In this document: piece by piece, positions 1-64,000 of the stretch | Layout of the letters: the number at the start of each line of letters is the position of its first letter | Numbering within the stretch: position 1 is the first letter of the stretch | NCBI RefSeq assembly: GCF_023516555.1 | Contig: NZ_JAMGBD010000001.1 | Coordinates: 496,001 to 560,000, forward strand | DNA length: 64,000 bases | Source of the DNA: Sphingomonas alba | GTDB lineage: Bacteria > Pseudomonadota > Alphaproteobacteria > Sphingomonadales > Sphingomonadaceae | Direction: 5' to 3' | Notes under the pieces: generated by a model | Databases searched by the model: none | Seen by the model: the letters and a program-made list of their open reading frames with translations, nothing else | What the model was told of the DNA's origin: nothing | Made by a program: the position numbers and the translations under genes

Positions 1-725
1 CATCGATGAGCGAACCGGCGGTCATGATCAATGTCGCCAACCGGCTCATCCGCAGCAACGATCGCTCGAACATTGAGCGGCTCGAGCTGGTCCTTCGACT
101 GTTGGAACGTCCACTAGCCGCCGGCGAAAGCGTCGTTGCCAAGCAATCGAATTTCGCCAATCGGGTGGCCGACCCTGCTCTTCGTTTGCGGAAAGAGAGC
201 CGGGCAGTGCTGCTTTACTCTGATCTCGAAACCTATCTGATTTCCAGCCTTAAACGAGGCATGTGGGGCAGAATCCTCGGTCGCAAATGGTTCAACTACT
301 TAAGGAGTTGGAGCCCGCTTCAGCTTGGCTTCGACGCCAACGAAATTCTCGAGCTCACCGACATGCAAGCCGCGTCGCTCGCCTGGTTGATGCAAATCCA
401 CCACTTCGGCGAGCTGGCCAAAGCCTTCGGATCGCGCGTCATGCTGCTTGAATCCGGCGATATGTTCGCTGCTCCAGCGGATGCCCTGCACCGGGTAACG
501 ACGCTGTTTGGACTTGCGCAGACCGAGAAAGACGCGGCCGACATCGCTGCCGGCCCGATTTTCGCAAAGCACAGCAAGTTCATGGATCGTGACTACAGCG
601 TCGAAGAGCGCAAGCGGGAGACCGAAGCCGTTGGGAATGCAAATGCTGAAGAAATCTCGATGGTCGTGAAATGGCTCTCATCCTTCGCCGACCACCACGG
701 GGTCTCCCTCCGGCCGGCCGCGTAG
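1..725 (+). CDS. P-loop sulfotransferase-like protein, 5' end outside window
   Basis: The frame is open to the first base of the window. The complete copy that follows shows that about 100 N-terminal residues, including the P-loop, lie upstream, so the Met at position 6 is internal. The visible part has the same blocks as its neighbour: Glu-rich helices, a stretch reading FAKHSKF-DRDY and a C-terminal segment EEISMVVKWL. A 33-bp segment (645-677) is identical to 1677-1709, which fits a tandem duplication. The fold is inferred from the paralogue's P-loop; substrate and role are unknown. Confidence 0.75.
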   Translation, partial: SMSEPAVMINVANRLIRSNDRSNIERLELVLRLLERPLAAGESVVAKQSNFANRVADPALRLRKESRAVLLYSDLETYLISSLKRGMWGRILGRKWFNYLRSWSPLQLGFDANEILELTDMQAASLAWLMQIHHFGELAKAFGSRVMLLESGDMFAAPADALHRVTTLFGLAQTEKDAADIAAGPIFAKHSKFMDRDYSVEERKRETEAVGNANAEEISMVVKWLSSFADHHGVSLRPAA

Positions 726-737
726 TGAGGAGTTGGT

Positions 738-1751
738 ATGAGTGATCCCTCGAGAGGCGAAGTGGTCGGCGACCCTGAGTGGCTCCCGCACGCGTTCGAT
801 GCTGATGGTAAGACCTTGACCTTCGTGCAAGTGCCTCGCGACGCCCGCGCTGAGCTCATGTTTCTATTCGATGCCCATTTCGCAGGCCGATTCAAAAAGG
901 CCAGCTTCCCGACGATGGAATTGCTGACGGAAAGCCAATCCACAGTCCGGGCGCCAATGCATTTCATATTTCATACGTCATTCGCAGGATCGACGCTGCT
1001 GGCGAGAGCGCTCGAAATGCCAGGGATCGCGACGTCGATGAGCGAGCCGGCCATTTATGCCAATCTTGCCAACCGAGTGACCGATCGCAGTGAGAGGGCC
1101 GCTGCCAATCGACTCGAACTGGTCCTGCGCCTGATGGAACGCCCGTTTGTGCAGAATGAGTCGATCATCGTGAAGCAATCCAGCTTCGCCAACGGGCTGG
1201 CGGAGCAGATTCTTCGGGCACGCACCGAGAGCTGCGCCGTCCTCCTATATTCCGACCTCCAGACTTACCTCCTGTCCTTGCTTAAGCGGGGCCTGAAGGG
1301 CAGGATCTGGGGCCGCAAGCTGTTCACGACGGTCAGGAGCTGGAGCGGGCTGAGGCTCGATCTTCCGGAAGGCGAGCTTTTTGAACTGACAGACATGCAA
1401 GTGTCGGCCTTGGCCTGGCTGTTACAGATTCATCACTTCGGCGAGCTGAAGAGAGCTTTCGGCCCCCGCGTCATGCCACTTGATTCGGACGACTTCTTCT
1501 CGGATTCCGCCACGACGCTGCACAGAGTGAGCGCTTTATTCGGCTTAGGGTTGAATCAAGAACGTGCGATCGAAATCGCGGCCGGGCCAGTTTTCGCCAA
1601 GCACAGCAAATTCACCGATCGCGATTACGACGTTGAGGCGCGTCGCCGAGATTCAGAAGCAGCGGAAAATGCGAACGCTGAAGAAATCTCGATGGTCGTG
1701 AAATGGCTCGCCACATTCGCTGCGCATCTTGGAGTCAATCTTCGACCCTAA
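738..1751 (+). CDS. P-loop sulfotransferase-like protein (complete tandem paralogue)
   Basis: This 337-residue protein starts at an ATG preceded by GAGGAG five bases upstream. Residues 79-88 read HTSFAGSTLL, which resembles the 5' phosphosulfate-binding loop of PAPS-dependent sulfotransferases, where a Ser/Thr-rich loop replaces the GKS of kinases. A conserved basic stretch (FAKHSKFTDRDY) follows near residue 290. No signal peptide or membrane segment is visible, so it is probably cytosolic. It lies 12 bases after its truncated paralogue, in one likely operon. The sulfotransferase fold is an inference from one motif; a nucleotide-dependent kinase or a non-enzymatic role is possible. Confidence 0.7.
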   Translation: MSDPSRGEVVGDPEWLPHAFDADGKTLTFVQVPRDARAELMFLFDAHFAGRFKKASFPTMELLTESQSTVRAPMHFIFHTSFAGSTLLARALEMPGIATSMSEPAIYANLANRVTDRSERAAANRLELVLRLMERPFVQNESIIVKQSSFANGLAEQILRARTESCAVLLYSDLQTYLLSLLKRGLKGRIWGRKLFTTVRSWSGLRLDLPEGELFELTDMQVSALAWLLQIHHFGELKRAFGPRVMPLDSDDFFSDSATTLHRVSALFGLGLNQERAIEIAAGPVFAKHSKFTDRDYDVEARRRDSEAAENANAEEISMVVKWLATFAAHLGVNLRP

Positions 1752-1779
1752 GCCCAGTTCGCTTATGGGGCCCAGCGTT

Positions 1780-2652
1780 TTAGAGCAGGCCGGCGTGCGC
1801 CAAGGCCGCATCGACCGCAGCCTTCGACGCTTGCGATGGCTCGGTCATCGGCGCTCGAAGATCGGCGGGAAAGTCATTCTTCACGCGTGAGACGGCATAT
1901 TTGACCGGTCCCGGCGAGGCGTCGCTGAACAAGGCCGCATGGAGCGGGAACAGGCGGTCCTGAAGCTCCAGCGCCTCGTCCCACCGGCCCTCGCGCGTTG
2001 CTTCCTGGAACTGCGAGCAGAGCTTCGGCGCGACATTCGCGGTCACCGAGATGCAGCCCCGGCCGCCCATGGCGTTGAAGCCCAATGCCATATCGTCGTT
2101 GCCGGAAAGCTGGATGAACTCGTGGCCACAGGCCTCACGCTGGGCGGAAACGCGGGCAAGGTTGCCGGTCGCGTCCTTGACGCCGATGACGTTCGGGAGG
2201 CGCGACAGCTTCGCCATCGTATCGACCGCAATGTCGGTGATCGTCCGCGCCGGGACGTTGTATAGGATGACCGGAATATCGAGGTCGGCAACCGCCGAAA
2301 GGTGCAGGTAAATGCCGTCCTGGTTCGGCCGGTTGTAATAAGGCGGCACGTGCAGAGCAGCGTCGGCGCCGCTGTCCTTGGCGATTTTGGTGAGTTCGAT
2401 CGCGTGGGCAGTGTTGTTGGAGCCGCAGCCGGCGATGACCGGAACCCTGCCCCGCGCTACCTCGACCGCGATTTCGACCACGCGGCGATGTTCGTCGGTC
2501 GACAGGGTCGCAGCTTCGCCAGTCGTGCCGCAGGGAACCAGGGCATTGCTGCCCTGATCGATCTGCCACTCGACGAACTCGCGGAATGTGTCTTCGGCGA
2601 CACGGCCGCCCTGAAATGGCGTAACAAGTGCCGGTATCGACCCGAAAAACAT
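1780..2652 (-). CDS. dapA: 4-hydroxy-tetrahydrodipicolinate synthase
   Basis: DapA condenses pyruvate with aspartate semialdehyde, the first committed step of the diaminopimelate/lysine pathway, in the cytosol. All catalytic residues are visible in this 290-residue protein: the Thr pair in CGTTGE (residues 43-44), Tyr106 (PPYYNRP), Tyr131 (LYNVPAR) and the Schiff-base Lys159 (GVKDATG). Length is normal for the family. It is transcribed convergently to the paralogue pair and divergently from slt, with about 80 bases between dapA and slt for both promoters. dapE of the same pathway is also in the window, far away at 60307. Confidence 0.96.
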   Translation of the reverse strand: MFFGSIPALVTPFQGGRVAEDTFREFVEWQIDQGSNALVPCGTTGEAATLSTDEHRRVVEIAVEVARGRVPVIAGCGSNNTAHAIELTKIAKDSGADAALHVPPYYNRPNQDGIYLHLSAVADLDIPVILYNVPARTITDIAVDTMAKLSRLPNVIGVKDATGNLARVSAQREACGHEFIQLSGNDDMALGFNAMGGRGCISVTANVAPKLCSQFQEATREGRWDEALELQDRLFPLHAALFSDASPGPVKYAVSRVKNDFPADLRAPMTEPSQASKAAVDAALAHAGLL

Positions 2653-2733
2653 GAACTTTTTCCCTTCTCGCGACTCTGGGGAAAGAGTTAGAATTAACCC
2701 TGTTCACCCGCTGATAAGGACCGATGCCGCACG

Positions 2734-4719
2734 ATGTCCAGCATGAGCAAAATCGCCTTCGTGATTCCGCTGGCTATCGGTTCGGCCGCCATTGGCCAGC
2801 TTGCCCAGACCAGCACGCAGGCCCCGGTCGCGACAGCGGCCGCCACCAATGCGGCTTATGACATCAACTATTCGCTGGCCGACTGGCGGCGCCTGCGGGC
2901 CGCGGAAGGCTATCGCTTCGCCGACTATGCGCGTTTCCTGATCGCCAACCCCGGTTGGCCGGAAGAAACCAAGATGCGCCGCTGGGCCGAAAAATCGATG
3001 GTCGCGGGCGAAAATCCGGTGACCGTCGTCAGCTTCTTCCGGACCGAGGCGCCCAGGACCGGCAACGGCTGGGCCCGGCTGGCCGAATCCTACGCCGCTA
3101 CCGGCAAGCCTACGGAAGCAGCGGCTGCGGCCCGCGACGCCTGGGCCTCAGACGACCTTTCGCTCGACGACCAAAACCGCATCGGCGGCCGTTTCTGGTC
3201 GAGCCTGTCGGCCGCGGACCATGACCGGCGTGTCGATGCCTTGCTGTTCGCCAAGAAACCGGCGGATGCACAAATGGCGCTCGGTTATGCCTCCCCGTCG
3301 CGGCGCGCGGCCTTTGCGGCGCGGATCGCCATGCAGACCAGCGCGCCCGATGCCGACGCCCAATATCGCGCCGTGGAATCCCAGGTCGCAAGCGATGCCG
3401 GCCTGCTGATGGACCGCCTTCGGTTCCTCAAGGATACCTACAACAACATCGCCGGCGCTCGCGCCCTCGCCGCCCGGCCGCACAATTTCACCTACCGGCC
3501 GGCGGACGTCGAGCGCTTCTACGACATGCTGCTGACGCTTGGCCGCGACGCTTGGAACAATCGCAATTATGCCCAGGCTTATGACATTGCCCGCCAGACT
3601 GACGATTCATTGCCGTCCGGCACCGATGTCGCCATGCAATCCTATGGAATTCGCGACGATTATACGTCGTTGACGTGGATGGCCGGCGAGGCCGCCATGT
3701 CCGGCCTGAATCGCTACGCCAATGCCGCCGAGCAGTTCCGCAAATATGGCAATGGCGGCCGTTCGCTGCAGGTCACCAGCAAGGGCATGTATTGGGCCGG
3801 CCGAGCCCTGCTCTACGCCGGCCGCGGTTCCGAGGCCCAGGCCGACTTCATCGAGGCCGCGAAATATCCGGAGCTGTTCTACGGTCAATTGTCGCTCGAG
3901 CGGCTCGGCCGTCCGGTCCCGGCGCCTGCTAGCTTGCCGACGATGCTGGCGACCGACGCCCAGCGCCAGGCTTTCCAGCAGAAGCGCCTCGTCCGCGCGA
4001 CGCGGCTGCTCGGCCAGCAAGGCCGCCGGGACGAGCAGAGCCTGTTCGTCCGAGCCCTCGCCGAGAGCCTCGACACCGAGGCCGACCGAGTGCTCGCCGT
4101 CGAGTTCGGCAGGCAGATCGGCCGGCAAGACCTGGCCGTCTGGACGGCGCGGTCATCGCGTAACAACGGCGAGGCCTTTTACGTCCGCGACGCCTTCCCA
4201 ACCCATTATTCGCAAGTCCCGGGCGGGCGCATGTGGTCGATGACGCACGGCATCACCCGCCAGGAAAGCTCGTTCGACCGCGGCGCGATCAGCTTCGCCG
4301 GTGCCCGCGGCATGATGCAGCTGATGCCGGGCACGGCGCGCGAGCAGGCCGGCAAGATGGGCATGGGCTATGACCTTGGCCGGCTGACGAGCGACCCGGC
4401 TTACAACGTCATGCTGGGGTCGGCTTATTATCGCCGCCTGCTCGACATCTGGGGCGGCAACAACGTCCTGGCAGTGGCAAGTTACAATGCCGGGGCCGGC
4501 AACGTCCGCAAATGGGTTGCCGCTTATGGCGACCCCCGCCAAGCGAATGTCGACGTCGTCCGCTGGATCGAGCGCATTCCGTTCATGGAGACGCGCGGCT
4601 ATGTGCAGCGCGTGCTGGAAAATAGCGTCGTCTATGACCGCCTGAACCCGCAGACCGCCTCAACCTCGTCAGGCTCTGTCCATTTGTCGTCCTTCCTTGG
4701 AAAGTCGCGTCCGGGCTAA
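2734..4719 (+). CDS. slt: Soluble lytic murein transglycosylase
   Basis: This 661-residue periplasmic enzyme cleaves peptidoglycan glycan strands and leaves 1,6-anhydro ends. A hydrophobic N-terminal segment (residues 5-25) looks like a signal peptide. Most of the protein is alpha-helical TPR-like repeat, as in the Slt70 U-domain. The catalytic domain is at the C-terminus: TRQESSFD with catalytic Glu511, then GARGMMQLMPGTA, then SYNAGAGNVRKW. The ATG at 2734 was chosen because a purine-rich TAAGGA precedes it; an in-frame ATG lies shortly after. greB follows after a nine-base gap. Confidence 0.93.
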   Translation: MSSMSKIAFVIPLAIGSAAIGQLAQTSTQAPVATAAATNAAYDINYSLADWRRLRAAEGYRFADYARFLIANPGWPEETKMRRWAEKSMVAGENPVTVVSFFRTEAPRTGNGWARLAESYAATGKPTEAAAAARDAWASDDLSLDDQNRIGGRFWSSLSAADHDRRVDALLFAKKPADAQMALGYASPSRRAAFAARIAMQTSAPDADAQYRAVESQVASDAGLLMDRLRFLKDTYNNIAGARALAARPHNFTYRPADVERFYDMLLTLGRDAWNNRNYAQAYDIARQTDDSLPSGTDVAMQSYGIRDDYTSLTWMAGEAAMSGLNRYANAAEQFRKYGNGGRSLQVTSKGMYWAGRALLYAGRGSEAQADFIEAAKYPELFYGQLSLERLGRPVPAPASLPTMLATDAQRQAFQQKRLVRATRLLGQQGRRDEQSLFVRALAESLDTEADRVLAVEFGRQIGRQDLAVWTARSSRNNGEAFYVRDAFPTHYSQVPGGRMWSMTHGITRQESSFDRGAISFAGARGMMQLMPGTAREQAGKMGMGYDLGRLTSDPAYNVMLGSAYYRRLLDIWGGNNVLAVASYNAGAGNVRKWVAAYGDPRQANVDVVRWIERIPFMETRGYVQRVLENSVVYDRLNPQTASTSSGSVHLSSFLGKSRPG

Positions 4720-4728
4720 GCATTGCTG

Positions 4729-5202
4729 ATGAAAGAGCGGTTCATCACGCCTGCCGGATTCGCGCGGATCAGGGCCGAATATGAGCAGCTATTCGGGGAG
4801 GAACGCCCGAAGCTGGTCGAGACGATCGCCTGGGCGGCGGCCAATGGCGATCGGTCGGAGAATGGCGATTACATCTACGGCCGCAAGCGCCTGCGGGAGA
4901 TCGATCGCCGGCTCGGCTATCTCGCCAAGGTGATGAAGGAAGCGAAGCAGGTCGATCCGGCCAGCCAACCAACCCGCGACCAGGTGCGGTTCGGGGCGAC
5001 GGTGGAACTGGCCGACGAGGACGACCTGCGCCGGGTGCTGACGCTCGTCGGCGATGACGAGGCTGACGCGTCGAATGGATTGATCGGCTGGAGCGCGCCG
5101 ATCGCCCGGGCCTTGCTGGGCGCGAAGGTCGGCGATGAGAGGATTGTCCGCTTGCCGGCTGGCGACAAGAGCTACGAAATTATCGAAATCCGCTATCCTT
5201 AG
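4729..5202 (+). CDS. greB: Transcription elongation factor GreB-type
   Basis: Gre factors enter the secondary channel of RNA polymerase and stimulate cleavage of backtracked transcripts. The N-terminal coiled coil carries the acidic tip in NGDRSENGDY, followed by IYGRKRLREIDRR, which is typical of GreB rather than GreA. The C-terminal FKBP-like domain follows (about residues 80-157). I chose the ATG at 4729 over a TTG six bases upstream because the protein then begins MKERFITPAG. It sits nine bases after slt and overlaps the 3' end of the convergent PPK2-like gene by four bases. Confidence 0.9.
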   Translation: MKERFITPAGFARIRAEYEQLFGEERPKLVETIAWAAANGDRSENGDYIYGRKRLREIDRRLGYLAKVMKEAKQVDPASQPTRDQVRFGATVELADEDDLRRVLTLVGDDEADASNGLIGWSAPIARALLGAKVGDERIVRLPAGDKSYEIIEIRYP

Positions 5203-6026
5203 GCCGGCGTTACCTTCGCCGGCTTAGAGAAGTGGATGGCCGGCTGCACGCGTTCGGGCGGTTCCTTGGGGATGGCGGCCTCCAGTGCGTCGGCGATGAC
5301 GGTCAGTGCCGAAATCCGCGCCGCCGGTTCGTCATTGGCATCGATGCCCGTCCACGGCGCCCAGCGCGTGTCGTTCTGCTTGAACATCTGCGCCAGAGCC
5401 TGGCGATAGGCTTCGCGGCCGTCGACCGTCCTTAATTCGACCGGGCCGAGCAAATGATGCCGCCACGGGTCCGAAGCCCGGGCGGCAATCCGCTCGTCGA
5501 GGATCCGGTCGGTGGCGTGGAAGTAGAGCTTGACCAGCAAGGTGCCGTAATCGCGCTGTTGCGCCTCGAACTCGTTGATCTCGTCGAAGCCGCGCTTCCA
5601 TTCCTTCTCGCTGACCAGGCCCATGACATGGTCCTCCAGCACGCGGCGGTACCAGCTGTGGAGGAAGATGGCGGTGTGGCCGGCAGCCGGCAGGCAGTTC
5701 CAGAAACGCGCCAGCCAATGGCCCTCGTTCGAGTGGCGGCGATCGGGCGTGATGTTGTGGACGTTGTAATGGACTGGATCGAATGCCGCACCGAGCGCCT
5801 TCAGCACGGCCTTCTTGCCGGCGCCTTCCGGACCTTCCAGGACGATGACGGCGCGGCGGCGGTGGACGATCTGTGCGACCTGCGCGCGCGACAGCCGTTC
5901 CTGCAGCGCGGCGAGCGCTGAGGCATAGTCACCGGCGAACGGAGCCCCCCGCTCAATGTCGGCCAGATTGATCGGCACGAGTGACGGCTTAACGCAACAG
6001 GAATCCACCCGCAACGGAGTTAACAT
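5199..6026 (-). CDS. Polyphosphate kinase 2 family protein (divergent)
   Basis: This 275-residue protein resembles PPK2 enzymes, which transfer phosphate between polyphosphate and nucleotides. Visible marks are a Walker A loop (GPEGAGKK), a lid-like region with LARFWNCLPAAGHTAIF, the family block SWYRRVLED (compare SWYNR) and RTVDGREAYRQA near the C-terminus. The Walker A ends GKK rather than the usual GKG, and the N-terminus is short, so the donor and acceptor cannot be predicted. It is monocistronic, convergent with greB and followed upstream by the aspS terminus. Confidence 0.8.
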   Translation of the reverse strand: MLTPLRVDSCCVKPSLVPINLADIERGAPFAGDYASALAALQERLSRAQVAQIVHRRRAVIVLEGPEGAGKKAVLKALGAAFDPVHYNVHNITPDRRHSNEGHWLARFWNCLPAAGHTAIFLHSWYRRVLEDHVMGLVSEKEWKRGFDEINEFEAQQRDYGTLLVKLYFHATDRILDERIAARASDPWRHHLLGPVELRTVDGREAYRQALAQMFKQNDTRWAPWTGIDANDEPAARISALTVIADALEAAIPKEPPERVQPAIHFSKPAKVTPA

Positions 6027-6069
6027 TGATTAACGGATACTTGCGGCCCGGTGCATCGAACCGGGACAG

Positions 6070-7860
6070 TTACGAATAAAGCTCCGCGCCCTCGCCCGTC
6101 ACCTTGATGTTGAGCTCGCGCAGCTGCTTCGGATCGACGACCGCCGGGGCGTTCATCATCAAATCCTCGGCCTTCTGGTTCATCGGGAAGAGAATGACTT
6201 CGCGAATGTTCGGCTCGTCCGCCAGCAGCATGACGATGCGGTCGACGCCCGGCGCCGACCCACCGTGCGGCGGCGCGCCGAACTTGAAGGCATTGATCAT
6301 GCCGGCGAAGTTCGTGTCGACTTCTTCCTTGGTGTAGCCGGCAATCTCGAACGCCTTGTACATGATATCCGGCCGGTGGTTCCGGATCGCGCCCGAGCTG
6401 AGCTCCACGCCGTTGCAGACGATGTCATATTGCCAGGCAAGGATGTCGAGCGGGTCCTTGGTCTCCAGCGCTTCCAGCTCGCCCTGCGGCATCGAGAAGG
6501 GGTTGTGAGAGAAGTCGATCTTCTTCTGCTCGTCATTATATTCGAACATCGGGAAATCGACGATCCAGCAGAAATCAAAGCGATTCTGGTCGATGAGGCC
6601 CAGGTCCTCGCCGACGCGGGTGCGGGCGAGGCCGGCGAGCTTGGCAGCCTGCTCTTCATTGCCCGCGGCGAAGAAAATGCCGTCGTCAGGGCCGAGGCCA
6701 AGCTCATTCGCGAGCTTGTCCATGCCTTCGGTGCCGTGGTTTTTGGCGATGGGGCCGCCCCACTCACCGCTTTTGCGGGTGGCGTAGCCAAGGCCGGCAT
6801 AGCCTTCGCCGCGCGCCCACTCGTTCATGTCGTCGAAGAACTTGCGGCTCTTTTCGGCGGTGCCCGGCGCAGGAATGGCGCGGACGACATTGCCCTTTTC
6901 GACGAGGCCGGCGAACAGGCCGAAGCCCGAACCGCGAAAATGCTCGCCGACGTCGGAGATGAGGATCGGGTTGCGGAGGTCCGGCTTGTCGCTGCCGTAT
7001 TTCAGCATCGCCTCGCGGTAGGGAATGCGCGGGAACGAGCCGGCCGGAGTCACCGTTTTGCCGTTGGCGAATTCTTCGAACAGGCCGGCGAGCACCGGCT
7101 CGATGGCGTTGAAGACGTCGTCCTGGGTGACGTAGCTCATCTCGAAATCGAGCTGGTAGAATTCGCCTGGGCTGCGGTCGGCGCGGGCGTCCTCGTCACG
7201 GAAGCAGGGCGCGATCTGGAAATAGCGGTCGAAGCCGGCGACCATGATCAGCTGCTTGAACATCTGCGGCGCCTGCGGGAGCGCGTAGAACTTCCCCGGA
7301 TGGACGCGGCTGGGGACGAGATAGTCGCGGGCGCCTTCCGGCGAACTGGCCGTCAGGATCGGCGTCTGGAACTCGGTGAAGCCCTGGTCGATCATTCGGC
7401 GCCGGATCGAGGCGATGACCGCGGCGCGCAGCATGATGTTGGCGTGAACCTGCTCGCGGCGGAGGTCGAGATAGCGGTAGCGGAGGCGGATTTCCTCCGG
7501 ATACTCGGCCTCGCCGGCGACTGGCATCGGCAGCTCGGTCGCGTACGACTGCACCGTCACTTCGCGGGCGACGACCTCGATCTCGCCGGTGGCGAGCTTG
7601 GCATTGGTGACTTCTGCGCCGCGAGCGACAACGTCGCCTGTGACGGTCACGACCGATTCCAGCTTCAGGCTGTCGAGCAGCTTCATCGCATCGCTGCCGG
7701 CGACTCCGACGATTTGCGTCAGGCCGTAATGGTCGCGGAGGTCGATGAAGAGCACGCCGCCATGGTCGCGCTTGCGGTGAATCCAGCCCGACAGGCGAAC
7801 AGTCGAACCAACGTCGGCGGCGCGGAGCTGTCCGCAGTTATGCGTGCGATAGGGGTGCAT
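6070..7860 (-). CDS. aspS: Aspartyl-tRNA synthetase
   Basis: AspS charges tRNA with aspartate. The 596-residue length fits the bacterial form with an inserted GAD domain. An N-terminal OB fold ([21 protein letters not shown]) recognises the anticodon. The class II catalytic core has YLVPSR and [11 protein letters not shown], an [10 protein letters not shown] motif 2, and a motif 3 reading [10 protein letters not shown] near the C-terminus. The start [10 protein letters not shown] at 7860 follows an AAGAGAAAG ribosome-binding site; the longer frame would run into the rnd promoter region. It is divergent from rnd. Whether it also charges tRNA-Asn is not decidable here. Confidence 0.96.
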
Positions 7861-7943
7861 AGTCTTTCTCTTGGAGATTGCGGGGCGCTTTCCCGTCCCC
7901 TCCCCTTTTGTCAACCCGCCGCCCTCGCTATGGGCCGTGCAGC

Positions 7944-9128
7944 ATGAAGATTCTCCCGTTGATTAGCGACAGCGCGACACTGGCCGCGCTGGTCGAAAGA
8001 TTGTCCGCCGCTCCCTTCGTCGCCGTCGATACGGAGTTCATGCGCGAGAACAGCTACTGGCCCGAGCTTTGCCTGCTGCAGATCGCCTCGCCGGACGAGG
8101 CCGCGGCCATCGACCCCAAGGCCGAAGGGCTGGACATGAAGCCGCTTCTCGACCTTCTGGTCGAGAATGATGAGGTCCTGAAAGTCTTCCACGCCGGCGG
8201 GCAGGACCTCGAAATCGTCTACAACCTGACCGGCAAGACGCCCGCTCCCTTGTTCGACACGCAGATTGCGGCGATGGCGCTCGGCTATGGCGAGCAGGTT
8301 GGATATTCGAACCTCATCGAATCCATGCTTGGCCACGTCCTCGACAAAGGTGCGCGCTTCACGGACTGGAGCCGTAGGCCGCTCGAAAAGAGGCAGATCG
8401 ATTACGCGATCGCCGACGTCACCCACCTTGCGACAATCTTCCCGAAGATGGTTGAGAAGTTGAAGAAGAACGGGCGCGGCGCGTGGCTGAATGAAGAGAT
8501 GGAGCGGCTTGCCGATCCGTCGAGCTTCGCTTTCGCGCCCGAAGATGCGTGGAAGCGGTTAAAAATCCCCGGCCGTAACCCGCAGTTACTCGGCCGCCTG
8601 AGGGCGCTCGCCGCGTGGCGGGAGAACGAGGCGCGGAACAAAAATTTGCCGCGCGGGCGAATCGCCAAGGACGACACGCTGCAGGAAATCGCCAGTCATC
8701 CGCCCAAGACGCAAGACGACCTGGGACGCGTGCGCGGCCTGTCGGCGGGTTGGCGGAGCAATGATATCGGCGGTCGGATGATGGCTGCGCTCGCCTCTGC
8801 GAAGCCGCTCGCGCCCGAAGACATGCCTGCGCGCGAGCCACGCCGCCCGGGTCTCACCAAAGACGCGGTACTGGTCAGCGACCTTTTGAAGCTGCTGCTG
8901 AAAATCCGCTCGAAAGAGAGCGGCGTTGCGCCGAAGCTCATCGCGCGCTCGGACGACCTGGAGGCGCTTGCCGCCGGAGTCCGTGACGGATTGATCATCC
9001 TCAATGGATGGCGGTTTGAAGAATTCGGGCGCGACGCCCTCGACCTCGTCGAAGGGCGCCTCGCATTCGCCATCGAGGAAGGAAAGCTCAAGATGACCAG
9101 GACCGTCAGGGAAAGCGTCGATGCGTAG
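7944..9128 (+). CDS. rnd: Ribonuclease D
   Basis: RNase D is a 3'-5' exoribonuclease of the DEDD family that trims tRNA and other stable RNA precursors. The three exonuclease motifs are visible: AVDTEF (Asp29, Glu31), [11 protein letters not shown] and YAIADVTHL. An HRDC domain follows at about residues 210-290. The 394-residue length is typical. The ATG at 7944 gives MKILPLISD; the longer frame would overlap the aspS promoter. Its stop overlaps the start of the following I78 gene by eight bases, suggesting translational coupling. Confidence 0.93.
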
Positions 9129-9411
9129 GCTGGCCTTGCTGGCTGCGCTTGCGCTCCCAGCTTGCGCCGCAGCAGCACCGGAAGCGCCGGTGCGTGGCGC
9201 AAGCGCTTACGAGTGCAAGGACGACGCTTTGGGGCAGTTTACCGGCCAGCCGGCGACCCAGCAGCTTGGCGCCGACATGCAGCGGGTTTCGGGTGCCCGC
9301 CGCCTGCAATGGGTCGGGCACGGAATGATGGTGACGATGGACTTCAGCCCTGAACGGCTGAGGGTGTTCCTGACCGCCGACAATCGCGTCGAACGGGCCA
9401 GCTGCGGCTAG
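9121..9411 (+). CDS. Peptidase inhibitor I78 family protein, exported
   Basis: This 96-residue protein has an N-terminal hydrophobic export signal ending LPAC, which may be a lipobox. A compact domain follows with the pattern of the I78 (potato-inhibitor-like) family: GQ near the start, SGARRLQWV, then MVTMDFSPERLRV and a C-terminal RASCG. Members are proposed periplasmic serine-protease inhibitors; inhibition here is inferred. It overlaps rnd by eight bases and meets the convergent hdaA gene with a four-base overlap. Confidence 0.75.
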   Translation: MRRLALLAALALPACAAAAPEAPVRGASAYECKDDALGQFTGQPATQQLGADMQRVSGARRLQWVGHGMMVTMDFSPERLRVFLTADNRVERASCG

Positions 9412-10028
9412 GCCGCGCGGTCGATCAAACCTGCTTCCATCAGCGCTCGCCGAACGGTCGGCAGCGTGACACGCGCATGTTCCGCGATCGCAAAGCGGTC
9501 GATAGCTTCGACGATGCGCTCCGCGTTCAGATAGTCGCGATGCACCCGGCCAGTGATGAAGCGCAAAGCCTCGCCGGGGATGTGCAGGCCCCGATCGGCG
9601 AAGAGCAGCTCGATGAGTGCCGCGAACAAGGCATCGTCCGGCTGGTGGATGCGCGCCACCGGTGTCACCGCCAGACGGGTCTTGAGGTCGGGCAGCTTGA
9701 CTGCCCAGCCTTCGCTGTCGTCGACGACGATGACGATGGGCTTGCCGGTCTCCTGCGCCTGATTCCATGCGTGGAACAGTGCTTCTTCCTCATGCCGCTC
9801 GGCATCGTCGAAAAGCCGGCCGCCGACTCGATCGACGAAGCCGCGCGCCAGTAGCGACCGTCCCGAGCGGCGCGGGCCGGTGAGCACCGTCGCCTTGACC
9901 GGCCACATGCTCCAGTGCCGGAAATGCTCAAAGGCATCGCGATTGGCGTCGGAGAGGATGAAGCGCCGTTCGTCGCCCGACTGGGGGAAATCCAGCGGAA
10001 GAGCGATCTGGTCGGCGCCGGGCTTCAT
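9408..10028 (-). CDS. hdaA: DnaA-related regulator HdaA
   Basis: HdaA-type proteins promote hydrolysis of DnaA-bound ATP together with the beta clamp and so limit re-initiation of replication. The N-terminus has QIALPLDF, a QxxLPL-type clamp-binding motif, then a DnaA-like AAA+ domain and a helical C-terminus, 206 residues in all. The Walker A position reads GPRRSGRS, with Arg where Lys is usual. The gene overlaps the upstream DUF2066 gene by ATGA, the order found next to purM in other alphaproteobacteria. Identification rests on the clamp motif, size and context. Confidence 0.82.
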   Translation of the reverse strand: MKPGADQIALPLDFPQSGDERRFILSDANRDAFEHFRHWSMWPVKATVLTGPRRSGRSLLARGFVDRVGGRLFDDAERHEEEALFHAWNQAQETGKPIVIVVDDSEGWAVKLPDLKTRLAVTPVARIHQPDDALFAALIELLFADRGLHIPGEALRFITGRVHRDYLNAERIVEAIDRFAIAEHARVTLPTVRRALMEAGLIDRAA

Positions 10029-11242
10029 TGGCCTGAAGGTGCGCCCGGTATCTGCAGCGCGGGCACGACCCGCAAAGTGCCGTTGACATCACTGACTGTC
10101 CAGCCTCGGGCGCGAATGGCCGAGGCCAAGGTGACGTTGTTGCCACGGAAATTGACGAACAGGATCGACCAGCCCTTGTCGCCGCCACGAACGCCGACAC
10201 CTTCCATGCCGGGGATCGTGCGCAGCTGGGCGACAGCATTGTTGAGGCCCGCGTCGTCGCGAGTCAGGATCTGGATCTGGATTCCCGATAGCGGCACCTG
10301 GGCTACGGGCTGGATCGCTGCCAGTTCGTCCTCGACAGGTGGCGGGGGCTCGACGGTGATGAGCGTCGGGTCGCGGACCAACTCCCCAGCGGCCAGCGCG
10401 CGGGTGAACAGCTCATCCATCCGCTGCACGCCTTCCGCCATCATGCGCGGTATGTCGGCGCTGTCCTTGGCCTTGAGGTCGAATCCGCCAAGGATTTCAC
10501 CATCCGGTCCGTGACGCCCGACAAAGCGGGCATAAGCTGGTCCGCCCGGATAGAGCCGCTGCACCGAAACCTCGGCAACCAGAATGTCCGCGGCGCCATA
10601 AAGATCGATGATATTGCGCCACCAGCCACGGCCGGGCCGCCCGGTCTGGGCGGCATTCACGAGTAGCGGATCGACGCCCATGCCGCTGATTCGGACATAA
10701 TCGACCGGGCTTTGCGAGGTCCGGAACTGCGCCCAGGCCCGCTGCCAGGGATTCTTGATTTCAACCGTGGTCGCCGTCCCGCCTGAAATCATCACCGGGA
10801 CCAGAAGCATCGGCGCCGAGCGGCGGACTTCGCCCGACATGCCCAGCAATTCGCCGGCGCGGGCGCGGTCGAAGAGGATGCCAAGGTCGGCGATGTAACG
10901 GGTCGGGCCGATATTCTCGCGATCGACGACGATCGAGCTGACGAGGCCGTCGAGCACCGAATCGCTGAGGTTCGGCGCTTCGGATTCCGGCCGGCCATGC
11001 TGTTTGGCCCACAGCTTCTTGAACCCTTCCCGCTGGGCGATCCGCCAACCGGCGTAGCGGGCTGAGGCCGCATCCTTGCCGCCCACATCGACGTGAATCC
11101 CGTCAATCTCCAGCGTACCGGTGCTGTCGATCGGCAGGATGCCGCGGTCGCCGGCCTCCATCTGCGCGACGACGGTGCCGCCGACGGCGAGTAGGACGAT
11201 CAGGCAGGAAGAGGCGGTCAGCAGGCGCCGGCGGGAAGACAT
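10025..11242 (-). CDS. DUF2066 domain-containing exported protein
   Basis: This roughly 405-residue protein begins with a signal peptide (residues 5-27, ending VVAQ) and has no further membrane segment, so it is probably periplasmic. Its pattern (DAASARYAGWRIAQREGFKKLW near the N-terminus, then ILFDRARAGELL) matches the DUF2066 family, which has no firm function. I placed the start at MSSRRRLL so that the signal peptide is N-terminal; a frame 12 residues longer is open. It is divergent from purM and translationally coupled to hdaA, an association seen across alphaproteobacteria. Confidence 0.75.
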   Translation of the reverse strand: MSSRRRLLTASSCLIVLLAVGGTVVAQMEAGDRGILPIDSTGTLEIDGIHVDVGGKDAASARYAGWRIAQREGFKKLWAKQHGRPESEAPNLSDSVLDGLVSSIVVDRENIGPTRYIADLGILFDRARAGELLGMSGEVRRSAPMLLVPVMISGGTATTVEIKNPWQRAWAQFRTSQSPVDYVRISGMGVDPLLVNAAQTGRPGRGWWRNIIDLYGAADILVAEVSVQRLYPGGPAYARFVGRHGPDGEILGGFDLKAKDSADIPRMMAEGVQRMDELFTRALAAGELVRDPTLITVEPPPPVEDELAAIQPVAQVPLSGIQIQILTRDDAGLNNAVAQLRTIPGMEGVGVRGGDKGWSILFVNFRGNNVTLASAIRARGWTVSDVNGTLRVVPALQIPGAPSGQ

Positions 11243-11304
11243 GCAGAGGCTTTTGGCGACAACGGCGTGGAAATCCAAGCCGCTTATCGCTAGCGGCCTA
11301 ACCT

Positions 11305-12399
11305 ATGACGCAAAAGCCACTCACCTATGCCGATGCCGGCGTCTCGATTGCGGCCGGAAACGCGCTGGTGAAGGCAATCGGCCCGCTCGCCAAATCGACC
11401 GCGCGCCCGGGGGCGAACGCAGAACTGGGCGGATTCGGCGGCTTCTTCGACCTCAAGGCGGCCGGTTACGACGACCCGCTGCTTGTCGCCGCGAATGATG
11501 GAGTCGGCACCAAGCTCAAGCTCGCCATCGACACGGGCAATCATTCCGGCGTCGGGATCGACCTCGTCGCCATGTGCGCCAACGACCTCATCGTCCAGGG
11601 CGCCGAACCGCTTTTCTTCCTCGATTATTTTGCGACCGGGAAGCTCGATCCCGCCGTCGCGGAGGCAGTCGTTGCCTCGATCGCCGACGGCTGCCGGCAG
11701 GCCGGCTGTGCGCTCATCGGCGGCGAGACGGCGGAAATGCCGGGCATGTACGCGGAGGGCGATTACGACCTCGCCGGCTTCTGCGTCGGCGCCGTCGAGC
11801 GATCGAAGGCGCTAACCGGCGATGCGATCGAGGCTGGCGACGTCATTCTCGGCCTTGCCAGTTCCGGCGTCCATTCCAACGGCTTCAGCCTGGTGAGACG
11901 GCTGATTTCCAACAATGGCTGGAAGCTGGATCGCCCGGCCCTGTTCGATCACGAACGACTGCTTGGCGATGCGTTGCTCGAACCGACGCGCATCTATGTG
12001 AAGAGCCTGCTGCCGCTGGTCCGATCCGGTAGGATCAAGGGCCTCGCGCACATCACGGGTGGCGGACTTCTCGAGAATATTCCGCGAGTTCTGCCCGATC
12101 ATTGCCACGCAGTCGTCGATGCGGGCGCCTGGGAGCTGCCGCGCATCTTTGCGTTCCTGCAGGCTGGCGGGGCCATCGAACCCGGCGAGCTGGCCCGGAC
12201 GTTCAATTGCGGCATTGGCATGATCGCGATTGTTTCTGCAGATGATGCCGGGGCAATCTTGGCGGCGCTGACTGACGCCGGTGAGACGGTGCACAACATC
12301 GGCGTGATCGAGGCCCGAACGCGCGGCTGCACCGTTCGCGGGCCGGCAGGAAGCTGGAGCGCGCGGGAAGACTGGTCGGCGACGCACGAGCATGAGTGA
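11305..12399 (+). CDS. purM: Phosphoribosylformylglycinamidine cyclo-ligase
   Basis: PurM makes aminoimidazole ribonucleotide from FGAM with ATP, in purine biosynthesis. The 364-residue protein has the family landmarks [10 protein letters not shown], the following [22 protein letters not shown] region and [11 protein letters not shown]. The ATG at 11305 begins [15 protein letters not shown], the normal N-terminus. It overlaps purN by eight bases. Two small unknown genes follow in the same run, all with overlapping ends, giving a four-gene operon. Confidence 0.96.
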
Positions 12400-12943
12400 C
12401 CCGAAACGCGTCGCGATCCTGATTTCCGGCCGCGGCAGCAATATGAAAGCGTTGATCGAGCAGGCCCGGGGCTATGAGGTCGTCCTGGTCGCCTCGAACA
12501 AGGTTCACGCGCCCGGCCTCGACACCGCGAGGGCGCTTGGCGTCCCGACATTCGCCTTTGAGGCGAAGCGGGATGAATTTGAAGCGGCGCTCGAGCGCTC
12601 GCTGGCCGACCACAAGATCGGCACGATTGCGCTGGCCGGATACATGCGCATCCTGTCGGCCGCGTTCATCGGCCGCTGGCGGGGCAGGATCCTCAACATC
12701 CATCCGTCGCTATTGCCCCGGCACAAGGGCCTGGACACGCATAATAGGGTCCTGGCGGCGGGCGAGACCGTGAGCGGATGCACCGTTCACCTGGTCAGCG
12801 AGGAGCTCGATTCCGGCGATGTCATTGCCCAGACCGAAGTGCCGGTCGAATCCGGTGACGATGCGTCGAGACTTGCAGCGCGCGTGCTGGAGGCCGAACA
12901 TTACCTGTACCCCAAGGCCCTCAGCGAGTTTGTACGGCGATGA
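12392..12943 (+). CDS. purN: Phosphoribosylglycinamide formyltransferase
   Basis: PurN transfers a formyl group from 10-formyltetrahydrofolate to GAR. The 183-residue protein shows the phosphate-binding [11 protein letters not shown] (residues 11-21) and the catalytic set Asn102, His104 (NIHPSLLP) and Asp140 (ELDSGDVI). The start is fixed by overlap with purM, and the stop overlaps the next start by ATGA, which suggests coupled translation through the operon. Confidence 0.95.
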
Positions 12944-13449
12944 ACCAGACATCCGAAGAGAAGCGGAAATCCCGGATGCGTTGGGTCACGCTTGGCGAGG
13001 CTATCGCCATCGCCGCCCTCATTGTGTCCGGCCTTGGCCTTTACCGCGAATGGAACAAGCCGGACGAGAAGCCGACTGTGGTCGAGAAGGAGCGTTCGTC
13101 CATTCGCCTCGCCTTGCGCGGCCGGGCCCAGGACGATGGCCGCTCCATCGTAATCTCGCCGGTCGAAGAGAGCCATGCGCTTGAATCGCTGACCGTCGCC
13201 ATTGGCGCTTCGAAAATCGAACTCGGCAGCGACGGCGAGCTTGACGCCAGCGATGTCGAGAACGCGCTCGGCAAGACCGATAAGGACGGCAAGGGCACGC
13301 ACAGCCTGCGGGCGCGCATCACCGCTCAATATGTCGAAGCCGGCGCGGACAAGACCGCCACCGGTTCCTACGCCATCACCTATAAATGGGAAGGCGGTGG
13401 CCTGCTTGGCGGCAAGTCGCTGCGCCTGACCGGGATGTCGCGGGGATGA
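12940..13449 (+). CDS. Hypothetical single-pass membrane protein
   Basis: I do not recognise this 169-residue protein. It has a basic N-terminus, one transmembrane helix at about residues 17-36 and then a soluble domain with alternating charged and beta-rich segments, so it is probably anchored in the inner membrane with the bulk in the periplasm. It starts within the purN stop (ATGA) and its own stop overlaps the next gene by ATGA, so it is probably translated from the purMN message. Any link to purine synthesis is unproven. Confidence 0.65.
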   Translation: MNQTSEEKRKSRMRWVTLGEAIAIAALIVSGLGLYREWNKPDEKPTVVEKERSSIRLALRGRAQDDGRSIVISPVEESHALESLTVAIGASKIELGSDGELDASDVENALGKTDKDGKGTHSLRARITAQYVEAGADKTATGSYAITYKWEGGGLLGGKSLRLTGMSRG

Positions 13450-14048
13450 CGGCCGGCCGGCTTCTCTGGCTGGCCCTCCTCCTGCCGCTGCTTGGCGGCT
13501 GCAACATGCTGATATCCGACAAGCCGATGTACGGGGACGAGGATCGCGCGACGATCACTCCCCGGGACGGCATCTGGCCGTCGCCAGACAAGGGGTGCGA
13601 TTTCGACAGCAGCCGGCCGGAAGCTTCCTGGCCCGAATGCGCCATGTGGGTGGTCGTCCGGAATGCGGGCAAGGACCTCTACCTGACCGATGGCAAGCAA
13701 CAGAGCCAGGTCGTTAGCGGCTTCTTCGCCTCGGGAGAGCCGCAAATCCTGCAAGCCTATTGGATCGACACCGACAAGCAGCCGCATCGGGCCTTTTATG
13801 GGTTCTTCGGGATCGAAATCCACCAGGTCGGACCTGACGGACGATACTCGGCCGCTTCGGTCTGGCCCGTCGAATGCGGCGCCCAAGCCAATCCTAATGC
13901 GGATATCCAGCCCTATCCGGGTGTCGCCCCAGACTGCCATCCGTCATCGAAGGAGGCGATCCGGTCCGCCGCGGAGAAAAGCCGGCGAACGGATGAGGTC
14001 CAGGAATGGCGGTGGCTTCGCGCGGAAGCCACCGCGAAGGGCAATTAG
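13446..14048 (+). CDS. Hypothetical lipoprotein
   Basis: This 200-residue protein starts at an ATG inside the previous stop codon. It has a signal peptide with a clear lipobox (LLGGC, Cys19), so it should be lipidated. The mature part holds four further Cys, in KGCDF, WPECAMW, VECGA and PDCHP, which could form two disulfides. I do not recognise the family. It ends the purM-purN run and is followed by a hairpin (14067-14087) that separates it from the convergent ndk. Confidence 0.65.
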   Translation: MTAGRLLWLALLLPLLGGCNMLISDKPMYGDEDRATITPRDGIWPSPDKGCDFDSSRPEASWPECAMWVVVRNAGKDLYLTDGKQQSQVVSGFFASGEPQILQAYWIDTDKQPHRAFYGFFGIEIHQVGPDGRYSAASVWPVECGAQANPNADIQPYPGVAPDCHPSSKEAIRSAAEKSRRTDEVQEWRWLRAEATAKGN

Positions 14049-14066
14049 CCGACAATCGTCGGCCTA

Positions 14067-14087
14067 AGACCGTCCCCCGGACGGTCT
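14067..14087. terminator. Perfect inverted repeat between convergent genes, probable bidirectional terminator
   Basis: AGACCGTCC and GGACGGTCT form a perfect nine-base-pair stem around a CCC loop, directly between the stop of the lipoprotein gene and the ndk stop, whose codon it overlaps. Smaller stems (CCGAC/GTCGG) flank it. There is no T-run, so termination may depend on the hairpin alone or on Rho. Confidence 0.5.
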
Positions 14088-14508
14088 AGCCGACGATTTC
14101 GTCGGGCGAGAAGAAGAAGTCGATTTCAATCTTGGCGTTCTCGTCGCTGTCCGAGCCGTGGACCGAATTGGCCTCGATCGATTCCGCATACGACTTGCGG
14201 ATGGTGCCTTCGTCGGCGTTGGCCGGATTGGTCGCGCCCATGATGTCGCGGTTACGCTGGACGGCGTTCTCGCCTTCGAGAACCTGAACGACGACCGGGC
14301 CGGAGGTCATGAAGGTGCACAGGTCGTTGAAGAACGGACGTTCGCGGTGGACGCCGTAGAAGCCCTCGGCCTGGTCGCGGGTCATGTGAATGCGCTTGGA
14401 AGCGACGACGCGGAGGCCGGCTTCCTCCAGCATCTTGGTGACCGCGCCGGTCAGGTTGCGGCGGGTGGCGTCGGGCTTGATGATCGAAAAGGTGCGGGTG
14501 ACCGCCAT
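14086..14508 (-). CDS. ndk: Nucleoside diphosphate kinase
   Basis: Ndk transfers phosphate from ATP to other nucleoside diphosphates through a phosphohistidine. The 140-residue protein begins [14 protein letters not shown] and carries the active-site His117 in NSVHGSDS, with Lys11, Arg87 (RNRDIMG) and [11 protein letters not shown] in their usual places. The start at 14508 has GGAG upstream; a four-residue longer frame is less likely. It is single, transcribed toward the purMN operon. Confidence 0.96.
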
Positions 14509-14581
14509 GGAAAGCTCCATCGGGTTGCAGGGTTGAGGGGTTGGCCGCGCCCCTAGCGGGCGGGCGGCAGGGGCGCAAGGT

Positions 14582-15019
14582 TCAGCCCTTTTCGACCCAC
14601 TTGCCGTCTTCGTTCGCCCAATAGTGGCGCTCGACGCCTTCGCGGCCAGACAGCAGCTTCCATGCCAGCCGGGCAGCTTCCAACGTCTCCGTGTCGAACA
14701 AATAGAAAGCGCGGTCGAAGCTCAGCGCCGCGTCGCGCCATTCACCGTCGGCGATCAGCAGGTTGCGGGCGAGGTTGGGCGCATCGACCTGCCGCGACAG
14801 GAGGATAGGCTGGCGGGCATCGTCGCTGCCGCCGGCTATGCCATGCGCAAGAAAGCTCGACGCGCCCTGGTCCCATAGCTGGCGGTCGAGGCGCGCCAGC
14901 AGGGCTTCGTCTTCGGCGACGACAAGCAGCCGCTGCCCCTCGCCGGTCAGGCGGCCGGCGATTGCGGAAATGACGCTGTCGTGGGGCACGGCGCCAAGCT
15001 GGTAGAAGTCCACCCGCAC
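14582..15019 (-). CDS. holC: DNA polymerase III chi subunit
   Basis: Chi links the clamp loader to single-stranded DNA-binding protein. The protein starts VRVDFYQLG and includes [19 protein letters not shown] and [12 protein letters not shown], typical of HolC; the 145-residue length fits. The start is a GTG at 15019, thirteen bases after the pepA stop and preceded by AAGGG. The only ATGs further upstream in frame lie within pepA. The pepA-holC order is common in proteobacteria and supports the call. Confidence 0.88.
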
Positions 15020-15032
15020 GGTGCCCTTGTCC

Positions 15033-16496
15033 TCAGCCTTCGTGGTTCGCGGCGATATATTCGTCGAGCAGGCGCACGCCATAGCCGGTCGCGCCCTTGT
15101 CGTAGGTCGGCTTCGGCTTGTCCGACCAGGCCATGCCGGCGATGTCGAGGTGCGCCCATTTGACGCCATCATCGACATAGCGCTGCAGGAACTGGGCGGC
15201 CGTGATCGAGCCGCCTTCGCGCGGGCCGACGTTCTTCATGTCGGCAATGTGCGAGTCGATGAGGCGGTCGTAGCCCTCACCCAACGGCTGGCGCCACAGG
15301 CGGTCACTCGACTTGAGACCGGCGGCGATCAGCTTTTCGGCCAGATCGTCGTCGTTGGAGAAGACCCCCGCCATTTCATGGCCGAGCGTGATCACCATGG
15401 CGCCGGTGAGGGTCGCGAGGTCGATCATGACCTTTGGCTTCGCGACCTTCTGGGTCCAGGTCATGATGTCGCAGAGAACCAGGCGGCCTTCCGCATCGGT
15501 GTTGATGACCTCGACCGTCTGACCCGACATGGTGGTGACCACGTCTCCCGGGCGCTGGGCATTGCCGTCGGGCATGTTTTCGACCAGGCCGCAGACGCCG
15601 ATGACATTGGTCTTGGCCTTACGCAGGGCCAGCGCCTTCATGGCACCGGCGACTGCACCAGCACCGCCCATGTCCCACTTCATCGCTTCCATGTTGGCCG
15701 CCGGCTTGATCGAGATGCCGCCGGTGTCGAACGTAACGCCCTTGCCGAGCAGCGCCACCGGCGCGTCGCCCTTGGTGCCGCCGTTCCAGCGGAGGACCAG
15801 CACGCGCGGCTCACGGCGCGAGCCCTGGTTGACCCCGAGCAGGGCGCCCATGCCGAGCTTCGTCATGGCCGGACCGTCGAGAACCTCGACCTCAAGCCCG
15901 GAGCCTTCGACGCTCGCAATGACGCGCTCGACGAAACTTTGCGGATAGATGATGTTGGCGGGCTCGGTCACCAGCTCGCGCGTCAACGAAGCGCCTTCGT
16001 AGACAGCGTTGTAGCGGTTGTCCCAGGCGGCCTTCGCGCCGTCGCCGCCGCCGACGATGGTCACTTGCGCCAGCGTCGGCTTCTGCTTGTCCTTGAGGCG
16101 GGTCTTGTAGCGGTCGTAGCGCCAGGCCCGCAGCGCCGCCGCCAGTGCGACGCGCGCCGTAGCGTCGGCGTCATAGTTGAGGCCGGTGAGGTCGACCACG
16201 GCATGCTTTTCGCCCGACAAAAGCAGGCGCGAGACGATCGCCCCGCCGAGCTTCTCCGCCGCATCGGCAGGCTTCGAATTGGCGCCGGTGCCCACCACAA
16301 GCAGGCGCTGGCCGCTCTCGAGGAAGTGCTCCACCGAAGCGGACGCGTCGCCTTCGAAGCGCTGGCGCTTGATTGCCGCCTCGATCGCCTTGCCATCGTC
16401 ACCGATGGAGGCAAGGCCGGGGCGATTGTCACCGGCAGAAGGAATGACAAGCGCATAATCACCGGCCGGGCGCGTCGCGGCAAAGCTGATCTTCAT
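15033..16496 (-). CDS. pepA: Leucyl aminopeptidase (M17)
   Basis: PepA removes N-terminal residues from peptides with two metal ions; in some bacteria the family also binds DNA. The 487-residue protein has a variable N-terminal domain and the M17 catalytic domain with LLGKGVTFDTGGISIKP and the signature NTDAEGRLVLCD. It is followed by holC after 13 bases. The gene is divergent from lptD across about 160 bases that must hold both promoters. Confidence 0.95.
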   Translation of the reverse strand: MKISFAATRPAGDYALVIPSAGDNRPGLASIGDDGKAIEAAIKRQRFEGDASASVEHFLESGQRLLVVGTGANSKPADAAEKLGGAIVSRLLLSGEKHAVVDLTGLNYDADATARVALAAALRAWRYDRYKTRLKDKQKPTLAQVTIVGGGDGAKAAWDNRYNAVYEGASLTRELVTEPANIIYPQSFVERVIASVEGSGLEVEVLDGPAMTKLGMGALLGVNQGSRREPRVLVLRWNGGTKGDAPVALLGKGVTFDTGGISIKPAANMEAMKWDMGGAGAVAGAMKALALRKAKTNVIGVCGLVENMPDGNAQRPGDVVTTMSGQTVEVINTDAEGRLVLCDIMTWTQKVAKPKVMIDLATLTGAMVITLGHEMAGVFSNDDDLAEKLIAAGLKSSDRLWRQPLGEGYDRLIDSHIADMKNVGPREGGSITAAQFLQRYVDDGVKWAHLDIAGMAWSDKPKPTYDKGATGYGVRLLDEYIAANHEG

Positions 16497-16653
16497 GGGA
16501 GCGGGAATTCCTTATGGGTAAAACGTGTTGCGCGCCCTTTAGGACGCGCTGCCGTCGATGCAAAGTATCGGCTGGCCGACATGGGTGATTGCCGCCTCGC
16601 GGACAAGGTGCAATAGCGTTGGCCTGAGGATCTAACGGGGTGGTGTTTCCAGC

Positions 16654-18879
16654 GTGAAAGCGACAAGTCTCAACTGGACGGCGCTTCCGCTCATTCTCGC
16701 CGCTTCAGCCCCGGCAATGGCTCAGGAGAACGCGCCAGCACCTGTCGCCGACAGTGCTGCCGTTGCGCCCGATGAACAGGTCATCGACTTCAGCGCCGAC
16801 GCCGTAACCTACGATAGCGATGCCGACGTCATCACAGCCAGCGGCCGGGTCAGAATGAATCGAGACGGCAACTACCTAGCCGCCGACCAGGTAATTTGGT
16901 CACGCAAGACCGGCGAGGTCCGCGCGAACGGCAGCGTCGTGGTCATGACACCCCAGGGCGACAAGATCCTGGGCGACAATGTCGTCCTGACGGATACGCT
17001 TCGCGACGGGACCGTCGATAATCTGCTCGTGATCCTCGAAAGCGGCGGGCGCATCGCCGCCTCGAAGGGAACCCGCGTCAATGGCGAGAACATCCTGGAG
17101 CATGCGGTCTATTCGCCCTGCCCTGTGCTGACCCAGAACGGCTGCCCGAAGAGCCCGAGCTGGAAGATCGTTGCGGCCAGGGTGATCCAGGACCCGGTGA
17201 CACAGCGGATCCGATTCCAGGGCGGCCGATTGCAGCTGTTCGGGCTTACTCTGCCGCTATTGCCGGTCTTCAGCATTGGGTCGAATGGCGAAGGCCAGAC
17301 GGGCGCCCTGTTCCCGAATTTCGCCATTTCAAACACGAACGGGTTTGAGGTCGCCCTCCCCTATTACTGGCGGATCGCGCCCAACCAGGACCTGACGATC
17401 ACTCCTCACATTTACACAAAGTCGCTTCCCGCGATTGAGGGCAAGTATCGCGCGCTCACCAGCCTTGGCGCCTTCCAGCTCGGCGGATTCCTTACCTATG
17501 GCGATGCCGAAGACCCTGATCCGGATGAGGTCGATCCGGAAAGCAAGGATCGGGTCCGCGGCTATTTCGAAGCCAATGGTCGGTTCCAATTGGACCCTTA
17601 TTGGAGCGTCACAACGTCACTCCGGGCGGCGACCGACAAGACGGTGACGCGTCAGTACGACATCACGCGCGACGCCGAGCTAAGAAATTTCCTGGACGTC
17701 GAACGGATTAGCCCCAACAGCTATATCTCTATCGGCGGCTGGGCCTTCCAGGGCCTGCGGGTCGACGATCATCAGGATGAGATCCCGATCGCATTGCCGG
17801 CGATCGATGCCCGTTTCCTGCTCGGCGACCCAATTCTCGGCGGCAAAATTGAGCTCCAGGCGAACAGCCTCGCAATCCTTCGGATCGACGGGCAGGATAC
17901 GCAGCGCGCTTTTGCGAGCGCCCGCTGGGACCTGCGCAAGCTCACGAAGATGGGCCAGGAGGTGACGTTTACGGCCTACGTGCGCGGCGACGTCTATCAC
18001 AGCGACGAGAACGACGAGACGGACGTCCTGATCTACCGCGGCGACAACGGATGGCAGTATCGCGGTATTGCCGCCCTTGCCGCCGACATGAAATGGCCGC
18101 TCGTTGGTCCGGCCTTCGGCGGCACCCAGCGCCTCACGCCGCGCGTGCAAATGGTGCTGACGCCGCCGACCCCGAACCTGGAGATCCCGAACGAGGATGC
18201 CCGTTCCATCGATCTTGAGGATAGCAACCTGTTCGCCCTCAATCGTTTCCCCGGCTATGACCGCTGGGAAGACGGATCGCGCATCACCTATGGCGTCGAA
18301 TGGGCGCTGGACCGGCCAAATGTCGCCATCGATACGGTCATCGGGCAAAGCTATCGTCTCACCCGTAATCCCGGAATCTTTCCGGAAGGCACCGGACTTA
18401 CCGATCGCTGGTCTGACATCGTCGGCCGAACACGAATCCGCTTCGGCCGCTTTATCGACCTCACCCACCGGTTCCGGTTCGACAAGGACAATCTTGCCCC
18501 ACGTCGCAACGAAGTCGACCTGACCGTCGGCACCGACCAGACCTATGCCCAGATCGGCTACCTGCGCCTCAATCGGAACATCAGCACCGCGGTCGAGGAC
18601 TTGCGGGACAAGGAGGAACTGCGGCTCGCCGGGCGACTGAAGTTCGCACGCTACTGGTCAATCTTCGGAGCCACCGTCCTCGACCTCACCGACAAGAAGG
18701 AAGATCCCTTATCGCTGGCTGACGGCTACGAGCCGGTCCGCCATCGCCTGGGAATTACCTATGAAGATGAATGCCTTGAGCTTGGCCTTTCGTGGAAGCG
18801 CGACTATGAGCGCGTCGGCGAGTTCAAGAAGGGCAGCACCTTCGCGCTCCGATTCGCCTTGAAGGGAATCGGCCGCTAA
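16654..18879 (+). CDS. lptD: LPS-assembly protein LptD
   Basis: LptD is the outer-membrane barrel that inserts lipopolysaccharide. The 741-residue protein starts at a GTG and has a signal peptide ending AMAQ. The N-terminal OstA jellyroll (residues ~45-150) contains DFSADAVTYDSDADVITA. A Cys pair lies just after it (CPVLTQNGCPKSP) and another Cys near the C-terminus (DECLELGLSW), matching the disulfides that latch LptD. The remainder is beta-barrel. It heads the run with surA, its periplasmic chaperone, then pdxA and rsmA. Confidence 0.94.
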   Translation: MKATSLNWTALPLILAASAPAMAQENAPAPVADSAAVAPDEQVIDFSADAVTYDSDADVITASGRVRMNRDGNYLAADQVIWSRKTGEVRANGSVVVMTPQGDKILGDNVVLTDTLRDGTVDNLLVILESGGRIAASKGTRVNGENILEHAVYSPCPVLTQNGCPKSPSWKIVAARVIQDPVTQRIRFQGGRLQLFGLTLPLLPVFSIGSNGEGQTGALFPNFAISNTNGFEVALPYYWRIAPNQDLTITPHIYTKSLPAIEGKYRALTSLGAFQLGGFLTYGDAEDPDPDEVDPESKDRVRGYFEANGRFQLDPYWSVTTSLRAATDKTVTRQYDITRDAELRNFLDVERISPNSYISIGGWAFQGLRVDDHQDEIPIALPAIDARFLLGDPILGGKIELQANSLAILRIDGQDTQRAFASARWDLRKLTKMGQEVTFTAYVRGDVYHSDENDETDVLIYRGDNGWQYRGIAALAADMKWPLVGPAFGGTQRLTPRVQMVLTPPTPNLEIPNEDARSIDLEDSNLFALNRFPGYDRWEDGSRITYGVEWALDRPNVAIDTVIGQSYRLTRNPGIFPEGTGLTDRWSDIVGRTRIRFGRFIDLTHRFRFDKDNLAPRRNEVDLTVGTDQTYAQIGYLRLNRNISTAVEDLRDKEELRLAGRLKFARYWSIFGATVLDLTDKKEDPLSLADGYEPVRHRLGITYEDECLELGLSWKRDYERVGEFKKGSTFALRFALKGIGR

Positions 18880-18948
18880 TCCGGCGTTCAGCGCGGCGCG
18901 CCTAACGCCTAATCAGACAATCGATTGAGCTAAAAGGAATTTCGAGGG

Positions 18949-20289
18949 GTGGCAGTGATTAGCAAATTCGCCAAGGCGGGGCCGATGACAGCGCTTTTGG
19001 CGCTCGGCGTAGCGGCCGCCAGTGCCGCAATAGCCCAGGACGAGGCCAGCAGCGTCAGTGCGTTGAAGTTGCCCGACAACCCCATCGTCTTCGGAACGGC
19101 TCTGCCCTCGGTTGTGAAGGCGACGGCCATCGTCAATGGCGAGGTCATTACCCAGACGGATATCGACCAGCGCGTAGCGCTGCTGGCCATCGCCAATGGC
19201 GGCAAGATACCAGCCGACGAGATCGAGCAGCTTCGCCAGCAGGTGCTTCGCAACCTGATCGACGAAACTCTGCAGATCCAGGCGGCGAAAGCCGCGGAGA
19301 TCAACGTCACCGAGGCCGATATCGACAAGACGGTCAAGCGCGTTGCCGGCAACGTCAATCAGACACCCGAGCAGATGACTGACTACCTGAAGGCTAATGG
19401 TTCTTCGATGCGGTCCATCCGGCGCCAGATTCTCGGTGAGATCAGCTGGCGCCGCCTGCAGAGCGCCAAGATTGAAAGCGGAGTTAGCGTCGGCGACGAT
19501 GAAGTGAAGGCGGTCATCGCCCGCATGGAAGCGTCCAAGGGTTCCGACGAGTATCGCGTCGGTGAGATTTACCTGTCCTCGAACGCGGGGAACCAGCAGC
19601 AGGCGACCGCCAACGCTAACCGAATCATGGAGCAACTGCGGCAGGGTGCGTCCTTCGTTGGTTATGCCCGCCAATATTCGGAAGCCTCGACCGCGGCGGT
19701 CGGGGGCGACCTCGGCTGGGTAAGGCCAGAGCAACTCCCCGACGAGCTAGCCAGCGCGGTGCGCGCAATGCAGCCGGGGCAGATCCGCATGGTCCAGGTG
19801 CCGGGCGGTATTTCCATCATCGCGGTACAGGACACACGCAAGGTGCTGACCGCGGACCCGCGCAACGCCCAGCTCAACCTCAAGCAAATCTCGGTGAACT
19901 TCCCGAAAGGCACGACAAAGGAGACGGCCGAGCCGATCGTCGCCCGTTTTGCCCAAGCAGCACAGGGTATTGGCGGCTGCGGCGGCGCCGAGAAAATGGC
20001 GTCGGACTTCAATGGCGAAGTCGTGCAATCCGACGGGGTCAAACTGCGGGATCTGCCGCCGGCGCTACAAGAAATGATGATGCCCATGCAGGTCGGCCAG
20101 GCGACCCGTCCCTTCGGTTCGCTCGATGAAGGTATTCGCGTGCTTGTTATCTGCGGCCGCGATGAAGTTACGCCCGACATGCCCACCTACGACCAGGTGC
20201 TGGCCCAGATGAACGAAGAGCGCGTGAACCTGCGTGCCCGCCGCTACCTGCGCGACTTGCGCCGCGATGCGGTTATCGACTTCCGCTAA
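18949..20289 (+). CDS. surA: Periplasmic peptidyl-prolyl isomerase / chaperone SurA
   Basis: SurA escorts outer-membrane proteins, LptD among them, across the periplasm. The 446-residue protein has a signal peptide ending AIAQ, an N-terminal chaperone domain beginning IVNGEVITQTDIDQR, and parvulin-like domains (EIYLSSNAG through PEQLPDELASAV, then a second weaker one). Two GTG starts are possible: 18949, with AAAAGGAA upstream, and 18955, with GAGGGG five bases upstream. The second looks slightly better but changes only two residues. Confidence 0.92.
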   Translation: MAVISKFAKAGPMTALLALGVAAASAAIAQDEASSVSALKLPDNPIVFGTALPSVVKATAIVNGEVITQTDIDQRVALLAIANGGKIPADEIEQLRQQVLRNLIDETLQIQAAKAAEINVTEADIDKTVKRVAGNVNQTPEQMTDYLKANGSSMRSIRRQILGEISWRRLQSAKIESGVSVGDDEVKAVIARMEASKGSDEYRVGEIYLSSNAGNQQQATANANRIMEQLRQGASFVGYARQYSEASTAAVGGDLGWVRPEQLPDELASAVRAMQPGQIRMVQVPGGISIIAVQDTRKVLTADPRNAQLNLKQISVNFPKGTTKETAEPIVARFAQAAQGIGGCGGAEKMASDFNGEVVQSDGVKLRDLPPALQEMMMPMQVGQATRPFGSLDEGIRVLVICGRDEVTPDMPTYDQVLAQMNEERVNLRARRYLRDLRRDAVIDFR

Positions 20290-20312
20290 GTGCAATTGCT
20301 AAGGGCGGGGCA

Positions 20313-21314
20313 ATGAGCCCCGCCCCACTCCCTCCGCTCGCCGTTTCGCTCGGCGACCCGGCCGGAATCGGGCCGGAAGTGGTCGCCAAATGCTGGGACC
20401 ATCGTTCGGCCTTCAACCTTCCCGCCTTTCTCGCCGTCGGCGACGCTCGCTCCCTGAGCGCCGTCTGGGACGGCCCGATCGTCACTATCGACGATCCGCG
20501 CGACGCCGATTCCGCCTTCGACGTAGGTTTGCCGATCTTCCATATTCCGGCCGGCGATGCCGATATCCCCGGCCAACCGAGTGTCGCCGGCGCGCATTGC
20601 TCGCTGGACGCCCTGGAGCTTGCGGTGGGCCTCGCCCGCTCCGGCTCGGCCTCGGCCGTCGTGACGGGACCGGTGAGCAAGCAACAGCTTTATTCAATCG
20701 GCTTCGTCCATCCCGGACAGACCGAGTTTGTCGCCGAGCGTTGCGGTGTGGCGTCCGAGAACGTGGCCATGATGCTGGCCGGGCCGACGCTGAGGACCGT
20801 GCCTGTCACGACCCATGTGCCGCTGCACGAAGTGCCGCGCCGCCTTAATCCGGGCCTGATTGAAGCCCGCGGTCGCGCCACTTTGCGCGGCCTGCAGCGC
20901 AACTTCGGAATTGCCGACCCGCGGCTCGCCATCTCCGCGCTTAATCCGCATGCCGGCGAGGGCGGCGCGCTTGGCAACGAAGAGCAAGACCTGATCAGGC
21001 CAGCGATCGATGCGCTTCGCGCCGAAGGCTGGCATGTGATGGGTCCTTTGTCCGCCGACACCATGTTCCACGAGGCGGCGAGGTCCCAATATGACGCCGC
21101 GCTCTGCATGTATCATGACCAGGCGCTGATCCCCTTGAAGGCTCTGCATTTCGAGGAAGGCGTCAACATCACCTTGGGCCTGCCGATCGTGCGGACGGCG
21201 CCCGACCACGGAACGGCGTTCGACATCGCCGGTGAGGATCGGGCCGACCCGCGAGCCATGGCGGCGGCGATCCGCATGGCGGCGAGCTGTGCCGCCCACC
21301 GAGCCGCGGCATGA
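20313..21314 (+). CDS. pdxA: 4-hydroxythreonine-4-phosphate dehydrogenase
   Basis: PdxA oxidises 4-phosphohydroxythreonine in the DXP-dependent route to pyridoxal phosphate. The 333-residue protein has the N-terminal [11 protein letters not shown], the middle block VTGPVSKQ, the metal-binding His in [12 protein letters not shown], and [11 protein letters not shown] with [13 protein letters not shown] near the end. It follows surA after 23 bases and overlaps rsmA by ATGA, the conserved surA-pdxA-rsmA order. Confidence 0.96.
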
Positions 21315-22135
21315 GCGAGCGCGCGGCGGAACCGCTGCGCGACGTCATCGCCCGCCACGGACTGCAGGCGGCCAAATCGCTAGGGCAGAATTTCATCCTG
21401 GACCGGCAGTTGCTGGCACGAATTGCGGCCATTCCGGGCGACCTGACCGGCGCCCCGGTCTATGAGGTAGGCCCCGGGCCGGGCGGCCTGACGCGGGCCC
21501 TGCTGGATGCGGGCGCCAATGTGGTGGCCGTCGAGCGCGACCGCCGCTGCCTGCCGGCACTGGCCGAGCTCGAAAGCGAATATTCCGGCAAGCTGCGGGT
21601 CATTGAGGGCGACGCCTTGGAAATCGACGGGCAATCGGAGGTTGCCGAGGGTGCGCATATCGTTGCGAACCTGCCCTACAACGTCGGGACCGCACTCCTC
21701 CTGCGATGGCTGGGCGACGAGAGCTGGCCACCGTGGTGGCGCTCTTTGACGTTGATGTTCCAGCGGGAAGTCGCGGAGCGGATCGTGGCCGCTCCTAACA
21801 GCGAGCACTACGGACGCCTTTCCGTCGCCGCGCAATGGCGGAGCGAAGCCCGGATCGTCATGAACGTTCATCGCTCCGCTTTCGTCCCGCCGCCCAAAGT
21901 AACCTCGGCGGTGGTTCACATCGCGCCAATCGCCGCGCCCAAAGGCTTGAGCGGCAAGGTCATGGAGCAGGTCACGGCCGCTGCGTTCGGCCAGCGACGC
22001 AAGATGCTGAGGCAGAGTCTAAAGGGACTGCCGGGCGCTTTGGAGGCTCTCGATCGGCTGGGAATCGACCCGCAACGGCGGGCCGAGACGCTCGGCGTCG
22101 CGGACTATGTGGCGCTGGCGCGCGAACTCAGCTGA
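21311..22135 (+). CDS. rsmA: 16S rRNA (adenine1518/1519-N6)-dimethyltransferase
   Basis: RsmA (KsgA) dimethylates two adjacent adenines at the end of 16S rRNA late in 30S assembly. The 274-residue protein shows [10 protein letters not shown] near the N-terminus, SAM motif [17 protein letters not shown], the catalytic [11 protein letters not shown] (family NLPY) and the C-terminal helical domain. Its start overlaps the pdxA stop. It meets the convergent TPR gene three bases after its stop. Confidence 0.96.
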
Positions 22136-22138
22136 GCT

Positions 22139-22636
22139 TTAGTTCTTCTTCGGGGTGCCGGCTGGGGGCTTGGCCTGCGCCAGGGTCGGGCCGCGAGTGA
22201 TGGCTGCGTTGAGCTCTGCAAGTTGCGGGCAGCCCGACGCGCAGACCTTCTGCAGCTTGGCGAGGACTTCCTTGGCGCGCGCGTCGGCGCCCAATTCAAC
22301 CATCGCCGTGCCCTGAACCGACAAAGCGTCACGGTCGGTCGGCTCCAGCTGCAAGGCCTTGTTGGTGAGGCGGATCGCCTGGCCGAACAGTTTCTGTTTC
22401 ATCGCCACGCGGGCCATGGTAACGAAGGCGCCGCGGTTACGGGGATCGACGGCGAGCGCGGTCTCGAGCGCATCATCCGCTTCCATCAGCTTGCCGGCGG
22501 CAAACGCGGCCTCGCCCTTTTGCTGGAATTCGATCGACTTCGGCGCGATCTGGTTATCGGGCTTCTGGCCGATCACCGGCACCGCGAACGAAGACGCGGC
22601 GAGGCCGAGGGCAAGAACAACAGGGGACAAGCGCAT
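22139..22636 (-). CDS. Exported TPR-repeat protein
   Basis: This 165-residue protein has an N-terminal signal peptide (MRLSPVVLALG...VIGQ) and two or three tetratricopeptide repeats (residues ~35-130), for instance GEAAFAAGKLMEADDALETA. I placed the start at 22636, where GGAG precedes ATG, so the signal peptide is at the true N-terminus. It lies downstream of rsmB on the same strand with a 29-base gap. TPRs mediate protein contacts; the partner is unknown. Confidence 0.7.
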   Translation of the reverse strand: MRLSPVVLALGLAASSFAVPVIGQKPDNQIAPKSIEFQQKGEAAFAAGKLMEADDALETALAVDPRNRGAFVTMARVAMKQKLFGQAIRLTNKALQLEPTDRDALSVQGTAMVELGADARAKEVLAKLQKVCASGCPQLAELNAAITRGPTLAQAKPPAGTPKKN

Positions 22637-22665
22637 CAAAATCTCCAGTAGGTCTCGCCGGCCGC

Positions 22666-23841
22666 TTAGCACGAGCGCCCAAGCCGCGCGACGAAAAAGC
22701 CGTCCGTGCCGTCATGGGCCGGCGTGAGCAGGCGCCCATCGCCGTCCTTGCGGCCGAACGAACCAAGCGCATCCTGCGCCAACCAAGATGAATGGCGCCC
22801 TAAGAAAGCCGCAACCTGATCGGCGCCTTCGGCGGCGATGATCGAACATACGGCGTAAACCAGGGTTCCGCCCGGCTTCACGAGCGGCGCGGCGATGTCG
22901 AGCAGGCGCGCCTGAAGTTTTGTGACTCGCTGAAGCCGTTCCGCTGTCAGCCGCCAGCGTCCTTCGGGGTTGCGGCGCCAGGTGCCGCTACCTGAGCAAG
23001 GCGCGTCGACGAGCACGACGTCGGCCTGTCCGTCGAGGTCGGCCAGTTGCTGAGCTTCGCGGCCGCCGTCGAGGAGGCGGATACCGATTCTTGCCACGGC
23101 CCGCTCTGCACGAGGCTCCAAGTTGGAAAGCCGTGCGCGATTGGTGTCGCAGGCGAGGATATGCGCGTCGGGGGCTGCCGCGGCGAGTGCCAGCGACTTG
23201 CCGCCGGCACCAGCACATAGGTCCAGGATGTTCGTACTGCCCTGCGGATCGCAGGCGAGCGCGATCAATTGGCTGCCCTCGTCCTGCACTTCCACGAGAC
23301 CTTCGGCGAATGCGGCGTGCTGATCGACATGGCTGTCGGGCGGGAGGCGAATGCCCCATGGGCTCAGCGCAGTCGGCTCGGCGCCCTCGAATGCTTCGAC
23401 CATTGCCTGCCGCGTCGTGCGCGCCACGTTGACGCGCAGGTCCAGTGGCGCCCGTTCGAGCAGCGCCGGAAATTCGTCCGCCGTCACCAGCGGCGACAAT
23501 TGGCTTTGAAGCCATGCGGGAACGAGGCTCCCCTCAGCGCCTTCCTCATCGCCAATCGGCGGCGGACCATGCGCGGAGCCGTCGAACGATGACGTCAGCT
23601 CCGCATCCTCGCTCGCCAGCCCAATCATGGCCTTCCGGCCTGCGTTTGGGCGCTCGCCGGAGCGGCGGATGGCGCGGAACACGAGGTCGCGGACGGCGCG
23701 GCGGTCTTTTGAGCCCGCATAGCGCCGCGCTTTGAAATAGCGGGTGACGATGGCGTCCGCAGGCGGCCCGTCATTGCGCGTCGAGGCAATGACCTCGTCG
23801 AGGATTTCGATTGCCGCCTGGACCCGCGCCGAAGGCGTCAT
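22666..23841 (-). CDS. 16S rRNA (cytosine-C5)-methyltransferase, RsmB family
   Basis: This 391-residue protein matches RNA m5C methyltransferases of the RsmB/NOP2 type. An N-terminal NusB-like helical region (residues 1-90) is followed by the Rossmann catalytic domain with ILDLCAGAGGKSL (motif I), DAPCSGSGTWRRNP (motif IV, with the release Cys) and VYAVCSI (motif VI, with the nucleophilic Cys). Exact target C967 is the family norm but not proven here. It is six bases from guaB, so probably co-transcribed. Confidence 0.85.
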   Translation of the reverse strand: MTPSARVQAAIEILDEVIASTRNDGPPADAIVTRYFKARRYAGSKDRRAVRDLVFRAIRRSGERPNAGRKAMIGLASEDAELTSSFDGSAHGPPPIGDEEGAEGSLVPAWLQSQLSPLVTADEFPALLERAPLDLRVNVARTTRQAMVEAFEGAEPTALSPWGIRLPPDSHVDQHAAFAEGLVEVQDEGSQLIALACDPQGSTNILDLCAGAGGKSLALAAAAPDAHILACDTNRARLSNLEPRAERAVARIGIRLLDGGREAQQLADLDGQADVVLVDAPCSGSGTWRRNPEGRWRLTAERLQRVTKLQARLLDIAAPLVKPGGTLVYAVCSIIAAEGADQVAAFLGRHSSWLAQDALGSFGRKDGDGRLLTPAHDGTDGFFVARLGRSC

Positions 23842-23847
23842 GGCCGC

Positions 23848-26401
<2,554 letters not shown>

Positions 26402-26405
<4 letters not shown>

Positions 26406-27211
26406 CGACGCTCCAATATCCGCTGCGCAGTTTCAACATGCATCCGCTCGATCATTTCCCCTTCGAAGCGCTCGGCCCCGCCGGTTGCCGCCGCGACCAG
26501 CCTCTCGGCGCGAGCGACCTCCTCCTCGCTCGGCGCGAAGGCCGCGTTGCACAACGGAATCTGGCGCGGGTGGATCAGCGACTTGCCGTCAAAGCCATGG
26601 ATGCGCCCTTCATGGGCTTCGGAGGTGAACCCCTCGTCATCCTCGAGTGAATTGAACACGCCATCGAAGGCGGCGATGCCGGCTGCTCTGGCGGCGATGA
26701 TGATCATCTGAAGCGCCATGTGCAGCGGGCGCCGCCCGGCCCCCGGCGGCAAATGGAGATCGGCAGACAGGTCATTGGTACCCGCGATCAGCGCCGACGC
26801 CTCGCGAGCAGTCTCGTGGATGGCGACAAGCCCCTTGGCCGTCTCGATCATCGCCAAGACCGGCTTGCCCGTCTGGTTGCGGACGAAGGCGACTTCCTCC
26901 TTGCCAACGGCGCGCGGCACAACGATCGCGCTCGGGCTGGACGTCATAACCGCTACCATGTCTTCGCCGTGCCACTCACTGTGCTGCGAATTGATGCGGA
27001 CGGCGACCGGCATCCGCCAATCCTGCCCGAGCGCTTCGACGGCGGCTGCCCTCGCGGCGACCTTGTCCGCGGGTTTCACTGCATCTTCGAGATCGAGGAT
27101 CACCAGATCGGCCTCACTCTCACGCGCATGCATGATGGCGCGCGGATTGCTGGCCGGTAGGAAGAGCAGTGACCTGAGGGCGAACAGGTCGATCTTGGAA
27201 TCCGGGATCAC
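26402..27211 (-). CDS. HpcH/HpaI aldolase / CitE-like CoA ester lyase
   Basis: This 269-residue TIM-barrel protein resembles citrate lyase beta and malyl/citramalyl-CoA lyases. It shows RSLLFLPASNPR near the N-terminus, DLVILDLEDAV (Mg-binding acidic pair), a PVAVRINSQHSEWHGED segment with the conserved Arg, and AMIETAKGLVAI with the metal-binding Glu, plus GFDGKSLIHPRQI. It is monofunctional, with no neighbouring citrate-lyase subunits, so a stand-alone lyase such as (3S)-malyl- or citramalyl-CoA lyase is more likely. It is coupled to the M28 gene. Confidence 0.87.
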
Positions 27212-27277
27212 GATACCGATTTCCCTTCCCTCTGGCCTGTCGCCTCTGCATCATGTCGCCAGAACTGGGGGAAGAAC

Positions 27278-28279
27278 ATGGAATATTTCCTGATCGCGGT
27301 TGCCGCTCTCGTGCTGCTCGTCGTGATGATGAGCGTCAAGATCGTCAGCCAGGGTTATCGTTACACGATCGAGCGGTTCGGGCGTTTCGTCCGCGTCGCC
27401 GAACCCGGCCTCAACCTGGTGACGCCGTTCGTCTATCGGGTCGGACGAAAAATCAACATGATGGAGCAGGTCGTCGACATTCCCGGCCAGGAGATCATTA
27501 CCAAGGACAATGCCATGGTGGCGGTCGACGGTGTGGTGTTCTTCCAGGTCATCGACGCAGCGAAAGCGGCCTATGAGGTCAGCGACCTCTATACCGCCCT
27601 TATGGCACTTTCGACCACCAACCTGCGGACGGTCATGGGCTCGATGGATCTCGACGAAACCCTGTCCAAGCGTGACGAGATCAACGCCCGGCTGCTTGCC
27701 GTGGTCGACCATGCGACCGAGCCGTGGGGGGTCAAGATCACGCGCGTCGAACTGAAGGACATCCGGCCGCCATCCGATATCGTCAACGCAATGACCCGGC
27801 AGATGAAGGCGGAGCGCGAGAAGCGCGCGGCGATCCTTGAATCGGAAGGCATGCGCCAGTCGGAAATCCTCCGGGCCGAGGGCGAGAAGCAGGCCAAGAT
27901 CCTTCAGGCCGAAGGCCTTAAGGAAGCGGCCTTCCGCGAAGCGGAATCGCGCGAGCGGGCAGCACAGGCCGAAGCCAATGCGACCAAGTCCGTCAGCGAC
28001 GCGATCGAAGGCGGCAGCACGCAGGCGATCAATTACTTCATTGCCCAAAAATATGTCGAAGCGATCGGCAAGTTCGCGACCTCGCCCAATGCAAAGACCA
28101 TCCTGTTCCCGGTCGAGGCGACTCAGCTGATGGGCACGCTCGGCGGCATCGGCGAGCTGGCGAAGGAAGCTTTGGGCGATGTGAAAACCAAGGCCCCGAC
28201 CCAGCAGAAGTCCAAGGCAGAAACCGCCGGTCGCGGCGCACTTCCCGGCATTCCAGGCGTGCCGCGGATCGAGGGATGA
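27278..28279 (+). CDS. SPFH/Band 7 membrane protein (QmcA-like)
   Basis: This 333-residue protein has an N-terminal membrane anchor (residues 3-22) and an SPFH domain: YTIERFGRFVRVAEPGLN, then GVVFFQVIDAAKAAYEV and VKITRVELKDIRPP. A long Glu/Ala/Lys-rich helix follows (residues ~170-240) that would oligomerise. Such stomatin-like proteins organise membrane microdomains and often pair with an NfeD protein; that partner overlaps the stop here, and an NfeD/SPFH pair is a recurring unit. Direct function in this organism is inferred. Confidence 0.9.
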   Translation: MEYFLIAVAALVLLVVMMSVKIVSQGYRYTIERFGRFVRVAEPGLNLVTPFVYRVGRKINMMEQVVDIPGQEIITKDNAMVAVDGVVFFQVIDAAKAAYEVSDLYTALMALSTTNLRTVMGSMDLDETLSKRDEINARLLAVVDHATEPWGVKITRVELKDIRPPSDIVNAMTRQMKAEREKRAAILESEGMRQSEILRAEGEKQAKILQAEGLKEAAFREAESRERAAQAEANATKSVSDAIEGGSTQAINYFIAQKYVEAIGKFATSPNAKTILFPVEATQLMGTLGGIGELAKEALGDVKTKAPTQQKSKAETAGRGALPGIPGVPRIEG

Positions 28280-28731
28280 TGTTCGGGCTACATCCCGGCT
28301 GGCTGTGGGCGATCGCCGGAGTCCTGCTGCTGATTGCAGAGGTCATCGCCCCAGGCTTCTTCCTGGTGTTCATCGGCGCGGCGGCGATTGCCACCGGCCT
28401 GTTCACCGTCCTGTTCGACCTCGGGATTGCGCCTCAGATCGGCCTGTTCATCATCTATGCGGCGCTATTCGTGCTGGTGTTCAAGCGCTGGTACGGCCAG
28501 TCGGACGGGCCAGCCGCCGACCCGCTTTTGAACGACCGTGCCGCCCGGCTCGTTGGCCGCAGCGTCACTGTCGTCGAGGCGGTGGACGAGCATGGCGGCC
28601 GGGTTCGCGTCGGCGACGGCGAATGGAGCGCTCGGGGTGGACCTGCAGCGCCCGGCGACCGGGTCCGGGTTGCGTCCGTCGAGGGCAATTGCCTGATCGT
28701 CGAAAGGGGGGCTACGCTGCCGGCGACCTGA
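28276..28731 (+). CDS. NfeD-like membrane protein
   Basis: This 151-residue protein starts within the SPFH stop (ATGA). It has two or three transmembrane helices (residues ~8-75) and a C-terminal OB-fold domain (residues ~90-148, with GRSVTVVEAVDEHGGRVRV). This is the short NfeD form, lacking the ClpP-type protease domain. It is expected to form a complex with the upstream SPFH protein in the inner membrane. Confidence 0.87.
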   Translation: MMFGLHPGWLWAIAGVLLLIAEVIAPGFFLVFIGAAAIATGLFTVLFDLGIAPQIGLFIIYAALFVLVFKRWYGQSDGPAADPLLNDRAARLVGRSVTVVEAVDEHGGRVRVGDGEWSARGGPAAPGDRVRVASVEGNCLIVERGATLPAT

Positions 28732-28747
28732 CCGCAGGAGCGTTAGC

Positions 28748-30622
28748 GTGAACCAAAACACCCTTACCCGTCGTGAGATTCTGGCGAGCCTGGGCGCGAG
28801 TGGCGCCGTGGTCGGCCTTGCGGGTTGCACAGCCAGCGCGCCCATTCGCGCAGGCATGCCGGTTCCCAGCATGACGAGCGAGGCTGAAGCCAGCCTCCTT
28901 CTCGACTCCATCGCCGAAAACCTCCTTGCATTGCAGCCGGAGTCGGCAACGTCGCTGGGCGTCGATAAGGGGCCGCGCGCGGCGTTGCGCTCCAAGCTTG
29001 GCGACCGCAGCCAAGCGGGACAAGATCGTATCGAGGCCGTCTTGCGCGCCGACCTAGCTCGCGCCGAAGCCATGGATGTCTCCACCCTCTCTCATTCGAC
29101 CCGAACGAGCGTCGAAGTCGTCCGCAGCGCCTATCGCACCGCGCTCGAAGGCTTGGCTCTGCCCTATGGCGACGTTGCCGTCGGCAGCTGGCGCAACACG
29201 CCTTATGTCGTCATCCAGAATGTCGGCGCCTATCTCGACACGCCGCGCTTTCTCGACAGCGACCACCCGATCGATAACGCGGCCGACGCCGAGGCCTATA
29301 TCGCCCGCCTCGAAGCCTATCCTGTCGAACTTAGCGGCGAGCTCGGCCGCATCCGCGACGCCCGCGGCAAGGGCCTGGTCCCGCCCGCCTTCCTCATCGA
29401 CAAGGCGATCGCCCAGATGGAGACCAGCCTGAAGGGCGCCCGTGATGGCGGGGGCCTGGTGGAATCCATTGAGCGGCGAACCCGCGAGAAGAATATCCCC
29501 GGCAATTGGGCGGGCCGCGCCCGCGCCATTACCCAACAGAAGGTCGCGCCGGCACTGGAGCGCCAGATCGCCGAGCTTCGCACGCAACGGCAGACCGCGA
29601 GCATGGATGCGGGTATGTGGGCGCGGCCGGGTGGCGAAGCCTTCTATCGCTGGGCGCTCAAGGCCTCGACGACGACGACCATGACGCCGGACCAGGTGCA
29701 CCAGATGGGTCTTCAGCAGCTGGCCGAGCTGCAGGGCCGCATGGACCCGATCCTGAAGAAGCTCGGTTACACGCAGGGCTCGGTGGGTGCGCGAATGCAG
29801 GCGCTGGCCAAGGACCCGCGCTACAAGTTCAGCGAGGGCGACAAGGGCCGCGCCGAGATCATGGCCTATATCCAGGACTGGCTGGGCAAGTTCCGCACCC
29901 GCTTGCCCGACGCCTTCCGCACGCTGGTTCGCGGCAATCTGGAAGTAAAGCGCCTGCCGCCCGAGGAAGAGCCGGGCGCTCCCGGAGCCTATGGTGGCGC
30001 CGGATCGATCGACGGCAGCATCCCGGGCAAGTTCTGGATCAACCTGCGCTCGACCGATTTGCACTCGAAATACAGCCTGCCCGACCTCGCCGCGCATGAG
30101 GCGATCCCGGGCCACGTCTGGCAGGGCGAATACGCCAATCAGCTGCCGATGATCCGTACCTTGCTCGCCTTCAATGCCTATTCCGAAGGCTGGGCGCTTT
30201 ATGCCGAGCAATTGATGGACGAGCTTGGCGCCTATGACGATTTCGAAGTGGGGCGGCTGGGCTTTCTTCAGTCCCTCGCCTTTCGCGCAGTGCGGCTCGT
30301 CGTCGACACCGGCATCCATGCCAAGAAGTGGACCCGCGAGCAGGGCGTGCAATTCTTCGTTGAGCGCAACGGCTCCAACCCGCTGGAGGTCGCGAGCGAA
30401 GTTGATCGTTACTGCAGCTGGCCGGGTCAGGCCTGCGGCTACAAGATCGGCCATACCGAGATCGTTCGCCAGCGCACGCGCGCCAGACAAGAGCTAGGTG
30501 GCCGCTTCGACCTGCGCGACTATGACGATGCCGTCGTCAAGGGCGGCAACGTGCCGATGGACGTGCTGGCCAAGAACGTAAGCGAATATATCGCGACGGC
30601 GAAGCGCGCTGCCGCAGCCTAG
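28748..30622 (+). CDS. DUF885 family protein, Tat-type lipoprotein
   Basis: This 624-residue protein starts at a GTG. The N-terminus combines a twin-arginine motif (TRREIL) with a lipobox (LAGC, Cys27), so it is likely exported folded by Tat and then lipidated. A C-terminal block HEAIPGHVWQ looks like the HExxxGH zinc-binding motif of the DUF885 group, which has been linked to peptidases; the substrate is unknown. It follows nfeD after 16 bases and may share its message. Confidence 0.82.
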   Translation: MNQNTLTRREILASLGASGAVVGLAGCTASAPIRAGMPVPSMTSEAEASLLLDSIAENLLALQPESATSLGVDKGPRAALRSKLGDRSQAGQDRIEAVLRADLARAEAMDVSTLSHSTRTSVEVVRSAYRTALEGLALPYGDVAVGSWRNTPYVVIQNVGAYLDTPRFLDSDHPIDNAADAEAYIARLEAYPVELSGELGRIRDARGKGLVPPAFLIDKAIAQMETSLKGARDGGGLVESIERRTREKNIPGNWAGRARAITQQKVAPALERQIAELRTQRQTASMDAGMWARPGGEAFYRWALKASTTTTMTPDQVHQMGLQQLAELQGRMDPILKKLGYTQGSVGARMQALAKDPRYKFSEGDKGRAEIMAYIQDWLGKFRTRLPDAFRTLVRGNLEVKRLPPEEEPGAPGAYGGAGSIDGSIPGKFWINLRSTDLHSKYSLPDLAAHEAIPGHVWQGEYANQLPMIRTLLAFNAYSEGWALYAEQLMDELGAYDDFEVGRLGFLQSLAFRAVRLVVDTGIHAKKWTREQGVQFFVERNGSNPLEVASEVDRYCSWPGQACGYKIGHTEIVRQRTRARQELGGRFDLRDYDDAVVKGGNVPMDVLAKNVSEYIATAKRAAAA

Positions 30623-30767
30623 CCGCGTCCCGCCCCAGCCTGTCGAGCCATTTACATCCATCCGAAGACTAGAATCTTCGTCCTGTCGATTTGAGGCGGG
30701 GTCGCGTTTGCGCCTTGTGAGCGTTCACGGCATGCAATACCGCTCCGGTCGGTCGACAGGGGTTTGC

Positions 30768-31304
30768 ATGCGGGTTCTGGCAACATCAGGACTTTTGGCA
30801 TTGGCCGTCGCATCCGCGGCGATCGCCGACTCGCCGTTCACGCATCGCGACGGAAGCGACGAGGGCGACTCAATCCTGCCGATCACGTCCTATCCATTGG
30901 GCCAGTCCCAGGTCGTCTCCGAGTCCATGGCGCGCAACGTCCAGATGTACTGGATCCAACGAGACATGTGCGAACAGATGGGCTGCCTGATCATCCGGAA
31001 CGAAGCGAAGAACTACAAAGTCGCGGACTTCAGGATCGAGCTGGTCGACCGTGACGGATCATCGCGCTGGAGCAGGAACCAGCTTCTCCATCCGCTGCTG
31101 CCGACGGAGAGCGTGGTCCGTCTCAAGGTGGCGCCGGCGGAAACCTGTGCGCGCCAGATCAAATTCATTCTCCAGCACCGCAAGACCAAGGAAAAGCTGG
31201 AGCTAGCGGGAACCACGGACTTCTGCCCGTCGCCTCATGCAACCAATATGATCCGCATCAACGTCAAGTCGCCGGAAGTCACCGTCGAGGACGTCAAAAA
31301 CTAG
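30768..31304 (+). CDS. Hypothetical exported protein
   Basis: This 178-residue protein begins at an ATG with AGGGG upstream; a frame 20 residues longer would place the signal peptide internally. The signal peptide runs MRVLATSGLLALAVASAAIA. The mature protein has four Cys (DMCEQMGC, ETCARQ, TDFCPS), consistent with two periplasmic disulfides, and a beta-rich pattern. I do not recognise the family. The 145 bases before it hold only a small hairpin (CGAAGA/TCTTCG, 30663-30680). It ends convergently with a DUF4136 gene, overlapping by four bases. Confidence 0.65.
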   Translation: MRVLATSGLLALAVASAAIADSPFTHRDGSDEGDSILPITSYPLGQSQVVSESMARNVQMYWIQRDMCEQMGCLIIRNEAKNYKVADFRIELVDRDGSSRWSRNQLLHPLLPTESVVRLKVAPAETCARQIKFILQHRKTKEKLELAGTTDFCPSPHATNMIRINVKSPEVTVEDVKN

Positions 31305-31876
31305 TAGCTTGTCCCCGTGCGGGCGGCCGTCTGTGGCGGGAATTGCGCCAGCACCTTGGCAACCGCCTCGTCCAGGCGGGAATAATCGACACGACCGGAA
31401 TAGCTGTCTCGCTTCACGACGCCGTGCCACGCCGGCTGGTGGGTCTTGCCGTCATAGACGTCGATGATGATGCTGCGCTCGGTCACGGTGTAGATGTCGG
31501 GGTAATAAGGCCCCCAGCCACCCCAACCTCCCCAGCCGCCCCAACCGGCCCAGCCACGCCAGCTTCCCCAGCCCGGGCCGACCCAGCCGTAGCCGTCATC
31601 GTCTGCCTCGATCCGGTCCCGCTCGCCGACCGTGAAGGTGATGGCGAAGTCGGCCTGGTCCGCCTGGGTATAGCCGCGGGCCGCCAGGTTGCGGTCGATC
31701 GAGTCCTTCACGCGGCGGAACATCAACGGGTTCATCCCGCGCGGAGCTTCGCTCGGAAGCCAGGTGTAAGTTCGGTAGGAAGCGATCGGGATCGCCGGGT
31801 CAAAATCGGTCTGGACGTTGTGATATTCACAAGCCGTCAGCAATAAAAACGCACCAACCAAGGGAAATGCGCGCAT
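31301..31876 (-). CDS. DUF4136 domain lipoprotein with WGG repeats
   Basis: This 191-residue protein has a signal peptide and lipobox (LLLTAC, Cys16). The pattern FDPAIPIASYRTYTWLP and the C-terminal SRLDEAVAKVLAQFPP fit the DUF4136 family of envelope lipoproteins of unknown role. Between about residues 100 and 130 it carries a low-complexity Trp-Gly-rich run with repeats of WGGWGG. It is convergent with the previous gene. Confidence 0.78.
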   Translation of the reverse strand: MRAFPLVGAFLLLTACEYHNVQTDFDPAIPIASYRTYTWLPSEAPRGMNPLMFRRVKDSIDRNLAARGYTQADQADFAITFTVGERDRIEADDDGYGWVGPGWGSWRGWAGWGGWGGWGGWGPYYPDIYTVTERSIIIDVYDGKTHQPAWHGVVKRDSYSGRVDYSRLDEAVAKVLAQFPPQTAARTGTSY

Positions 31877-31956
31877 AGCTACTCTCCCGCATGATGGCGA
31901 ACATGCGCCACCCCCTGCCCGGCCTCTATACAGGAATGCACCGACCGACGCGAGAC

Positions 31957-32178
31957 TCAGTCGCTGGAATCGCCGCCCTCTTCGAACTGCAGCAGGTCGC
32001 CCGGCTGGCAGCTTAGCGCTCGGCAGATCGCATCCAGGGTGGAGAAGCGGATTGCGCGGGCCTTGCCGGTCTTGAGGATCGAGAGGTTGGCAAGCGTGAG
32101 GTCGACCTTCTCGGCGAGCTCGGTCAATGTCATCCGCCGTTCGTGGAGCAGGTCGTCGAGCCGGACGCCGATAGCCAT
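31957..32178 (-). CDS. Small XRE-family HTH regulator
   Basis: This 73-residue protein is almost entirely a Cro/CI-type helix-turn-helix: LDDLLHERRMTLTELAEKVDLTLANLSILKTGKARAIRFSTLDAICRAL, ending with an acidic tail. Small regulators of this YozG-like type typically sit next to DUF2975 genes. The start codon shares a base with the stop of the DUF2975 gene (TGATG), so the two are translated together. It probably represses its own operon at the palindromes found upstream (32724-32783). Confidence 0.85.
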   Translation of the reverse strand: MAIGVRLDDLLHERRMTLTELAEKVDLTLANLSILKTGKARAIRFSTLDAICRALSCQPGDLLQFEEGGDSSD

Positions 32179-32699
32179 CAAACGGTCCCTTGCAGGTCGG
32201 CGCGCATCACGGTGCCTTCCGCAAAGACTCGGGCGAGAATGAAGGCGAAAAGGATGGCCACCCAGCTGCTGACAGAAAAACCGGCCTCCAGGTGGATGGG
32301 TTGCTCCGGTGTCGAGATAGCCTTGCCGATTGCCCCGATGATGATGCTGATGATCTGCATGCCGACCATGATCCAGGCAATCGCGTGCAGTCGGTAGGCA
32401 TTGGCGGCAACGAACGGATCGCCCTCGCGCACGGTGTCCACCATGGCGACAAGCCGCTTGAGTACCATGTAGTTGAACCCGATCACGACCAGGCCGAGCG
32501 CCGCAATCGCCTGCAGCCCCGGCAAGATGCCTCGGATGGGATGGCCTGTGGTTACTCCGAGGGCAGTCAGCGTCCATTCGTGAGCAAACAAGGTTCCGCA
32601 CAGGATTGCGAAGATGCAGATCCCCCAGACCCAGTTGAGAACGATGAGGATGCGCAGGACGACCGAAGCGATCGGCAGAGCAGCGGTTTGGTGTGACAT
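32178..32699 (-). CDS. DUF2975 four-helix membrane protein
   Basis: This 173-residue protein has four predicted membrane helices (about residues 10-35, 58-82, 105-128 and 145-165) and fits the DUF2975 family. Members are often encoded with a small XRE regulator, as here. The function is not established. The leader upstream of its ATG contains a plausible promoter overlapped by palindromic operators. Confidence 0.78.
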   Translation of the reverse strand: MSHQTAALPIASVVLRILIVLNWVWGICIFAILCGTLFAHEWTLTALGVTTGHPIRGILPGLQAIAALGLVVIGFNYMVLKRLVAMVDTVREGDPFVAANAYRLHAIAWIMVGMQIISIIIGAIGKAISTPEQPIHLEAGFSVSSWVAILFAFILARVFAEGTVMRADLQGTV

Positions 32700-32723
32700 C
32701 GGCTTGCCCCTAACGACTCGAAA

Positions 32724-32783
32724 TATCGATAAACGATAATCTCTTTATCGATATACGGCAAGGTAGATTATCGTTTTTCGATA
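32724..32783 (-). promoter_or_regulatory. Promoter with repeated TATCG-N5-CGATA operators
   Basis: Two identical-arm palindromes occur at 32724-32738 (spacer ATAAA) and 32769-32783 (spacer TTTTT), both TATCG-N5-CGATA. A compressed version, TATCGATA, lies between them at 32746-32753. On the minus strand TTGCCG (32756-32761) and TATCGT (32733-32738) are 17 bases apart and could be the -35 and -10 of the DUF2975-XRE operon, so the first palindrome covers the -10. Binding by the XRE protein is inferred. Confidence 0.6.
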
Positions 32784-32789
32784 TATCTC

Positions 32790-33236
32790 CTATGGCAACA
32801 CCGACAGGTCCGGTTTGACGAAATGGCGCCGTGCCTCGACCGAGAACAGCCGCTCGCCGCTGTAGAACCGCAGCGGCCAATCGCGCCGCCCCATGGGTGA
32901 GAGTAGCAGTTCGTTGACCAGTTCGTGGAGCGGTTCGTCAGGATCAGCTTCGGCCAAGAACAGCCGCACGCCATGCAGGAAGGTTCGCGTAATCGTCTCG
33001 TGATATCCCTGCGTGTCGTCGTTCACGCCGCCGACGCTCTCGTTATAGCGGCGGATGATGCCGGGCAGCTCACTGTCCAGGTCGATGTCGGTGCGGCGCG
33101 CTACCAAGTACGTAGACGCGGCAAGATGAGCTTCGTGGGTCCAATCCTCGCGCGGCAGGGTGCGCGCAAGCAGCCCCTCGCCGATGCGGACAATCGCATC
33201 GTCGCTGGTGAATAGACGGGGTCGGTATTCGGTCAT
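32790..33236 (-). CDS. Hypothetical cytosolic protein
   Basis: This 148-residue protein has no signal peptide or membrane segment. It is rich in helices, with conserved-looking blocks WTHEAHLAAS, ETITRTFLHG and SPMGRRDWPLRFYSGERLFS. I cannot assign a family or function. It lies 47 bases downstream of pckA on the same strand, so it may be on the pckA message, and it ends just before the DUF2975 operators. Confidence 0.6.
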   Translation of the reverse strand: MTEYRPRLFTSDDAIVRIGEGLLARTLPREDWTHEAHLAASTYLVARRTDIDLDSELPGIIRRYNESVGGVNDDTQGYHETITRTFLHGVRLFLAEADPDEPLHELVNELLLSPMGRRDWPLRFYSGERLFSVEARRHFVKPDLSVLP

Positions 33237-33283
33237 TTCGATCGGGCTTTCTCATTCGAGGCCCGATCGAGTGACCGGGCTAT

Positions 33284-34891
33284 TTAGGCGGTAGCGATGA
33301 CTTTCGGCGCGGCTTGTCGGACGCCTTCGTCGACGTGCTCAGCAAATTGCGCGAAGTTCTCCACGAACAGGTCGACGAGCTTGGCCGCCGTGCGGTCATA
33401 TTCGTCCTTGTCCGTCCATGTGTTGCGCGGGTCGAGGATGGCGGTATCGACACCCGGAACCGCAACAGGCACGTCGAAGCCGAAGTTCGGGTCCTTGCGG
33501 AACTCGACGTTCTTCAGGCTGCCGTCGAGCGCGGCGTTCAGTAGAGCGCGGGTCGCCTTGATCGGCATGCGGCTGCCGGTGCCGTACTTGCCACCGGTCC
33601 AGCCGGTGTTGACCAGCCAGCAGTCGGCATTGCCCTTCGCGATCCGCTCCTTGAGCAGGTTGCCGTAGACGCTCGGCGGACGTGGCATGAAGGCCGCGCC
33701 GAAGCAGGTGCTGAAGGTCGCGGTCGGCTCGGTCACACCGATTTCGGTCCCGGCGACCTTGGCGGTGTATCCCGACAGGAAGTGGTACATCGCCTGGTCG
33801 GGGGTCAGGCGCGAGATCGGGGGCAGCACGCCGAATGCATCGGCGGTCAGGAAGATGATCGTCGACGGCGGCGGACCGAGATTGTCCTTACTGGCGTTCG
33901 GGATGAACTCGATTGGATAGGCGCCACGCGTGTTCTCGGTCTTGCCGGCGTCATTGAAGTCGAGCTCCCGCGTCGTCTCGTCCATCGCCACATTCTCGAG
34001 GATCGTGCCGAACATCTTGGTCGTCGCGTAGATCTCCGGCTCACCCTCGGCGGACAGGTTGATCATCTTGGCGTAACAGCCGCCTTCGAAGTTGAAGACC
34101 GCCGTATCCGACCAGCCGTGCTCGTCGTCGCCGATCAGCGTCCGGCTGGCGTCCGCCGACAGGGTCGTCTTGCCGGTGCCCGACAGCCCGAAGAAAATCG
34201 CACTCTTGCCGTCTGCGCCGATATTGGCCGAACAGTGCATCGGCATCACACCCTGCGCGGGGAGCAGGAAGTTGAGCAGGCCGAACACGCCCTTCTTCAT
34301 CTCGCCCGAATATTCGGTGTTGCCGATCAGGATCAGCTTCTCCGTGAAATTCACCGCGATGACCGTGTCGCTGCGGCAGCCGTGCCGCTCAGGATCGGCC
34401 TTGAAGCTCGGCAGGTTGATGATCGTATATTCCGGAACATAGCCGGGAAGCTCGCTCGCGTCGGGGCGAACCAGCAGCGTGCGCACGAACAGATTATGCC
34501 ACGCCAACTGCGTGATGACACGGACGTTGACCCGATATTCCGGCTGGCTGCCGCCGTAGAGGTCGGCGACGAAGAGTTCTTCCTTGTCCTTCACCGCATC
34601 CAGGAAGTCGGCCTTGAGATTGGCCCAATGCTCGCCCGACATCTCCTGGTTGATCGCGCCCCAGTTGATGGTGTCCTCGGTGGTGACGTCGCGGACCACA
34701 TATTTGTCCTTGACGCTGCGACCGGTGAACTTGCCCGTATCGACAAGCAGCGCGCCGTCCTTGGTGAGCTCGCCCTCGCCGCGCGCGATCGCCTGTTCGA
34801 CCAGCGGTGCGGTCGTCAGGTTCCAGTGCAGCTTGGCCGAGGTCTCGATACCCTGTGCGTCCAAGCCGTGTCGCGAAACGCGCTCGCTCAA
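33284..34891 (-). CDS. pckA: Phosphoenolpyruvate carboxykinase (ATP)
   Basis: PckA converts oxaloacetate to phosphoenolpyruvate with ATP, the entry to gluconeogenesis. The 535-residue protein has the kinase loop [11 protein letters not shown] (residues 235-245), the following IGDDEHGW metal site and the ATP-type length. The start is a TTG at 34891; the nearby ATG at 34898 is in another frame, and no ATG/GTG lies upstream in frame before the leader hairpin. It has its own leader and promoter (34906-34987). Confidence 0.95.
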
Positions 34892-34905
34892 CTCTCATCC
34901 CCTTG

Positions 34906-34942
34906 AAAAATCAGACGGCGGCGGCTCTTCAGCCTGCCGCCG
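34906..34942 (-). terminator. Terminator-like hairpin in the pckA leader
   Basis: Read on the minus strand, CGGCGGC, a bulged A, GGCT, a GAAG loop, AGCC and GCCGCCG form an 11-base-pair stem, followed five bases later by TTTTT and then by the region before the pckA start. No minus-strand gene lies upstream that it could end, so it may control pckA read-through. The five-base gap before the T-run is not ideal for an intrinsic terminator. Confidence 0.45.
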
Positions 34943-34958
34943 TAGCTACCTTCCCGCG

Positions 34959-34987
34959 CCTATACCGATGGGGTGCCATTCGGTCAA
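34959..34987 (-). promoter_or_regulatory. pckA: Candidate sigma-70 promoter of pckA
   Basis: On the minus strand TTGACC (34982-34987) and TATAGG (34959-34964) are separated by exactly 17 bases. Transcription would begin near 34952, giving a leader of about 60 bases that contains the hairpin at 34916-34942. Confidence 0.55.
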
Positions 34988-35068
34988 AGGCACGGCCGCT
35001 TCCGTCCGGCAGTCCCGAAGCTTATTGTCTCATCCAATGCCCAATTGGGCGCGTTGCAGGCGGATTTG

Positions 35069-35605
35069 ATGGCCGAAGAGCAAATTCCCACTCCGCTGAA
35101 AGGGCAAGCGGAAGACGTCGCCCAGGCCTCGTCCCTGTGCGTCGACTGCGGACTGTGCTGCAATGGCTCGCTTCACGACGCGGCGGCTCTCGATGAGGAT
35201 GAGGTAGACGCCGCCCGGGCGGTTGGGCTGGATGTCATTCGCAACCTCGACAAGACCGGCTTCGCCTTCCCCTGCCCCAAGCTCGACGACACGCGCTGCA
35301 CGATCTTCGGCCAGCGCCCGAGGGTCTGCAGCCGGTTCATGTGCAAAGTACTGGTGGATCTCCGCGAGGACAGGCTGACGTTCGACGAAGCCACCGCCCA
35401 TGTCCGCGAGGCCCGGCGGTTGTATGCGGACATGATGGCGGAGCTACCGGACTACATCCCGTTGCGGGCGGCACGATTGCTGATCAGGAACTCCGCGGCG
35501 ACGCCTGCCCTGCAGCCGCTGGTCGACAAGGGCACCGTGTTTCAGCGCTACCTCGACGATCATTTCCGCAAGCCCAACGACGGGAAGATGATCGATGCGT
35601 CCTGA
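35069..35605 (+). CDS. YkgJ-type cysteine-cluster protein
   Basis: This 178-residue protein carries CVDCGLCC near residue 25, followed by further Cys in FPCPKL, TRCTIF and RVCSRFMC, which is the pattern of the YkgJ family of zinc- or iron-binding proteins. No biochemical role is established. I placed the start at 35069, because the sequence upstream looks non-coding. Its stop overlaps the start of the lasso-cluster nucleotidyltransferase by 11 bases, so it may be the first gene of that operon; membership in the pathway is uncertain. Confidence 0.75.
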   Translation: MAEEQIPTPLKGQAEDVAQASSLCVDCGLCCNGSLHDAAALDEDEVDAARAVGLDVIRNLDKTGFAFPCPKLDDTRCTIFGQRPRVCSRFMCKVLVDLREDRLTFDEATAHVREARRLYADMMAELPDYIPLRAARLLIRNSAATPALQPLVDKGTVFQRYLDDHFRKPNDGKMIDAS

Positions 35606-36737
35606 CGACGCGGACGTTCGAGACTTCCTGGCGGCCGCACTGCGCGGCGAGCAGGTGGTCTGGCCGGGCTCCGCAGAGCCGGGCGATGTTGCTGAAGCCG
35701 CGATCTACCAAGGCGTCGCCGGCCTGCTTATCGAGCGAGAACATGAGTTGGCATCATGGCCGCCGGAGACCATCGACCGAATGCGTACAGAGGCCCGCGG
35801 GCGCGCCATGTGGGAACTGCGGCACCGACTATTATTGGCCGAGTTGCTTGACTCGTTTGCGGCAGGCGGAATCGACTGCCTGGTCTTGAAGGGCACGGCG
35901 GTCGCGTACGACCTTTACGCCAATGCAGCGACCCGAATGCGCGGGGACACGGACTTGCTTGTTGCTGCAAAGGACGTGGCGAGTGCGAAGGAGGTGCTTT
36001 GCGCGTTGGGGTATATGGATCAGACCCTCGGCGGCGTGTCACCCGAGTTCGCCCTCCAGCAAACCTGGACACTCAAGTCGGCGTCGGGCGCGGCCCATTC
36101 GATCGACCTTCACTGGCAAGCGTTGAACGCGCCCTCTTTAAAGGGGCTGCTTCGCTTCCAGGACTGCCTCGCCCATTCGATAGGGTTGCCGCGTTTATCC
36201 CCGCACGCTCGAACCATGGATCGCGCGCGTCTGCTGGTTCACACCTGCCTGCACCGTGCTACCCAGCATAATGCGCCCTATGTCGTTGACGGGGCCACCT
36301 ATTATGATCCCGGACGGTTGATCTGGTTGTGGGATATCCACCTTCTTGGGAACGCCTTGAGCAGCCGGGAATGGCTGCAATTGTCCGCTCTCGCGAATGA
36401 CATGAAGGTTTCCGGTCCATGCCTCGAAGCACTGACGGCCGCGGCGTCGAGTTTCGGAACACCAATCCCCAACGAGACGGCGCGCGCTCTTGGCGAATCC
36501 GCAGTTGCCGACCGGACCAATCGATATTTCACACAATCGCACGCCGCCAGCCGCGCCATCCAGGACATTTGGGCGATCCCCGGCTGGCTGAGGAAGCTCA
36601 AATATGTGCAGTCGCGTATCGTCACTACGGAGCCGTTCCTGCGTGCCAAATATCCGCAACTGGCGGACCGGCCGCTGCCGTTGCTTTACGGCCGACGCCT
36701 GTTGGACGTCGTGCGGCGTAAATCGAATGCGGGCTGA
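35595..36737 (+). CDS. Nucleotidyltransferase-family protein of lasso cluster
   Basis: This 380-residue protein fits the NTP_transf_5 group. The nucleotidyltransferase core reads LKGTAVAYDLYANAATRMRGDTDLLV, where the Asp pair would hold the metal. Proteins of this group occur in lasso peptide clusters that also encode an HPr-kinase-like protein; in the pseudomycoidin system such an enzyme extends the phosphorylated tail. It lies three bases before the cyclase gene. The substrate here is inferred from context. Confidence 0.75.
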   Translation: MRPDDADVRDFLAAALRGEQVVWPGSAEPGDVAEAAIYQGVAGLLIEREHELASWPPETIDRMRTEARGRAMWELRHRLLLAELLDSFAAGGIDCLVLKGTAVAYDLYANAATRMRGDTDLLVAAKDVASAKEVLCALGYMDQTLGGVSPEFALQQTWTLKSASGAAHSIDLHWQALNAPSLKGLLRFQDCLAHSIGLPRLSPHARTMDRARLLVHTCLHRATQHNAPYVVDGATYYDPGRLIWLWDIHLLGNALSSREWLQLSALANDMKVSGPCLEALTAAASSFGTPIPNETARALGESAVADRTNRYFTQSHAASRAIQDIWAIPGWLRKLKYVQSRIVTTEPFLRAKYPQLADRPLPLLYGRRLLDVVRRKSNAG

Positions 36738-36740
36738 AGG

Positions 36741-38678
36741 ATGAGCGGCATTTTCGGAATCCTGACGCTGGATGGAAGTCAGCCCGAGCAGCGCGACCTG
36801 GACGCGATGGCGTCGGTCCTGACGACGCGGGGCCCTGACGGCACGCATTGCTGGCGAAATGGCAAGGTCGCGTTGGGCCATACCTTGCTGGCGACGACCC
36901 CCGAGGCGCTCGTCGAGGTCTTGCCCCTGACCGACGCCGAAACAGGCTGCACGATCACGGCGGATTGCCGGCTCGACAATCGCGAAGAGTTGATACCGAA
37001 GCTTGGCATAGACGGCGTTGAACGCGTGATCGGCGACGGTGAGATTATCCTGCGGGCCTATCTGAAATGGGGTGAAGAATGCCCAGCCAAACTACTCGGC
37101 GACTTCGCCTTCGCCATCTGGGATCCGCGCATCTCGCAACTCTTTTGCGCCCGCGACCACATGGGGATGCGGCAGCTGATTTATTATCATCAGCCCGGCG
37201 AGCTGTTCGCTTTCGCGACCGAAGCGGAGGCAGTGCTTGCGCACGCCGCGGTGCCACGCAGGATCAACGAGGGTCGCATCGCCGACTTCCTCGACGATCT
37301 CGAAGGCCGCGACCTGAGCTCAACATTCTTCGAAGATGTTCTGAGGCTCCCGCCCGCCCATTGCCTGATGGTGAGCGGAAATGGCGCCAACCTGCATCGC
37401 TTTTGGACGCTGGGACCCGGCCCAGCCCTGAAGCCGGAATCCGACGACGCTTTCGCGAAAACATTCCTGAATATCTTCGAAGAGGCCGTTCGTTGCCGTC
37501 TGCGCAGCCCTGGGCCCGTCGGATCCATGCTCTCCGGAGGCATGGATTCAGGCTCCGTCGCGGCCATGGCGGCAAGGCTTCTGGAGGACAGCGGACGAGC
37601 TCCCTTGCAATCGTTTTCCGCAGTCGGGCCCGATCCCGAGGCCTGTATCGAGACACGCACGATCCTGTCGGCAGCCGGGATCTCTGGGATAAAGGCGACC
37701 CTTCTCGACCATGCGGACATCGCCGCCGACATCGAGTCACTCAAGGATCTTCCAGAAGGTGGCGAACCGTTTGATTACCACATGACCCTGATCCGGGCTG
37801 TCTATCTCGCGGCCCATGATCGGGGATTGAAGATCATGCTGGACGGCGTCGCCGGCGATATCGCCTTGAACGCGGGCAATCGCGTTGTTCAGCTGTTGCG
37901 CGAAGGAGAAATCTTGTCGGCGATCGGCGAGGGCCGAGCCGAAGCACGGTTCTGGGGCTCGAGATGGCCTTTCTGGAAGACGTTCCCGCAAGCCGTTTGG
38001 AGCGCGTGGGCCCCGCGTGCCGTCCGCGAGTACAGGCGGCGAGCGCGCTCATGGCTGCGCGACCGGCGCATCGGTCGCAAAGGCATGGTGTCGGGCTCTT
38101 TCGCTGAAGAGATCGACTTGCGAGCTCGAAGGGAGAGTTACCGGTCCCACTCGTCCGATGAGCCAGAATCCATCACCCAAAAGCGCGCCCGATCCATATT
38201 GCATCCGCATCTCGTGGCGGCGCGAGAGCGATATGATCGTGTGGCCTCGGCCCTAGGAATTGAGCCGCGCGATCCCTTCATGGACGTGCGCTTGCTGCAA
38301 TTCTGCCTGTCGCTCCCGCCTGAGCAGCTTCAGTCCAGGGGTTGGCCCAAGGCTATCCTGCGCAGAGCGATGCGAGGCCTCCTGCCCGAACAAGTTCTCT
38401 GGAGGTACGGCAAGGAGCATTTGGGCTGGGCATTTACGACGGCATTGTTCGAGCGATGGGCGGGTTGGTCCGAAGAACTCGAAATAAGGCCATCCCCGAT
38501 AGGCCGTTACCTCACTCCGAACGCGATGGATGAAAGCAACCATCCGCGAGGGAAAGGGTTAGACATGGAACAAAAAATTAAGCTATTCTTTCTGCAGAGG
38601 TGGCTGGGGCGAGCCCAAACCGATCGCTCTGGGACCGCGCATAATTCGGGGATTGAGAATGTCGAAGAAAATGCCTGA
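36741..38678 (+). CDS. Lasso peptide cyclase (asparagine synthetase-like, C protein)
   Basis: The C protein activates the side chain of a core Glu/Asp as an acyl-adenylate and closes the macrolactam. The 645-residue protein has an AsnB-like N-terminal domain, but begins MSGIFGI: the catalytic Cys of glutaminases is replaced by Ser, so it cannot release ammonia from glutamine, as is usual for lasso cyclases. The synthetase domain keeps the ATP-binding SGGMDS (residues 265-270). The gene overlaps the precursor start by 20 bases. Confidence 0.9.
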   Translation: MSGIFGILTLDGSQPEQRDLDAMASVLTTRGPDGTHCWRNGKVALGHTLLATTPEALVEVLPLTDAETGCTITADCRLDNREELIPKLGIDGVERVIGDGEIILRAYLKWGEECPAKLLGDFAFAIWDPRISQLFCARDHMGMRQLIYYHQPGELFAFATEAEAVLAHAAVPRRINEGRIADFLDDLEGRDLSSTFFEDVLRLPPAHCLMVSGNGANLHRFWTLGPGPALKPESDDAFAKTFLNIFEEAVRCRLRSPGPVGSMLSGGMDSGSVAAMAARLLEDSGRAPLQSFSAVGPDPEACIETRTILSAAGISGIKATLLDHADIAADIESLKDLPEGGEPFDYHMTLIRAVYLAAHDRGLKIMLDGVAGDIALNAGNRVVQLLREGEILSAIGEGRAEARFWGSRWPFWKTFPQAVWSAWAPRAVREYRRRARSWLRDRRIGRKGMVSGSFAEEIDLRARRESYRSHSSDEPESITQKRARSILHPHLVAARERYDRVASALGIEPRDPFMDVRLLQFCLSLPPEQLQSRGWPKAILRRAMRGLLPEQVLWRYGKEHLGWAFTTALFERWAGWSEELEIRPSPIGRYLTPNAMDESNHPRGKGLDMEQKIKLFFLQRWLGRAQTDRSGTAHNSGIENVEENA

Positions 38679-38811
38679 ACAGTCGCAAGCCGTTGCCCGC
38701 AAGCCGTACTCTCGACCCGGTCTCACGGTTTACGGCGGCATGGCTGCTTTGACGGCTTCAGGCACCCAACCGCCCACCGAAAATGGCGGTCAGCCGCAAA
38801 AGCATCCATAG
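38659..38811 (+). CDS. Lasso peptide precursor (A), 50 residues
   Basis: This frame encodes a basic leader with the full recognition motif YxxPxLxxxGxxxxxTx (residues 17-33: Tyr17, Pro20, Leu22, Gly26, Thr32). Cleavage after Ala33, with Thr at -2, leaves the core SGTQPPTENGGQPQKHP. Glu8 would bond to the Ser1 amine to give an eight-residue ring with a nine-residue loop and tail. Cleavage one residue later would give Gly1-Glu7, a seven-residue ring, which is less likely. The ATG lies inside the cyclase gene; Met5 at 38671 is a possible alternative start. Confidence 0.88.
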   Translation: MSKKMPEQSQAVARKPYSRPGLTVYGGMAALTASGTQPPTENGGQPQKHP

Positions 38812-38840
38812 TAGGCGCCCCCAAGCTTAGCGTCGAAAAG

Positions 38841-39737
38841 GTGATTGACGTTTTGCGAAGCGGTCTCCCTGGATGGAGTCTGCGTAGGGAAAATGCCGAT
38901 ACGGATCTCGCCAAGCACCTAATCCAAGACCCGGCCTGGATCGACGAACCTGGCTTGTTGCATGTGTTTGCCATCTGCCACGACAGAGAACCTCGCTATT
39001 ACCTGCGGTTTTGCGACGAAATTGGGGTCGACGTTCGATTTGGCAGCCGAACCATTGTTGAACACGCTCTTCGGCCGGATATCCCGCAGTCGACCCGCGA
39101 CCACTTTCTCGCGGATCAGGTGCTCCCGCGCATTCTGGGCCACAGTGGAGCGTTAGTACTTCATGCTGCGGCCGTGCGCATCGGAAATGGTGCCGTTCTC
39201 CTCTTGGGGAAATCAGGATCCGGCAAGTCCACGCTGGCCGCAAGCTTTGCGCAAGCCGGCCATGGCTTGCTTGGCGACGATGCCCTGATCATTTCGTGGC
39301 GCGGGCAAGTTCCCCTCGCAAGGACGGTCTATCCCAGTCTGCGGCTTTTTCCAGATTCGCTTGGCGCGCTGTTCGCCGAGGAGACATTGACGACTTCTGT
39401 TGCCCATTACACTCCCAAGCTCCGTGTAAATGTGCCCTTGAAAGACCTGGACGAAAGCGGGCGCTTGCCTGTGCACGCAATGTTCGCGCTGGGAACTGCC
39501 TCTCGGGACAACGAGATTCTCATCAGGCCAAAGACCATCGCTAACGGTTGCATGACCTTAATCGAGAACAGTTTCGTGCTGGATCCCACGGACCCAGGTC
39601 GCGCGCCTTCTCGCCTCGAGGCCGCAAGCAGACTTTCCGGCCAGGTCCCGACTTTCGACCTTTACTATCCCCGTGCCTATTCCTGGCTGCCCGATGTCCG
39701 GGCTGCGATGGTTGAGGCTCTGGGCAAAAACACCTGA
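38841..39737 (+). CDS. HPr-kinase-like lasso peptide kinase (K)
   Basis: This 298-residue protein has the HprK-type loop GKSGSGKST (residues 123-131) followed by HGLLGDDALII, the Walker B-like acidic pair. Homologues in lasso clusters such as paeninodin phosphorylate the side chain of a C-terminal Ser. The start is a GTG, with a GAAAAG stretch upstream, 29 bases after the precursor stop. The core here ends in Pro, so the phosphorylated residue is not clear; Ser1, Thr3 and Thr7 are the hydroxyl candidates. Confidence 0.82.
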   Translation: MIDVLRSGLPGWSLRRENADTDLAKHLIQDPAWIDEPGLLHVFAICHDREPRYYLRFCDEIGVDVRFGSRTIVEHALRPDIPQSTRDHFLADQVLPRILGHSGALVLHAAAVRIGNGAVLLLGKSGSGKSTLAASFAQAGHGLLGDDALIISWRGQVPLARTVYPSLRLFPDSLGALFAEETLTTSVAHYTPKLRVNVPLKDLDESGRLPVHAMFALGTASRDNEILIRPKTIANGCMTLIENSFVLDPTDPGRAPSRLEAASRLSGQVPTFDLYYPRAYSWLPDVRAAMVEALGKNT

Positions 39738-39757
39738 TATCATTGGACTGCAGCGCC

Positions 39758-40915
39758 ATGGGACTTCCGACGGGTTATAATATTCTTGGCTACGGCCTTA
39801 TGGTTACGTCGGAGCCGCGCATGTCGGCCTACGCTGACGCGTTGCGAAAGGCTGTTACGCCTGGATGTACTGTGTTCGACATCGGTGCGGGACAGGGAAT
39901 TTTTTCTATCCTGGCCTGCAAATATGGTGCCGGTGCCGTGGTGGCGATCGATCCCGACGACACGATTGCGCTGGCCCGGGAGCTTGCGGCCAACAATGGC
40001 TGTGCCGACCGGATCACATTTTTCCAGGGACTGTCGACCGATTTTCAACCGTCAGTCAGGGCGGATGTGATCGTATCGGACATCAGGGGCGGACTTCCGT
40101 TATTCGAACATCATATTCCGTCCATTGTAGACGCACGCGAACGGCTCCTGCGCCGCGGCGGCACGCTGATCCCGATGCGCGACACCATCCGCATTGCCCT
40201 TGCGGAGAATACGAAGGCCTACGAACTCCACGAAAGGCCATGGTTGGAAAACAAGTTCGATATCGACCTGACTGCAGGGCATCGCTTCGCCTGCAACGTC
40301 AGGACGAAAGCAGAAATGGCACCTGCCGACCTTTTGTCTGAACTGCAGGATTTGCTCACGATCGACTATCGCCATGTGACGGATACCGATGCCACTGCAT
40401 TCGCAACGCTTTCCGCGACCAGGTCTGGAACTGCCCACGGCATGAATCTGTCATTCCAATCGGAACTCGCGGAGGGCATCTCCTTTTCGACCGAGCCGGG
40501 TGTGCCGGAGAACGTCTATGGCCAGAATTTCTTTCCATTCCAACGACCTGTGGAGCTGGCGGCCGGCGACCACGTTGACGTCGAGATTAGCGCACGCCTG
40601 GTCGATGGTTCCTATATCTGGAACTGGAACAGCGAATTCCGCCGACAGGGGCAGAGCGGGGCCCCGTTGAAGTTTCGGCAGTCCAGTTTCCTTGGCAAGA
40701 TATACTCGCCCCAGTCGCTTGCCCGCCAGTCCAGGCAATTCATCCCCCCGGCTTCCGAGGCTCAGCAAATCGATCAGCTTTGCTTATCGCTGGTCGATGG
40801 AAAGCGATCACTTGAGGCAATTGCTGGCGAGCTAAATGCTAAGTTCCCCAACCGATTCACATCGGCGTCGGACGCCCTTAATCACGTCGCGAATTTGACC
40901 GCGCGTTATCGCTAG
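39758..40915 (+). CDS. PRMT-like methyltransferase with C-terminal PqqD-like domain
   Basis: This 385-residue protein has SAM motif I VFDIGAGQGIF (residues 39-49), an acidic post-II strand (VAIDPDD), and a loop SDIRGGLPLFEHH in the place of the PRMT double-E loop, although its first acid is Asp. A beta-rich middle part follows. The last 50 residues (LCLSLVDGKRSLEAIAGEL onward) look like a PqqD winged helix, the leader-binding RRE fold. The ATG at 39758 was preferred to a TTG at 39743. It could methylate the lasso peptide; the core has no Arg. Confidence 0.75.
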   Translation: MGLPTGYNILGYGLMVTSEPRMSAYADALRKAVTPGCTVFDIGAGQGIFSILACKYGAGAVVAIDPDDTIALARELAANNGCADRITFFQGLSTDFQPSVRADVIVSDIRGGLPLFEHHIPSIVDARERLLRRGGTLIPMRDTIRIALAENTKAYELHERPWLENKFDIDLTAGHRFACNVRTKAEMAPADLLSELQDLLTIDYRHVTDTDATAFATLSATRSGTAHGMNLSFQSELAEGISFSTEPGVPENVYGQNFFPFQRPVELAAGDHVDVEISARLVDGSYIWNWNSEFRRQGQSGAPLKFRQSSFLGKIYSPQSLARQSRQFIPPASEAQQIDQLCLSLVDGKRSLEAIAGELNAKFPNRFTSASDALNHVANLTARYR

Positions 40916-40928
40916 CTAGAACAGTCCC

Positions 40929-41207
40929 ATGGCCGATATTTTCGACGAGCACCTTGTTCCGAGCACCGATGCAGTCGAAAGCGCCGTCGGCGACGAAACG
41001 GTCATTCTCCACCTGAAAAGCGGCACCTATTTCGGGCTCGACGCCGTCGGTACGCGTATCTGGGCGATGGTTAAGGATGGCGTTGCGACCGCCGACATCG
41101 CGAAATGCCTGACCGAAGAGTTCGATGTTACCCAAGCGATCGCTGAAGCGGATGCCCGGCGATTCATCGGAGAGCTGAAGGCGAACGACATCCTCATCAA
41201 TGGTTAG
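40929..41207 (+). CDS. PqqD-family leader-binding protein (lasso B1)
   Basis: This 92-residue protein has the PqqD layout: VILHLKSGTYFGLDAVGTRIWAMV, then a winged-helix with AKCLTEEFDVTQAIAEADA and ELKANDILING. B1 proteins bind the precursor leader, recognising the Tyr-Pro motif, and deliver it to the B2 peptidase. The stop overlaps the B2 start, so the two are made together, as expected for the split B1/B2 system. Confidence 0.9.
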   Translation: MADIFDEHLVPSTDAVESAVGDETVILHLKSGTYFGLDAVGTRIWAMVKDGVATADIAKCLTEEFDVTQAIAEADARRFIGELKANDILING

Positions 41208-41592
41208 GCGCCGCCTCGACCTGCCGACCGTTCTCGATCTCATTCGCGCGAGTTGGGAATTGGCGCTCGCCCGCAAGCGGCTCGATAGCGTCGATGCCAA
41301 GGCTCTGGTCGTGGCCGGTGATAAACCGGCGGGCCCAGAACAGGTCGACCGCCTGGTTTTCGCAGTAAGCGCAATGGGCGCCCGGGTCCCGTGGCGGTCG
41401 GATTGCCTGGTTCAGGCGCTCGCCGCCCAGCATTGGCTGGCGAGCATGGGGATCGGCAGCAGCATTCACTTGGGGGTGAAGCCGTCAGAGGCTCCCATCG
41501 ACGCGCATGCGTGGCTGAAGGTCGGCGACCGGATCCTTCTTGGCGGCGATGTCGCCGACTATTCGGAGTTCCCGCTGCACGACGAGCGCTGA
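41200..41592 (+). CDS. Lasso leader peptidase (B2, transglutaminase-like)
   Basis: This 130-residue protein is a cysteine peptidase of the transglutaminase fold that cuts the leader from the core. The catalytic Cys lies in PWRSDCLVQAL, the His in DAHAWLKVGD and an Asp in GGDVADYSEF. The start overlaps the B1 stop. It ends the operon; the next gene, thiE, is on the other strand after three bases. Confidence 0.9.
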   Translation: MVRRRLDLPTVLDLIRASWELALARKRLDSVDAKALVVAGDKPAGPEQVDRLVFAVSAMGARVPWRSDCLVQALAAQHWLASMGIGSSIHLGVKPSEAPIDAHAWLKVGDRILLGGDVADYSEFPLHDER

Positions 41593-41594
41593 AC

Positions 41595-42263
41595 TTACTT
41601 CAGCGCGAAGACCTCGTTGAACCGCGCGACCGCCGCGCCCGGATCGTCCTTCCCCCATACCGCCTGGCAGACGGCGATGAAGTCGGCGCCTGCATCGAGC
41701 AAAGGCCGGACATTGTCCGGCGTGATGCCGCCGATGGCGACGCACGGGATTTCGAACAGGCTTGCCCACCAGCTCAATAGTTCCGGCTTCGGCCGATAGT
41801 TCGAAGGCTTGGTCGTCGTCTCGTAGAACGCACCGAAGGCAACATAGTCGCAGCCCGCCTCTCCCGCTTCCATCGCCAGGTGGCGGCTGTCGTGACAGGT
41901 GCGGCCGATCTGGGCCGCTGGCCCGAGCAGGGCCCTCGCCTCACGCGGATCGCCGTCGCTCTGGCCCAGATGCACGCCGTCGGCGCCTAGCCGCTTGGCC
42001 AGCGCCATGCTGTCGTTGACGATGAAGGCGCAATCGTGATCGGCGCAAATGCGCTGCAGCGGCTCGGCCAGCCGCGCCAATTCATGCTCGTTCTTGTCCT
42101 TCACCCGCATCTGGAAGGCGGCGACGGGGCCACCCTCCAGCGCTGCTTTCAGCCGGTTGGGAAATCCGCCTCCGACGTCCTGCGGGCTGATCAGGTACAG
42201 GCTCGCGGGCTGCGTGCGCCTCGGCGGCGGGAATTGCGTCAGGTCGACTTCGTCTTCATTCAT
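41595..42263 (-). CDS. thiE: Thiamine-phosphate synthase
   Basis: ThiE joins hydroxymethylpyrimidine diphosphate and thiazole phosphate. The 222-residue TIM barrel shows QMRVKDK (pyrophosphate-binding Gln and Lys), FIVNDSMALAKRLGADGVHLGQSD, and CVAIGGITPDNV with the phosphate loop. I start it at 42263, MNEDEVDL, to avoid the overlap with the divergent lipoprotein gene; 12 more residues are open upstream. No TPP-riboswitch is visible, and there is little room for one (35 bases between starts). Confidence 0.9.
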   Translation of the reverse strand: MNEDEVDLTQFPPPRRTQPASLYLISPQDVGGGFPNRLKAALEGGPVAAFQMRVKDKNEHELARLAEPLQRICADHDCAFIVNDSMALAKRLGADGVHLGQSDGDPREARALLGPAAQIGRTCHDSRHLAMEAGEAGCDYVAFGAFYETTTKPSNYRPKPELLSWWASLFEIPCVAIGGITPDNVRPLLDAGADFIAVCQAVWGKDDPGAAVARFNEVFALK

Positions 42264-42298
42264 GCCGCGCTCATTAGCCGAGGGCCAGCATCCGTCCA

Positions 42299-42685
42299 AT
42301 GAAAGCCATACTTCCCCTGCTCATCTTGGCGCTCAGCGCCTGCGCCGCCACCGTCAACGGCCCGGTCGTCGACGGCGGCCCGATCCGCCAGGACGGACTT
42401 GCCATGCTCGGCCAGCCGACGCGGGTCGGCAGTCTGGTCGTCACCCCGATGAAGCTGGTGGAGGACAGCCGCTGCCCGGTGAACGCGCGCTGCGTCTGGG
42501 CCGGCCGGGCCGTCGTCACCACGCGGATTGACGGCACGGGATGGCGCGAGACCGCGAACCTCGAGCTAGGCAAGCCCTACGCCACGCACAATCTCAGCGT
42601 GCAGCTCAGCTCGGTGCAACCGGAGAAGGTCGCTGGCCAGCAACCGCCGGCCCAGGCCTATGTCTTCGGCTATACGGGCGGCTAA
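42299..42685 (+). CDS. Hypothetical lipoprotein
   Basis: This 128-residue protein has a signal peptide and lipobox (LALSAC, Cys15). The mature part contains DSRCPVNARCVWAGRA, a Cys pair framing a Trp-Gly turn found in several small uncharacterised exported proteins, and a beta-rich tail. Function is unknown. It ends convergently with the aldolase gene, overlapping by four bases. Confidence 0.7.
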   Translation: MKAILPLLILALSACAATVNGPVVDGGPIRQDGLAMLGQPTRVGSLVVTPMKLVEDSRCPVNARCVWAGRAVVTTRIDGTGWRETANLELGKPYATHNLSVQLSSVQPEKVAGQQPPAQAYVFGYTGG

Positions 42686-43575
42686 GCGACCGAGGCGCCG
42701 TGGATTTCGTCGATGGCCGTGCCGAGGGTGCGGTCGAACTCGGCGTCGTCCTGGTCGTGGCGCAAATCTGACAGCAGCGCTCGGCTGAAGCTGGCGATCA
42801 TGCCGGGGTTCTTGGCCAGCTCACGGACGGCATCGGCGCGGCTGAAGCCACCCGACAGCGCCACCACGCGCAGCACCTTCGGGTGATTGACCAGCGGTGT
42901 GAACAGACCGGCCTCGGCCGGGATCGACAGCTTAAGCATCACCTGTTCGCTGGCCGGGACCGATTCCAGGTTCTTCAGGATCTCGTCGAGCAGGATGCGG
43001 TCGGCGGCGGCCCGCTCCGTGCTCTTGATATTCACTTCCGGCTCGATGATCGGGACCATGCCGTGGCCGAGCACCTGGCGCGCGACGTCGAACTGCTGCT
43101 TGACGACAGCGGCGATGCCTTCGGGATTGGCGAGGTTGATGACCGAGCGCTCCTTTGTGCCGAACACGCCGAGCGTCTTCGCCTTGGTGAGCAAAGCGTC
43201 GAGCTCCGGCATCGGCTTCATCATCTGGACGCCATGCGCCTCATCTTCGAGGCCCTTGTCGATCTTGATGAAGGGCACGACGCCCTGGTCGATCAGCGCC
43301 TTCGGGACCGGCTTGCCGTCGATGTCGCCATCCATTGTCCGCTCGAACAAAATCGCGCCGATGACCTTGCCGCTGCCGAACGACGGCGAAGAAATGATTC
43401 GCGAACGCATCTGGTGGATGAGGCCGAACATTTCCTCCTCACCCGACCATTCGTCGCCGCGATAGCCATACCCTTGCAGCGCCTTGGGGGTCGAACCGCC
43501 GCTCTGGTCCAGCGCCGCGATGAAGCCCTGGCCGTTCGCGATCTTCTCGCGCATCTCGCTATTCGTCATTGTCAT
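42682..43575 (-). CDS. Class I fructose-bisphosphate aldolase
   Basis: This roughly 297-residue protein cleaves fructose 1,6-bisphosphate through a Schiff base. It matches the class I family: FIAALDQSGGSTPKAL near the N-terminus, GVVPFIKIDKGLE, the PIIEPEVNI strand and VMLKLSIP, which carries the Schiff-base Lys. AGGAC precedes the ATG at 43575; a second ATG lies six bases later. It is the last gene of the tkt-gap-pgk run, just after pgk. Confidence 0.92.
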   Translation of the reverse strand: MTMTNSEMREKIANGQGFIAALDQSGGSTPKALQGYGYRGDEWSGEEEMFGLIHQMRSRIISSPSFGSGKVIGAILFERTMDGDIDGKPVPKALIDQGVVPFIKIDKGLEDEAHGVQMMKPMPELDALLTKAKTLGVFGTKERSVINLANPEGIAAVVKQQFDVARQVLGHGMVPIIEPEVNIKSTERAAADRILLDEILKNLESVPASEQVMLKLSIPAEAGLFTPLVNHPKVLRVVALSGGFSRADAVRELAKNPGMIASFSRALLSDLRHDQDDAEFDRTLGTAIDEIHGASVA

Positions 43576-43580
43576 CAGTC

Positions 43581-44786
43581 CTATGCTTGTTCGAGGGCGG
43601 CGACGCCGGGGAGCGTCCGCCCTTCCATCCATTCCAGGAAAGCGCCGCCGGCGGTCGACACGAAGGTGAAATCGTCCGTCACTCCAGCCTGGTTCAATGC
43701 CGCCACCGTGTCGCCGCCACCGGCGACCGAGACGAGGCTGCCGTCCTGCGTCAACGCAGCCGCCGTCTTGGCCAGCGCGACGGTCGCCGCGTCGAACGGC
43801 GGCGTTTCGAACGCGCCTAGCGGACCGTTCCAGACCAATGTCCGGCAGGTTTTCAACGCATCGGCGAGCGCCTCAACGGCGGCCGGGCCGATGTCGAGGA
43901 TCATCTCGTCCGCGGCGACCTCATGCACATTGCAGGTGCGTAGGCTCGGCGGATTGGCCGCGAATTCCTTGGCCACGACGACATCATAAGGCAAATGGAT
44001 CGTGCAGCCGGCGGCATCCGCGCGTTCGAAAATGCTCTCCGCTTCACCGAGCAAGTCCTTCTCGCAGAGGGACTTCCCGACGTTGACCCCGCGTGCGGCC
44101 AGGAAGGTGTTGGCCATTCCGCCGCCGATGATCAGGTGATCGACCTTGCCGACGAGGTGGCCGAGCACGGCGAGCTTGGTCGAGACTTTGGCGCCGCCCA
44201 CGACGGCGGCGACCGGGCGCTCGGGGTTACCAAGCGCGCGCTCCAACGCCTGCAGTTCAGCCTCCATCGCCCGTCCCGCGAAAGCCGGCAGCAGATGCGC
44301 AACTCCCTCAGTCGAGGCATGCGCGCGATGCGCCGCGGAGAATGCATCGTTGACGTAATAGTCGCCGAGCGCCGCCATTCCCTTGGCCAACTCTGGGTCG
44401 TTTTTCTCTTCGCCGGCATGGAAGCGCGTATTCTCAAGCACGCCGATATTACTCGGCAGCATGACCGTGACCGCCCGAGCCGCTTCCGGCCCCTGGCAAT
44501 CCTCGATGAAGCGCACGGACCGCCCGCTCAGACGGTGAATCGGCAGCACCAGTTGTGCCGTCGACATGTCCGGACGCGTCTCGCCCTTCGGCCGTCCGAA
44601 GTGCGAGAGCAACAGGACGATGGCGCCGTGGTCGCTCAATTCGAGCACCGTCGGCAGCATCGCCCGCAGCCTTGTGTCGTCGGTGACCTTTGCGCCGTCC
44701 ATCGGCACGTTGAGGTCCACGCGAACCAGCACCTTCTTGCCGGTCAATTCCTCCGGCAGGTCGTCGAGGGTCTTGAAGCCGGGCAC
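43581..44786 (-). CDS. pgk: Phosphoglycerate kinase
   Basis: Pgk makes ATP from 1,3-bisphosphoglycerate. The 401-residue protein shows the N-terminal [14 protein letters not shown] (substrate Arg/Asp), the hinge region LALERALG...[17 protein letters not shown], and the nucleotide-binding WNGPLGAFE and [12 protein letters not shown]. It starts at a GTG directly after the gap stop with no gap, so the two are tightly coupled. Confidence 0.95.
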
Positions 44787-45794
44787 TTAGCCGAGCTTGG
44801 CCATCGCCCGCGCGGTGTCGACCATGCGGTTCGAGAAGCCCCATTCATTGTCATACCAGCTGACGACGCGGACCAACTTGCCTTCGATGACCGCGGTTTC
44901 GAGGCTGTCGACCGTCGAGCTCGCTGGATTGTGGTTGAGGTCGATCGAAACCAGCGGCTCGTCGGTATATTCGAGGATGCCCTTCAGGGGGCCGCTCTCG
45001 GACGCCGCCTTCAGCGCCGCGTTGATCTCTTCCTTGCTCGTGTCGCGGCCTGGAGTGAAGGTCAGGTCGACCAGGCTGACGTTCGGGGTGGGAACGCGGA
45101 CGGCCGAGCCATCGAGCTTGCCCTTCAGCTCCGGAAGGACTTCGCCGACGGCGCGTGCGGCGCCAGTGGTCGTCGGGATCATCGACATCCCGGCAGCGCG
45201 TGCACGGCGCATGTCCGGGTGGATCTGGTCGAGGATCTTCTGGTCGTTGGTGTAGGCGTGGATCGTCGTCATCAGCCCGCGCTCGATGCCGACCAGATCG
45301 TTCAACACTTTGGCGACTGGCGCCAGGCAGTTGGTCGTGCAGCTGGCGTTGGAAACGATCCGGTGATCTCCGGTCAGCTTGTCGTGGTTGACGCCATAGA
45401 CGACAGTGAGGTCCGCACCCTTGGCCGGCGCCGAGATGAGGACACGCTTGGCGCCGGCGTCGAGATGCTTCTGACCGCCTTCACGGTCGGTGAAGAAACC
45501 GGTGCATTCCAGAGCGATTTCGACGCCGAGACCCTTGTGCGGCAGCTTGGCCGGGTCGCGCTCGGCGGTGACGGCGATGCGCTTGCCGTTCACGGTGAAG
45601 GAGCTGTCGTCATAGCTGATCTCGCCGGGGAACCGCCCGTGGACGCTGTCGCGCTTGAACAGCAGGGCGTTCGACTTGGCGTCGGCGAGGTCGTTGATAG
45701 CGACCAACTCGAGCCCGCAGTCCGGCCGTTCCAGAATGGCCCGGGCGACGAGGCGGCCGATGCGGCCGAAACCGTTGATGGCGACTTTGGTCAT
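44787..45794 (-). CDS. gap: Glyceraldehyde-3-phosphate dehydrogenase
   Basis: Gap oxidises glyceraldehyde 3-phosphate with NAD. The 335-residue protein has the Rossmann NGFGRIGRL (residues 7-15) and VAINDLAD (the Asp favours NAD over NADP), the catalytic Cys152 in SNASCTTN and [21 protein letters not shown] later. The ATG overlaps the tkt stop (ATGA), so it is coupled to tkt, and pgk begins immediately after its stop. Confidence 0.95.
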
Positions 45795-47779
45795 GCAATT
45801 TCCCTTATTCTCATATGCGCGAGGACGCGCTCGGTGATCTTGGGCGCGGTCAGCCCGAAATTGTCGTAAAGGTCCTTGGCCGGTGCCGAGGCGCCGAAGC
45901 GGTCGATGCCGATCCGCAGGCCGTGGAGGCCTGTGTAGCGCTCCCAGCCGATGGTCGTGCCGGCCTCGATCGAGACGCGCAGGATCTGGCGGTTCGAAAC
46001 GTCCGGCAGGATGTCCTCGCGGTAGGCCGCGTCCTGGGCGTCGAAAACATCGGTGGATGGCATGGACACGACATCGGCGCCGATCCCCTGCCCTTCAAGG
46101 GCGATGGCGACGTCGAGGGCAATCTCGACCTCAGAACCGGTGGCAAGGATGATGACCTTCCGCTCGGCCTCCGCGCGTTTCAGCCGATAAGCGCCCCTGG
46201 CGCAAAGGTTGGAGCTTTCTGCCTTCGTCCGCACCGGCCGCAAATTCTGACGGGTCAGCGCCAAGAGCGACGGCTTGTCGTCTTGCAGCGCCAGCGCCCA
46301 GCACTCGGCCGTCTCGATCGCGTCCGCCGGTCGGTAAACGGTGAGGTTCGGAATCATCCGCAGCGCCTGCAGGTGTTCGATGGGCTGGTGCGTCGGGCCA
46401 TCCTCTCCAAGCCCAATCGAATCATGCGTCATGACGTGGATGACCCTTGTCTCGGAAAGCGCGCCGAGGCGGATGGCCCCGCGGCTGTAGTCCGAGAAGA
46501 CAAGGAACGTGCCACCATATGGGACGACACCCCCATGCTGGGCCATGCCGTTCATCGCCGCGGCCATGCCGAACTCGCGGATGCCGTAATAGATGTAACG
46601 GCCGCCGTAATTGTCGAAGGTCAGCGGCTCCTGGCCCTTGGTCTTGGTGTTGTTCGAGCCGGTCAGGTCGGCAGAGCCGCCGATGGTGGCAGGAATGGCG
46701 GCGTTAATCGCTTCCAGCGCCATTTCCGACGCCTTGCGGGTCGCGACCGGCTTCAGGTCGACCAGCAGCTTGTCGATGTAAGGCTTCAGCCAGGCGTCGT
46801 CGTATTTGCCGCCGATGCGAGCCTTGAATTCGTCAGCCTTGCCGCTGGCCTCTAGGCGGCGATTCCAGTCGCCGCGTTCCGTGGCGCCGCGCGATCCGGC
46901 AGCGCGCCACGCCTTGGCGACATCGTCCGGGATCTCAAACGGCGGGAATTCCCAGCCCAGTTCCTTGCGGGCAGCCGCAACCTCGTCGGCGCCAAGCGGC
47001 GATCCGTGCGTCGCCGACGTGCCCTGCTTGTTGGGCGCTCCGTAACCGATGATCGTCTTGCAGCGGATCAGGCTCGGGCGGGGATCGGCGACTGCTTCGT
47101 CGATGGCCTTGGAAACCTTGCCGCTGTCCATGCCGTCGCATTCGGCAGTGTGCCAGCCGCATGCCTGGAAGCGCGCGATGACGTCCTCGTTGCGGCTCAG
47201 CTCGGTCGATCCGTCGATGGTGATCTTGTTGTCGTCCCAGAGGACGATCAGCCGGCCGAGGCGGAGATGGCCGGCAAGGCCGACCGCCTCATGATTGATG
47301 CCTTCCATCAGGCAGCCGTCGCCGGCAATGACGTAGGTGCGGTGGTCGACCAGTTCATCGCCATAGACGGCGTTCAAATGGCGCTCGGCGATCGCCATGC
47401 CGACGGACGCGGCCAAGCCCTGCCCCAGCGGTCCGGTCGTCGTCTCGATGCCCGGCAGCTCGAAATTCTCCGGATGTCCGGCGCACGGGCTGCCAAGCTG
47501 CCGGAAATGCCGGATGTCTTCCATGGTCGGCCGAGCGTAGCCGGTGAGGTTCAGGAGCGCGTAGATCAGCATCGACCCGTGACCCGCGGACAGGACGAAG
47601 CGGTCGCGATCGGGCCAATGCGGATCGGCGGCGTCGAACTTCAGGTGGCGCGTGAAGAGCGCGGTCGCAGCGTCCGCCATGCCCATCGGCATGCCGGGGT
47701 GACCGGAATTGGCGGCTTCGACGGCATCCATCGCCAACGCGCGAATGGCATTGGCTAGTCGGCGCTGGGTCGGCTGCAT
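45791..47779 (-). CDS. tkt: Transketolase
   Basis: Transketolase moves two-carbon units in the pentose phosphate pathway with thiamine diphosphate. The 662-residue protein has GHPGMPMG near the N-terminus, the cofactor-binding [13 protein letters not shown] (GDG...), the catalytic Glu region ([26 protein letters not shown]) and a C-terminal domain with [10 protein letters not shown]. It heads the operon tkt-gap-pgk-fba, which supplies both glycolysis/gluconeogenesis and the pentose phosphate shunt. Confidence 0.95.
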
Positions 47780-47899
47780 TGGGTCTCCGTCGCGAAGGGC
47801 CGGCCGAAAGGATTACGCCAGCCGATGCGTGGCCCTATTGTCGGTGAGCCGAGCAGCGTCAACCTTGCCCCGTGATTACAATCCTTTTAGCGAGGGCAA

Positions 47900-48070
47900 A
47901 TGAGCGACGAAGGTCTAGTTTCAGCACTCGACCGCGCAGATCGCGCGATGGAGCGCATCGAGCGGGCTCTTTCTCGCCTGAAGGCGGGCAGCGGCCGTGA
48001 CGAACGGCTGCGTGCCAGAGTGCGCGATGTCGTCGCCGAGCTCGACTCCATCATCGAAGGGGCACGCTGA
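47900..48070 (+). CDS. Small coiled-coil protein before zapA (56 residues)
   Basis: This short frame encodes MSDEGLVSALDRADRAM followed by a heptad-like, Arg/Glu/Leu-rich helix through DSIIEGAR. Its stop shares a base with the zapA start (TGATG), which argues that it is a real, translated gene. Its position and coiled-coil look fit a partner or helper of ZapA. I do not recognise a named family. Confidence 0.65.
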   Translation: MSDEGLVSALDRADRAMERIERALSRLKAGSGRDERLRARVRDVVAELDSIIEGAR

Positions 48071-48405
48071 TGGCGCATGTCGACCTGCTGATCGCCGGCC
48101 GCAGCTACCAGATCGCCTGCCGCGATGGTGAAGAGGACAATCTTCGCGCCGCGGCCCGCCTCGTCGATGCCAAGAGCCGGGAAGCGCTGTCGGGCCTCGG
48201 CACGTTGAGCGAGTCGCGGCAGCTCCTGTTTGCCTCGCTCCTGCTCGCCGACCAGCTGGTCGACGGCAGCGGCGGCGCGGTGATGGCACCGCCGCCACCG
48301 GAGCCCGCCGGCCCCGACCCTGTTATCGTCGATCGGGTAGTCCGGCTCGCCGAGCGGCTCGAATTGCTTGCCGATTCCCTTGAGAATGGGGCGGCGGACG
48401 CTTAA
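48070..48405 (+). CDS. zapA: Cell division protein ZapA-like
   Basis: ZapA binds and bundles FtsZ at midcell. The 111-residue protein has the globular N-terminal head with VDLLIAGRSYQIACRDGEEDNLRAAARLVDAK and a C-terminal helix (DRVVRLAERLELLADSL) that would form the coiled-coil dimer. It is followed directly by the 6S RNA gene, an order conserved in proteobacteria. Confidence 0.87.
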   Translation: MAHVDLLIAGRSYQIACRDGEEDNLRAAARLVDAKSREALSGLGTLSESRQLLFASLLLADQLVDGSGGAVMAPPPPEPAGPDPVIVDRVVRLAERLELLADSLENGAADA

Positions 48406-48409
48406 ATAG

Positions 48410-48556
48410 GGTTGCGACGGGTACTGCCCGGTGCGCGCTTTTCGGAAAATCCCTGAGGCGATTAAATCTCCTAGGGGACTGTCCCTGTCCGGGCCCTGGC
48501 CCGGTGCATATGGTTCCCACCTGACGTTTGTGGCGTCAGAGGATTTTAGGGCAAAC
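48410..48556 (+). ncRNA. ssrS: 6S RNA
   Basis: The gap between zapA and the 5-formyltetrahydrofolate cyclo-ligase gene, the usual place for 6S RNA, holds the block ATCCCTGAGGCGATTAAAT, similar to the conserved 5' arm. Its arms pair: GGTTGC (48410) with GCAAAC (48556), and AAAATCC...CTGA with TCAG...GGATTTT near the 3' end. The middle forms a closed bubble with GGGGACTGTCCC. 6S RNA binds sigma-70 RNA polymerase holoenzyme and competes with promoters. Ends are estimated. Confidence 0.82.
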
Positions 48557-48560
48557 GGCC

Positions 48561-49151
48561 ATGGTGGTCCCGTCACATTCCCCGGTTTTGGCAGATAAAA
48601 TCGCCTTGAGGCGCCTCGGGCGCGAACGCCGCCAAGCCTTTGTCGCGGGGCTCGATCCTGCTGAACGCGGCCGCCTGGAGCAGCAGCTCGCCGACGTACT
48701 CAAGCCCTTGCTCGACAAGTCGCGCGTGCTGGGCGGGTACGCACCATTGCCGACGGAGATCAGCCCGCTGCCGGCCCTCGAAGCCGCCGCAGCGCAAGGC
48801 ACGATTCTCGCTTTTCCGGCCTTTTCCGATCATCAGAGCGCCTTCCGTTTCCGGGCCGGCGACCCGACTGAAACGGGGCCTTGGGCCATCCTGCAGCCGG
48901 CTCTGGACGCCCCACACGTCAATCCGGACCTCGTGCTGCTGCCGCTTGTGGCGGTCGATCGCAAAGGCACACGCCTTGGCCAGGGCAAGGGCCATTACGA
49001 TCGAGCCGCGTCCGACCTTCGCAAGCAGGGCGGCATGCTGATCGGCGTCGGCTGGGCGGTCCAGATGCTGGACGAAGAGATTCCCGCCGATGCCTGGGAC
49101 CTGCCGCTGGACGGATTTGCCTCGCCCGAGGGCCTCAGGATGTTTCGTTGA
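48561..49151 (+). CDS. 5-formyltetrahydrofolate cyclo-ligase
   Basis: This enzyme recycles 5-formyl-THF to methenyl-THF with ATP. The 196-residue protein has LRRLGRERRQAF at its N-terminus, the conserved VAVDRKGTRLGQGKGHYDR (phosphate-binding loop) and PLDGFASPEGL near its C-terminus. The ATG at 48561 lies right after the 6S RNA, the ssrS-ygfA order known in many proteobacteria. It overlaps the next gene's TTG start. Confidence 0.88.
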   Translation: MVVPSHSPVLADKIALRRLGRERRQAFVAGLDPAERGRLEQQLADVLKPLLDKSRVLGGYAPLPTEISPLPALEAAAAQGTILAFPAFSDHQSAFRFRAGDPTETGPWAILQPALDAPHVNPDLVLLPLVAVDRKGTRLGQGKGHYDRAASDLRKQGGMLIGVGWAVQMLDEEIPADAWDLPLDGFASPEGLRMFR

Positions 49152-49375
49152 GCGGCCCTATTGTTGAGCCTTCATGGCGGAAACCGGCCGGAATCTTCGG
49201 AATTCTGGCCATAATTGTGCTATGGGCGGCGCTCGTCGCATCGCTGGCCGCGTTGGTCGAAAAGTGGCCTGTATTATTGCAGGGCCTTTTCTATCTCGTT
49301 GCCGGCATCGCCTGGATTGCACCCTTGAAGCCCTTGCTTCGCTGGATGGAAACCGGGCGGTTCAGGGCGGAGTAA
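49148..49375 (+). CDS. DUF2842 small membrane protein
   Basis: This 75-residue protein has two transmembrane helices (about residues 15-38 and 44-62), a WRKP at the start and an ending IAPLKPLLRWMETGRF, which fits the alphaproteobacterial DUF2842 family of unknown function. The TTG start overlaps the stop of the previous gene (TTGA). Other starts would remove the conserved N-terminal part. Confidence 0.65.
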   Translation: MSGPIVEPSWRKPAGIFGILAIIVLWAALVASLAALVEKWPVLLQGLFYLVAGIAWIAPLKPLLRWMETGRFRAE

Positions 49376-49385
49376 GGCCCTTTAT

Positions 49386-49414
49386 TGTATTATCCGTGTT
49401 ATATGAGTAATACA
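49386..49414. repeat. Inverted repeat over the start of the SleB-like gene
   Basis: TGTATTA (49386-49392) and TAATACA (49408-49414) form a perfect seven-base inverted repeat with a 15-base spacer. The ATG at 49403 lies in the spacer. It could be an operator or an RNA stem over the start codon; neither is tested. Confidence 0.4.
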
Positions 49415-50530
49415 GCTTTAGCAGCAAGAATGACACCGAGTCTGACGATCGATCTGGCCCGTCCGTGGCGCACTCACCCGCGTGAGACCGTGGGACTGGG
49501 ATTGCTCGGCCTGGCGACGGCGGTCGCGCTTGCCGGCGCTGCCATGTCGACCGATCGACTGCCGGGGGCACGCGCTGCCCGTGCGGACAAAGCTCTGCCC
49601 TCGTCGCCGGCCGCGACCGACATCCGCAATGTGGATGCACAGACGGCGGAGCAATTGAACGCGGCTATTCCCTTTGCGAGCGGACCGAACCCCGCTGCGC
49701 GGCCTTTCACCATGGCCAAGGCCGGTGCGGAGACGCGTGATCGCGCACTCGAGTGCCTGACCAGCGCCATTTATTACGAAGCCGGCCAGGAGCCGCTCGA
49801 GGGCCAGCAAGCCGTTGCCCAGGTCGTTCTCAACCGCGTTCGCCATCCGGCCTTCCCGGCGAGCGTCTGCGGCGTCGTCTACGAGGGCTCGACGCGCAGC
49901 ACCGGCTGCCAGTTCACCTTTACCTGCGACGGTTCGCTCGCCCGCGCGCCGGAGCGCTCGGCATGGGATCGCGCTCGCGAGGTCGCTCGCGCCGCCCTGA
50001 ATGGCTTCGTGCAGCCGGCGGTCGGTAACGCCACCCACTATCACGCCAATTACGTCGCGCCTTACTGGGCGCCGACGCTCAACAAGACGACATCGATCGG
50101 CGCACACATTTTCTATCGCTGGAGCGGCGGCTGGGGCCAACCGGCGGCATTCAGCCAATCCTATTCGGGTCACGAATCCGATCCGAAGGCTTTGCGCTAT
50201 GCGGCGCTCAGCGTTCCGCACAATATCGTCTCGCCGGTTGTCGCCGCTGCGCCGGCCATGACCAAGATCGAGGGCGTCCAGGTCGTCCAGAACGACGGCA
50301 AGCGCATTCGCGTACTCTTCACTCCAGAAGCTCGCGCGGCGGTCGAGAAGGTGAAGCACGTCGATTATATCGAGCGTGTCTCCGCATCCGAGAACCTGCG
50401 CGATATGCTTGGCGGCGCTGCGCCAGCCGTAACCGAAAAGCCGCTCGGCCGGGTTAGCGAAGCCGCCCCGGGCCCGTCGACGGTAGCCGCGGCCACTGCC
50501 GCGACCGGAGCGCCGGTTTCGGGTAACTAA
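49403..50530 (+). CDS. SleB-like cell wall hydrolase
   Basis: This 375-residue protein has an N-terminal membrane segment (residues ~30-50) and a SleB/Hydrolase_2 domain at about residues 112-230: LTSAIYYEAGQEPLEGQQAVAQVVLNRV (Glu as likely catalytic acid), CQFTFTCDG and NATHYHANYVAPYW. SleB-type enzymes cut peptidoglycan. A Pro/Ala-rich tail ends the protein. I chose the ATG at 49403; a TTG six codons upstream is also open. Confidence 0.82.
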   Translation: MSNTALAARMTPSLTIDLARPWRTHPRETVGLGLLGLATAVALAGAAMSTDRLPGARAARADKALPSSPAATDIRNVDAQTAEQLNAAIPFASGPNPAARPFTMAKAGAETRDRALECLTSAIYYEAGQEPLEGQQAVAQVVLNRVRHPAFPASVCGVVYEGSTRSTGCQFTFTCDGSLARAPERSAWDRAREVARAALNGFVQPAVGNATHYHANYVAPYWAPTLNKTTSIGAHIFYRWSGGWGQPAAFSQSYSGHESDPKALRYAALSVPHNIVSPVVAAAPAMTKIEGVQVVQNDGKRIRVLFTPEARAAVEKVKHVDYIERVSASENLRDMLGGAAPAVTEKPLGRVSEAAPGPSTVAAATAATGAPVSGN

Positions 50531-50571
50531 AACTGCGACCGAAATGGCGGTTTAAGTAACGCCGGCAAAAG

Positions 50572-50961
50572 GTGAACTCTCCTACCCGCAGACTCCTTGC
50601 CACCCAGGAGTCCAGCGTGCCGAACGCCGCCAAGCGCCTTTATGTCCCGGAATTCGCGCACGTCGCCCGAACCCTGCTCATTGAGTTGCGGGAGGCACAC
50701 CGCCGGCTGACCGCCGAACTCGCTTCAATGGATCGGATCACGGCGAGGAATGCCGCGGACCTGACATCCTGCACCACCGCCCGCTGGCAGCTAAGCCAGG
50801 CAGTCCTCCAGCGAAGGCTGATCGCGGCACGCATCTGCGATTATTTCATACATCGCCTCGATGCCGGGCGGCGCGACCAGCTGAAACAGCTGATGGTGGC
50901 TGATCGGGCTCGCTGCGGGAAAGCTCGGCGGATCTGGGCCGTTGGTCCACCACCGACCTAG
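50572..50961 (+). CDS. Hypothetical protein
   Basis: This 129-residue, Arg/Ala/Leu-rich frame has long helices (EFAHVARTLLIELREAHRRL, then CTTARWQLSQAVLQRRL) and no signal peptide. The start is a GTG at 50572. I do not recognise a family; its helical composition and codon pattern suggest a real coding frame. It sits between the SleB gene and the tRNA-Asp gene; the 143 bases after it hold nothing else I can support. Confidence 0.5.
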   Translation: MNSPTRRLLATQESSVPNAAKRLYVPEFAHVARTLLIELREAHRRLTAELASMDRITARNAADLTSCTTARWQLSQAVLQRRLIAARICDYFIHRLDAGRRDQLKQLMVADRARCGKARRIWAVGPPPT

Positions 50962-51104
50962 AATCGGATTGGACGGGATTCTGTCAGGCTTCGCGGGAAA
51001 TCCGTCGCCGGGAGCATGCCCACATCGTGCTGGAACAGCGGTTGCTTTATCCCTTGCTGCGGGGCGCAGTGAAAACCGCGGCCTGAATTGCGAATCGCAA
51101 GGGA

Positions 51105-51181
<77 letters not shown>

Positions 51182-51225
51182 TGAAAAACGGCGTGGCGGG
51201 CAACTAGGTGACGCCCCGAAACCTG

Positions 51226-52413
51226 TCAACCGGTGGAAGACGCCTCTTCGTCGTCTTTTTCGTCATCCTCGCCGATGTGGGTCAACGTCCCCTGTTCAAA
51301 CAAGAATCCGGCAATGTCGGGCGTGCCCGCCGCTGAAAAGATCGTCTTGAAGATGATCAGCAAGGGAACTGCCAGCAAGGCACCCGTGGTGCCCCAGACC
51401 CAGGCCCAGAAGCTCAGGGACACAAGGATCAGCAACGGGTTCACCTCGATCTTGCGACCGACGATCATTGGCGTGATCGCATTGGCTTCGACGAGGTGCA
51501 GGCCGATGAAGATTGCCGGCGGCAACATCGCCGCCCAGACGTCGGGGAAGGTCATCAGTCCGCCGATGAACAGAAGGAATGCGGAGACGATGGGACCGAG
51601 GTAAGGAATGTAGTTGGCCACCGCGACGATACCGCCCCACATGACCGGCGAATCCATGCCCAGGCCCCACAGGATGAGCGCGGTGAGGGCCCCGAGGCAG
51701 ACGTTAATGACGGTGATCGTGCCGATGTAGGTCGAGGTCGCCTCGACCACCTGCTGGATGACCCGCGCCGTCGTCATCGCCCCTTCGAAACTGCCACGGC
51801 TCTTGATGGTGCTGCGGCGCATGCCGGTCCAGCCGGACAGGAAGAAGAAGACCACCAACAACGCGAAGAACAGTTGGATCGCGGCGTGCGGCGCTGAGGC
51901 GGTCACGAGGCCTAGCAAGGAATTGGGCGTCTCGACACGCACCGCCCGTGCATTGGAGCTGGAGACTACGATCTGGGAAAAGATCCGGTCGATATATTTG
52001 TCGAGGCTCTTGTAGAGGTCGAGAACCGGCGCGAGCGCGGACTGCACCCTCCCAATCCTCTCCGGGACCTGGACCACCCAGTCCATCGCTGGGACGACGA
52101 TCGAGCCAATGGCGAACGCCATGATCGACAGGAAGATCACGACGCACATCACTGCAGCAAGCTTTGAAGGCACGCCCCGACGCTCGAACCATTCCAGCAT
52201 CGGGACCAGCGCAATGGCGACGACTAATGCCGCGGTAACCGGAAGGAAAAACTCGGCCCCCGCTCGCAAAGCGAACGGCAGGCCGACGATCACGCCGATC
52301 CCTGCAATCAGCGTCAGCGAAGCCAGCAACCGGTCGCGCCGGACGGCGACTTGCTCGACGGCCTGTTCCAGCTCCGCTGCGCTCGCCTGGGTGCTATCGG
52401 TGCGCTTGTCCAT
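51226..52413 (-). CDS. AI-2E family permease
   Basis: This roughly 395-residue inner-membrane protein has about eight helices in the pattern of the AI-2E/PerM family, for instance FLPVTAALVVAIALVPMLEWFERRG, QLFFALLVVFFFLSG and a late block GGIVAVANYIPYLGPIVS followed by GLHLVEANAITPMIVGRKIEVNPLLIL. It ends with an acidic tail. The family is linked to autoinducer or ion export, but the substrate is not predictable. I start it at 52413, because the longer frame runs into the tRNA-Leu gene. Confidence 0.85.
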   Translation of the reverse strand: MDKRTDSTQASAAELEQAVEQVAVRRDRLLASLTLIAGIGVIVGLPFALRAGAEFFLPVTAALVVAIALVPMLEWFERRGVPSKLAAVMCVVIFLSIMAFAIGSIVVPAMDWVVQVPERIGRVQSALAPVLDLYKSLDKYIDRIFSQIVVSSSNARAVRVETPNSLLGLVTASAPHAAIQLFFALLVVFFFLSGWTGMRRSTIKSRGSFEGAMTTARVIQQVVEATSTYIGTITVINVCLGALTALILWGLGMDSPVMWGGIVAVANYIPYLGPIVSAFLLFIGGLMTFPDVWAAMLPPAIFIGLHLVEANAITPMIVGRKIEVNPLLILVSLSFWAWVWGTTGALLAVPLLIIFKTIFSAAGTPDIAGFLFEQGTLTHIGEDDEKDDEEASSTG

Positions 52414-52463
52414 CCGCGGCAGCATATCCGCGTGCGGCGGAAGCGAAAGCAGAATTTCTTGGA

Positions 52464-52547
52464 TGGTGCCCCTGGTCCGACTCGAACGGACACTCCGTGA
52501 AGAACTCGATTTTGAGTCGAGCGCGTCTACCATTCCGCCACAGGGGC
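52464..52547 (-). tRNA. tRNA-Leu (CAA)
   Basis: The minus strand gives an 84-base tRNA with a long variable arm: acceptor GCCCCTG/CAGGGGC, anticodon stem CTCGA/TCGAG with loop CTCAAAA (anticodon CAA), variable arm TTCTTCACGGAGT, T arm GTCCG-TTCGAGT-CGGAC, discriminator A and encoded CCA. Confidence 0.96.
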
Positions 52548-52614
52548 CCCGGGCCGAGCGCCCCTAGCTAGTGATAGCTGGCCAGCGAGGCAACCCGCGG
52601 GGTGAAAGCCCGCT

Positions 52615-53904
52615 CTAAATGCTGGCCGCCGCCCTGATCGATGTAACCGATGCCGGCCCTGCTTTGCCTGCCGCAGACATGACAACCCGGTTTCGGCCAC
52701 CGTTCTTTGCCTCGTAGAGGGCCTCGTCCGCTTGCCGGATCCAGCGCTCGATGCTCATCCCGCCTGCCCGATCGAGCACCGAGACGCCGACGCTGACCGT
52801 GACATTGCCCAGCGGGCTTTCCGAATGAGCGATCCCAAGCTCGGCAATCGCGAGCCGCATCTTGTCCGCCCGCACGGCCGCCGCACGGATCGACGCCGCC
52901 TTCATCACGATCAGGAACTCTTCGCCGCCAAGGCGATACGCCGTGTCGCCTTCGGCCAGCGACCCGCGAATGGCCTCGGCTACCAGTTGCAGCGCCTGAT
53001 CGCCGGCCAGGTGACCTCGGCTGTCATTGAACTGCTTGAAGAAATCGATGTCGCACATCGCCGCGCAATATTGGTGTGGCGAGATGTCGGTCAGGAGCCA
53101 CTTCGGCGCGTCCTCATTGAGGCTGAGGCGCGTGGCGAGACCGGTCAATGGGTCGACGCGTGCCTGGCGAAAGAGGCGTTGGTTGAGTTTCTGAAGCTCG
53201 AGTTGATTCTCCTCCAGCTTTACAGCGGAGCTTTCAGCAGCGGTCCGTGCAATCTCGATTTCCTTACCCCACCGGCGCACCGGACCAACGAAAGCGAACC
53301 AGCCGACGACGATCAGGGCCAACGACATTCCGGACAGGGATATGATTGTCCACAAGTAGAAATTCAGGCGGCTTCGTGTCGACTTGACGAACCGTGCCGC
53401 ATGTTTTTCAATCGCTCTGATGCCCTCGTAATAGACATTGTTCAGATAGTCGTAGCGCGAGCTGCGAATGAGCTTCTGGGCGCTTGGGAGCTTGCCTTTG
53501 CTGGCAAGATCAAGCGCCTGGTATTCCATGGCAATCAACTTCAGATCCGCCTCGTCCACCGTTGCAATCGCCGCTTCATTCTGGCCCGACTGCAGATCGC
53601 GGCGAAGCGAGCTCAACGTTTCCCTTAAGACCGGCTGTATGGTGCGGTATCGGGCAGCCGCTTCGCTATCGCCGTTCGTCACGACGGCTTTCATCGACAT
53701 CTCGAGGACGGTTCCATAGTGGTCGACCTTCTCGGCCGCGGTGATCACGTCGATCTGCGCCCGCATTTCGTCGCGGATATTGTCGCCCACTCGCCACGTC
53801 AGGGTGATCGAAGCCAGCATGAGGGCGATCATCGCCAGGATCCCGAGGCGGAACATGCCGATGGGAAAACGCGATGACTCGTGGCTTCGCGCAGGTTCGA
53901 TCAT
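52615..53904 (-). CDS. Membrane diguanylate cyclase
   Basis: This 429-residue protein has two transmembrane helices (about residues 18-38 and 185-207) framing a periplasmic helical sensor, then a coiled coil and a GGDEF domain. The active site reads GGEEF (residues 326-330), so it should make c-di-GMP from GTP. The inhibitory RxxD site is missing: the corresponding residues are AEGD, so product inhibition is probably weak. It follows comM on the same strand after a hairpin. Confidence 0.88.
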   Translation of the reverse strand: MIEPARSHESSRFPIGMFRLGILAMIALMLASITLTWRVGDNIRDEMRAQIDVITAAEKVDHYGTVLEMSMKAVVTNGDSEAAARYRTIQPVLRETLSSLRRDLQSGQNEAAIATVDEADLKLIAMEYQALDLASKGKLPSAQKLIRSSRYDYLNNVYYEGIRAIEKHAARFVKSTRSRLNFYLWTIISLSGMSLALIVVGWFAFVGPVRRWGKEIEIARTAAESSAVKLEENQLELQKLNQRLFRQARVDPLTGLATRLSLNEDAPKWLLTDISPHQYCAAMCDIDFFKQFNDSRGHLAGDQALQLVAEAIRGSLAEGDTAYRLGGEEFLIVMKAASIRAAAVRADKMRLAIAELGIAHSESPLGNVTVSVGVSVLDRAGGMSIERWIRQADEALYEAKNGGRNRVVMSAAGKAGPASVTSIRAAASI

Positions 53905-53971
53905 GGTTTTTGCTTTCGTAGATGCGTTTGACGTGCGCCTACGGTTGCCCGGCGTAAGAAAGGCTTAGTTG

Positions 53972-53990
53972 CTCATCCGAAACGGATGAG
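53972..53990 (-). terminator. Perfect hairpin after comM
   Basis: CTCATCCG and CGGATGAG pair perfectly around a three-base loop (TTT on the minus strand). It lies 10 bases after the comM stop and before the cyclase gene. There is no adjacent T-run, so it may be a weak or Rho-assisted terminator or an mRNA-stabilising stem. Confidence 0.45.
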
Positions 53991-54000
53991 GTTCACTCGA

Positions 54001-55509
54001 TCAGTTCCTCGGCGCTTGGTGGCGATAGCTGAGGGCTTCGGCGACGTGGATCCGGCCGACCTGCTCCGCCCCCGCCAAATCGGCGATCGTCCGCGCCACT
54101 CGCAGGACCCGATGAAAACCGCGTGCCGACAGCCGCATTGCCGCGGCTGCGTCTGCAAGCAGTTTGCGGCCGGGCTCGTCCGGCGTTGCGACACTATCGA
54201 GCAGCTCTCCGTCCGCCTCCGCATTCGTGCGCGGGCCATGGCCGTTGTAGCGTATGGACTGCACATCTCTCGCCTGTGCCACGCGCTTTGCAACTTCTTC
54301 ACTCCCCTCTGCGGGCGGGGGCAGGGTCAGATCGGCGGCGCTCACTCCCTGCACATCTACGTGCAGGTCGATGCGATCGATGAGGGGCCCCGACACCTTC
54401 GCCTGATAGTCGGCAGCACAGCGCGGCGCCCGCGAGCAGGCCAGCGCCGGATCGCTCAGATGTCCGCAGCGGCACGGGTTCATTGCCGCGATCAGCTGCA
54501 CCCGCGCGGGAAAGGTCACGTGCGTATTCGCCCGGGCGACGCTGACATTGCCAGTCTCCAGCGGCTGTCGCAGCGAATCGAGTACGGCGCGCTGGAACTC
54601 GGGCAGTTCGTCGAGGAACAGTACGCCGAGATGCGCCAGGCTGATCTCGCCCGGCCGCACCTTCAACCCGCCGCCGACCAAGGCCGGCATCGACGCCGAA
54701 TGATGCGGCGAGCGGAACGGCCGTCGCCGGACCATCCTTCCGCCGTTCAACTCACCTGCCACCGACGCGACCATTGAGACTTCCAGCGCCTCGGCCGGTT
54801 CGAGCGGCGGCAAGATTCCCGGCATGCATGCAGCAAGCAGAGACTTTCCCGCCCCCGGCGGACCGCTCATCAGCAGGTTATGACCACCCGCCGCGGCAAT
54901 CTCCAGCGCGCGCTTGGCCGTTTCCTGCCCCTTAACCTGTTTAAGGTCCGGACCGCCCGTCAGCGGCTCCGCCTCACCCGGCTGCGGCGCTGCCAGCAAG
55001 GTCGTACCCTTCAAATGCGCGAGCAACGCCAACAAATCCGGCGCTGCAAGCACCTCGACATCGCCGGCCCAGGCCGCCTCTGCGCCCTGTCCAGCCGGGC
55101 AGATCAGTCCCTTTCCTTCGCTACTCGCGTGTAGCGCCGCCAGCAGCACTCCCGGGGAGGCGGCGATCCGCCCGTCGAGGCTCAACTCACCGACAGCGAC
55201 ATAATGCGAGAGGCTTTCGGCATCGGTCGCCCCGATCGCCGCCAAGAGGCCAAGTGCGATCGGCAGGTCGAAATGCGAACCTTCTTTCGGCAAATCCGCC
55301 GGCGACAGATTGACCGTGATTCGCTTGGGCGGCAACGCGAGTCCGATCGATGCCAATGCCGCGCGCACTCGCTCCCGGCTCTCGGCAACGGCCTTGTCCG
55401 GCAACCCGACGATGACGAAGGCCGGCATTCCGGCGGCGAGCTGTACCTGCACCTCGACGGCGCGAGCCTCGAGTCCCAGATATGCGACAGTTGAGACGAT
55501 CGCGACCAT
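54001..55509 (-). CDS. comM: YifB/ComM family Mg-chelatase-like ATPase
   Basis: This 502-residue protein has the N-terminal ChlI-like region (VGLPDKAVAESRERVRAAL), a AAA+ core with Walker A GPPGAGKSLLA, Walker B VLFLDELPEF and sensor residues, and a C-terminal Mg-chelatase domain. In naturally competent bacteria ComM is a branch-migration helicase that aids recombination of imported DNA; many non-competent species also keep it. It is monocistronic, divergent from a small membrane gene. Confidence 0.92.
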   Translation of the reverse strand: MVAIVSTVAYLGLEARAVEVQVQLAAGMPAFVIVGLPDKAVAESRERVRAALASIGLALPPKRITVNLSPADLPKEGSHFDLPIALGLLAAIGATDAESLSHYVAVGELSLDGRIAASPGVLLAALHASSEGKGLICPAGQGAEAAWAGDVEVLAAPDLLALLAHLKGTTLLAAPQPGEAEPLTGGPDLKQVKGQETAKRALEIAAAGGHNLLMSGPPGAGKSLLAACMPGILPPLEPAEALEVSMVASVAGELNGGRMVRRRPFRSPHHSASMPALVGGGLKVRPGEISLAHLGVLFLDELPEFQRAVLDSLRQPLETGNVSVARANTHVTFPARVQLIAAMNPCRCGHLSDPALACSRAPRCAADYQAKVSGPLIDRIDLHVDVQGVSAADLTLPPPAEGSEEVAKRVAQARDVQSIRYNGHGPRTNAEADGELLDSVATPDEPGRKLLADAAAAMRLSARGFHRVLRVARTIADLAGAEQVGRIHVAEALSYRHQAPRN

Positions 55510-55630
55510 TACGGCCGCTCCTGGAACGCGATACTGACCGGCGGCAAATACCCCCCTAACTCGGCGGCGCCGACCCTAGCGCCGCTCGCGCTCGACGCAA
55601 GCACTTGCCGACCGCGCCGCCATTGCCCAC

Positions 55631-56014
55631 ATGCCCGCCATGATCACGCGTAGGCAGTGGCTGCGTTTTATAAACCACCCGTTAGTCGAATGGTCGATGT
55701 TCGGCCTGGGCATCCTCTTGATGCTCGCTTCGATTCCCGTCGGCGCCCTTCCCGGCCCGGGCGGAATCTTCGTTTTCGCTGCCGGCCTGGCGCTTGTTCT
55801 CAGGACCAGCATGTGGGCCAAGCGGCGCTACGTGAGGTTCAAGCGCTGGCAGCCCAAGGCCGGGCGCTGGGCCGACTGGGGTCTGCAGCGCCGCAGTGCC
55901 AAGCGCCGCGAGGAGCTTCGCAAGGAACGTAAGGAACGGCACAAACTTGAAGCGGCTGCCAAGAGTCCAGCCGATACTCAGGTTAAAGCCGCTTCTGACG
56001 TCCACGGCGATTGA
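55631..56014 (+). CDS. PGPGW-type small membrane protein
   Basis: This 127-residue protein has two transmembrane helices (about residues 19-55), with the turn GALPGPGGIFVFAAGLAL between or at their edge, then a long, very basic tail. It resembles putative transmembrane proteins with a PGPG turn. Function is unknown. The last codons overlap the candidate -35 of the rpmH promoter, and an ATG three codons later is an alternative start. Confidence 0.7.
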   Translation: MPAMITRRQWLRFINHPLVEWSMFGLGILLMLASIPVGALPGPGGIFVFAAGLALVLRTSMWAKRRYVRFKRWQPKAGRWADWGLQRRSAKRREELRKERKERHKLEAAAKSPADTQVKAASDVHGD

Positions 56015-56037
56015 CTTTGACGGCTCACCCCTATAGT
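56011..56037 (+). promoter_or_regulatory. Candidate promoter of the rpmH operon
   Basis: TTGACT (56011-56016) and TATAGT (56032-56037) are separated by 15 bases, slightly short. Transcripts would begin near 56044 and pass the hairpin at 56053-56070 before rpmH. A second weak -10 (TATATT, 56080-56085) lies closer to the start codons. Confidence 0.45.
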
Positions 56038-56052
56038 GGCGCCCCCAACAAC

Positions 56053-56080
56053 GGCCGCCCTTTGGCGGCTCTTTTTTCTT
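56053..56080 (+). terminator. Rho-independent terminator or attenuator upstream of rpmH
   Basis: GCCGCC (56054-56059), a CTTT loop and GGCGGC (56064-56069), extended by a G-T pair, are followed at once by CTTTTTTCTT. This is a good intrinsic terminator. It ends either the PGPGW gene's transcript or, since a candidate promoter lies upstream, part of the rpmH leader. Confidence 0.6.
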
Positions 56081-56091
56081 ATATTCGAGGC

Positions 56092-56556
56092 ATGAGCGAT
56101 GAAGCGCACTTTCCAGCCGAGCAATCTGGTCCGCAAGCGGCGGCACGGATTCCGCAGCCGCATGGCGACGGTCGGCGGCCGCAAGGTGCTGAACGCGCGC
56201 CGCGCACGCGGCCGCAAGAAGCTCAGCGCCTAGTCACGATCCGCAAGCGGTCAGACTTCCTGGCCGCCAACCGCGGTACCCGAATCCCGACGCCCGGCTT
56301 CGTCCTCCTCGTCCGCAAGCGCGATGACGGGGATGACGCGCTGCGTGTCGGCTTCACTGTGACAAAGAAAATCGGCAATGCCGTGGTGCGCAACCGCATG
56401 AAGCGCCGCTTCCGCAAACTCGCGCGTGAGCTGGTACCGGCGGACGGAATGCCCGGCACCGATTTTGTCATGATCGGCCGCTCCGGCGGGATCGAGCGCG
56501 ACTATGGCCTGCTGCGCCAGGACCTGGCCAAGGCTCTGGACAAGGCGCGCCGGTGA
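56092..56556 (+). CDS. rnpA: Ribonuclease P protein component, overlapping rpmH
   Basis: RnpA is the protein cofactor of RNase P, which matures tRNA 5' ends. The core carries [12 protein letters not shown], then [20 protein letters not shown] (residues 91-110), the RNA-binding signature. The only ATG/GTG/TTG in this frame between the leader and the conserved core is at 56092, seven bases before the rpmH start, so the gene holds rpmH within it and gains an N-terminal extension of about 47 Pro/Arg-rich residues (154 in total). A non-canonical start after rpmH cannot be excluded. Confidence 0.85.
56099..56233 (+). CDS. rpmH: 50S ribosomal protein L34
   Basis: This 44-residue, Arg-rich protein begins [18 protein letters not shown] and ends KKLSA; it is unmistakably L34. 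GAGG lies eight bases before the ATG. The gene is nested inside the rnpA frame, offset by one base. It begins the rpmH-rnpA-yidD-yidC-engB run. Confidence 0.96.
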
Positions 56557-56765
56557 TCGGCAAGGCCCTCATCGGCATCTGCCGCCTGTGGCAGAAAGGC
56601 CCGTCGCAGGTGCTGCCGCCGTCCTGCCGTTACCAACCCAGCTGTTCGGCCTATGCGATTACCGCAATTCAACGCTATGGGGCCGCTCGGGGTAGCTGGA
56701 TTGCCCTGAAACGAATCTTTCGCTGCCATCCCTGGGGCGGCCAGGGCTACGACCCCGTACCCTGA
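56553..56765 (+). CDS. yidD: Membrane protein insertion efficiency factor YidD
   Basis: This 70-residue protein has the family Cys-rich pattern [18 protein letters not shown] and [13 protein letters not shown]. YidD assists membrane protein insertion near YidC. The start is a GTG overlapping the rnpA stop (GTGA), and yidC follows 21 bases later. Confidence 0.92.
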
Positions 56766-56786
56766 CAGACATGAGGATCTGACCGC

Positions 56787-58487
56787 TTGAACGAACATCG
56801 CAACATGATCCTCGCGATCGTGCTGAGCCTTCTGGTGCTGGTAGGCTGGAGCTTCGTCGCGGAACGCTGGTTCCCGACCGCGCAACCGCAGACCCAGAAG
56901 GTCGAAGACGGCAAGGTAAAGCCGTTGGCGCCTCCCAGCACTTCACCGGCTGCGCCGCAGGCTTTGCAGGCGCGTTCGGCGGTCATTGCCTCGACCCCTC
57001 GCGTTCGCTTCCAGAATTCGTCGATCAGCGGCTCGATCAACCTGAAGGGCGCGCGCATCGATGATTTGGTGATGCTGAAGCACCGCATCACGATCTCGAA
57101 GAAGTCCGGCCCCGTGCCGCTGCTGTCGCCGCAGGGCGCCAAGGCCGCCTCGTTCGTCGGATTTGGCTGGAGCGGCGATGGCGTCGCCGTTCCCGGCCCC
57201 GACACCATCTGGCAAGCGAATGGCTCCGAGCTCGCCCCCGGCAAGCCTGTAGCCCTGACCTGGACCAATCCCGCGGGCCTGCGGTTCGAGATCGACCTCG
57301 CGGTCGACGACCAATATCTCTTCACGGTCGCGCAAAAGGTCACCAACGCCAGCCCCGCTCCCGTGGCGCTCCGCCCCTATCTCTTCGCCAGCCGCGCCGG
57401 GCGCTCGCACGATGTATCGAGCCCGACCGTTCACGTCGGCCCGATCCGCGTTGCGGACGGCAAGGCCGATTACGAAGTCAGCTGGCAGAAGGTCCGCGAG
57501 GCAGGCCCTGCCCTCAATTTCTCCAAATCCAAGGGCTGGATCGGTTTCACCGACAAATATTGGCTGACGGCCCTGATTCCAGACGGCGGGACCACCAATG
57601 ATTTCCGCCATTCCGACGCCGGCCCCTACCAGGCTGACGCCGCCGCCGATCAGCAGGTCGTCCAGCCGGGCCAGACTCTCCAGTTCAAGTCGCAGGTCTT
57701 CTCGGGCGCCAAGGAGAAGAAAGCGCTCGATGGCTATGAGAACGGCGGGATTGAACTGCTGTCCAAGTCGATCGACTGGGGCTGGTTCGAATGGTTCATG
57801 CGGCCGATTTTCAACCTGCTCAATTGGCTGTTCAAGGTGACCGGCAACTTCGGCGTCGCCATCATCTGCCTGACGCTGATCGTCCGCGGCCTGATGTTCC
57901 CGATCGCGGACCGGCAGTTCCGTTCGATGGCCGGCATGCGCCGTATCCAGCCGAAGCTGAAGGCGATCCAGGAGCGCTACAAGGACGATAAGGTGCGGCT
58001 GCAGCAGGAAATGCTGAACCTGTACAAGCAGGAAAAGATCAATCCTGCCGCCGGTTGCCTGCCGATCCTGCTCCAGATCCCGGTCTTCTACGCGCTCTAC
58101 AAGGTGCTCATGGTGTCGGTGGAAATGCGCCACCAGCCCTTCGCCTTGTGGATCCACGACTTGTCGGCGCCCGATCCGGCGACCGTCCTCAATCTGTTCG
58201 GCCTGCTGAACTTTACGCCGCACGGCTTCCTCGCCATCGGCGTGCTGCCGATCCTGCTCGGCGTGACCATGTTCATCCAGTTCAAGCTGAACCCGCAGCA
58301 GATGGACCCAGTCCAGCAGCAGATGTTCAGCATCATGCCCTGGATCCTGATGTTCGTAATGGCGCCGTTCGCGGCGGGCCTCCAGCTCTACTGGACCGTC
58401 TCGAACATCCTGACGATCTGCCAACAGTGGTGGCTCTACAAGCGCTACGACCTCCACTATTCCGACACGCACCCGGTAAAGACCTGA
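56787..58487 (+). CDS. yidC: Membrane protein insertase YidC
   Basis: YidC inserts and folds inner-membrane proteins, alone or with Sec. The 566-residue protein has an N-terminal helix (residues ~7-25), a large periplasmic beta domain (residues ~60-330) and the conserved five-helix core from about 345, with [23 protein letters not shown] and [17 protein letters not shown]. The TTG start at 56787 begins [17 protein letters not shown], and AGGA lies upstream. Confidence 0.95.
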
Positions 58488-58509
58488 AGCCGTGGATGAG
58501 GGAAAGGAA

Positions 58510-59130
58510 ATGGAGGAGCGCGCCCGCAAGCTGTTCGCGGGACCGATCGCCTTCCTGAAGTCCGCGCCCGGACTCCAGTTCCTGCCCGATGCTACGGTCC
58601 CCGAGATCGCCTTCGCGGGACGCTCGAACGTCGGGAAATCATCGCTCCTGAACGCGCTGACCAACCGCAAGGCGCTGGCGCGGACATCGAACACGCCTGG
58701 CCGGACTCAGGAGCTCAACTTCTTTGATGTCGGCGAACCGCTACAATTCCGGCTCGTCGACATGCCCGGCTATGGCTTCGCCGAGGCACCCAAGGACCTC
58801 GTCCGCAAATGGCGCTATCTGGTGAACGACTTCCTGCGAGGCCGCGCGATGCTCAAACGCACGCTGGTCCTGGTCGATAGCCGTCACGGCCTCAAGGACG
58901 TAGACCGCGAGATCATGGAGATGCTCGACAAGGCAGCCGCCAGCTATCATCTGGTGCTGACCAAGGCGGACAAGATCAAGCCGACCGTATTGTCGGCCAC
59001 TCTTGAGGCGACCAAGGCGGAAGCCGCGCGTCATCCGGCGGCACATCCCGCCCTGTTCGCGACATCGAGCGAAACCGGCGCGGGTATCGCCGAGTTAAGG
59101 ACAGCAATCCTGGAGGCGGCGCTCACCTGA
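58510..59130 (+). CDS. engB: GTP-binding protein EngB (YihA/YsxC)
   Basis: EngB is a GTPase needed for late 50S assembly. The protein has G1 [16 protein letters not shown]3 [12 protein letters not shown] and G4 LTKADK, typical of the family. The ATG at 58510 was chosen because GAGGG lies seven bases upstream; a GTG at 58492 gives six more residues. It ends the rpmH-yidC operon and is followed by a GST gene. Confidence 0.93.
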
Positions 59131-59143
59131 TGAAGAGACTGGC

Positions 59144-59821
59144 ATGAAGCTGATTATCGGCAACCGTGCTTACTCAAGCTGGTCGATGCGCGGCTGGCTG
59201 GCTTGCAAGCAGTCCGAGCTCGAATTCGAAGAGCTCGTGGTGCCGATGTTCGACGAAAATTGGGAAAAGCGCCGGGAGGGCGACGAGTTCGCACCGTCTC
59301 TGGGCAAGGTCCCGATCCTCTGGGACGACGAATGCGTCGTTTGGGACAGCCTCGCGATCGTCGAGTTTCTCGCCGACAGGGTTGGTCGCAAGCGTTTCTG
59401 GCCTGAGGACGATTCCGCGCGCGGGATGGCGCGATCAATGGCCGCGGAGATGCACTCGGGTTTCGCGGCCTTGCGTCGCGAGCTTCCGATGAACGTCCGT
59501 CGGATCATCGATTCGGGACCGCTCTCCGACGACGTTCGCAGCGATATCGACCGTATCCTGCAGCTATGGGCGCAGGCGCGAGCCCGCTTTGGCGGTACTG
59601 GCGATTATCTTTTCGGAGACTGGTCCGCGGCCGACATCATGTTCGCGCCGGTAGTCACCCGTTTCGTCACTTACCGGGTGCCGGTACCGCCCTTTGCCGC
59701 GCGCTACATGGAGGATGTGCTCCACCATCCGCATGTCGTCGAATGGATCGAGCTTGCCCAGGATGAGCCTTGGGTCATCGAGCAGTACGAACCGGAAAAA
59801 GAGACCGAGGACGCCGACTAG
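59144..59821 (+). CDS. Glutathione S-transferase family protein
   Basis: This 225-residue protein has a thioredoxin-like N-terminal domain (LIIGNRAYSSWSMRGWLACK, with a Ser-rich active-site loop, and GKVPILWDDECVVWDSLAIVEFL) and a helical C-terminal domain. It is a cytosolic GST of undefined substrate. It follows engB after 13 bases and overlaps the convergent cupin gene by four bases. Confidence 0.87.
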   Translation: MKLIIGNRAYSSWSMRGWLACKQSELEFEELVVPMFDENWEKRREGDEFAPSLGKVPILWDDECVVWDSLAIVEFLADRVGRKRFWPEDDSARGMARSMAAEMHSGFAALRRELPMNVRRIIDSGPLSDDVRSDIDRILQLWAQARARFGGTGDYLFGDWSAADIMFAPVVTRFVTYRVPVPPFAARYMEDVLHHPHVVEWIELAQDEPWVIEQYEPEKETEDAD

Positions 59822-60285
59822 GGCTGGCGCTTGGGATATTCGGTGCCGTCGCGATGGCGGAAAACGCCGTCTGCCGTCCACGTCATATCGATATCGGAGT
59901 AACCACCGCTGGTGCGCTCGCCGGCGCTGATCGCGACGAAGGTGCAAGGCTCGTCCGACCGGTTGATGAGATGATGCCCGTTGCTGACGCCCTTGGCCCA
60001 GGCCAGCACGTCTCCGGGACCGACCTCTCGCTCGCCGTCGTCCTCGACCAGCACGGCCCGGCCGGCGAGCATGATGACCAACTCGTCCTCCGTCTCATGC
60101 CAATGCCTTTGGCTGGACCATGCTCCCGGATCGAGCGTGACGTGGCTCGCGCCCAATTCAGTAAGCTTGGCGGCAGGCGCGATCCGCTTCCACCAGCGGC
60201 CTTGGACCTCCTTATGGAACGGATCGGGATAGCCGGTGGCGTTCGACGGGGTGATTGCATCCAGGTCGACCTTGGGCATTGGCAA
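59818..60285 (-). CDS. Cupin-domain protein
   Basis: This 155-residue protein has one cupin barrel: QRHWHETEDELVIMLAGRAVLVEDDGEREVGPGDVLAWAKG contains the first motif (HWHxxxxE, metal ligands) and PGD, and the second motif is GHHLINRSDEPC. It may be an enzyme or binding protein for a small metabolite; the substrate is unknown. It is divergent from dapE across about 20 bases. Confidence 0.82.
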   Translation of the reverse strand: MPMPKVDLDAITPSNATGYPDPFHKEVQGRWWKRIAPAAKLTELGASHVTLDPGAWSSQRHWHETEDELVIMLAGRAVLVEDDGEREVGPGDVLAWAKGVSNGHHLINRSDEPCTFVAISAGERTSGGYSDIDMTWTADGVFRHRDGTEYPKRQP

Positions 60286-60306
60286 GTCCTTTGCTAGGCG
60301 AAGGCA

Positions 60307-61431
60307 ATGTCGATCGATCCCATCGCTTTTGCGACCGCGCTAATCAACTGTCCAAGCATCACGCCGGCGCGCGGCAGGGTTTTCGACCTCCTCGAGGAAG
60401 CGCTGCTTCCGCTTGGGTTCGACGTCCACCGTTTCGTCCTCGGCGAGGAGCCCGATGGCCCGACCGAGAACATGGTCGCGATCCGCGGCGCGGGCAGCCC
60501 GCACTTCGGATTTGCCGGCCATCTCGACATCGTGCCGCCGGGCGATGGCTGGAGCAGCGACCCGTTCAGTGCGGTCATTAAGGACGGCCGCCTGTTCGGC
60601 CGCGGTGCGAACGACATGAAGAGCGCGATCGCGGCTTTCGTCGCCGCCATCCCCGAGCAACAGGCCAGCGGCACGCTGTCCCTACTGATCACCGGCGACG
60701 AAGAAGGTTATGCGACTTACGGCACGCCGCGCATCATCGACTGGCTGAACGAGCATGGGATCAGCCCCGACATGATCCTGATCGGCGAGCCCACGTCGGT
60801 CGATCGCCTGGGCGACACAATCAAGATCGGCCGGCGCGGATCGGTCAACATGTGGATCGACGTTCCCGGGACGCAGGGCCACGTTGCCTACCCCCACCGC
60901 GCCGACAACCCGGTGCCCAAGCTTGCCCGGGTCGTCGACGCTTTGTCGGCCCTGCATCTCGACGACGGGAATGATGCCTTTCCCCCTTCGAACCTCGAGT
61001 TCACGGCGATCTCGACACCGACCAATGCGAGCAATGTGATTCCGGCGTCGGCGGAGGCACAGCTGAACATCCGCTTCAACAACCTCCACAAGGGCGCCGA
61101 CCTCGTCCAACTGGTCGAAGACACCGCCGCCGGCGCGGCACCGGGCACGACAGTCCGTGCCCGCATCTCCGGCGAAGCTTTCCTGACGCCTGCCGGGGAG
61201 CTCTACGACCTGGTCGTCTCCGCAATTCAGGATGAAACCGGCATCGAGCCAGAACTGTCGACCAGCGGCGGCACGTCCGACGGACGATTCCTGATCCAGC
61301 TTTGCCCGGTGGTCGATTTCGGCCTGCCGAACGCCACGATGCACAAAGTCGGTGAAAGCGCGGCGGTCGAAGACATTCGCGCGCTTAGCCGCATCTACGG
61401 CCGTGTTATCTCGAAGGCATTTGGAGCTTAG
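60307..61431 (+). CDS. dapE: Succinyl-diaminopimelate desuccinylase
   Basis: DapE releases succinate from N-succinyl-diaminopimelate in lysine and peptidoglycan synthesis. The 374-residue M20 dimetallohydrolase shows GHLDIVPPGDGW (His and Asp ligands), GRGANDMK (bridging Asp), ITGDEEG (catalytic and ligand Glu), IGEPT and a late His in ATMHKVGES. It pairs with dapA (1780) in the same pathway but is not linked. Its end overlaps the convergent GGDEF-EAL gene. Confidence 0.94.
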   Translation: MSIDPIAFATALINCPSITPARGRVFDLLEEALLPLGFDVHRFVLGEEPDGPTENMVAIRGAGSPHFGFAGHLDIVPPGDGWSSDPFSAVIKDGRLFGRGANDMKSAIAAFVAAIPEQQASGTLSLLITGDEEGYATYGTPRIIDWLNEHGISPDMILIGEPTSVDRLGDTIKIGRRGSVNMWIDVPGTQGHVAYPHRADNPVPKLARVVDALSALHLDDGNDAFPPSNLEFTAISTPTNASNVIPASAEAQLNIRFNNLHKGADLVQLVEDTAAGAAPGTTVRARISGEAFLTPAGELYDLVVSAIQDETGIEPELSTSGGTSDGRFLIQLCPVVDFGLPNATMHKVGESAAVEDIRALSRIYGRVISKAFGA

Positions 61432-63140
61432 GCGACGCTGCGCGCGTGACGGTCGGCGCCAACCGTCCAGGCCTGGTATTCGTCCTGGTACATCGGCTCG
61501 GCAAAGACATAGCCCTGGATGGTGTGGCAGCCCATCGCACGGAGAATGTCGGCCTGGGCGACGGTCTCGACCGCCTCGGCGACGACTTCGCAGCCGACAC
61601 CCTTGATAAGCTCGACCACTGCCTGGACGACCACCCGTGCCTGCTCACTACTGTCGAGATCGGAGATCAAGGAAGGGTCTAACTTGACCCGGTCGAGAGG
61701 CATGGAGCGCAGGCGGGCGATGTTCGAATAGCCGGTGCCGAAATCATCGATGGCGATCGACGCACCTTCGGACCTCAGAGCCGCGATCTCGGCGAGGTCG
61801 CCCTCCGAGCACTGCATGGCGGCGCTTTCGGTGAACTCCAGCTCGACCATCGATAACGGAACGCCCTGATCGAAGAAGGTCTGGCGCAGCCGGCTGAAGA
61901 AGTCGACGCGGTCCAACTGGCGCGGGCTGACGTTGAATGCCAGGCGGCGCTTGATCCCGTCGCGCTGCCAGCCGGCCAGGATCGAGGCCGCCTCGGTCAC
62001 CACCCAATCGCCGATCTCGGCGATGATACCGGTCTGTTCGGCGATCGGAATGAAGCTCGAAGGGCTGCGAATGCCATCGCGCGGGTGATGCCAGCGAATG
62101 AGAGCCTCAGCGCCCGTCACTTCGCCCGTGGCGAGGTTGACCTGGGGCTGCAGGGCAATCCTCAGCTGGTCGCGGGGCACGGCATCGGTCAGCGCCGTCT
62201 CGATCTCGATGCGGCTCTGGTGCTCGAGCGCCAGCTTGTCGGAGAAGAGGTAATGCTGGCCTCCGCCGCGCTGCTTGGCGCGGTACATGGCGAGGTCAGC
62301 GGCACGCATCAGCGCCTCGACCGACTGGCCATGGTCCGGAGAAATGGCGACACCGATCGAGGCGCCAATATCGATGCTGTGCCCCTGCAGCTCGAACGGT
62401 TCGGCGATCGCCAGGGCGATGCGGCGGGCGAGCATTTCGACCTCGGCAACCGACTCGATCTTCGGGAAGAACATGGTGAACTCGTCGCCAGCAAGCCGCG
62501 CCAGCAAAGGTCGGGGCGTGCCAGTATCGCCGAGCTCGGCGGTAACGACAACGCGCAGGCGGTTCGCAACCATCACGAGCAACTGGTCGCCGCGGGCATG
62601 GCCCAGGCAATCGTTGACTGCCTTGAAGCGATCGAGATCGACAAACAGCATGGCCGACTGGTTCTTGCCGACCTGGTTCAACAGTTTGTCCGCCTCCGAA
62701 CGGAAATGCAGGCGGTTGGGCAGCGAGGTGACCGGGTCATACATGCCAAGGGCATGGGCGTTCTCAATGGACGAGCGGACCTCGTCGAAAAGGCTATCCA
62801 CCGCCGCCGCCAGTTTCGGCAGGCTGCGCTTCAGGAGCGACGGCGCCGGACTGGTGAGGTCGCCATGTTCGACGGCCAGCAGACGGTCGACGAGCGCCGA
62901 CAGGGCACGTGCACCTTCGGTATTGGGCCGCTCCGACGCGATGTAGCTGATCAAGAGGCAGAAGGTGCCGGCGACAAGCGACGCCAGGATCTTCTGGTCC
63001 AGCTCGGTAAGATAGAGCAGCGCCATCAGCGAAAAGACAAAGGAAGCCAGGCCCGCCAACCCCGAGAGGATGGCGTTGCTGATCTTCTGCGCCCTTCCGT
63101 CTTTCATGGTGGTGCGATCGCCTTCGAAATCACGGGCCAT
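61428..63140 (-). CDS. GGDEF-EAL protein, probable c-di-GMP phosphodiesterase
   Basis: This 570-residue protein has two N-terminal membrane helices (about residues 22-72), a GGDEF domain whose signature reads AGDEF (residues 217-221), and an EAL domain with EALIRW (Glu345), ELEFTESA, IDDFGTGYSN and VAEAVET, all present. The EAL part therefore looks active and the GGDEF part degenerate or regulatory. A helical linker with HAMP-like length lies between membrane and GGDEF. Confidence 0.88.
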   Translation of the reverse strand: MARDFEGDRTTMKDGRAQKISNAILSGLAGLASFVFSLMALLYLTELDQKILASLVAGTFCLLISYIASERPNTEGARALSALVDRLLAVEHGDLTSPAPSLLKRSLPKLAAAVDSLFDEVRSSIENAHALGMYDPVTSLPNRLHFRSEADKLLNQVGKNQSAMLFVDLDRFKAVNDCLGHARGDQLLVMVANRLRVVVTAELGDTGTPRPLLARLAGDEFTMFFPKIESVAEVEMLARRIALAIAEPFELQGHSIDIGASIGVAISPDHGQSVEALMRAADLAMYRAKQRGGGQHYLFSDKLALEHQSRIEIETALTDAVPRDQLRIALQPQVNLATGEVTGAEALIRWHHPRDGIRSPSSFIPIAEQTGIIAEIGDWVVTEAASILAGWQRDGIKRRLAFNVSPRQLDRVDFFSRLRQTFFDQGVPLSMVELEFTESAAMQCSEGDLAEIAALRSEGASIAIDDFGTGYSNIARLRSMPLDRVKLDPSLISDLDSSEQARVVVQAVVELIKGVGCEVVAEAVETVAQADILRAMGCHTIQGYVFAEPMYQDEYQAWTVGADRHARSVA

Positions 63141-63196
63141 GCCGCTATCCGCACGCGATTAAACGGCCAGCGTTAAGAAGCCGTGCGAGAGAAAGG

Positions 63197-63727
63197 TTAA
63201 CGCCGCAGAATGACGTAGAGGCTTCCGCCTCCGCCGTGGCGCCGGTGCGCGGCCCTGACGGCGGCGATTTCGCCTCTGTGGCGCGATGCTGCGAGCCAAT
63301 CGTGAACGGCGGCACGGATCCGCCCGCGCTGCACCGGCGGCTCGCCCGGACGCGCATGACCCGTAATCAATAATAGCACCCGCTCCCGGTTAACCACGGC
63401 CCGTTCAAGCGCCCGGTCGATCGAATCCCAGGCGCTGTCGAGGTTGTGACCGTGCAGGTCGACGACTCGATCCGGCTCGACCGACCCTGCCCTCAGTCGC
63501 CTGTCCCAATGAGAATCCAGCGTGTTGGCGATCGCGGGTCGCGGCCGGGCGAGCGTCGGCGTCGATTTCGGCGGTGAGCCCTTGGGCTTGTGCGCAATGG
63601 GTGGCGGTGTGGGCCTTGGCAGGGTCGGCGACACTTCAACCTTGGGCAGCGGATCGCGCGACAGCGGCCGAATCGTCTCGGTCACCTTGGCCCAGAGGGC
63701 CTGCTCCTCAGGGGACAGTCCGCGCAC
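63197..63727 (-). CDS. Smr-domain protein
   Basis: This 176-residue protein has a Pro-rich N-terminal part and a C-terminal Smr domain (residues ~85-176): VVDLHGHNLDSAWDSIDRAL, LLLITGHARP and HGGGGSLYVILRR. Smr domains are nuclease or nucleic-acid-binding modules in MutS2 and stand-alone proteins. Its start overlaps the 3' end of the mltA-like gene by 20 bases, so the two are coupled. Confidence 0.87.
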   Translation of the reverse strand: MRGLSPEEQALWAKVTETIRPLSRDPLPKVEVSPTLPRPTPPPIAHKPKGSPPKSTPTLARPRPAIANTLDSHWDRRLRAGSVEPDRVVDLHGHNLDSAWDSIDRALERAVVNRERVLLLITGHARPGEPPVQRGRIRAAVHDWLAASRHRGEIAAVRAAHRRHGGGGSLYVILRR

Positions 63728-64000
63728 CGGCCGCCTCGATGCGTGCGACGCTGCCCTTGGGCAACAATATCATGGCAGTGCCATTTGCCGACATGCCGCC
63801 AGCGGTCCGCTCGGCGGCCGCACCGGCGCCCCAGAATGTGTCGAAGCGGTTGGCTCCTTTAATCGCGCCGCCCGTGTCCTGAGCCACCCACAGGCCATCG
63901 GTCTCGTTGCGATCCATGTCGATGAACACCGGCGCGCCCAAGGGCACGAACAAGGGGTCAGCGGCGACCGTCACCTGCGGTGTCACTGCGACATTCATTG
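63708..64000 (-). CDS. MltA-like lytic transglycosylase, C-terminal part
   Basis: Only the last ~96 residues lie in the window; the gene begins beyond position 64000 (minus strand). The fragment matches the 3D domain at the MltA C-terminus: PVFIDMD, WVAQDTGGAIKGANRFDTFWGAG with the catalytic Asp of the family, and AGGMSANGTAMILLPKG. MltA cuts glycan strands from the outer membrane face of the periplasm. An smr-type gene directly follows. Confidence 0.85.
   Translation of the reverse strand, partial: MNVAVTPQVTVAADPLFVPLGAPVFIDMDRNETDGLWVAQDTGGAIKGANRFDTFWGAGAAAERTAGGMSANGTAMILLPKGSVARIEAAGARTVP

Follow-up and report, generated by a model that had tools for sequence, protein, structure and literature searches.

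Gene A of the window (the whole 64,000-nucleotide stretch of Sphingomonas alba DNA analysed here) almost certainly encodes a lasso-type precursor. Judged from its sequence, it is a lasso precursor within a well-defined family, ordinary in principle, with an unusual set of tailoring genes around it, and we regard a 17-residue lasso peptide precursor with a tailoring cluster as a probable explanation of the locus as a whole. The predicted peptide is likely to adopt the knot-shaped lasso fold, and the gene content suggests that it would carry a phosphate, perhaps a sugar, and also a methyl group.

The precursor gene, its cluster and their relatives

Seven genes lie on the same strand in the order N, C, A, K, M, B1, B2, either overlapping or separated by short gaps, and all seven reading frames are open. 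Their positions, together with those of the features in and around A, are as follows.

35595..36737, + strand: N, PF14907 nucleotidyltransferase-like protein (Pfam E 6.9e-31, 108 bits, cut-off 31.2)
36741..38678, + strand: C, probable lasso cyclase, asparagine-synthetase-like, with an LSGGMDSG motif (Pfam Asn_synthase passed)
38648..38652, + strand: GGGGA, Shine-Dalgarno-like candidate for A, read from the sequence
38659..38811, + strand: A, lasso precursor gene; leader 38659-38757 (33 aa), core 38758-38808 (17 aa), stop 38809-38811
38758..38781, + strand: predicted macrolactam ring from Ser1 to Glu8 (SGTQPPTE), based on family conservation
38764-38766, + strand: Thr3 codon, predicted phosphorylation site, after the Ser3 precedent described in PMC10368454
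38800..38808, + strand: Lys15-His16-Pro17, predicted steric lock, counterpart of the RRP/RRA/RKL end of the family
38841..39737, + strand: K, HPr-kinase-like peptide kinase with a complete H-G-G-G-K-S-D-D set
39743..40915, + strand: M, PRMT-fold methyltransferase with a C-terminal PqqD-like helical region (homology, predicted structure)
40929..41207, + strand: B1, stand-alone RiPP recognition element of the PqqD type (Pfam PqqD 60.1 bits, cut-off 23.4)
41200..41592, + strand: B2, leader peptidase, transglutaminase-like (NF033537 67.5 bits, cut-off 33)

The first 20 nt of A lie within the 3' end of the cyclase gene, and the reading frame of A translates to 50 residues and a stop (MSKKMPEQSQAVARKPYSRPGLTVYGGMAALTASGTQPPTENGGQPQKHP). 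The initial annotation had described a 50-residue precursor with an exact YxxPxLxxxGxxxxxTx motif, and we confirm both the frame at 38659-38811 (+) and the motif (YSRPGLTVYGGMAALTA), which a six-frame translation of the window contains a single time and 0/60 dinucleotide-preserving shuffles contain. Relative to the start of the predicted core, the motif residues are Tyr(-17), Pro(-14), Leu(-12) and Thr(-2); the core itself reads S1 G T Q P P T E8 N G G Q P Q K H P17, in which Glu8 (codon 38779-38781) is the sole acidic residue. The motif by itself would not prove much, and it is the surrounding cluster that supplies the weight. Neither of the NCBIfam lasso precursor models NF033521 and NF033528 was passed by the window precursor; only NF033528 matched (15.4 bits, cut-off 33), and the best E to the lasso models was 0.014. 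Among ten other precursors the lasso leader model NF033521 (cut-off 19) was passed by those of L059 (25.5), L066 (21.9) and L053, the last a close relative just above the cut-off at 19.3 bits. A search of 36 same-genus genomes gave no convincing precursor match (best E 0.005, with an internal stop), and the core sequence was not found in the open-access literature.

C scored 507.1 bits (E 8e-152) against NF033535, just under the cut-off of 525, and B1 matches TbiB1 (E 2e-16) and scored 54.6 bits against NF033536, under its cut-off of 80. B2 retains the DC and AHAW stretches, and there is one B2 match above cut-off in the whole genome. The kinase, cyclase and peptidase motifs are all intact. 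An Rfam scan of 34000-43000 gave no match. Matches to an AtxE2-type isopeptidase in the window's genome all stay under the cut-off (54 of 400 bits at best), and sub-cut-off matches of this kind also turn up in 11 of 14 control genomes.

Because M is the most distinctive gene of the cluster, it was used as the query for relative clusters. A set of 396 order-level genomes yielded the window's own cluster and three others (M identity 45-47%), and eight further relative clusters were found among 114 genomes of the genus to which the first three belong. The family so defined comprises 12 clusters (the window's and 11 relatives) and 15 precursors (the window's and 14 others); the 11 relatives all come from one genus and are therefore not independent. 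Each of them has the gene order N, D, C, A, K, M, B1, B2, with the precursor between C and K, and three (L123, L124, L125) carry two A genes. The 15 distinct cores fall into nine groups at 60% ungapped identity.

Precursors of the relatives were found with the pattern Y..P.[LIVMF]..[YFW]G, that of L054 having first been read by eye, and a fortuitous motif hit elsewhere in L054, away from the cluster, was excluded before counting. Conservation of the leader stretch covered by the pattern is thus built into the search; Thr(-2), Ala(-1) and the core residues were not demanded. Conservation is seen at the cut site, at core positions 3 (Ser/Thr) and 8 (Glu), and in the basic end of the tail. Thr(-2) and Ala(-1) are present in 15/15 precursors and, together with C, B1 and B2, support the lasso assignment already made in the initial annotation. 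Core residue 1 is always small (Ala in eight, Gly in five, Ser in two), residue 2 is Gly in 15/15 and residue 3 is Ser in 12 and Thr in three, followed by a residue 4 that is mostly Gly (11/15) and by variable positions 5-7. Residue 8 is Glu in 15/15 and is the only acid of each core. A sole acid at position 8 in all nine groups has a chance of ~3e-12 under random placement with relatedness ignored. The cores have the small residue 1 and the Asp or Glu at core position 7-9 that are expected of lasso peptides. This pattern, invariant in all 15 cores from the small first residue through Gly2 and Ser/Thr3 to the single acid, supports the Ser1-Glu8 ring of the initial annotation, and we consider that ring very probable.

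M relatives have a patchy distribution. Among the 396 order genomes there are 45 at 1e-15 and four, the window's own included, below 1e-100; among 397 family genomes two at 1e-50 (the own genome and G224, which was already known); among 385 class genomes the own genome only at 1e-40; and in the genus of G392 11 of 114 genomes, three of them already known. These draws of genomes overlap. Plasmid records gave remote M relatives only (13 records), none covering 80%. From the 44 other order-level genomes with an M match 14 regions were examined, and in nine of these a precursor of lasso type has C, K, M and B1 nearby. Two (L061, L065) have C-like genes with another precursor type, and in three (L057, L058, L064) M alone was found. 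Six of the nine, the distant regions L056, L059, L060, L062, L063 and L066, would close at Asp and are excluded from the 15. The Terriglobia contig L052 is one further relative; its core has Ser1 and Thr3, and the sole acid there is Asp10, with none at 7-9, which places it outside the Glu8 rule, and it was therefore left out of the 15.

Tailoring enzymes and proposed biosynthesis

K matches the HPr kinase models below their cut-offs and the solved HPr kinases weakly (best E 0.012). An alignment of four kinases shows no variation at H108, G123, G126, G128, K129, S130, D146 and D147; this catalytic set is intact in 12/12 clusters, and each residue stands exactly 40 positions ahead of its counterpart in the BsfK set H148-G163-G166-G168-K169-S170-D186-D187, as given in PMC10368454. 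In the account of that paper, BsfK phosphorylates core Ser3, accepts Thr3 and not Tyr3, is boosted by B1 and does not use a leaderless core as substrate, and replacing the residue at -2 of BsfA left phosphorylation at least partly in place but made cutting poor or abolished it (PMC10368454). None of the 15 cores ends in Ser or Thr (the window core ends in Pro), so the site for C-terminal phosphorylation of the PadeK type is absent and this candidate was ruled out. Since Ser or Thr occupies position 3 in 15/15 cores and K has the BsfK catalytic set, Thr3 is the predicted site, and we consider its phosphorylation rather likely. The -2 residue of BsfA is Ile, where the window family has Thr, and the Ser3 rule is therefore transferred by analogy; as Thr(-2) is found in 15/15 precursors and Ile or Val in none, the family is not placed in the Ile(-2) BsfK group.

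N belongs to PF14907, a family of which we take PsmN of the pseudomycoidin pathway to be a member. PsmN is described as a nucleotidyltransferase linked to hexose on phospho-Ser (PMC9266682, PMC8498205), and the step proposed for N rests on this precedent. The analogy would allow N to add a hexose to the phosphate, and we put this forward tentatively.

M is related to protein arginine methyltransferases both in sequence and in predicted structure. A phmmer search found PRMT2 at 2.2e-19, and a profile of 11 M proteins matched PRMT at E 9.4e-45. The AlphaFold2 model (mean pLDDT 86.8, 11 sequences) matches yeast Hmt1, PRMT1, PRMT2, PRMT6 and PRMT8, with TM-scores by target of up to 0.88 among the 50 matches listed over ~310-330 alignment columns. 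PRMTs are characterised by a double-E loop and a THW motif. In M, Asp replaces the first Glu of this loop in 12/12 clusters, the second place is Glu in seven, Gln in four and Gly in one, and THW is present in the aligned stretch in 0/12. A His lies two places past the second Glu in 12/12 and is the second of a His-His pair in 9/12. Residues 346-388 match the PqqD model TIGR03859 (E 1.6e-4, 21.5 bits, below the cut-off of 46), and three helices are modelled in this C-terminal region.

It seems reasonably likely that M acts on the window peptide. An Arg within the last three residues is found in 13/15 cores and is absent from those of the window and L054; this Arg may mark the usual substrate of M, or it may serve as a lock only. 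Methylation of an Arg near the C-terminus, as by the PRMT relatives of M, would agree with the homology, the fold and these 13 cores. However, the window and L054 clusters both keep M without any Arg in their cores, and the loss of the first Glu in all clusters, the retention of the second in only seven and the missing THW argue further against arginine chemistry, which we therefore consider unlikely. As a tentative proposal, the PRMT-fold M may have lost arginine catalysis and may methylate the C-terminal carboxylate, phospho-Thr3, or Lys/His, which would make this a family of doubly tailored lasso peptides with a ring phosphate, the member in this strain being produced without an exporter of its own. 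Neither a PRMT-fold tailoring enzyme in lasso clusters nor papers on bacterial PRMTs were found in the open-access library searched; the one preprint in which lasso peptides and arginine methyltransferases both came up has, by its title, a ribosome-targeting antimycobacterial as its subject.

We infer both the chemistry of each step and the order of the steps. B1 would bind the YxxPxL leader of A and, with the leader still attached, K would phosphorylate Thr3 within the future ring, onto whose phosphate the PF14907 protein N might add a hexose. M, perhaps steered by its own PqqD-like C-terminal region, would methylate A. B2 would then cleave after Thr-Ala, C would join the amine of Ser1 and the side chain of Glu8 around the threaded tail, and Lys15/His16 would keep the thread in place. 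If the peptide is tailored, the mass test of the initial annotation, which allows for the loss of one water and nothing else, may overlook it. The calculated [M+H]+ is 1741.825 for the lasso form after loss of water, 1821.792 with phosphate, 1983.844 with phosphate and hexose, 1755.841 with CH2 and 1835.807 with phosphate and CH2; the linear 17-residue core has a calculated mass of 1758.83 Da.

Exporter, tail and ring register

The ABC exporter gene D lies between N and C in 11/11 close relatives; in the window it has no match, and just 3 bp separate N from C. The initial annotation was silent on the tailoring enzymes and on the absent exporter. Orthologues of the L053 D are 70% identical in L054, 77% in L055 and 62-97% in the eight newer clusters, and a search of the window's whole genome with the D of a relative gave identities of 31-33% for the best 3 of 18 matches, with partial ones up to 36%. 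With D missing and no closer match in the genome, the cluster could be decaying, its exporter lost and its product no longer made, and the turning of the RR end into KH would agree with this. Yet the seven reading frames are open and the kinase, cyclase and peptidase motifs intact, and D, which is present in the distant regions L059, L063 and L066, was likewise not seen in L056, L060 and L062 and is reported as missing from the mmv cluster (PMC10368454). Exporter loss is therefore not unique to the window, and we regard decay as improbable.

The cluster looks like a patchy acquisition. G+C content is 57-60% in 1-kb windows from 38000 to 41499, against 60-64% upstream (30000-38499) and 64-67% downstream (41000-47999). 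A thiE match is present in 38 same-genus genomes; among 29 loci compared, FBA adjoins thiE in 28, and B2, N or PEPCK lies within 1.5 kb of thiE in none. The other flank of thiE differs among seven compared loci and none matches the window, so that no clean empty site emerges.

The initial annotation had remarked that the tail lacks an aromatic plug. This is correct for NGGQPQKHP and turns out to be a family rule, since 14/15 tails have no Phe, Tyr or Trp, the exception being Phe17 of L054. A basic residue is found within the last three positions of 14/15 cores and, counted from the C-terminus, 12/15 have basic residues at -3 as well as at -2. Position -2 is Arg in ten, Lys in three, His in one and Met in one, and the last residue is Pro in nine, Ala in three, Leu in two and Ile in one; the KHP of the window is the counterpart of RRP. 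With a basic residue near the end and aromatics absent in 14/15 cores each, Lys15 and/or His16 are likely to be the natural lock. The 15 natural cores, with one ring size and mostly aromatic-free tails, form a ready test set for the locking of an eight-residue ring by Arg, Lys or His. For want of an aromatic plug the ring might close and yet stay unthreaded, as a branched-cyclic peptide, and the window core, with a mean of -2.02, is more hydrophilic than any of the other 14. The same lack of Phe, Tyr and Trp in 14/15 tails, with a basic residue kept in the last three positions of 14/15 in the manner of a conserved lock, makes an unthreaded product quite improbable.

Because Gly2 is also invariant, conservation alone is compatible with a Gly-Glu seven-residue ring: a leader cut one residue later would turn the Gly and Glu found in 15/15 cores into Gly1 and Glu7, as in the xanthomonins, which have a seven-residue Gly1-Glu7 ring. 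We think this register very unlikely, as it would place Thr at -3 and not -2 and Tyr at -18 and not -17, against the described lasso leader spacing of Tyr -17, Pro -14 and Leu -12 (PMC10368454), would shift Ser/Thr off position 3, and would leave unexplained the preceding Ala, Gly or Ser in 15/15, all three known ring starters, with Ser and Ala listed among the experimentally observed lasso start residues (PMC12670498). The 16-residue core of this register has a calculated mass of 1671.80 Da, and its Gly1-Glu7 product an [M+H]+ of 1654.793. When the Tyr/Pro/Leu spacing is counted as in PMC10368454, the leader ends in Thr-Ala and Ser1 becomes the first core residue, the register of the favoured Ser1-Glu8 ring.

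Comparison with known systems

M shares a Rossmann methyltransferase and beta-barrel fold with the eukaryotic PRMTs (PRMT1, PRMT2, PRMT8 and yeast Hmt1), and is unlike them in its altered double-E loop, the lack of THW and the extra C-terminal PqqD-like helices. Caulonodins IV-VII (Zimmermann 2014) reportedly share unusual N-terminal residues (Ser or Ala at position 1) and a defined precursor motif with the window family, and reportedly differ in having a Glu9 ring, an intact B protein and no kinase or methyltransferase.

A methyltransferase within a lasso cluster is also described for StspM/LasF (PMC9266682). The C-terminal carboxyl is the target of StspM, for which mitomycin 7-O-methyltransferase served as the modelling template, and the description of StspM makes no mention of a PRMT fold (PMC9266682). 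Group II lasso clusters from soil metagenomes likewise have split B1/B2, some with phosphotransferase or methyltransferase genes (PMC12670498); the account of them leaves the type of methyltransferase unspecified, so an overlap with the window family is possible, and the product it describes comes from a Group I cluster only. The pseudomycoidin and paeninodin clusters resemble that of the window in having a kinase (PMC9266682, PMC8498205, PMC5067487), the former also in a nucleotidyltransferase besides the kinase (PMC9266682, PMC8498205) and the latter in split B1/B2 (PMC9266682, PMC8498205, PMC5067487). Both are described as modified at a C-terminal Ser (PMC9266682, PMC8498205, PMC5067487), whereas Ser or Thr ends 0/15 cores of the window family.

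The closest likeness is to the bsf cluster of Bradymonas sediminis, which as described has A, B1, B2, C, an HPr-kinase-like K and a nucleotidyltransferase N, the YxxPxL stretch at -17 to -12, Ser/Thr at core position 3, no C-terminal Ser, and kinase catalytic residues identical in kind and spacing (PMC10368454). Where BsfA carries Ile(-2) and closes a Gly1-Asp8 ring, the window precursor has Thr(-2) and a predicted Ser1-Glu8 ring; and the seven bsf genes, as described (PMC10368454), include the exporter D and no methyltransferase, whereas the window has the PRMT-fold M and no D. Within the papers cited here, phosphorylation of a lasso ring has been shown for one system, that of BsfK (PMC10368454). 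If the proposal is true, the window family would be a second, separate ring-phosphorylated system, with Thr(-2) leaders and Glu8 rings.

Distant clusters, and precursors with a putative S74 segment

Six distant lasso-type clusters (L056, L059, L060, L062, L063 and L066, fetched from other genomes) form a class with cores of TG|GS type, which could be closed at Asp8 or Asp9. In all six, the kinase carries GxSRxGKT and E-D in place of GxxGxGKS and D-D. No leader peptidase (B2) was detected in cluster regions L056 and L062 at an E-value of 0.01. Each of these two regions contains a precursor gene with a putative S74 segment:

L062:6428-6787, + strand, precursor gene with putative S74 segment (L131)
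L056:8410-8769, - strand, precursor gene with putative S74 segment (L135)

In the lasso-type precursors L131-L139, a core of 15-23 residues is followed directly by a segment starting SD.R.K[EQ]N. In both of the precursors compared with Pfam, this segment matched Peptidase_S74 with E-values of 4e-8 and 9e-7. Peptidase_S74 is the endosialidase chaperone, which is self-cleaving. A gene of this kind was present in 9 of 40 genomes (a single genus), and of three further matches, two (L140 and L142) end immediately past the core. The term 'lasso peptide' was absent from the four open-access papers listed for S74 terms.

The gene upstream of the nucleotidyltransferase-like gene

window 34973-35605, + strand, putative zinc/iron-chelating protein gene (CxxCxxCC)

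This gene shares 11 nt with the start of N, the PF14907 gene, and may be part of the lasso cluster; matches were found in 6 of 61 same-genus genomes, its own included (E 1e-20).

The Terriglobia precursor and a further precursor type

L052:5644-5826, + strand, precursor in the Terriglobia cluster
L061:7779-7934, + strand, precursor of W.KPE..SF type
L065:7272-7469, + strand, precursor of W.KPE..SF type

The Terriglobia cluster holds a relative of the methyltransferase M, a kinase-like gene, PF14907 and a JmjC/cupin-like gene. The sole acid of its core, SITKTHVTADAGTYPGNTKT, is at position 10, so that a ten-residue ring would be needed. The precursors of L061 and L065 are of a different type (W.KPE..SF...AEGISYRP.DG.SNLT) and lie close to asparagine-synthetase-like genes. 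They have one Arg in common. In the PRMT-like protein nearby, neither Glu of the double-E loop has been replaced. The product is possibly an arginine-methylated RiPP.
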